Below, piece by piece: positions 1-23,184 of a DNA stretch of 23,184 bases. The translations under genes were made by a program, and so were the position numbers. This DNA comes from a virus: the IMG/VR virus record IMGVR_UViG_3300003690_003726, positions 1 through 23,184 of that record. One strand, written 5' to 3'. Within the stretch, counting starts at the first letter, position 1, and every line of letters begins with the position of its first letter. The notes below the pieces were generated by a model. That model searched no databases. It was not told the origin of the DNA and worked only from the letters and a program-made list of their open reading frames with translations.

Positions 1-366
1 TTATATTTGAGAAGCTATGGCTTCTTGTTTTACCTCAGCGTGTGTTAACTTCAATACAATCTCCTTAAATATTCTTTTTGACAATGGGCCGGCCGCTTCT
101 CTCTCTGATAAGGGATTTAATGAGTCAGCTTCCAGGTGTTTATCGTAGATGTTGAAAATTTCATCTTCTAAACTACTATTCTCTTGAACCAAGAGCAGAT
201 CAACCACTAAACCCAAACCGTTATATTGTCCGATGGGCTCGTTTTTGCACCAAGTTCCAGACGGCTCAAAAGCCCCTTTCATTATTTGGAGTCCGTTATG
301 CATTCTTTCAAAAATTATAGTATCAACTATTATTTTCTGTGCTAATTGTTCTTTATTAATTTTCAT
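1..366 (-). CDS. Hypothetical protein, 121 aa
   Basis: I do not recognise this protein. It is complete, with an ATG at 366 and a stop at the first bases of the window. It has no signal peptide or membrane segment, so it should be cytosolic. The first half is mostly aliphatic and helical; the centre has a short W/N/G-rich patch (GTWCKNEPIGQYNGLG), and the C-terminal third is rich in K and E. It lies 24 bp downstream of the 112-aa gene on the same strand, so the two are probably co-transcribed away from the XRE regulator. The two proteins share a similar layout (an II..R....L stretch, then a W..N..G..N stretch, then a D/Y-containing stretch), which hints at distant paralogy, but by-eye similarity is weak. 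The operon may continue left of the window. Confidence 0.7.
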   Translation of the reverse strand: MKINKEQLAQKIIVDTIIFERMHNGLQIMKGAFEPSGTWCKNEPIGQYNGLGLVVDLLLVQENSSLEDEIFNIYDKHLEADSLNPLSEREAAGPLSKRIFKEIVLKLTHAEVKQEAIASQI

Positions 367-390
367 GATTTAAGATTTAAGGGGTTAATA

Positions 391-729
391 TTATTTGTTA
401 TTACGGTGATTCTCTAAAAACTGTTTTGCATCATTGTAGATTAATGTTGCCAGGTCTTTCGGTTTAGATATTGCAGACCCTTTTACATCTTTCGTACGGG
501 TGGAATAAACCCCATAAAGCCTAACGTCTGTTCCGTCTTTAAATTCTTCAGGCTTAAGGAGAAGGTACATTGCGTTACAGAATCCAGTGTGATTAGACAA
601 CCATTCCTCTCCATCATTCTGACCCAGGGAAAGGAGGTCATTAAGACTTTCCTCAATGCGATCCGCAATAATGGCATCTGAGATTATTGCAATAATCGCT
701 TCATCGAATAATTTACTGTCAATTTGCAT
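391..729 (-). CDS. Hypothetical protein, 112 aa, divergent from the XRE regulator
   Basis: Unrecognised, probably cytosolic protein with no signal peptide or TM segment. It is mixed alpha/beta by composition: a helical N-terminus (residues 5-35), a central stretch WLSNHTGFCNAMYLLLKPEEF and a C-terminal helix. It is the first leftward gene of a divergent arrangement whose other arm is the XRE regulator at 881. The roughly 150-bp gap between them holds three copies of a candidate operator motif, so the XRE protein plausibly controls this gene and the next one (1-366). In a phage-derived element that position would suit an early or lysogeny-associated gene, but nothing in the protein itself shows a function. 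The ATG at 729 is the only good start. Confidence 0.7.
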   Translation of the reverse strand: MQIDSKLFDEAIIAIISDAIIADRIEESLNDLLSLGQNDGEEWLSNHTGFCNAMYLLLKPEEFKDGTDVRLYGVYSTRTKDVKGSAISKPKDLATLIYNDAKQFLENHRNNK

Positions 730-781
730 AGGTTTAATGTTTATTATTAATGTAACTCTTTAATTATTATGACAGCAATTT

Positions 782-846
782 AAGTAATAGTTATATATAA
801 ACCAAGTAATGGTTTAATTATTTTAATAAATATTAATCTATTACTT
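782..846. promoter_or_regulatory. Candidate operator array between divergent genes
   Basis: Three copies of a 9-bp motif lie in the divergent gap. AAGTAATAG is at 782-790, AAGTAATGG at 804-812, and the inverse CTATTACTT at 838-846. The first two are exactly 22 bp apart, two helical turns, and the third is reversed and close to the regulator promoter. The second copy lies inside a perfect inverted repeat, TAAACCA-agtaa-TGGTTTA (798-816). Spaced repeats next to an XRE gene are typical of phage repressor operators. Binding by the adjacent XRE protein is my inference. Confidence 0.5.
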
Positions 847-854
847 TAATTTTA

Positions 855-862
855 TATCTTTG
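855..862 (+). promoter_or_regulatory. -7 box of the XRE regulator promoter
   Basis: TATCTTTG matches the Bacteroidota -7 consensus TAnnTTTG exactly. It lies 19 bp before the ATG at 881, which would give a very short leader. No clear TTG -33 element stands at the usual spacing. The reversed operator-like motif at 838-846 sits just upstream, where a bound repressor could block RNA polymerase. Confidence 0.5.
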
Positions 863-880
863 TTTAATAAATATAAATCA

Positions 881-1156
881 ATGGAACTACTTAGAATTAA
901 AGAGCTTTTGAAACAAAAAGGTATCACGGGAAAGGAATTTGCCGAACAGTTAGGTATAAGCCCTGTAGCAATGTCCAATATAGCAAGCGGCAATTCTTTT
1001 CCGCGGCCTGAGCTACTATTAAAAATTGCTGAAAATTTTGATGTAGACTTAAAAGAGTTGTTCGTTTCAACCAAGGTCAATCAGGTAAATGAAGCTGTAT
1101 ATCGGTTGAAGGATGGAAAATACATTGAAATAGGTTCCTTGGATTTAAGCAGATAA
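881..1156 (+). CDS. XRE-family helix-turn-helix transcriptional regulator (repressor-like)
   Basis: A 91-aa cytosolic DNA-binding protein. Residues 4-62 form a canonical five-helix Cro/C1-type HTH: RIKELLKQKGITGKEFAEQLG, then ISPVAMSNIASG as recognition region, then PELLLKIAENFDVDLKELF. The short tail (residues 65-91, ending LKDGKYIEIGSLDLSR) looks beta-rich and may serve in dimerisation. I chose the ATG at 881 rather than the upstream TTG at 860, because the TTG lies inside the TATCTTTG promoter box and the family usually starts at this point. It diverges from the two leftward genes over an operator-like repeat array, so it probably represses them and itself. It lacks the peptidase domain of LexA/CI-like repressors, so RecA-triggered self-cleavage is unlikely; relief by an anti-repressor would be the alternative. 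Confidence 0.85.
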   Translation: MELLRIKELLKQKGITGKEFAEQLGISPVAMSNIASGNSFPRPELLLKIAENFDVDLKELFVSTKVNQVNEAVYRLKDGKYIEIGSLDLSR

Positions 1157-1182
1157 TTAATTATTAACTAATAAATCATACT

Positions 1183-1431
1183 ATGACAAAAGAAGAAGTT
1201 GAAACGATTGTAATGCAAACCTTGAATAAAAAAGGCTTAAGTATATCCAAGTTAACATCCTTTAAACCAAAGATGAAAACTACTGAAGTGGTTAAGTATT
1301 TAGAGTGTGACAGGAAATGGCTTTACAATAATCGAGACGTATTTAACGGCCGAAGAAAAAATAGCCGAGGGGATTATGAATTTGATACTGAAAAAGTAGT
1401 AAATTATAAAATTAAGAAAGCGCTCATTTAA
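1183..1431 (+). CDS. Small excisionase-like winged-helix DNA-binding protein
   Basis: 82 aa. Residues 30-80 read as an HTH/winged-helix of the excisionase/DNA-binding type: MKTTEVVKYLECDRKWLYNN is the helix-turn-helix, then a basic turn (GRRKNSRGDY) and a closing FDTEKVVNYKIKKAL helix. Small proteins like this direct recombination (Xis) or act as transcription factors in mobile elements. It starts 26 bp after the XRE gene on the same strand, so both are probably on one transcript. Its 3' end overlaps a convergent small ORF by 8 bp. The residue pattern supports DNA binding well; whether it is excisionase or regulator cannot be decided here, particularly as the integrase is at the far end of the window. 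Confidence 0.65.
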   Translation: MTKEEVETIVMQTLNKKGLSISKLTSFKPKMKTTEVVKYLECDRKWLYNNRDVFNGRRKNSRGDYEFDTEKVVNYKIKKALI

Positions 1432-1573
1432 AAAGCTTTTTTAGTTCGTTGATTTGTTTTTGCCTCCTGGTTTGCTTTTCTACCTTAGAATTTTTGCTTT
1501 CCAATACAGCTACTACTTCCCTGGCTTCTTCCAGAGAAAGTTGTTGAATGGCTAATTGAAAAACAGTATTCAT
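1424..1573 (-). CDS. Small coiled-coil-like peptide, 49 aa
   Basis: A short ORF starting with ATG at 1573 (MNTVFQLAIQQLSLEEAREV...) and ending KKLFK before a TGA at 1424. It is almost entirely helical: a hydrophobic/acidic first half and a strongly basic, Q-rich second half, with heptad-like spacing of L, V and I. It converges on the excisionase-like gene and overlaps its last 8 bases. The codons look natural and no other ORF occupies the stretch, but with 49 codons chance cannot be excluded. Function unknown; a small DNA-binding or antitoxin-like peptide is conceivable but unsupported. Confidence 0.45.
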   Translation of the reverse strand: MNTVFQLAIQQLSLEEAREVVAVLESKNSKVEKQTRRQKQINELKKLFK

Positions 1574-1658
1574 GGGTTAAGCTTTTATTTTCCTAAAATA
1601 CAAAATGCCCTTTATTTCGTCCGCCCGTATAGGCTGTAAAAAACCCAACTTTATTTTC

Positions 1659-1672
1659 GGGGAAAAATCCCC
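1659..1672. other. Small GC stem-loop in the gap before the envelope cassette
   Basis: GGGGA-AAAA-TCCCC forms a 5-bp stem with a tetraloop in an AT-rich gap (1574-1740) that otherwise holds no gene. T-rich sequence follows it (TTGTATTTT), so it could be a weak rightward terminator that isolates the 1741 operon. No certain promoter for that operon was found. Confidence 0.25.
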
Positions 1673-1740
1673 TTGTATTTTCCACTTATACATCTTCCCT
1701 TTTTTGTGCTTATATTGCCTAACTATCCAATTAAAACTTT

Positions 1741-2310
1741 ATGATGAAAATTTTACTATTCCTACTAATTCCCTTTATTTCATTTGGCCAACTCAAGCAT
1801 ACAGAGGAGGGGATTTTATATTACGAAGAAGTTGTTAGTGTAGAGAAAGATGTATCTGCAATTCACGATGCAATTGAGGAATTTTTAGCAACCTATGCAG
1901 GGGATTCCAATTATGCTATTAAAATCAATAAGGAAGATCAAATTCTTTCCAAAGGAAATATTCCGATAGTTGGCCCAAATCATTTAAATATCGTTTTGAA
2001 TACTGAATTTAAAGAGGGGAGGTACAGGATTTTAATAGACGAGATCTTATTGAACAATAAAGCTCCTTTTACAGACAAAAAAAATGTAAACACTCAAGTA
2101 GCTTTAGATCAAATGGAAGAGATGTATATAAAGCAAGGAAAGCTTTCGGAGTTCCAGGAGCTTAAAGAAAGTGGAGAAGTAGAGAAACAAGTTGCTGGCT
2201 TTGTGGAAATGAATAAATTCTTCTATCCTAAGGGTGAGGATAAATTATTAGCTTTCGTCGATTCCTTAAAAGAATATGTGAAAAATTATAGTAAAAATTC
2301 CGACTGGTAA
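1741..2310 (+). CDS. Secreted protein resembling DUF4468 (TBP-like fold)
   Basis: 189 aa with a cleavable signal peptide (residues 1-16, MMKILLFLLIPFISFG, cleavage probably before QLK). The mature N-terminal half, starting YYEEVVSVEKDVSAIHDAIEEFL and followed by an alternating strand pattern up to about residue 100, resembles the DUF4468 domain common in periplasmic or envelope proteins of Bacteroidota. That family has no settled biochemical function. The C-terminal part (110-189) is helical and charged. It is the first gene of a tight rightward four-gene cassette, with only 2 bp before the lipoprotein gene. Two adjacent ATGs exist (1741, 1744); either is possible. The assignment rests on by-eye pattern, so the export call is firmer than the domain call. 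Confidence 0.6.
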   Translation: MMKILLFLLIPFISFGQLKHTEEGILYYEEVVSVEKDVSAIHDAIEEFLATYAGDSNYAIKINKEDQILSKGNIPIVGPNHLNIVLNTEFKEGRYRILIDEILLNNKAPFTDKKNVNTQVALDQMEEMYIKQGKLSEFQELKESGEVEKQVAGFVEMNKFFYPKGEDKLLAFVDSLKEYVKNYSKNSDW

Positions 2311-2312
2311 TT

Positions 2313-2798
2313 ATGAAAAATCTATTGATAAGCATTTTTGTTTTATTTCTCTTTTCATGCAGCACAGAAGATGAGGATATTTCCACTGAAGAAATACCTG
2401 AAACGTACTCTGTAAAGTATGAGATTATAGGTCAGGGGAAAGTAGATATGGTAACTTATAAAACTAATGAAGGCAACGCTGAGGTTGAGAGAGATCCTGG
2501 AGCCGAACTGGTCGACCTTGGTGTTACGTTACCTTTTGTCAAAGAAATAGTTTATCATACGGAAGAAGCAGGGGAGAACGGTTCTACCGGGTGCGATGAA
2601 ATTAGCTTTTCTGCTTATGCGAGAAAGAGTATCGGTACAATTGAGTCGATGAATGTTTATATTGATGGAGAATTAATGTCTTCAGAGAGCGAAGGATATT
2701 ACTGTATACCTGACGAACATTGTACCCCCTGGGCTCGTGTTTCTTTTGGTTATTTGCAGAAAGGTGCGGATCCGGATATCTATCAATGTCCTAATTAG
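2313..2798 (+). CDS. Lipoprotein, probably outer-membrane or surface-exposed
   Basis: 161 aa. The N-terminus is a lipoprotein signal: hydrophobic residues 4-14, then the lipobox LFSC with Cys16 as the lipidated residue. The next residues are STEDED, an acidic stretch after +1 that resembles the lipoprotein export signal known in Bacteroidota, which sends lipoproteins to the outside of the outer membrane. The mature part has four further cysteines (GCDE, YYCIPDEHC, YQC), enough for two disulfides, and is predicted beta-rich from composition. No family recognised. It begins 2 bp after the DUF4468-like gene and ends 9 bp before another secreted protein gene, so the three envelope proteins are likely made together and may form one complex. 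Confidence 0.65.
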   Translation: MKNLLISIFVLFLFSCSTEDEDISTEEIPETYSVKYEIIGQGKVDMVTYKTNEGNAEVERDPGAELVDLGVTLPFVKEIVYHTEEAGENGSTGCDEISFSAYARKSIGTIESMNVYIDGELMSSESEGYYCIPDEHCTPWARVSFGYLQKGADPDIYQCPN

Positions 2799-2807
2799 AA
2801 ATTAAAT

Positions 2808-3353
2808 ATGAATAAACTTCTACTTTTATTACTGGCGGTGTTTTTTACCGCTTCTTCTTATTCTCAAAAAATGTATATATGGTGTCCGGAGGAAATGGAG
2901 CCGGTTGAACAAACTGGTAGATTAAACGGAACTAAAGTTTACCTCAACATTGAAGATGTCCGTTTGCTATCCAAAAAGAGAAAGGAAAAATGTTCTTCTG
3001 AGGAACTTGTAGAATCTTTAGAGCAGCTAATTGCTATCTCTTATCCTAATGCTGAATACACTCAAAGTAAAGAGAATAGTGAAATAACTATCCAGATACA
3101 AATAACAGCTTATTATTCAGAATTCCATACTGCTGCCTGGAAAGGCAAAACCGAAATGAACGTGGTATTTACGGATAACCGTAATGGAGAGGATATCAAT
3201 ACACAATTTGAAATATCAAAATCTAAGGCTAACGCTAATTTTGGAGGAATGAAAACAGCTAAAAATAACTTGAGAAAATCTTACAATAAGGCCGTTATAG
3301 AGTTGCTTGCAAATCTCAATAAGCTTACACTAAGACAAACCATTAAAAATTAA
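2808..3353 (+). CDS. Secreted/periplasmic hypothetical protein
   Basis: 181 aa with a type I signal peptide (residues 1-19, MNKLLLLLLAVFFTASSYSQ, cleavage near SYS-Q). The mature protein has a short N-terminal segment with WCPEEMEPVEQ, a helical stretch ELVESLEQLIAISY, a run of alternating strands (EITIQIQITAYYSEFH...KTEMNVVFTDN), and a C-terminal amphipathic helix LRKSYNKAVIELLANLNK. This order recalls small periplasmic lipoprotein-like folds of the YajG/DUF4410 type, but I would not assign it. It sits third in the envelope cassette, 9 bp after the lipoprotein and 5 bp before the coiled-coil gene. It has two cysteines in the mature part. Confidence 0.6.
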   Translation: MNKLLLLLLAVFFTASSYSQKMYIWCPEEMEPVEQTGRLNGTKVYLNIEDVRLLSKKRKEKCSSEELVESLEQLIAISYPNAEYTQSKENSEITIQIQITAYYSEFHTAAWKGKTEMNVVFTDNRNGEDINTQFEISKSKANANFGGMKTAKNNLRKSYNKAVIELLANLNKLTLRQTIKN

Positions 3354-3358
3354 ATATT

Positions 3359-3706
3359 ATGGGTTTATTTGGCAATAAAGATCATTATTATGAAAGGGTA
3401 GAATTAGCTAAAAAAATGGCTCATAATGCTAATGACGCTAATGTAGAGATCAGAGATTTAATGGAATCATTTAATGCATCTGAAAGGAGGTTTGATAATC
3501 TCGCAGAAGATATGATGGAATTCTCTCAAAAAATTCTTCATAAACTAAATGAAGAAGAAATGGAAGAGTTGACTAAACTCACTGAAAAGGTGGTTGAAAT
3601 CAATAAAATACACAATTCCACAATTAGAAAAGTGATAGAGATCTCAGATAATCAAAATGAACGGGCAAAGGATGCTATTGAACATTACAGCCGGATAAAG
3701 GGGTAA
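3359..3706 (+). CDS. Coiled-coil cytosolic protein
   Basis: 115 aa with no signal peptide or TM segment. From residue 10 to the end it is one long charged amphipathic helix pattern (ELAKKMAHNANDANVEIRDLMESF..., EEMEELTKLTEKVVEINKIHN...), typical of a coiled coil; the first residues MGLFGNKDHYYER are small and flexible. Function unknown. As the last gene of the cassette (5-bp gap), it is the only member that seems to stay inside the cell, so it might be a regulator or cytosolic partner of the exported products. A palindrome followed by a T-run lies 64 bp downstream and could end the transcript. Confidence 0.6.
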   Translation: MGLFGNKDHYYERVELAKKMAHNANDANVEIRDLMESFNASERRFDNLAEDMMEFSQKILHKLNEEEMEELTKLTEKVVEINKIHNSTIRKVIEISDNQNERAKDAIEHYSRIKG

Positions 3707-3756
3707 CTTATTTTAGGTCAAAGCTATAGTTTATGTCGAAAGGTTATTGTAAAATG

Positions 3757-3772
3757 TTTTAGTTTATATTTA
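3757..3772 (+). promoter_or_regulatory. Promoter-like element shared with the 9015 module
   Basis: The 15-mer TTTTAGTTTATATTT at 3757-3771 recurs exactly at 8914-8928. It ends in TATATTTA, one base off the TAnnTTTG -7 consensus. It lies about 125 bp before the ATG at 3897, so it could drive the three-gene group 3897-4740. A palindrome begins at its 3' edge. Confidence 0.35.
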
Positions 3773-3794
3773 CGGAATTCCGTAAGGTTTTTTT
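3770..3794 (+). terminator. Perfect palindrome followed by T7: terminator or operator
   Basis: TTACGGAATTCCGTAA is a perfect 16-bp palindrome that can fold as a 6-bp stem with an AATT loop. It is followed by GG and seven Ts, which fits a rho-independent terminator for the envelope cassette. Because it also abuts a -7-like box, a repressor operator or a leader attenuator is the alternative. Confidence 0.45.
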
Positions 3795-3896
3795 AAATTT
3801 ATCGACTAAAACCTCGGATCTTTAATTTACAAATTGTTAATAGGTTAGTTTTTATAAACATTTTTATTTAATTTGTATCCAATAAACTTTCAAAAT

Positions 3897-4121
3897 ATGA
3901 AAATTCATCGGGCTAAATATACTACCCACATTGATGCTAGGACTAGGGTCTTTAGTAATTTCGATTCATTTTTAGATTTCTTTTCAAGAAATAGAAATAA
4001 TATGGAGAGATTAAAAGTGCACCCTCCCAAGTTAGGTTCTGATGGTTTTGGATCAATAGAGGTTAAATTAAAGTCTTTTAACAATGTCCCAAGGAAAGCA
4101 GAATTCGAGAAAAAGTACTAG
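3897..4121 (+). CDS. Small hypothetical protein, 74 aa
   Basis: Unrecognised small basic protein with no signal peptide or TM segment. I start it at ATG 3897 (MKIHRAKYTTHIDARTRVFS), not at the TTG 24 bp upstream, which lies in promoter-like AT-rich sequence. The N-terminus is basic, the middle is F-rich (FDSFLDFFSRNR) and the end is charged. Its last 38 bases overlap the start of the next gene in another frame, which suggests translational coupling. It is first of three same-strand genes (3897, 4084, 4567) that probably form an operon. Its coding status rests mainly on this arrangement. Confidence 0.5.
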   Translation: MKIHRAKYTTHIDARTRVFSNFDSFLDFFSRNRNNMERLKVHPPKLGSDGFGSIEVKLKSFNNVPRKAEFEKKY

Positions 4122-4551
4122 TAATAATTCTCCGGTTAATGTCAATGAAACCGAGCTAATTAGGGAATTTTTAAGTAACCAGTCCAAAGAACTTTCTAAC
4201 CAAAAAGAAGAAATTGAGCTTCGAAAATTAAATGAAAAAAATGCCTATTCGTATGGATGTAAGGCTTTAGAAGTTCAACAACAAGACCGAAAGGAATCTA
4301 GAGAGCAAGCTACTTCTTTTATGAAATATGGGTTTGCACTCACAATTGTTGTTCTCTTATTACTATCAGCCTTCGTTGGAGGTTGTATTTATACGGGAAA
4401 TATAGGTTTAATTGTAAGTGTTATGAAGGTGTTAGCCTATGTTGTGCCTTCAACTTTGGGGGGTTATTTCATTGGTATAAATAGAGGCAGGAAGAAGGGT
4501 AGAAATGAGTCTAGTGATTCAGTACCTTATGCGGAAGTAGAAGAAGAGTAA
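4084..4551 (+). CDS. Two-TM membrane protein with N-terminal coiled coil
   Basis: 155 aa. Residues 1-20 are S/N/K-rich and flexible, and 22-75 form a charged helix likely to be a coiled coil (ELIREFLSNQSKELSNQKEE...). Two membrane helices follow, about 82-104 (FALTIVVLLLLSAFVGGCIY) and 107-132 (LIVSVMKVLAYVVPSTLGGYF), then a basic cytosolic tail (RGRKKGR) and an acidic C-terminus. Both ends should face the cytoplasm, making a membrane-anchored cytosolic coiled coil. Small proteins of this architecture are common in prophages as exclusion or hypothetical proteins, but no function can be assigned. The ATG at 4084 lies inside the end of the preceding gene, and the YodC-like gene starts 15 bp after the stop. 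Confidence 0.65.
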   Translation: MSQGKQNSRKSTSNNSPVNVNETELIREFLSNQSKELSNQKEEIELRKLNEKNAYSYGCKALEVQQQDRKESREQATSFMKYGFALTIVVLLLLSAFVGGCIYTGNIGLIVSVMKVLAYVVPSTLGGYFIGINRGRKKGRNESSDSVPYAEVEEE

Positions 4552-4566
4552 CTTATTAATTAAAGT

Positions 4567-4740
4567 ATGTCTAGTAAAGAAGATTTTAAAATAGGACAAT
4601 CAGTAATATTGAATAGCGGTGGACCAGCAATGACTATTGTTGAAGTGTATGAAGATTTTTGTAAATGTGGGTGGTTCGATGTGAACTCTCACTTTCAGAT
4701 ATCAGAATTTAATAAATCCATAATTACGGGCTATAATTAA
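4567..4740 (+). CDS. YodC/DUF2158 family small protein
   Basis: 57 aa. The sequence FKIGQSVILNSGGPAMTIVE... followed by CKCGWFDV and a closing FQISEF matches the usual YodC/DUF2158 pattern: (F)xxGDxVxLKSGGPxMTV, then CxWF, then a final F/L strand. Members are small, single-domain SH3-like proteins of about 55-75 aa, widespread in bacteria and phages and without an established function. The length is full for the family. The gene is third in its group, 15 bp after the two-TM protein gene, and its stop is followed by a 62-bp convergent gap to the terminase cluster. The family pattern is clear despite the small size. Confidence 0.75.
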   Translation: MSSKEDFKIGQSVILNSGGPAMTIVEVYEDFCKCGWFDVNSHFQISEFNKSIITGYN

Positions 4741-4764
4741 ATTTACTAAACCAAATCTAATTAT

Positions 4765-4781
4765 TGGGAGTATTATTCCCA
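4765..4781. terminator. Possible stem-loop between convergent genes
   Basis: TGGGA-gtattat-TCCCA forms a 5-bp stem with a 7-nt loop in the 62-bp gap between the stops of the YodC-like gene (+) and the third terminase-like gene (-). The position suits a bidirectional terminator, but neither side has a proper T-run. Confidence 0.25.
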
Positions 4782-4802
4782 TCTCGCATCATTTTGCGTT
4801 CT

Positions 4803-5347
4803 TCACTGTAAAATTTTTTCTTTTAGATCTGCTAGGCGTTTTAGCTTTTCATCTTCCGTCATAACCGGATTTCTTTGAATGTTATCTTCGAGGTAGAAAC
4901 CAGTATGTTTAAGGATCATATCCATAGCCTTTTCTTTGGATACAAACCATAGTTTCACATTTGTTTCTGTAACGAGCCGGTCCTTATCGTGTAGCTCCGG
5001 GTGTTAGTTTCAAATCTGGCGATTAATCTTCTTACTTCCGGCGTAAGCTTTTTTAAATCTTCTGGTGATAATAAAAGCGTTTGGGTAATATCGGAGTATG
5101 CCCAATTTTCTAACTCCTTTAAAAGCACCTCGTGTGAAGTTCTTAGGGCTTCTTGTGCATTCTCCTGCTTCTCTTTTTTATAATTTTCAACGTTAGGAAT
5201 TGTTAGGATTCTGCTAAACTCTACCTTGGCTGTTTCGTCAGAAGATCTAGGATAAATTCTCTGATAAGCTTTGGCTCCATTGAAGCCATTTGTAAACCAT
5301 TCGTCTATAACAAGCTTATATTTTTGGAAAGTTTTGTCTGTCATCAC
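4803..5347 (-). pseudogene. Terminase small subunit-like gene with a frameshift
   Basis: The intact 5' frame (5347 to a stop at 4955, 130 codons) encodes a phage terminase small-subunit-like protein. It starts MMTDKTFQKYKLVIDEWFTNGFNGAKAYQRIYP and includes SSDETAKVEFSRIL and IPNVENYKK, the HTH-type DNA-recognition pattern of this group. After ARFETNT the frame turns into nonsense (RSYTIRTGSLQKQM). A second frame opens exactly there and reads TPELHDKDRLVTETNVKLWF, then VSKEKAMDMILKHTGFYLED, up to a TGA at 4803, and this looks like the natural C-terminus. One added base in the GGG at 4999-5001 (CCC on the coding strand) would join the frames into a 181-aa protein. This could be decay, a sequencing error or, less likely, programmed -1 frameshifting. 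It lies 30 bp after the second small-terminase gene. No large-subunit gene follows. Confidence 0.7.
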
Positions 5348-5377
5348 TTATTGCTTTTTACCTCATCTTGGATAATG

Positions 5378-5884
5378 TTAACCTCTTCCGTTATCGGGGA
5401 TTTGAAAAACTGTAATTTTCCCACCTTGTTGATTATTATCTCTTTCGTATCCGCCCAAATACTTTAAAAGCATATCTATTGCTCCTTTTCTGCCTGCTAA
5501 GCGAGCTTTGCGGATGTTTCCGACTACTCGACCGTCTACATTCATTTCATCAGTGTCAAGTCCCTCTATAGCCATTCTATGTGCTTTAGGAATTTGATCT
5601 AATGGTTTTAGATTTCCATTCGAATCGTATATTTCAGCAATATCAAATCTTGCTAAGTTTGCAAGAATACCTACGCATTCGTCTACGCTTATTTTGTTGC
5701 GTTCTACTGCCTTTTCTCGTTCTTCCTGTATCTTTTGCTGAATGTTAGCATTTGCAAGCAATCTAGCCCCCTCTGTTCTCGCTCCACTTTCTGAATATCC
5801 TGCACGGATTGCAGCCTGTGTTGCATTTAGATCAACCAGGTATTCGCTTATAAATTTTTCCTGCTTAGGAGTTAGTTGAGGCAT
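5378..5884 (-). CDS. Phage terminase small subunit (Terminase_2-like)
   Basis: 168 aa. The first 60 residues are a textbook small-terminase DNA-binding region: LTPKQEKFISEYLVDLNATQ, AAIRAGYSESGARTEGARLL and ANANIQQKIQEEREK. Such proteins bind the packaging site of phage DNA as an oligomer and hand it to the large ATPase/nuclease subunit. The middle (IAEIYDSNGNLKPLDQIP) and the RKARLAGRKGAIDMLLKYLGGYE stretch also fit the family, and the length is normal. It lies in a leftward cluster between two other terminase-small-like genes (31 bp after the 187-aa gene), behind the promoter at 6502-6532. The partner large subunit is absent from the window, which is the main oddity. Confidence 0.85.
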   Translation of the reverse strand: MPQLTPKQEKFISEYLVDLNATQAAIRAGYSESGARTEGARLLANANIQQKIQEEREKAVERNKISVDECVGILANLARFDIAEIYDSNGNLKPLDQIPKAHRMAIEGLDTDEMNVDGRVVGNIRKARLAGRKGAIDMLLKYLGGYERDNNQQGGKITVFQIPDNGRG

Positions 5885-5915
5885 AGTTTATTTAAATTTC
5901 GAATGATCTGTACAA

Positions 5916-6479
5916 TTACTCATTTGAAGGTTTAGCCTTCCTATGAAGTTTCTGAAGGGTTTTCAATTCTTCTACCGAGAGTTTGCTTAAATCGGGTTCT
6001 TTAGAACTGATCTTATCACCTCCGGTGGTGTGGTCGATATTCTGACTATCTCGCCAGTTTTTTGGCCTTCTGTTTTTAAGCCAAAATTGTTGGTTTCTGA
6101 AGTCGGCCGGAATAGTCTTTTCAACGTCTACGAGTTCGATTCTTTCGGTTTCAATTCGCTTACCTTCATCATTCCAGGAAACCTCTTTTACTTTGAATGC
6201 TTGTTGCTCGGTAACAATTCTATCCTGAGTGCCTTTGTAAAGCGATTGGGCTACTTCTAAGTCGCTTATTTCCTTTCCCTGCGTTATGGACTGAAAAAAA
6301 CTTGGATGTTGTTTCTTCCAGTTGTTTATAGTTCTCTCATCAACATCAAAAAGTTTCCCTAGCTGCGCATCAGTGGCTCCCAATAAACAGTACTTATACG
6401 CAAGGTCATTCATAGACTCGTCATACTTTGAAGGTCGCCCTTCTCCTTCTGCATATTTATTATTCCTTTCGGCCGCCAT
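5916..6479 (-). CDS. HTH DNA-packaging protein, terminase small subunit-like
   Basis: 187 aa. Residues 15-75 read RPSKYDESMNDLAYKYCLLG, then ATDAQLGKLFDVDERTINNW, then KKQHPSFFQSITQGKEISD. This is an HTH of the kind found at the N-terminus of many phage terminase small subunits and packaging HTH proteins, where the helix recognises the phage packaging site. The later part includes DFRNQQFWLKNRRPKNWRDS, also frequent in these proteins, and a charged C-terminal tail. It is first of three leftward terminase-small-like genes and the one nearest to the promoter at 6502-6532. A plain transcription factor is possible, but the context favours packaging. Confidence 0.75.
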   Translation of the reverse strand: MAAERNNKYAEGEGRPSKYDESMNDLAYKYCLLGATDAQLGKLFDVDERTINNWKKQHPSFFQSITQGKEISDLEVAQSLYKGTQDRIVTEQQAFKVKEVSWNDEGKRIETERIELVDVEKTIPADFRNQQFWLKNRRPKNWRDSQNIDHTTGGDKISSKEPDLSKLSVEELKTLQKLHRKAKPSNE

Positions 6480-6501
6480 TGTTATTTAGAATGTTTCTAA
6501 A

Positions 6502-6532
6502 CAAATATAACGATTCTATGTTAATACCCCAA
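6502..6532 (-). promoter_or_regulatory. Promoter of the terminase small-subunit cluster
   Basis: On the minus strand, TATATTTG (6502-6509) is a perfect TAnnTTTG -7 box. A TTG (6530-6532) lies 20 bp upstream of it, close to the usual Bacteroidota -33/-7 spacing. The start of translation at 6479 is 22 bp downstream. The rest of the gap up to 6636 holds no gene. Confidence 0.55.
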
Positions 6533-6636
6533 TCCTAAAAATTTGATTAAATGCCTCAACGAATGAAAAAGGAGACTTACATTGGCCTAGGTAGTATATT
6601 TAATTCATTTCCGGTAAAACAATCAGGAATGATTAA

Positions 6637-7221
6637 TTAGAAGTTTTTATCAATTATAGTTCTACAAATACGTTCTAAAGCTGCAATTTTTTCTCCTAAT
6701 TCTTTTTTAATTGGATCTTCTTTTGAGCTAGAATATAAAATTTTCCTAATCTCCTTTAACCTTTCTCTTTTATATTCTGGATCATAATCAAATTCACCTG
6801 CGCTTAACCAAATAAATTCATCTGTCGCAGAGAATACTTTGTTAACAATAGTGATAAAGTCTAAAATATGCTTTCCATGATCTTTTCCGTATACCGCCAT
6901 AAAACGGAACCTTAATGACCTTAGTTTATCATATGCTTCCTTGTTTTTATTAAATCGAGTACGAATTATAAAAGCTTGGTCTAGGGCCCTGGAAATTTCG
7001 GGTGTCTCATTCTCCTGGCGCACGCGATCACTAACCTCTTCCTTAGTACTGATTCCTAACCGCATATAATCAACATTTTGCTCAAACTCATAAATTGATG
7101 CTAATATTTCCTCTGCTAATTCATATTTCCTTTTCCATTTCTCCTCCAAACGCCATCTAATGATACCCCAAACAGCAACCAAAGAGGCTATTATTACGAC
7201 TATACTCTCAATTATTTCCAT
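6637..7221 (-). CDS. Single-TM membrane protein with helical cytosolic domain
   Basis: 194 aa. Residues 4-22 (IESIVVIIASLVAVWGIIRW) form an N-terminal membrane anchor followed by positive charges (RLEEKWKRKY), so the bulk lies in the cytoplasm. The remainder is helical and charged, with pairs such as YDKLRSLRFRFMAVYGKDHG and ILDFITIVNKVFSATDEFIW, and a C-terminal helix EKIAALERICRTIIDKNF. I do not recognise the family; anchored helical proteins like this occur widely in mobile elements. It is 157 bp upstream of the terminase cluster on the same strand, but that cluster has its own promoter, so this is likely an independent accessory gene. It diverges from the 7422 gene across 200 bp of very AT-rich sequence. 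Confidence 0.65.
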   Translation of the reverse strand: MEIIESIVVIIASLVAVWGIIRWRLEEKWKRKYELAEEILASIYEFEQNVDYMRLGISTKEEVSDRVRQENETPEISRALDQAFIIRTRFNKNKEAYDKLRSLRFRFMAVYGKDHGKHILDFITIVNKVFSATDEFIWLSAGEFDYDPEYKRERLKEIRKILYSSSKEDPIKKELGEKIAALERICRTIIDKNF

Positions 7222-7421
7222 TTATTCAGATTCTATGGGTGAAATATACTCTAAGAGTTATTGATATGCTCAGGCTTTAACCTATTTTCAATATACCTTA
7301 GAAATTATACTATTAAATAAATAATATAAAATATAGTTTTTATTTTTTATTTTAAAAAAGTCAGAAATAGAGAATATAGAATATAATTTTTTAACTTGTA
7401 GGAAATCAAAACTTTAAAGTT

Positions 7422-7679
7422 ATGGCCAAGGAGGAATTTGATCCATCTTACTTTATGAATGTAGAGATGATTGAGGAGCTTAAAAAGCTAGGGGATGATC
7501 CCGATATAGAAGACTTTACAAATGGTGTCTTCAATTGTTTTAAAACGCCAATACTGTTACGAGTTATGGCGGACGTAATGGAAGAGGATAATAAACTTGT
7601 CGTTGATATTCTGGCAAAAGAGATCAATTATAGAATGATTCAAGTAATGCATGAGAAGAACACCACTAAGGAAGAGTAA
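7422..7679 (+). CDS. Hypothetical protein, 85 aa
   Basis: Small acidic helical protein (MAKEEFDPSYFMNVEMIEEL, later FNCFKTPILLRVMADVMEED) with no signal peptide or TM segment. No family recognised. It is the first of two rightward genes; the second begins inside its last 29 bases in another frame, so they are likely translationally coupled. The AT-rich 200-bp divergent gap upstream (7222-7421) must contain its promoter, though no perfect TAnnTTTG box was seen there. A two-gene pair of small acidic partner plus larger protein could be an accessory or toxin-antitoxin-like module; that is only a guess from layout. Confidence 0.6.
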   Translation: MAKEEFDPSYFMNVEMIEELKKLGDDPDIEDFTNGVFNCFKTPILLRVMADVMEEDNKLVVDILAKEINYRMIQVMHEKNTTKEE

Positions 7680-8028
7680 TTGCACTGATATTTTTTCAGC
7701 GGAGTATGTTCAAAATGATCTCGCAGAATTCACTTTTGATTATCGCTTTTCGGGAAGCCGTAGAGGTGAAGTAATAGATATGTTTGTCTTTACCTGGATA
7801 ATCGATGCAGATGAAAATATTTTCGTGAGGTATTGCAGTTATATGGGGAATTCCGACGGGTGGAAAGAAGCTATTAAAAACCAGATTAAAGACCTAATGG
7901 CGGTTATTAATATTGGTGCTGGATTTATTACTAGTTCATTGCGGTTTTTCGAAGTGGATAATGAGTACCATCGGAAACCTGAAGCTTTTGAAAAAGAGTT
8001 CCTTGAATTGAAAGGAAAAATTCTATAA
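7651..8028 (+). CDS. Hypothetical protein, 125 aa
   Basis: Unrecognised cytosolic alpha/beta protein. The middle has clear strand-like segments (AEFTFDYRF, EVIDMFVFTWIIDADENIFVRYCSY) followed by helices (WKEAIKNQIKDLMAVINIGA, EAFEKEFLELKGKIL). The ATG at 7651 is the only useful start and makes a 29-bp overlap with the preceding gene; the first dozen residues (MRRTPLRKSNCTD) look unlike folded protein, so the true start could be a non-ATG codon a little downstream. It is followed by a 1-kb stretch with only a broken gene. Codon use resembles the neighbours. Confidence 0.55.
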   Translation: MRRTPLRKSNCTDIFSAEYVQNDLAEFTFDYRFSGSRRGEVIDMFVFTWIIDADENIFVRYCSYMGNSDGWKEAIKNQIKDLMAVINIGAGFITSSLRFFEVDNEYHRKPEAFEKEFLELKGKIL

Positions 8029-8294
8029 TTGATTTCTACTCAAAGTAAAGCCTGAATCTAATTAAATCTCAATCCTCTGAGCTCATTTCTAATTATGTTA
8101 AAATAGATGAGTTTTCAACCCATTTATAGCTCCTACATAGTAGGCAAAGAAGTATTTTTCGGGTCAATTTCATGAAATTGTCAGTACAAATACACAACTT
8201 GCAGGAGAAAATGCGGAAATTAACGTTTGATTATTCTCCGGATTAGCAAGAAGTTTAACAATTAAAGAAAATCTTAAAAAATAATTATCTCTAT

Positions 8295-8670
8295 TTAAAC
8301 ATAAACATAAACATCTTCATCTGGGTTATTGTACTTATTTTCATTAGATTCCTGAGATAAATCTATTATATTTTCAAGAGAGAGTAGAGACTGATGTATT
8401 TTTAATGTTTTCATTGCAAGATCTCTCTCTACTTTAATAGTCGATTCCTCCTCAAATGCATCTATGCTTTCAAAATATTCCTGGGCTATAATTTGTACTG
8501 CAGTTATTGAGTGAGTACAAGGGTATTAATACCTTCCGAGAGATATTCTGCTCTTACCATTAAGTTTGTTAATTCTTGTAGAACCGTTTCTTTATCGGAG
8601 AGGTTTTTAAAATAAAAGAAACTATGTATCAACTGATTTAATTCATCTTTTTTTTGTCTTTTGTTTTCAT
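8295..8670 (-). pseudogene. Frameshifted small acidic helical protein gene
   Basis: Three consecutive minus-strand frames together read like one natural protein. The first is MKTKDKKK from ATG 8670. The second is DELNQLIHSFFYFKNLSDKE, then TVLQELTNLMVRAEYLSEGI. The third is SITAVQIIAQEYFESIDAFE, then LAMKTLKIHQSLLSLENIID, to a TAA at 8295 after a repetitive DVYVYV end. The first break falls in a run of eight A (8648-8655) and one more A restores the frame. The second lies between about 8508 and 8528, a span that includes a GGG at 8521-8523, and one added base again repairs it. The repaired protein would be about 125 aa, helical and acidic, of unknown function. Decay or homopolymer sequencing error both fit. 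Confidence 0.5.
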
Positions 8671-8913
8671 TATTGTCTGGATTTTATGTTTTTAGGCTTT
8701 CTTATTTTTTAAGTTACTATTTATATCTGGTTCGTTCAGGGGGCAATTGACTAAGATGTCTAAAGAAATGGTTTGAAATTTTTTTATTAATATTACTAGT
8801 AGGTTGTGTAAGGGTTGTTTGATTGTTAGGTAACAAAATAGTAGCGGGATTTCCCAACTCAGACTTCTTTTATTTAAATTTAGTTATATTGTCATTAACA
8901 TAAGAAAATGTAT

Positions 8914-8929
8914 TTTTAGTTTATATTTG
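8914..8929 (+). promoter_or_regulatory. Promoter of the 9015-10378 module
   Basis: TATATTTG (8922-8929) is a perfect -7 box, inside the 15-mer TTTTAGTTTATATTT that recurs at 3757-3771. It lies 85 bp before the ATG at 9015. No TTG stands at the ideal -33 distance. Confidence 0.5.
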
Positions 8930-9014
8930 AACCGTAAATAAGGTCTAACCCGTCAAGAACTCATCCTTGGTCTCGTTTCTTGTATGGTTTCAGACTGTTT
9001 AGAGAAAGAATATT

Positions 9015-9257
9015 ATGAAAAGCCTATTTCCAAATTTTATCGAGGGTATGATGTATTTATTTGGAGCATTGACTTCAACGCAACTTTCCATTTTCTCAAA
9101 AGAACCCTTAATTAATTCAGACTTTACTGATCAGTTTAGTAATCAAGAGGACAAGGAGCTTTTGGATCAAACCGTCATGAAACTTAAAAGTTCAGGAGAA
9201 CGAAAAAAAGAAATAAAGCTTAGCAACAATGAAAGGGTAACAATTATTGTTGATTAA
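9015..9257 (+). CDS. Small protein, 80 aa, coupled to a polytopic membrane protein
   Basis: Unrecognised. The N-terminal 30 residues are moderately hydrophobic (LFPNFIEGMMYLFGALTSTQ) and might bind membrane or a partner. The rest is charged and polar, with KLKSSGERKKEIKLSNNERV and a final short strand TIIVD. Its TAA shares a base with the ATG of the 373-aa membrane protein (TAATG at 9255-9259), a classic sign of translational coupling, so the two products probably work together in similar amounts. A promoter box lies at 8922-8929. The pair stands alone, pointing opposite to the phage late genes, as expected of a cargo (moron) module. Confidence 0.6.
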   Translation: MKSLFPNFIEGMMYLFGALTSTQLSIFSKEPLINSDFTDQFSNQEDKELLDQTVMKLKSSGERKKEIKLSNNERVTIIVD

Positions 9258-10378
9258 TGGAGTTTGAAATTGCTCTAAACACTATAGTTTATCTAATGTT
9301 ATTTTTATTTCCGGGCATCTTGTTCCGGAAATTTTATTATACGGCGGCACATTCTAAACAATTTGATCAAGGGAATCTCTTTGAAAGATTCTTGTGGACA
9401 ATGTTTTCAAGTGTTTTCATGCTCATTTTAGTAATAATAGTTTTCTTCTTTGTTAGAACGGTTTTAAAACTTCCCTTATTAGAATCTTTGTCGTACGTTA
9501 ATATCAAAAATGTTTTTGAATCCCTTGGCAATAATCAATTCCCTAGTGTAGAGGATATTGAAAAGACATATTTTGATTTTTTTATTTTTATTTCAGCACT
9601 TTACATCTTCTCTATAATAGCAGGTTTCATTATATACTTTTTAAATTCCAGAATTCTAAAAATTTTTAAATACAATAATTACTGGGAAAGTATTATAAAA
9701 GGGTCTTATAGGAATAAGAAATTTGATCCGGATAAAGTTTACGGATATACGTCTGCAGACATCTTGGTTGAAACAAATGAAAAACCTAAACTTTATTCAG
9801 GTAAAGTTGTAGATTATTTTCTTTCGTCTCAGAACAATAAATTAGAAACAATTATTCTGAAAGATGTTACCAGATGGAAAAGCATTTATGATGACAAAGG
9901 GATTTTAACAAAAACAGAAGCCCGCAAAGTTCCAGGAGATAATTTTTGTATAGATACAACGAAGTCAATCAATTTAAACCTAACATATGTCTCTTTAGAA
10001 AAAAACAAAAATAATACTCGAAGAAGGCTGGCTCTTTTACTAGATATTGTAATTTGGATACTCTTATTAGGTCAGTTTGTTATCTTATACCTTGACATAG
10101 ATTGGGTGGTATTAGCTAGTATTCCGCGTAGGATAACATTTTTTATTTTAAATATTTTTAACCTTCTGACTATCTACGCATATGCAAGAGATTTTGTTTT
10201 AAATAAGAAAGTTAATTGGCACGATCTACCTATTATTTTTATTTTTCTAGTTCCATATTTGTGGCTATTCGGATACGTAGAATGGTGGGTAGCATTTATA
10301 ATCGAATTTCCGGTTTTAGGTTTAGTAGGATCTCTAATACAAAAATTAAAAAATATATCTGAGAAACAGAAAAAGTAG
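9257..10378 (+). CDS. Polytopic membrane protein resembling DUF6338
   Basis: 373 aa. Three N-terminal membrane helices (about 8-24, 44-66, 107-130) are followed by a soluble domain (about 150-255), then three to five further helices (about 258-280, 292-312, 323-340, 342-362). The first helix carries FLFPGILF, and the soluble domain begins with KPKLYSGKVVDYFLSSQNNK and continues with LETIILKDVTRW. A helix with an LFPG motif plus a small beta-rich domain that reads like an RNA-type SH3 barrel recalls DUF6338 membrane proteins, but this protein is longer and the match is by eye only. It is coupled to the 80-aa gene and inserted opposite to the tail operon. A role in phage exclusion or defence is a plausible inference, not something the sequence shows. 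Confidence 0.6.
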   Translation: MEFEIALNTIVYLMLFLFPGILFRKFYYTAAHSKQFDQGNLFERFLWTMFSSVFMLILVIIVFFFVRTVLKLPLLESLSYVNIKNVFESLGNNQFPSVEDIEKTYFDFFIFISALYIFSIIAGFIIYFLNSRILKIFKYNNYWESIIKGSYRNKKFDPDKVYGYTSADILVETNEKPKLYSGKVVDYFLSSQNNKLETIILKDVTRWKSIYDDKGILTKTEARKVPGDNFCIDTTKSINLNLTYVSLEKNKNNTRRRLALLLDIVIWILLLGQFVILYLDIDWVVLASIPRRITFFILNIFNLLTIYAYARDFVLNKKVNWHDLPIIFIFLVPYLWLFGYVEWWVAFIIEFPVLGLVGSLIQKLKNISEKQKK

Positions 10379-10443
10379 TTTAAAGGAGGACTTTCAAGAT
10401 CCTCTATGCCGTTACAAAATCTTCGTTTGAATTAGCTTTTAAT

Positions 10444-10770
10444 TTAATTGAGAGGATGGTTAGGCGGATAAAGATTACTGCTTTTTTTCTCCGCATTAGT
10501 TTTAGCTTGTTTCAGAGCAGCCATTATTTCAGCGTGCTTATGAACTAATTTCATGTGCTTCTGAAGAACTTCCATAAGAACATTATTAAATTCTCTTTGT
10601 AATGGAGATAACTCCTCTTCCTTCATCAATCGTTTTAAATATGTTGGTACCTTCTCAATATTCTCATTTAGGTCTGCGCTCATAACTGCGTGATCCATTA
10701 TGGAATTATCGAGGTGGTTGAGGTCTTTTACGAGGCTGTTATAAGCGTTTTCTATTTTTTTTTGATCCAT
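10444..10770 (-). CDS. Helical protein downstream of the tape measure gene
   Basis: 108 aa, almost wholly helical and charged (IENAYNSLVKDLNHLDNSIM, FNNVLMEVLQKHMKLVHKHA), ending in a flexible YPPNHPLN tail. No signal peptide or TM. It begins 53 bp after the tape measure gene on the same strand and is the last gene of the long leftward block. A small tail-associated or chaperone role would fit its place, but no family was recognised. The 65 bp between it and the convergent 10378 stop contain only a weak GAGGA/TCCTC inverted repeat, not a convincing terminator. Confidence 0.6.
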   Translation of the reverse strand: MDQKKIENAYNSLVKDLNHLDNSIMDHAVMSADLNENIEKVPTYLKRLMKEEELSPLQREFNNVLMEVLQKHMKLVHKHAEIMAALKQAKTNAEKKSSNLYPPNHPLN

Positions 10771-10823
10771 AAATAAGGTTTTTAAATTATTGTGTCTTTA
10801 TTGAGTGTATTAGCCGGATTAAA

Positions 10824-13800
10824 TTACATGTTGTCGGCTAGTCGTTTGTTTCTTAATTCCAGTACAAGTTCAGAATTATTATTGTTGTTTATCATTTTGA
10901 CGTTGGAAAATCCTTTTTTAATTGCGGATTCCATTTTACTGCTGTTATCCATTATTATTTTCTGAAAATCTCTATCTGGAATAGCTGTATTATTGAGGGC
11001 AAACTTATATTCTAAATCCTGCATTACAGATGCTTTACGCACCTCATCGTAATTTACAATATCAGCTATATCTCCGAAAAAACTTTCATAATTTTTATGC
11101 ACCTTATCGCCTTTATCCATATTAATTAACTGGTTTCTTTTAGTTGGTAGCGATAGAGATCCGTCCTTATGTTCTATTACTTCCCGGTAGTTATTTCCAG
11201 GGGCATCATTCACAATAGCTGGACCTTCATAAGTTCCTAGTAAATGGCCGTCCTTGAATCGGGGAATAGGTTGGGCGGCAACAAAAGCGGCTTGAGCGGC
11301 ACCTAAACCAGCGGCCAATGCAATTGCTAAAGGATTAGGTATTGCTTTAGATATGGCTACTGCGGTATTAATAGCGATTTGAAACAAAGCCGCTCTTTTC
11401 TCTTCCTCAGCCTGCTTTCTTTTTAACTCCTTTTCCTTTTTCCTGAATTCTTCCCGAGCCTCCTCTTTCTGCTGTTCGGTAGCATATTCATTGTTAAGAA
11501 CCCTATCCATATTTTCACGGGCGATGGCAATTTCATCATCATACCTTTGCCTGGTCATATTTAGGATTGTAGTTGCAGCGGAAGCTGCGGCATCTACATA
11601 ATCTTCTTGAGTTAATTCTGTTTTTTTAGTTATGAGGTTTTCAAATGCGGAAAAGTCTATTCCGTAAAATTCAGCGAACTGGCTAAAAGTATCAGCGACT
11701 AATTGCCGCCTTGTATCCTCTTGTTCTCTGAGTATATCGGTTTTCGCCTTTTCGGTTTTCTCGTATTGATAAATTTCAAGCTCTGAAGTATCCTCCGGGG
11801 TTTCCATTTCAGGAGTTCCGATCTTCTGGATATCATTTACTGGTCCACCAATAGAGCCAACACTAAAAGTTTTACCCTGAATTTCTTCTAACTTACGTGC
11901 CAGATGAGCAATTGCCTTATTGTATTCCTGCACTTCTTCTTTGGTAGTCGCGTATTTATCTCGTTGCTCTTCTAATGCCGAAATAGAAGCTTCAATAGCT
12001 TTTATCGACCCGGCATTGTATTTTTCTGAATCATCCGGTTCTGGATCTTCTTCAGCAGGATCTGCATTTACGGAGTTGGCGATTTCCTTTAATGCTTTTT
12101 CAGCACTTATTTTTGAGATGGTATTTTCAAAACCTTCTTTAAACGCAGACCCGATATTTTTTGCTGCTTCTCCGCCTAATTGGTTCTTCAGATCACCTAA
12201 TATGGTCTTGGCACTTTCTGCCATTTTACCAGGATTCAGTAAGTCTATTTCGATATCCCCGAATCTTGAGATAGTTTCAAATAACTGTATAAACTCATCC
12301 TTAAACTGTTTAATCATATTGGTAAACCCTCCCCAAGACGCACTTAATATTGTTACATTCCTGTTGAGGTGCTCTAAAACGGTTGCAGCTGTACCGGCTA
12401 AGAATGCAAAAAACTTTCCGAATATTCCCTGTCCGTTTTCAATAGATAATACTAAGTTATCCCAGGCAATACCCACACGGTTTAATTGATTATCTAATTT
12501 TTGGCTTGCGGCTGAAAACTCCTCATCTAATGCACCTGATGCTGTGGTAACATCTTTAATTGCTTTCTCAAGCGTGTTAAAGCCCCCGGTCGCTAAAGAA
12601 GCTAAAACTCTTTGATCTCTTATAGCTACTATTCCAATATTTTCCAGTTGCTCATTAACACTTCCCCCAGCTTTATCTATTTTGCTTAGTCCTATTATAA
12701 AATCAGTAAAAACACCTGCGGAATTTTCTTTAAAATTTACACCTATTTCTTCTGCGCTTTGACCTGTTAGAGTAAGTATCGTTTCTAAGTTCTTACCGGT
12801 TCTTATCGCTTTCTCGAATTGCCCTAAAGACCTACCTATTGTAGATCCGGTTATCTCGGCTTCTATTCCTACGGCTTTAGTGGCGGTTGCGTATGCCAGT
12901 ACATCACGTCTACCGAATTTGTACTGTCCTGTATTCTGAGCAATAGCGGTGGCATTACTTAAAATTTCACTTTCTGTTGCAGCAAAGTTATTACCCAGTT
13001 CTACTATTTCATCACCAAAATCCTGAATGTTTTGAACTCCGCCATCTGTTAGAGTAAGTAAACGGGCTATTTGAGCGGCTCCTTCTTCCCCTGAAATATT
13101 TGAAGCGGTTTCAAGTTTAGCAAGTCCTTCAGCAAAAGCAAGTATATTTTCGCGGCCTTTTACTCCTAACTGTCCAGCTACCGTTGCATATTCTAACAGG
13201 GCAGGGGTTCCAACTGTTTGAAGGTTACGGGAGAGTTTGATAATATCATTCCCCAGGCCTTCTAATTCCGCGCCCATTAATCCGGTGGTTTTGCCTACGT
13301 TTCGTAATTCAGAATCAAAACCTATAACTGTATCTTTATTTCTCTGGATAAGCATAAATAACGAACCTAAAGCCGTTATAGCTAATCCTACGGGAGATAA
13401 TAAAAAAGTCAAGGTAGCTTTCCCGAAGTTTATTATTCCAGTAGTAAGGGCTTTAAATGGGTTTTTATTTTTAGAGATTTCGTCTAAGTTGGTCCCCATT
13501 CCTTCCAAACCCATATTAATGCGGTCAAAAGCAGGGTGTAAATTTCCTAAAGCAGATTGGTAATTACCTACATTTCGCTGATGTTGGCCTACCGAGGCAT
13601 CAATGTCTTTTAAACGATTATCTAAATTCCGAACCTCAGCGGCCGCTTTCTTTGCTTGCGTTGAATCTTCTCCAAATTCTGCGGCTAAATCTTTAGCTCT
13701 TCGTCTAGCTTGATTTAGTTCGGTTGATAATTTTTTATAGGCCCCGGTCAGAGTAGAGTTTAAAATAGCATTTTCTTTGAACTCTTTATTTAAAATGCTC

Positions 13801-14120
13801 GTTTCTAATCGGGTTTGATGCAATTGTTTATTTGTACCTGATTGAGCCGAATAGAACTTAGCCTGCGCACTTGCCAGGGCCTTATTTATACGCTCGCTTT
13901 CTTTTTGATGCGCATTTAATTGCTTCGTGAGTTCGGTAGATTTTTTAAGGCTTCTTTCAAATTGATCTGGCACTTCCAGGTTCAGTTTCTGTTTGGATAG
14001 ATCCTGAGAAGATTTATAAAGATTAATGAAAGCTTTATTAGTGCTGCTCAATCGATCTTCTAATTCCTGTAATTCCCGGTAGGCTTGTTTGTCTACTATG
14101 GTGTTAATACTATCGCTCAT
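10824..14120 (-). CDS. Phage tail tape measure protein (TP901-like core)
   Basis: 1,098 aa. It sets tail length in a siphovirus- or myovirus-like particle and is ejected with DNA. Residues 10-190 are coiled coil, ending in VGQHQRNVGNYQSALGN, a segment common in tape measures. A hydrophobic segment follows at about 235-258 (LTFLLSPVGLAITALGSLFM). The TP901-type core runs from about 265 to 560 (FDSELRNVGKTTG, EYATVAGQLG, GEEGAAQIARLL, YKFGRRDVLAYATA, NQLNRVGIAWDNL). A second highly charged coiled coil (EEAREEFRKKEKELKRKQ) and an Ala-rich hydrophobic stretch leading into PIPRFKDGHLLGTYEG complete it. Its ATG overlaps the stop of the upstream 162-aa gene by ATGA. It appears intact, which argues against a fully dead prophage. 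The tail-tube and chaperone genes normally found beside it are absent. Confidence 0.9.
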   Translation of the reverse strand: MSDSINTIVDKQAYRELQELEDRLSSTNKAFINLYKSSQDLSKQKLNLEVPDQFERSLKKSTELTKQLNAHQKESERINKALASAQAKFYSAQSGTNKQLHQTRLETSILNKEFKENAILNSTLTGAYKKLSTELNQARRRAKDLAAEFGEDSTQAKKAAAEVRNLDNRLKDIDASVGQHQRNVGNYQSALGNLHPAFDRINMGLEGMGTNLDEISKNKNPFKALTTGIINFGKATLTFLLSPVGLAITALGSLFMLIQRNKDTVIGFDSELRNVGKTTGLMGAELEGLGNDIIKLSRNLQTVGTPALLEYATVAGQLGVKGRENILAFAEGLAKLETASNISGEEGAAQIARLLTLTDGGVQNIQDFGDEIVELGNNFAATESEILSNATAIAQNTGQYKFGRRDVLAYATATKAVGIEAEITGSTIGRSLGQFEKAIRTGKNLETILTLTGQSAEEIGVNFKENSAGVFTDFIIGLSKIDKAGGSVNEQLENIGIVAIRDQRVLASLATGGFNTLEKAIKDVTTASGALDEEFSAASQKLDNQLNRVGIAWDNLVLSIENGQGIFGKFFAFLAGTAATVLEHLNRNVTILSASWGGFTNMIKQFKDEFIQLFETISRFGDIEIDLLNPGKMAESAKTILGDLKNQLGGEAAKNIGSAFKEGFENTISKISAEKALKEIANSVNADPAEEDPEPDDSEKYNAGSIKAIEASISALEEQRDKYATTKEEVQEYNKAIAHLARKLEEIQGKTFSVGSIGGPVNDIQKIGTPEMETPEDTSELEIYQYEKTEKAKTDILREQEDTRRQLVADTFSQFAEFYGIDFSAFENLITKKTELTQEDYVDAAASAATTILNMTRQRYDDEIAIARENMDRVLNNEYATEQQKEEAREEFRKKEKELKRKQAEEEKRAALFQIAINTAVAISKAIPNPLAIALAAGLGAAQAAFVAAQPIPRFKDGHLLGTYEGPAIVNDAPGNNYREVIEHKDGSLSLPTKRNQLINMDKGDKVHKNYESFFGDIADIVNYDEVRKASVMQDLEYKFALNNTAIPDRDFQKIIMDNSSKMESAIKKGFSNVKMINNNNNSELVLELRNKRLADNM

Positions 14121-14605
14121 AGGTTGGTTATATTTAGATTAATGATTTGGTCTTTTCCTTTTTCAATAGAGGTAATAAGAGAATCAAGTTGCTTGTTGAG
14201 TTGTTCAACAATAGAAACCGGGTCAACACCTTTTAAAGTAAATCCATCATTTTTTAAAAGGTATAGAATCGTTTGCAGGTCTTTTTTGGATAAATAGGAG
14301 TGGGTGAACAAATTAAGCGCACAAACCGCTCTATTATACTTGTCTGTAAGCCCAGAAATCTCTAATTGTATTAAACCAGTTAAATAATTTTGAATATTAT
14401 TCGATTCGCTTTGATGTTTGCTAAGCTGATCTTGATATTCCGCAATTTTCTTAATTTGATCGTCAAGCTCTTTAAAGCTTTTAGCATTAATTTTGGGACC
14501 ATCGGCATCTTTTACCAGATTAAGAATTCGTCTATGATTGCCCCTTAATTTTTTACGGCTTTCCTCAATTTGGTTTTTAAGTTGAGGTGTTTTGTTCTTT
14601 TTCAT
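14117..14605 (-). CDS. Coiled-coil protein between tail genes, 162 aa
   Basis: Starts at ATG 14605 (MKKNKTPQLKNQIEESRKKL); the reading frame is open further upstream to a TTG at 14677, but that extension is less likely. The first 80 residues are strongly basic and helical, then an ELDDQIKKIAEYQDQLSKHQ coiled-coil stretch, then a more hydrophobic helical part (LFTHSYLSKKDLQTILYLLK) and a final helix ITSIEKGKDQIINL. No family recognised. It overlaps the tape measure start by 4 bp (ATGA), so the two are translationally coupled. By position it could be a tail assembly chaperone-like or tape-measure partner protein, but classical chaperones are encoded with a programmed frameshift, which I do not see. 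Confidence 0.65.
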   Translation of the reverse strand: MKKNKTPQLKNQIEESRKKLRGNHRRILNLVKDADGPKINAKSFKELDDQIKKIAEYQDQLSKHQSESNNIQNYLTGLIQLEISGLTDKYNRAVCALNLFTHSYLSKKDLQTILYLLKNDGFTLKGVDPVSIVEQLNKQLDSLITSIEKGKDQIINLNITNL

Positions 14606-14682
14606 ACTTCGCGTTTTTGATGTCAGGTTTTGTAAGGTTTGATGTTGATTCCCGTATCCACGTAATGATTCCAACAAAGTCT

Positions 14683-16857
14683 TTACAGGTTTGCGCTCAG
14701 GAATTTAAAATGAAATTTGTCTTTTATTTTTGCTGAAAAGAACCAGGCTCTTTCTTTTAATCCTTCTTCGTTTATGAATTCTACTAAGCCGTAGTAATTA
14801 TTCAGCCATTCCCCGTTAATTTGGCTTTGACCTTGTATCTGGTCCATTATTAACTGGTCGAATGCTAATTCCGCTTCTATCCATTCCGTTTTAAAAATTG
14901 GATTGCTTAGCTCTATTGGATCTACTGTAGGTTGATTTTCTTTTACTTCAGGCTTGCCAGGGAATTTTGTTTCTAATTGTGCATTCCCCTGGGTACTGGC
15001 ATAATGAATCTTTCCTAACTTAATCGCGGCTGTACTCCAATATGCGTGCCTGCGCAAACTATTGGCAGGGCTTAATCTAAGGTTGAATGCAGTTTCGGGG
15101 CTGTAAATTCCCGTGGGTTTAACCTCAAAATCATCCTGCCACTTTCTAAGGTGGTAAATGTTTTTATCTTCTAATTTGGCATCGAGTAAAAAATTAGAAT
15201 TATCGTATGGACTATCTCGTTCAGAATAATCTGATCCTTGCAATCTCCGTGCATCTTCAACGGCATAGGAATCTCCCCGGCTAGGGCTTAATTTTTCATA
15301 CTTTCCTTCCGTAATAGTAATCTCATTTATCCAGTCTGATTGAATGTTAGGTTCATCTAATCCTAAAGGTTTTTCGTAGTCGCCACCCTCGGTAAAACCG
15401 TGTTTGTAAGAAGTAAAAATCAGCTCAGTGGCATCTTTTCTTTTAATGCTTGAGAGTTGCGGGAGTTTTATAGTAACATAAGGCTGAAAGAAATAACGTT
15501 TATCTTCCAAAACAATTTCTTGTGTGGCTCCACGGTTTACAATTCCATACCCGGCCGGTGAAATCCCTTCAATGGTTTTAAAATAATCTTCCCAACTAAT
15601 TGTAAGGGGCCATTGTACGGTTTCGCCTGTTTCTTCATCTACTTTATCGATATTACGAATCCAACCACCGGCTGCAAGTCCTAAATCTCGCCAATCATTA
15701 TCAAGGAAATGGCTTTTAAACTTTGGTTTTCCTGAATAGATTTCAGTAAGTCTTTCGCCTACTTCTTTTAATCTTATAAAATCGGTTGTAGTAGTTCTAA
15801 AGAATGAATCTTCAGCCCAGGTAATATTCGCACTGAAATCCGAATAAGTAACATCTAACCAACCTGGACTTATTATAACAATCCCACCCCCGTATTGCCC
15901 TACAGCGTAGAGTCCAAATGCAAAGCTATCATTCTTATTAACTTCAATTTCTGTTTTATCTATAGATAGATTAAATTCTTGTCCCACTTCTGGTATACCT
16001 CCTAAATCAATAGAAATTAAATCCGCTATTAGATTAAGGTTTTCACCATTGTCGTCCGAGGTGTATTTTCTTAGGACTACTTTTAAATTATACTTGTTTA
16101 CACGATTGCCATCACCTGAATCTACTTTAAATTTAAGGTTGTTCACCTGGAAAGTTGTTCGACCTCTATCGCGATCACTCCTTGCTCTAAACATATTAGC
16201 AGGATTCAACTCCCATCTTCTTTCAAGTTCATAAGTAGGAGAGGGGGATCTATTTAGTTCAGGGTCAGCGTTTGTTCTCGGCTGAATTGGAAAAGGGTGA
16301 AAACTTTCTCTATCTTCATCTACTGACGCCCATTCACCTGAGTAATGTTCAAATTTACTTTTTGCAGCTTCCCAATTACTAACCAAGTCAATATCCCGCC
16401 CCTCAATAACAGCTTTGTTTTTAATCAGGTCGCTGATCGGATTCCCTTTGATATCAGTTTTTCGATTCAACTCGTGCTTTTCACGGATTTGACTATTTAG
16501 AAGTTCACGTAATCCGCCCTCCACAAAATCACAAATAAACCGTTTGTTTTCAATTCTACGACTCGAAAAGTTTAGCTTACCGGTATAGGCAAGCTGCCAT
16601 TCGTTGGTGATGGGGTGGGCAATAAATTTAGTTAAAACAACATCGGCTTGATATTTATAAATAGCGTATTCTCGATCTAAAAATTCTTTAGCTTCACCGT
16701 AGAATTCTAAGTTATTGGAAATTGTAAGGAAAACCCCATAAGTATTTTCGCTACGTCTTATCTCTGTTTGAGAATCTTTCCACCCCATAGGATCAATAGA
16801 AAGCTCTAAGCTTCCGGTTTGACCTTTGAGTTTGTATTTATGCTGATTATAAAACAT
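14683..16857 (-). CDS. Probable phage tail/baseplate-like structural protein, 724 aa
   Basis: The N-terminal part (MFYNQHKYKLKGQTGSLELS, PMGWKDSQTEIRRSENTYGV, later CDFVEGGLRELLNSQ) has the look of large tail-region proteins from prophages of Bacteroidota, which start with a short K(L/I)KGQ strand followed by a GW segment. The rest is mixed beta structure rich in W, Y and D, with no signal peptide or TM. The C-terminus (WAFFSAKIKDKFHFKFLSANL) is also strand-like. It lies 77 bp before the 162-aa gene and 2 bp after a 48-aa gene in one operon with the tape measure gene. That it is a tail protein is inferred from the neighbours and this vague resemblance; fibre, hub or distal tail function cannot be decided. 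Tail genes usually follow the tape measure, while this one precedes it. Confidence 0.5.
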   Translation of the reverse strand: MFYNQHKYKLKGQTGSLELSIDPMGWKDSQTEIRRSENTYGVFLTISNNLEFYGEAKEFLDREYAIYKYQADVVLTKFIAHPITNEWQLAYTGKLNFSSRRIENKRFICDFVEGGLRELLNSQIREKHELNRKTDIKGNPISDLIKNKAVIEGRDIDLVSNWEAAKSKFEHYSGEWASVDEDRESFHPFPIQPRTNADPELNRSPSPTYELERRWELNPANMFRARSDRDRGRTTFQVNNLKFKVDSGDGNRVNKYNLKVVLRKYTSDDNGENLNLIADLISIDLGGIPEVGQEFNLSIDKTEIEVNKNDSFAFGLYAVGQYGGGIVIISPGWLDVTYSDFSANITWAEDSFFRTTTTDFIRLKEVGERLTEIYSGKPKFKSHFLDNDWRDLGLAAGGWIRNIDKVDEETGETVQWPLTISWEDYFKTIEGISPAGYGIVNRGATQEIVLEDKRYFFQPYVTIKLPQLSSIKRKDATELIFTSYKHGFTEGGDYEKPLGLDEPNIQSDWINEITITEGKYEKLSPSRGDSYAVEDARRLQGSDYSERDSPYDNSNFLLDAKLEDKNIYHLRKWQDDFEVKPTGIYSPETAFNLRLSPANSLRRHAYWSTAAIKLGKIHYASTQGNAQLETKFPGKPEVKENQPTVDPIELSNPIFKTEWIEAELAFDQLIMDQIQGQSQINGEWLNNYYGLVEFINEEGLKERAWFFSAKIKDKFHFKFLSANL

Positions 16858-16859
16858 TG

Positions 16860-17006
16860 TTATTTCTTTTCTTCAGTTAGTTTTTGATCAGGTAAATCAA
16901 TCTGAGCCCAATAAGGAGGCTTGTAATTTTTAATCTTATATTTTTTCCCAACTAGAATATTTGGATTCTTTGGATGAGGTTTAAATCTGTCCACGGTTAT
17001 TGGCAT
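16860..17006 (-). CDS. Tiny basic protein, 48 aa, in the replication-tail operon
   Basis: ATG at 17006, stop at 16860. The product (MPITVDRFKPHPKNPNILVG, KKYKIKNYKPPYWAQIDLPD, QKLTEEKK) is basic, proline-rich and strand-like in the middle. It fits exactly between the 77-aa gene (5 bp after its stop) and the 724-aa gene (2 bp before its ATG), a spacing typical of a real operon gene. No family recognised and no functional residues visible. Confidence 0.65.
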   Translation of the reverse strand: MPITVDRFKPHPKNPNILVGKKYKIKNYKPPYWAQIDLPDQKLTEEKK

Positions 17007-17011
17007 TTCAG

Positions 17012-17245
17012 TTAGTATTTTTCTTTTTTTATACAGTTCTCAAATTCATCAAAATGAAATTTTACTACAGTCTTGGATTCAATAAACTTTATGCACACAA
17101 TCCAGTAATGCTTGAGTGATCCTGAAACCCATACCGGGGCCTTACTTGCATCTTTTTCAATACCTATTACCCTAAATTTCTTCTTATTGGGGCTAGTTTG
17201 GGTAATCATTGGGTTAAGACTGAGCCTTTTATTTTCTATTTTCAT
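17012..17245 (-). CDS. Small hypothetical protein, 77 aa, coupled to the primase
   Basis: Its ATG shares one base with the stop of the primase-helicase gene (TAATG on the minus strand at 17247-17243), so translation is probably coupled. The protein is basic at the start (MKIENKRLSLNPMITQTSPN) and then shows strands (KKFRVIGIE, APVWVSGSL, HYWIVCIKF, TVVKFHFDEF), suggesting a small beta-barrel or SH3/OB-like fold. Those folds often bind nucleic acid, but that is inference. No family recognised. It bridges the replication genes and the tail genes. Confidence 0.65.
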   Translation of the reverse strand: MKIENKRLSLNPMITQTSPNKKKFRVIGIEKDASKAPVWVSGSLKHYWIVCIKFIESKTVVKFHFDEFENCIKKEKY

Positions 17246-19035
17246 TAGAATGGAATTTCATCGTCCTCATCACCCTCTACATTCCATAAACTTTCCGAGG
17301 CTTGTTGAGGTGTATTAGGATCAGGTTTGTCAATTAGGCATTCGGTAGAAAAAGGGATTCCTTTTGCGTAGTATCTTCCACTTGGTTTGTGGTAGTTAAA
17401 TGATATGCTCTCTCCAATTTTACCCTGGAAACCATATTTGGTTTTCATGTTTATGAATTCAGTACCCTCTGTAGTGCCTTTATCTGGATCTCCAAAGTAT
17501 CTGTAGATTGTGAATCCATCGTGGGTTTGGTTTCTGAAATCCGCACTTCCTGCAACATCATAAAGCGTGGGGCAGGCGTACACACCGGATTCGTTCTTTT
17601 GCATCTTTGTTGGGTGAGCAATTAGAAAGATGATAACATTATTACGCTGTGCAAAGCTGGTGAGCTCCGTAAGGCATTCGTTTATCAAATCCAGTTTATT
17701 CCCTCTCCTGTCGAATAGAACCTTATTAAACGCATCTATAACGAAAACATCAATTCCAAAGGAATACATTTGCTCCTTGAATTTATTTAAAAGCCATCCC
17801 CAGGTAGGCGATTCATTCCCTTCAGGACCAGTAAGGTAAATTCTTTCATTTGCCCAATCTCGATATTTTTCAATTTCAGCTTTTGTTACTTTTTCTACTC
17901 CATAAGTGTTTTCAAAGAATGGTTTACCGGTAAATTTCTGGATGAAGCTTGTTTGATGTAGTTCCATCGGGCTATGTTCCGGACTAAAGAAGCTGGCCTT
18001 CAGGTTATAATCATTCACTATATTCAATACATACCAATCCACGAAGTTTGATTTACCGTGAGAAGGTATTCCGGTACCAGTCACTAAATGACCGCGCATG
18101 GTTGAGAATATTTCTTTTAAATCTCCAAAATATTCTCTTTTTGGAGAGATTGTTTCAGGAAGACCGTTATCGTATAAATCAAGAATTGATGGATATAAAT
18201 CATCTACTCTAAAGGTTCCGCTAACAGCATAACGCTTAGGGCTACTAATTGACTTTTCCAAGACATCTCTGCCTTCCATTAGGTCATCATTTGCGTCTTT
18301 GTTTTTAAATTCAATTCTAAGGCATCGCCATCTACCTAATCGTTGAGCGATCTTCTCACTGAGTTCCTGTCCCTTTTTATCGCAGTCTGTTGCTATATAG
18401 AACTTCTGGATATTCTTAATGTACTTTTCAGAATTTTTCCAGACATCATCATTGTCATTTGCGCCATTGGGAACGCTGACGGCATTTTTAATTCCGATCT
18501 CCCATAATGCTAGTTTGTCCATTTCACCTTCAACGATGTACACCTCATCAGCATCTATAATATCATTGATACCATAGAAAATATTTTTAGTTCCTGCAGA
18601 CTGAGTAAATTTTTTGTCTCCTGATCTATATTTTTTGTTGACTATAGTTTCTCCTTCGAAGTAGTTGAAAACTATATTGTTAACTTTTTTATTAAGCTGA
18701 GGTTGATAGTAGTTTTCCTCGGTAATTCTACAGTCTATAAGCGTCGATTGTGAGATATTTCGAGATTCTTTAAACCACTTTACCACCTTATCAGAAAGAG
18801 TGGTGTAGTTTTTCCAGGTCTGTACGGGTAATTTATATTCTACAGGCGATTCTGTTTCTTCTGATTCCCGAAATGATACCTCATCACAATAATGACATTT
18901 AGCCCTCCCTGTATTTAAATTAACGCTTAAAGACTTATCCCTTTTGTTGGTACGTCTATCGATACAAGCCGGACATTTTACTTTTATTTGCCCGCTAGAT
19001 CTTCCTTTAGTATCTATGTCTTCCCAGTTAATCAT
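17245..19035 (-). CDS. Phage primase-helicase, T7 gp4-like
   Basis: 596 aa, with all parts of a bifunctional replicative primase-helicase. The zinc-binding motif is C21-x2-C24 and C47-x2-C50 (CPAC...CHYC). The TOPRIM primase core has E170 (YIVEGEMDKLALW) and D217/D219 (IATDCDKKGQ). The RecA-like DnaB-type helicase has a Walker A at 322-329 (GIPSHGKS), a Walker B ending in D434 (VFVIDAFN) and H474 in IIFLIAHPTK, a typical later motif. It should unwind the element's DNA and lay down primers at the fork. The length is that of T7 gp4 relatives and no key residue is missing. The ATG overlaps the initiator gene's TGA (ATGA at 19035-19032), so loader and helicase are made together. Confidence 0.9.
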   Translation of the reverse strand: MINWEDIDTKGRSSGQIKVKCPACIDRRTNKRDKSLSVNLNTGRAKCHYCDEVSFRESEETESPVEYKLPVQTWKNYTTLSDKVVKWFKESRNISQSTLIDCRITEENYYQPQLNKKVNNIVFNYFEGETIVNKKYRSGDKKFTQSAGTKNIFYGINDIIDADEVYIVEGEMDKLALWEIGIKNAVSVPNGANDNDDVWKNSEKYIKNIQKFYIATDCDKKGQELSEKIAQRLGRWRCLRIEFKNKDANDDLMEGRDVLEKSISSPKRYAVSGTFRVDDLYPSILDLYDNGLPETISPKREYFGDLKEIFSTMRGHLVTGTGIPSHGKSNFVDWYVLNIVNDYNLKASFFSPEHSPMELHQTSFIQKFTGKPFFENTYGVEKVTKAEIEKYRDWANERIYLTGPEGNESPTWGWLLNKFKEQMYSFGIDVFVIDAFNKVLFDRRGNKLDLINECLTELTSFAQRNNVIIFLIAHPTKMQKNESGVYACPTLYDVAGSADFRNQTHDGFTIYRYFGDPDKGTTEGTEFINMKTKYGFQGKIGESISFNYHKPSGRYYAKGIPFSTECLIDKPDPNTPQQASESLWNVEGDEDDEIPF

Positions 19036-19745
19036 ATTACAGTAATATTCTCTGTTGGTTTCTTACTGGCATTTTTTCGATCACTGAAATCTCTTTTAAC
19101 CCAATTTCTTACTGCTGCTTTCCAATTTTTCATTTTGGATTTTCCGCCAACTTTCCATCCATTTGACTGAAAGTGATTTGTGAATTTTTCGGATTCGGTT
19201 TGCGCTGCCTTCTCATCAAGGTTTATTTCCCTCATATAGGCAAAAACTTCTTTTAAAATGGGAGGGGTGAATTTTCTTTTTCCCTCTTCAGTTTTATCTT
19301 CTTCTTCCTCTTCTACTTCATCTTCTACTTTCGAAACCATTCCGTAATGGTTTAAAAGGCTTTCGAAGGCTTCCGAAGGGTTAGATTTGGAGAGGTTAGA
19401 ACCTTTGATCTTCATATCATTAGGCAGGTTGTTATGAACATCAATGGCAGCCTTCTTCATATTAGGATTGTATTTTTGATGTTTCATATAATTAACCAGG
19501 ACCACGTGGTTATTTTTATATTTAACCTTACCAACCTTTTCAAAGGCTTCCAAAGCATTGGAAATAGTATCTTCTTTTATGCCGGTTTCAAATGATATTT
19601 TACGAGTTGATACCTCGTAAATACCAAGCATATTGGTTTTCTCATTTGTGATTAGGTAGATAAAGAGAAGTTTTTCTTCCGGGGTTAATATTTCAATCCA
19701 GGGATCGGACCAGAAGCTTGTATTGAGCGATCTTAACTTACTCAT
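19032..19745 (-). CDS. RepO-like replication initiator/helicase loader
   Basis: 237 aa. Residues 1-105 match the winged-helix N-terminus of phage replication initiators: RSLNTSFWSDPWIEILTPEE, LLFIYLITNEKTNMLGIYEV, RKISFETGIKEDTISNALEA. A disordered, strongly acidic linker (about 140-158) follows. The C-terminal domain (about 160-225, FTPPILKEVFAYMREINLDE through FQSNGWKVGG to MKNWKAAVRNWVK) resembles helicase-loading C-termini of DnaD/DnaT/O-type proteins, with the GWKVG...MKNWKAAVR signature. It likely binds the element's origin and recruits the adjacent primase-helicase. The origin itself was not found; iterons, if any, should lie in or near this gene as in lambda O. Confidence 0.75.
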   Translation of the reverse strand: MSKLRSLNTSFWSDPWIEILTPEEKLLFIYLITNEKTNMLGIYEVSTRKISFETGIKEDTISNALEAFEKVGKVKYKNNHVVLVNYMKHQKYNPNMKKAAIDVHNNLPNDMKIKGSNLSKSNPSEAFESLLNHYGMVSKVEDEVEEEEEDKTEEGKRKFTPPILKEVFAYMREINLDEKAAQTESEKFTNHFQSNGWKVGGKSKMKNWKAAVRNWVKRDFSDRKNASKKPTENITVI

Positions 19746-19771
19746 ATTCCTGATGGGTTTAAGTAAGTGAT

Positions 19772-20059
19772 TTACTGCTCTAAGAGGATAAGGCTATCTT
19801 CAATCTCTGATCGTTTAAAAAGAACCCGGCCTATTAGACTGTATTTTTTTAATTTTCCTTCTTTAGTATAGCGGTTGAGAGTGGGCAGGCTTATTTTTAA
19901 TAAACTACATACCTCATCACGAGTAAGGTACTCTTCAGGTTTTTTTTGTTGGAATTCTTTCTTCAGTTCCTCAAGAAGCGAGGGAACCAATCCGCGAGTT
20001 ATTCTTTTCTCTAATTGATCTGAAAATTCCTCGGTGTCTTGAATAAGTTGTAAACCCAT
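19772..20059 (-). CDS. Excisionase/AlpA-like HTH_17 DNA-binding protein
   Basis: 95 aa. The C-terminal half (residues about 45-90: YLTRDEVCSLLKISLPTLNR, YTKEGKLKKYSLIGRVLFKR) is a standard MerR-like HTH_17 winged helix, as in excisionases and AlpA-type activators. The N-terminal half is helical (EFSDQLEKRITRGLVPSLLE). I start it at ATG 20059; the TTG at 20086 further upstream would overlap a promoter-like GATTTG sequence. It is first gene of the replication group, 26 bp before the initiator, and directly downstream of spaced TTAGGTTTT repeats. In satellites and prophages such a protein can control excision or activate early genes; which one applies here is not decided by the sequence. Confidence 0.75.
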   Translation of the reverse strand: MGLQLIQDTEEFSDQLEKRITRGLVPSLLEELKKEFQQKKPEEYLTRDEVCSLLKISLPTLNRYTKEGKLKKYSLIGRVLFKRSEIEDSLILLEQ

Positions 20060-20093
20060 AACTATTGTTTTAATGTTATGGTACAAATCTGAG

Positions 20094-20120
20094 TTAGGTT
20101 TTTTTTAGGTTTTCCCTAAA
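20094..20120. promoter_or_regulatory. Candidate operator upstream of the HTH-replication operon
   Basis: TTAGGTTTT occurs at 20094-20102 and 20105-20113, 11 bp apart, about one helical turn. The second copy also forms an inverted repeat, TTTAGG-ttttc-CCTAAA (20104-20120). It sits 35-61 bp upstream of the ATG at 20059, where a repressor or the HTH protein itself could act. A terminator is unlikely, since no T-run follows on either strand. Confidence 0.4.
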
Positions 20121-20189
20121 TAGTTAAAAAGGATAAAATTAAGGTTCAATAAAATCATTTATTCGCTCATTTTCAGTATTCAGCATACG

Positions 20190-21053
20190 CTATGAGTTGT
20201 TTTGATCTTTAGGTTCAAAACCAAAATTAATCAAGGTTTGTTTTACTTTCTTGACCTTTTTTTCGTTTGATAATGGATTGTTTTTCTGTAATACTTGAGG
20301 GTTTACCATTGGATTTAGGTAGGATTGAACGGTGGATGTAGGCATATTAGTGAAAGAACTTATTACGGCGGCCATAGCGTGTGTAGAGCCTTGAAAACAC
20401 TCGAACTTTTGTAGATGATCTATAATACCTAATTCCTTAAGGAATATCATTCTTTCCGTACCAGGATTATTAAAGGTTTCTTCGTTTTGAATTTCCGGGG
20501 TCTTAGCCTTATTTAGATTAGACAATTCAACCTCATAGTTAAGCATGCTTTTCTTCATTTTCAACTCGGCTATTACAAAGGATATTTTTCTGATATATGA
20601 ATCTGTTAACCAGGTATTGGGAGGGCAATGAAGAATGTCCTCTAAGTATTCTATCAAACCTTCAGCAGATTTGATTTGTAGATTTAATAAACGTAATGAA
20701 TAGATAAAATTTTCTACTGTTTGTAGAGGGGTGGTCTGCTTATTTAAATCTTCTGCTTTATTAATTTTGTCGGAAAGATTTGGATTTAATTCTTCTTTAA
20801 TCAATGGAAGGTAGTGGAGTAGGGTTTTGGTTAAATGGGTAATTTCGTAATACTCCGAATCCACTAGAATATCTTCATATAAACATTCACTGTCATGGCC
20901 TTCCTTCCCCCAATAAAACAAGGGTTTTTGTATTTTATTTAGAATACTAATCGTTAAATCATCCGCGTAAAAAGCTTCTATTTCATCTTCATATTTCTTT
21001 TTATCCCGTAGAAATAATTGCACATCAAATAAGAGATTTTTAAATATTGCCAT
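20190..21053 (-). CDS. Integrase-linked hypothetical protein, 287 aa (paralogue A)
   Basis: No signal peptide or TM. The N-terminal 200 residues are helical and not recognised (LLFDVQLFLRDKKKYEDEIE...). The last 80 residues carry a compact signature: FLKELGIIDHLQKFECFQGS, then THAMAAVISSFTNM, then TVQSYLNPMVNPQVLQKNNP, then KKVKKVKQTLINFGFEP. Roughly half of these positions are the same in the next gene upstream, so the two are tandem, diverged paralogues sharing a C-terminal domain with different N-termini. I believe proteins with this C-terminus often stand next to tyrosine integrases in Bacteroidota mobile elements, but I know of no function. It begins 1 bp after the stop of paralogue B. 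Confidence 0.7.
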   Translation of the reverse strand: MAIFKNLLFDVQLFLRDKKKYEDEIEAFYADDLTISILNKIQKPLFYWGKEGHDSECLYEDILVDSEYYEITHLTKTLLHYLPLIKEELNPNLSDKINKAEDLNKQTTPLQTVENFIYSLRLLNLQIKSAEGLIEYLEDILHCPPNTWLTDSYIRKISFVIAELKMKKSMLNYEVELSNLNKAKTPEIQNEETFNNPGTERMIFLKELGIIDHLQKFECFQGSTHAMAAVISSFTNMPTSTVQSYLNPMVNPQVLQKNNPLSNEKKVKKVKQTLINFGFEPKDQNNS

Positions 21054-21054
21054 A

Positions 21055-21774
21055 TCAATTCACTTTGTAGCCTATATTAATTAATGCTTGCTTTACTTTT
21101 TCTACTTTCTTAATAGATTTTAAGGGATTGTTTTTTTGCCCTACTCCACTATTGATAATAGGATTTAAATATGATTGCAGGGTTCCAACATCTTCGCCCG
21201 TTAAGGCGCTTAGCGCTGTGGCTAATGAATTTGTAGAAGACTTAAAAGGTTGTTTAGATAGCAAAAAATCTAAAATTCCCAATTCTTGTAAATAAATTAT
21301 TTTTTCTCTTCCATTAGCGCTCCTTAAATCTAAAATTTCTTTGCTTTCAATTTGATCTAAAGATTGCTGCAGTTTAATCGAGCTATCTAAGGAATACATT
21401 TTCTTAGATAGAAAATGATACTTCAATTTTGCATTTGTAATTTCTTCATGAACTTTCCTATAAAAAAAATTTTCAGGGTATTTTTCTGTTTTTTGAACAT
21501 GAGCAAAATAACTCATCATAATCCTCAATCTCTTTATTCTATAGGCGTTTAGGTCTTTAATAAAATTAATTTCTAAATCTGAATAGTTAATTGAGGGGTA
21601 CTCAGTATTATCTAAAACATATTCGTTTGTTGTTGAAAAAGGAGCAGGAGGTATTTCTGCGTGGCTCTCGCAATACTCCACGAAAACAATTTCATAATTA
21701 CTTATAAATTCTGGATAACTTAAAGCCTTGTATGCCACTAAATTTTTTTCTATTTGCTTTTCTGTAAGTATCAT
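21055..21774 (-). CDS. Integrase-linked hypothetical protein, 239 aa (paralogue B)
   Basis: Cytosolic, mostly helical. The C-terminal 80 residues repeat the signature of paralogue A: YLQELGILDFLLSKQPFKSS, then TNSLATALSALTGED, then GTLQSYLNPIINSGVGQKNN, then KKVEKVKQALINIGYKVN at the very end. The N-terminal 140 residues (KNLVAYKALSYPEFISNYEI, ..., LNAYRIKRLRIMMSYFAHVQ) differ from A. It follows the integrase by 60 bp and is 1 bp from gene A, so integrase, B and A may share a transcript. Possible roles are recombination control or element maintenance; nothing visible decides this. Confidence 0.7.
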   Translation of the reverse strand: MILTEKQIEKNLVAYKALSYPEFISNYEIVFVEYCESHAEIPPAPFSTTNEYVLDNTEYPSINYSDLEINFIKDLNAYRIKRLRIMMSYFAHVQKTEKYPENFFYRKVHEEITNAKLKYHFLSKKMYSLDSSIKLQQSLDQIESKEILDLRSANGREKIIYLQELGILDFLLSKQPFKSSTNSLATALSALTGEDVGTLQSYLNPIINSGVGQKNNPLKSIKKVEKVKQALINIGYKVN

Positions 21775-21834
21775 TTAAACGCTTTTAATGGATTGTAGTA
21801 ATTATTAAAATCCTATTTCTACTCTTTTTAACTC

Positions 21835-23184
21835 TTAATTGCTGTTTGAAGCATTTCTTATAACCCTCAGGCTATTCTCCCTATTTTCTTCACTTGATTG
21901 AACAGAATAAAAATTAGCAATAGCTTGTGCATAGTCCATAGAAGATTTTCCTATGTACTTTAAAAACATTTTCTCGGTTCCGTGCGCGGTTATTTGCATT
22001 ATCAATGGAGTAGGCAACTTCCCATAAAGGTTTGTTGCAAAAGATCTTCTACACACGTGGGAACTTACAAGTTCATACTTTGGGTAATTTCCGGCCAGTT
22101 TTCTTTTTACTCCTTTACCGATATATTTGCCTTTCTCATCTTTTGGCAATTCTTTCCCCTCTTTATCCACCATTACTATTTTGCTGCCAGGGATTATTTC
22201 GTCTATACCAGCTTCCTTGCAAATTATTTTTAAATAATTATTGAATTTCTGAATTGAAATGGGATGAGGGAGACCTTCTCGTAATATTTCTTTCGTGGTT
22301 TCTAAAACTGGAATAGTAACATCTTTACCGGTCTTTTGCTGTTTTAGTTCGATTAAATCTAATCCTTGACGAGTTACAAAATTTGATTCCTTAAGGGCCA
22401 ATAAATCGGATCCCCTCTGACCTATGTTACATCCAAGTAATAGCCATTTCTTAGCATTTTCCAAAGCTTCACCCCCCATATCAGTTTTCTTTACGGAATT
22501 CAATTCTTCAGGGCTGAGGTATAAAATGTAATCAGTTTTGGATTTACCGCCTTTCACTCTTTTTAACTGGGAACTTACCTTTACTCCATTTATTTCAGCT
22601 TCTAAGCATACTGTTTTTAAATCATCTATTTTCTTCTTAGCATAGCTCTCAGCGTAATTGCGTTTCTCCAGCATCCAGGTGACAAATGATTTGCCAAATT
22701 TTATATCCACATCCTGAACTTTGAATTTCTTTTTGCCCTGGTATTCTTTCAGTAATTTCAGGAGTGTTTTGTAGGAGTTAATCCGGCTTGCTGAAAGTCC
22801 TAGACCACCTTTAGAGTTCTCTCTTGAATTTGCATTATCAATCATATAATGAATAGCATCTATCAAGAGATCGCTTTGCTGATCTTCTTCGGCGTAAACC
22901 CCGTTAAATCTATCTACTTGCTCTTGGACCCATTCTGGATTAATTTCATTAAAATTAGTTTCATTATAAGCATCTACAATAAAGTTCCCCAGGTCTCTTA
23001 AATTCTTAGAAAGGTTCTTGAGTTGTGGAGATCGTCCATAAGGCATTTTCTTATCGTGGTTCCAATCGATCGGATTAATCACTTTTCCGGTTTTCCTGTA
23101 AATACTAATTCCACTATCTCTAAACCTCAAAAATATTGTAGCGGGATTCTTTTTTCCTCTTATCTCGAATTTAACTGAAGCCAT
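21835..23184 (-). CDS. Tyrosine recombinase (integrase), Bacteroidota type
   Basis: 449 aa; the ATG is the last base of the window, so upstream DNA and the likely attachment site are outside. It catalyses site-specific integration and excision of the element. Residues 1-100 form an arm-type N-terminal domain (KKNPATIFLRFRDSGISIYR, ..., GKVINPIDWNHDKKMPYGRS), 105-200 the core-binding (SAM-like) domain, and 225-415 the catalytic domain. The active site is complete: R257 (NIGQRGSD), K284 (KQQKTGKD), H376-x-x-R379 (SSHVCRRSF), H401 (ITAHGT) and nucleophile Y410 (MFLKYIG). An insert at 330-365 between the K and HxxR motifs is rich in K, G and E. This architecture is that of integrases of Bacteroidota prophages, conjugative elements and mobilisable elements. 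Confidence 0.92.
   Translation of the reverse strand: MASVKFEIRGKKNPATIFLRFRDSGISIYRKTGKVINPIDWNHDKKMPYGRSPQLKNLSKNLRDLGNFIVDAYNETNFNEINPEWVQEQVDRFNGVYAEEDQQSDLLIDAIHYMIDNANSRENSKGGLGLSASRINSYKTLLKLLKEYQGKKKFKVQDVDIKFGKSFVTWMLEKRNYAESYAKKKIDDLKTVCLEAEINGVKVSSQLKRVKGGKSKTDYILYLSPEELNSVKKTDMGGEALENAKKWLLLGCNIGQRGSDLLALKESNFVTRQGLDLIELKQQKTGKDVTIPVLETTKEILREGLPHPISIQKFNNYLKIICKEAGIDEIIPGSKIVMVDKEGKELPKDEKGKYIGKGVKRKLAGNYPKYELVSSHVCRRSFATNLYGKLPTPLIMQITAHGTEKMFLKYIGKSSMDYAQAIANFYSVQSSEENRENSLRVIRNASNSN

Follow-up and report, generated by a model that had tools for sequence, protein, structure and literature searches.

Three genes resembling small terminase subunits (TerS) lie next to each other in a virus record, and no head genes accompany them. 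Does such a locus belong to a phage satellite, or is it part of a prophage? We analyzed IMGVR_UViG_3300003690_003726, and the 23,184-base stretch studied here, called the window below, is the entire record. Both of its ends are ends of open reading frames (ORFs): base 1 falls at an ORF stop, and base 23184 at the ATG of the integrase. Thus, the provirus call was probably trimmed at gene boundaries. When the integrase and the left-end gene g02 were used as queries, no overlapping or extended records were found.

On the minus strand, the genes from base 23184 onward are the tyrosine integrase, g30, g29, an AlpA-like gene, a DnaD-like gene, a primase-helicase, a predicted tail hub, g23 and the tape measure protein (TMP) gene (Table 1). 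To the left of the TMP gene are a plus-strand cargo block, the three TerS-like genes, further plus-strand cargo and then an XRE repressor on the plus strand. Two small minus-strand ORFs lie to the left of the repressor, toward base 1. The integrase and the excision/repressor module occupy both ends of the element, and island L079 follows the same plan. The DnaD-like protein and the primase-helicase give the element its own replication module. The AlpA-like protein matches the AlpA genes of L002, L063 and L100 at 35-40%, and the DnaD-like protein matches a protein of island L052 at 40% over 103 residues. Three consecutive plus-strand ORFs at 1741-3353 have signal-peptide-like starts, as in secreted or lipoprotein-like cargo, and amid otherwise dense coding a stretch of about 1 kb (8028-9015) is free of notable ORFs. 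The cargo genes gave no credible match to defence HMMs. By eye, g09 and g10 had been suspected to be homologues of membrane-protein pairs in L032 and L063; phmmer found no such homology.

Table 1. Position, strand and basis of assignment of the main genes of the window
Feature	Position	Strand	Evidence
Tyrosine integrase, 449 aa	21835..23184	-	PHROG 216 E=2e-20; start codon on record edge
g30, integrase-adjacent, g29 paralogue	21055..21774	-	34% identity to g29
g29, integrase-adjacent protein	20190..21053	-	g30 paralogue
AlpA/excisionase-like HTH protein	19772..20086	-	PHROG 66/2907 excisionase E=4.5e-8/8e-6
DnaD-like replication initiator/helicase loader	19032..19745	-	PHROG 6251/1701 E=5e-20/3e-18
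Primase-helicase, 596 aa	17245..19035	-	PHROG 239 E=5e-83; 48-61% to phage contigs
Predicted baseplate/tail-tip hub, inserted jelly roll, 724 aa	14683..16857	-	PHROG 15220 E=2e-66; AlphaFold2
g23, 186 aa, overlaps TMP start	14117..14677	-	ORF
Tape measure protein (TMP), 1098 aa, intact	10824..14120	-	PHROG 20660 E=1e-74 and others
g21, small protein downstream of TMP	10444..10770	-	ORF; weak sub-threshold TMP_N match
TerS1, 187 aa	5916..6479	-	PHROG 309 E=1.3e-42
TerS2, 168 aa	5378..5884	-	Terminase_2 E=5e-32; PHROG 51 E=3e-35
TerS3, frameshifted	4803..5347	-	Pieces 4955-5347 (Terminase_2 E=4e-8) and 4803-4958
XRE repressor	860..1156	+	HTH_19 E=3e-11; 51-65% to L079, L100, L002 repressors
Small protein after repressor	1183..1431	+	Position as in L079 2978-3229; similarity by eye only

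The triple TerS cluster is real. Three adjacent genes of this kind, the third of them broken, had been predicted from the sequence, and family matches in Pfam and PHROG together with the frameshift in TerS3 confirm this. TerS1 has no Pfam match above the cut-off, and TerS3 is a divergent Terminase_2. Island L101 has an intact TerS3 relative of 185 aa, with which the two pieces align in different frames, at 35% and about 44-49% identity and with the break at about 4970-4976; TerS3 is therefore frameshifted. The genes were also said to differ in sequence. Indeed, TerS1 has no detectable similarity to TerS2 or TerS3, and TerS2 aligns with TerS3 at about 30% over 54 residues. TerS1 matches an island gene (L052:13009-13542) at 40%, and TerS2 matches the island TerS of L063 and L032 at 36-37% and that of L100 at 30%. 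In a survey of Flavobacteriaceae, Terminase_2 occurred in 5 of 397 genomes, one copy in each. This rarity makes three consecutive TerS genes unusual, and no relative island has three.

In phage contigs, relatives of TerS1 and TerS2 are directly followed by the large terminase gene, TerL (L010, L012, L013, L018). The TerS genes of the window, in contrast, are followed by none, as predicted. The predicted lack of TerL, portal and capsid genes also held in PHROG and Pfam scans of the predicted genes of the 23,184-base record, in which no protease, major capsid protein (MCP), tube or neck gene was found either. An ordinary or rearranged prophage could have its head and tube genes to the left of base 1. 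The record ends at ORF boundaries with the sequence left of base 1 outside it, and every gene of a known family has phage relatives. Nevertheless, we consider such a prophage rather unlikely, and the tail genes are one argument against it.

A single-sequence AlphaFold2 model of the 14683-16857 protein reached a pLDDT of 31; an alignment of 32 sequences was used instead and gave a pLDDT of 82.2 and a pTM of 0.76. The latter model matched a phage Mu baseplate protein (9ki1_G; VIA Z 10.8, rmsd 4.6, 310 aligned). It also matched Mu gp44 (Z 9.3), VgrG and the tail-associated lysin (Tal) of NF5 over the whole chain. Residues 155-353 form an inserted jelly roll that matches C1q/TNF folds. By these fold matches, we identify the protein as a hub of the tail tip or baseplate that probably bears a binding domain. 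Hub relatives occur in phages of Leeuwenhoekiella, Polaribacter, Tenacibaculum and Cellulophaga. In about 40 virus contigs the hub gene is directly downstream of the TMP gene, and two conserved small genes stand just before TMP. The window has the reverse order, hub, g23, TMP, and its replication genes adjoin the hub. The closest TMP to that of the window belongs to phage L007 (40% over 1022 aa), whose own hub gave no match, and the hub is closest to those of L126/L127, whose TMPs are distant. This is a mosaic module and not a trimmed prophage operon, because the order is reversed and the nearest phages of hub and TMP differ. For the same reasons, it could not have been obtained by the loss of head genes alone. 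We do not claim g23 as a tail assembly chaperone: hhalign against the gene upstream of the phage TMP gave a probability of 1%.

Relatives of the window were found by a TMP search of named genomes, which also returned ordinary prophages. Flavobacteriaceae, Pontibacter, Ferruginibacter, Porphyromonadaceae and Prevotellaceae each contained islands that combine integrase, AlpA and TMP and lack a capsid gene. Of these, L051 and L079 are complete as judged by 46-bp tRNA repeats. L051, from a Porphyromonadaceae MAG, is 12.5 kb long, and the 46-bp repeat upstream of its integrase is identical to 46 bp in tRNA-Arg; besides integrase, AlpA and replication genes, it has a TMP of 1371 aa. The last gene of L051 (162 aa) looked TerS-like by eye and had no Pfam or PHROG match, so we count L051 as a TMP island only. 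L079, from Flavobacteriaceae, is 19.0 kb long and bounded by a 46-bp tRNA-Arg repeat. Along with an integrase and excisionase-like genes, it encodes a TMP of 1027 aa and a tail protein of PHROG 6195, and its repressor shares 51% identity with that of the window. A third complete island, L101 (6791-15439; 8.6 kb), lies in tRNA-Ala between direct repeats and carries integrase and AlpA; the intact TerS3-like gene is its only TerS, and it has no TMP. The cargo of L101 is ATPase/nuclease-like and by eye resembles defence genes. Thus, the comparison with related genomes that had been proposed, for conserved borders without head genes, revealed three repeat-bounded capsid-less islands: L051, L079 and L101.

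The plan of integrase, AlpA, replication genes and TMP, mostly with TerS, recurs in L032, L063, L052 and L046. L032 and L063 are two different islands with TerS and TMP in one genome of Pontibacter ummariensis (G001), and the Ferruginibacter island L052 also has both. The Prevotellaceae island L046 and L079 have a TMP and no recognised TerS. The window is larger than most of these relatives, which, like the broken TerS3 and the lack of a relative with three TerS, counts against a satellite. The swapped order of hub and TMP, together with the complete relatives, makes head genes left of base 1 less likely. The repressor common to islands L079, L100 and L002 points the same way, since in the window no more than about 0.9 kb separates it from the left end. 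The original prediction of a satellite with a tape measure and a tail protein of its own thus gained support from the att-bounded capsid-less relatives and from the hub fold.

Other layouts were also seen. In L002 (6739-15927) and L100 (G336:C1:78000-97900, 3637-14873), integrase and AlpA are accompanied by a portal, a MuF-like protein, TerS, TerL and TMP; neither has a capsid gene, and L100 has a tail protein as well. This may be a second class of capsid-less satellite. The genome that contains L051 (G004) has a second element with integrase, AlpA and DnaB (L061/L062), which carries a MuF-like protein, TerS and TerL. By eye, two small proteins of this element (174 aa and 87/103 aa) closely resemble proteins of L051, and the two elements possibly interact. 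In another genome (G219), two TMP fragments with 93% identity (L082, L083) were found where contigs end, next to tRNA-Ala and tRNA-Leu. One island type is probably present here in two copies, at which the assembly broke.

It is also conceivable that the window is a decayed prophage remnant from which the head genes were deleted and in which the TerS cluster was left over. The frameshift in TerS3 and the stretch at 8028-9015 would agree with decay. However, TMP, hub, primase, integrase, TerS1 and TerS2 are all intact, and deletion alone produces neither three unlike TerS genes nor an exchanged order of hub and TMP. Several unrelated islands moreover have a gene set of this kind in intact form, and we regard a remnant as improbable.

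We also compared TMP loci with and without capsid genes. Integrase and AlpA were both found within the fetched 20 kb of TMP in eight loci, none of which had an MCP, and among the 31 TMP loci with an MCP none had integrase and AlpA together nearby; in this table the reference sets come partly from the same loci, and a prophage integrase can lie beyond the fetched stretch. Several further Bacteroidaceae TMP loci without matches resemble ordinary prophages on reading. The att-bounded islands are stronger evidence than this table. A scan of the island host genomes for PF05065, the one HK97-type capsid family covered, showed its absence from eight of nine. Hence, most islands do not lie beside such an HK97-type prophage.

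Where do the satellite TMPs come from? For L032, L046, L051, L079 and the window, the best match in each case is an ordinary phage or prophage TMP, usually from a related host. These matches are in a Pontibacter prophage for L032 (50% over 1312 aa), in a Paraprevotella prophage for L046, in a Butyricimonas prophage for L051 and in virus contigs for both L079 and the window. The TMPs of L002 and L100 form a pair of their own (43% over 950 aa). As most satellite TMPs match phage TMPs of related hosts, the simplest reading of these similarities is that TMP genes were captured repeatedly and independently.

Integrases 42-62% identical to that of the window were found in 12 Flavobacteriaceae islands, several of which have att repeats at tRNA-Leu. 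Homologues of g29/g30 adjoin such integrases in L114, L123 and L124. L114 and L117-L125 are small islands with a window-like integrase and AlpA, often at tRNA-Leu, and with cargo that includes type I restriction or ATPase-like genes; those that were read contain no phage genes. Since defence or other cargo is also found with window-like integrases (L114, L117), the integration module alone is not a mark of a satellite. The window has no visible att sites because both would lie outside the record, and the insertion of its integrase relatives at tRNA-Leu predicts where the missing att site should be. That the window is a mobile defence island, whose solitary TerS and TMP serve as decoys that poison the packaging or tail assembly of incoming phages and not for transfer, seems hardly probable: window-like integrases do bear defence-type cargo elsewhere, and interference with tail assembly is a known defence (PLE11 Rta, PMC12987554), but a full-length TMP plus hub exceeds the needs of a decoy, and the apparent TMP captures were repeatedly near full length.

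Taken together, it is quite probable that the window is an integrated flavobacterial phage satellite, most or all of which lies in the record, and that it combines TerS with its own tail initiator and is packaged by a helper. By analogy with known satellites, we infer packaging redirection and chimeric tails; several packaging specificities may come in addition, with one of the three TerS genes now broken. Judging by their families, the integrase and the AlpA-like protein would excise the satellite, and the DnaD-like protein and the primase-helicase would replicate it. After infection by a putative helper siphophage, one or more of the satellite TerS would bind satellite DNA and recruit the TerL, portal and capsid of the helper, following the PICI paradigm. 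The satellite hub and TMP would then act as a tail initiator on which the tube proteins of the helper polymerise, as in PLE, and the length, tip and ejection machinery of the resulting chimeric tails would be set by the satellite. More speculatively, the jelly roll of the hub may alter or protect receptor binding and shift the host range. Likewise, three unlike TerS might suit different helpers, and so widen the helper range or keep pace with TerL turnover.

We see about an even chance of a wider picture, in which capsid-less satellites across Bacteroidota convergently captured TMPs from phages of their host groups and form chimeric tails, with the window adding a hub with a binding domain and stacked TerS for several helpers. 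If repeated independent TMP capture across Bacteroidota is true, the replacement of the tail initiator would be a general satellite strategy. The islands borne by isolates allow testing what satellites gain from owning the ruler and the tip of the tail. No description of phage satellites of Bacteroidota was found in the literature searched, which covered few subscription papers and is hence weak evidence.

How does the window compare with known systems? The PLEs of Vibrio cholerae use a serine-recombinase integrase and parasitize ICP1. The window has a tyrosine integrase, contains TerS genes and belongs to another phylum. With its tyrosine integrase and flavobacterial relatives, it may work like PLE and is not PLE. 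Experiments have shown that PLEs, which are PICI-like elements, assemble chimeric tails for which they supply the TMP, the chaperone and the hub themselves (Mathur, Boyd et al., Nature 2026, PMC12987554). The feature in common is a capsid-less satellite with a TMP and a baseplate hub of its own, the latter by predicted fold in the window. PLE, in contrast, also encodes a tail assembly chaperone, and its virion biology is proven, whereas that of the window is predicted. Like PICIs and SaPIs, the window has integrase, excision/repressor genes, a replication module and TerS without TerL or capsid within the record. It differs in having three TerS where they have a solitary one and in the added TMP and hub, as far as its genes tell. 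Putative tmp genes were reported for some capsid-forming PICIs (cf-PICIs; PMC12987554, Extended Data Fig. 10). A cf-PICI, however, makes its own capsid and takes tails, whereas the window, with no capsid, portal or TerL in the record, brings tail parts. The L101-type relatives resemble the minimalist islands (PICMI), by description, in having integrase and AlpA, a small size and few phage genes. Compared with this general description, the window is much larger and has tail genes. The most likely reading is that the window is a phage satellite, a variant of known ones, which contributes adaptors for packaging and an initiator for the tail.
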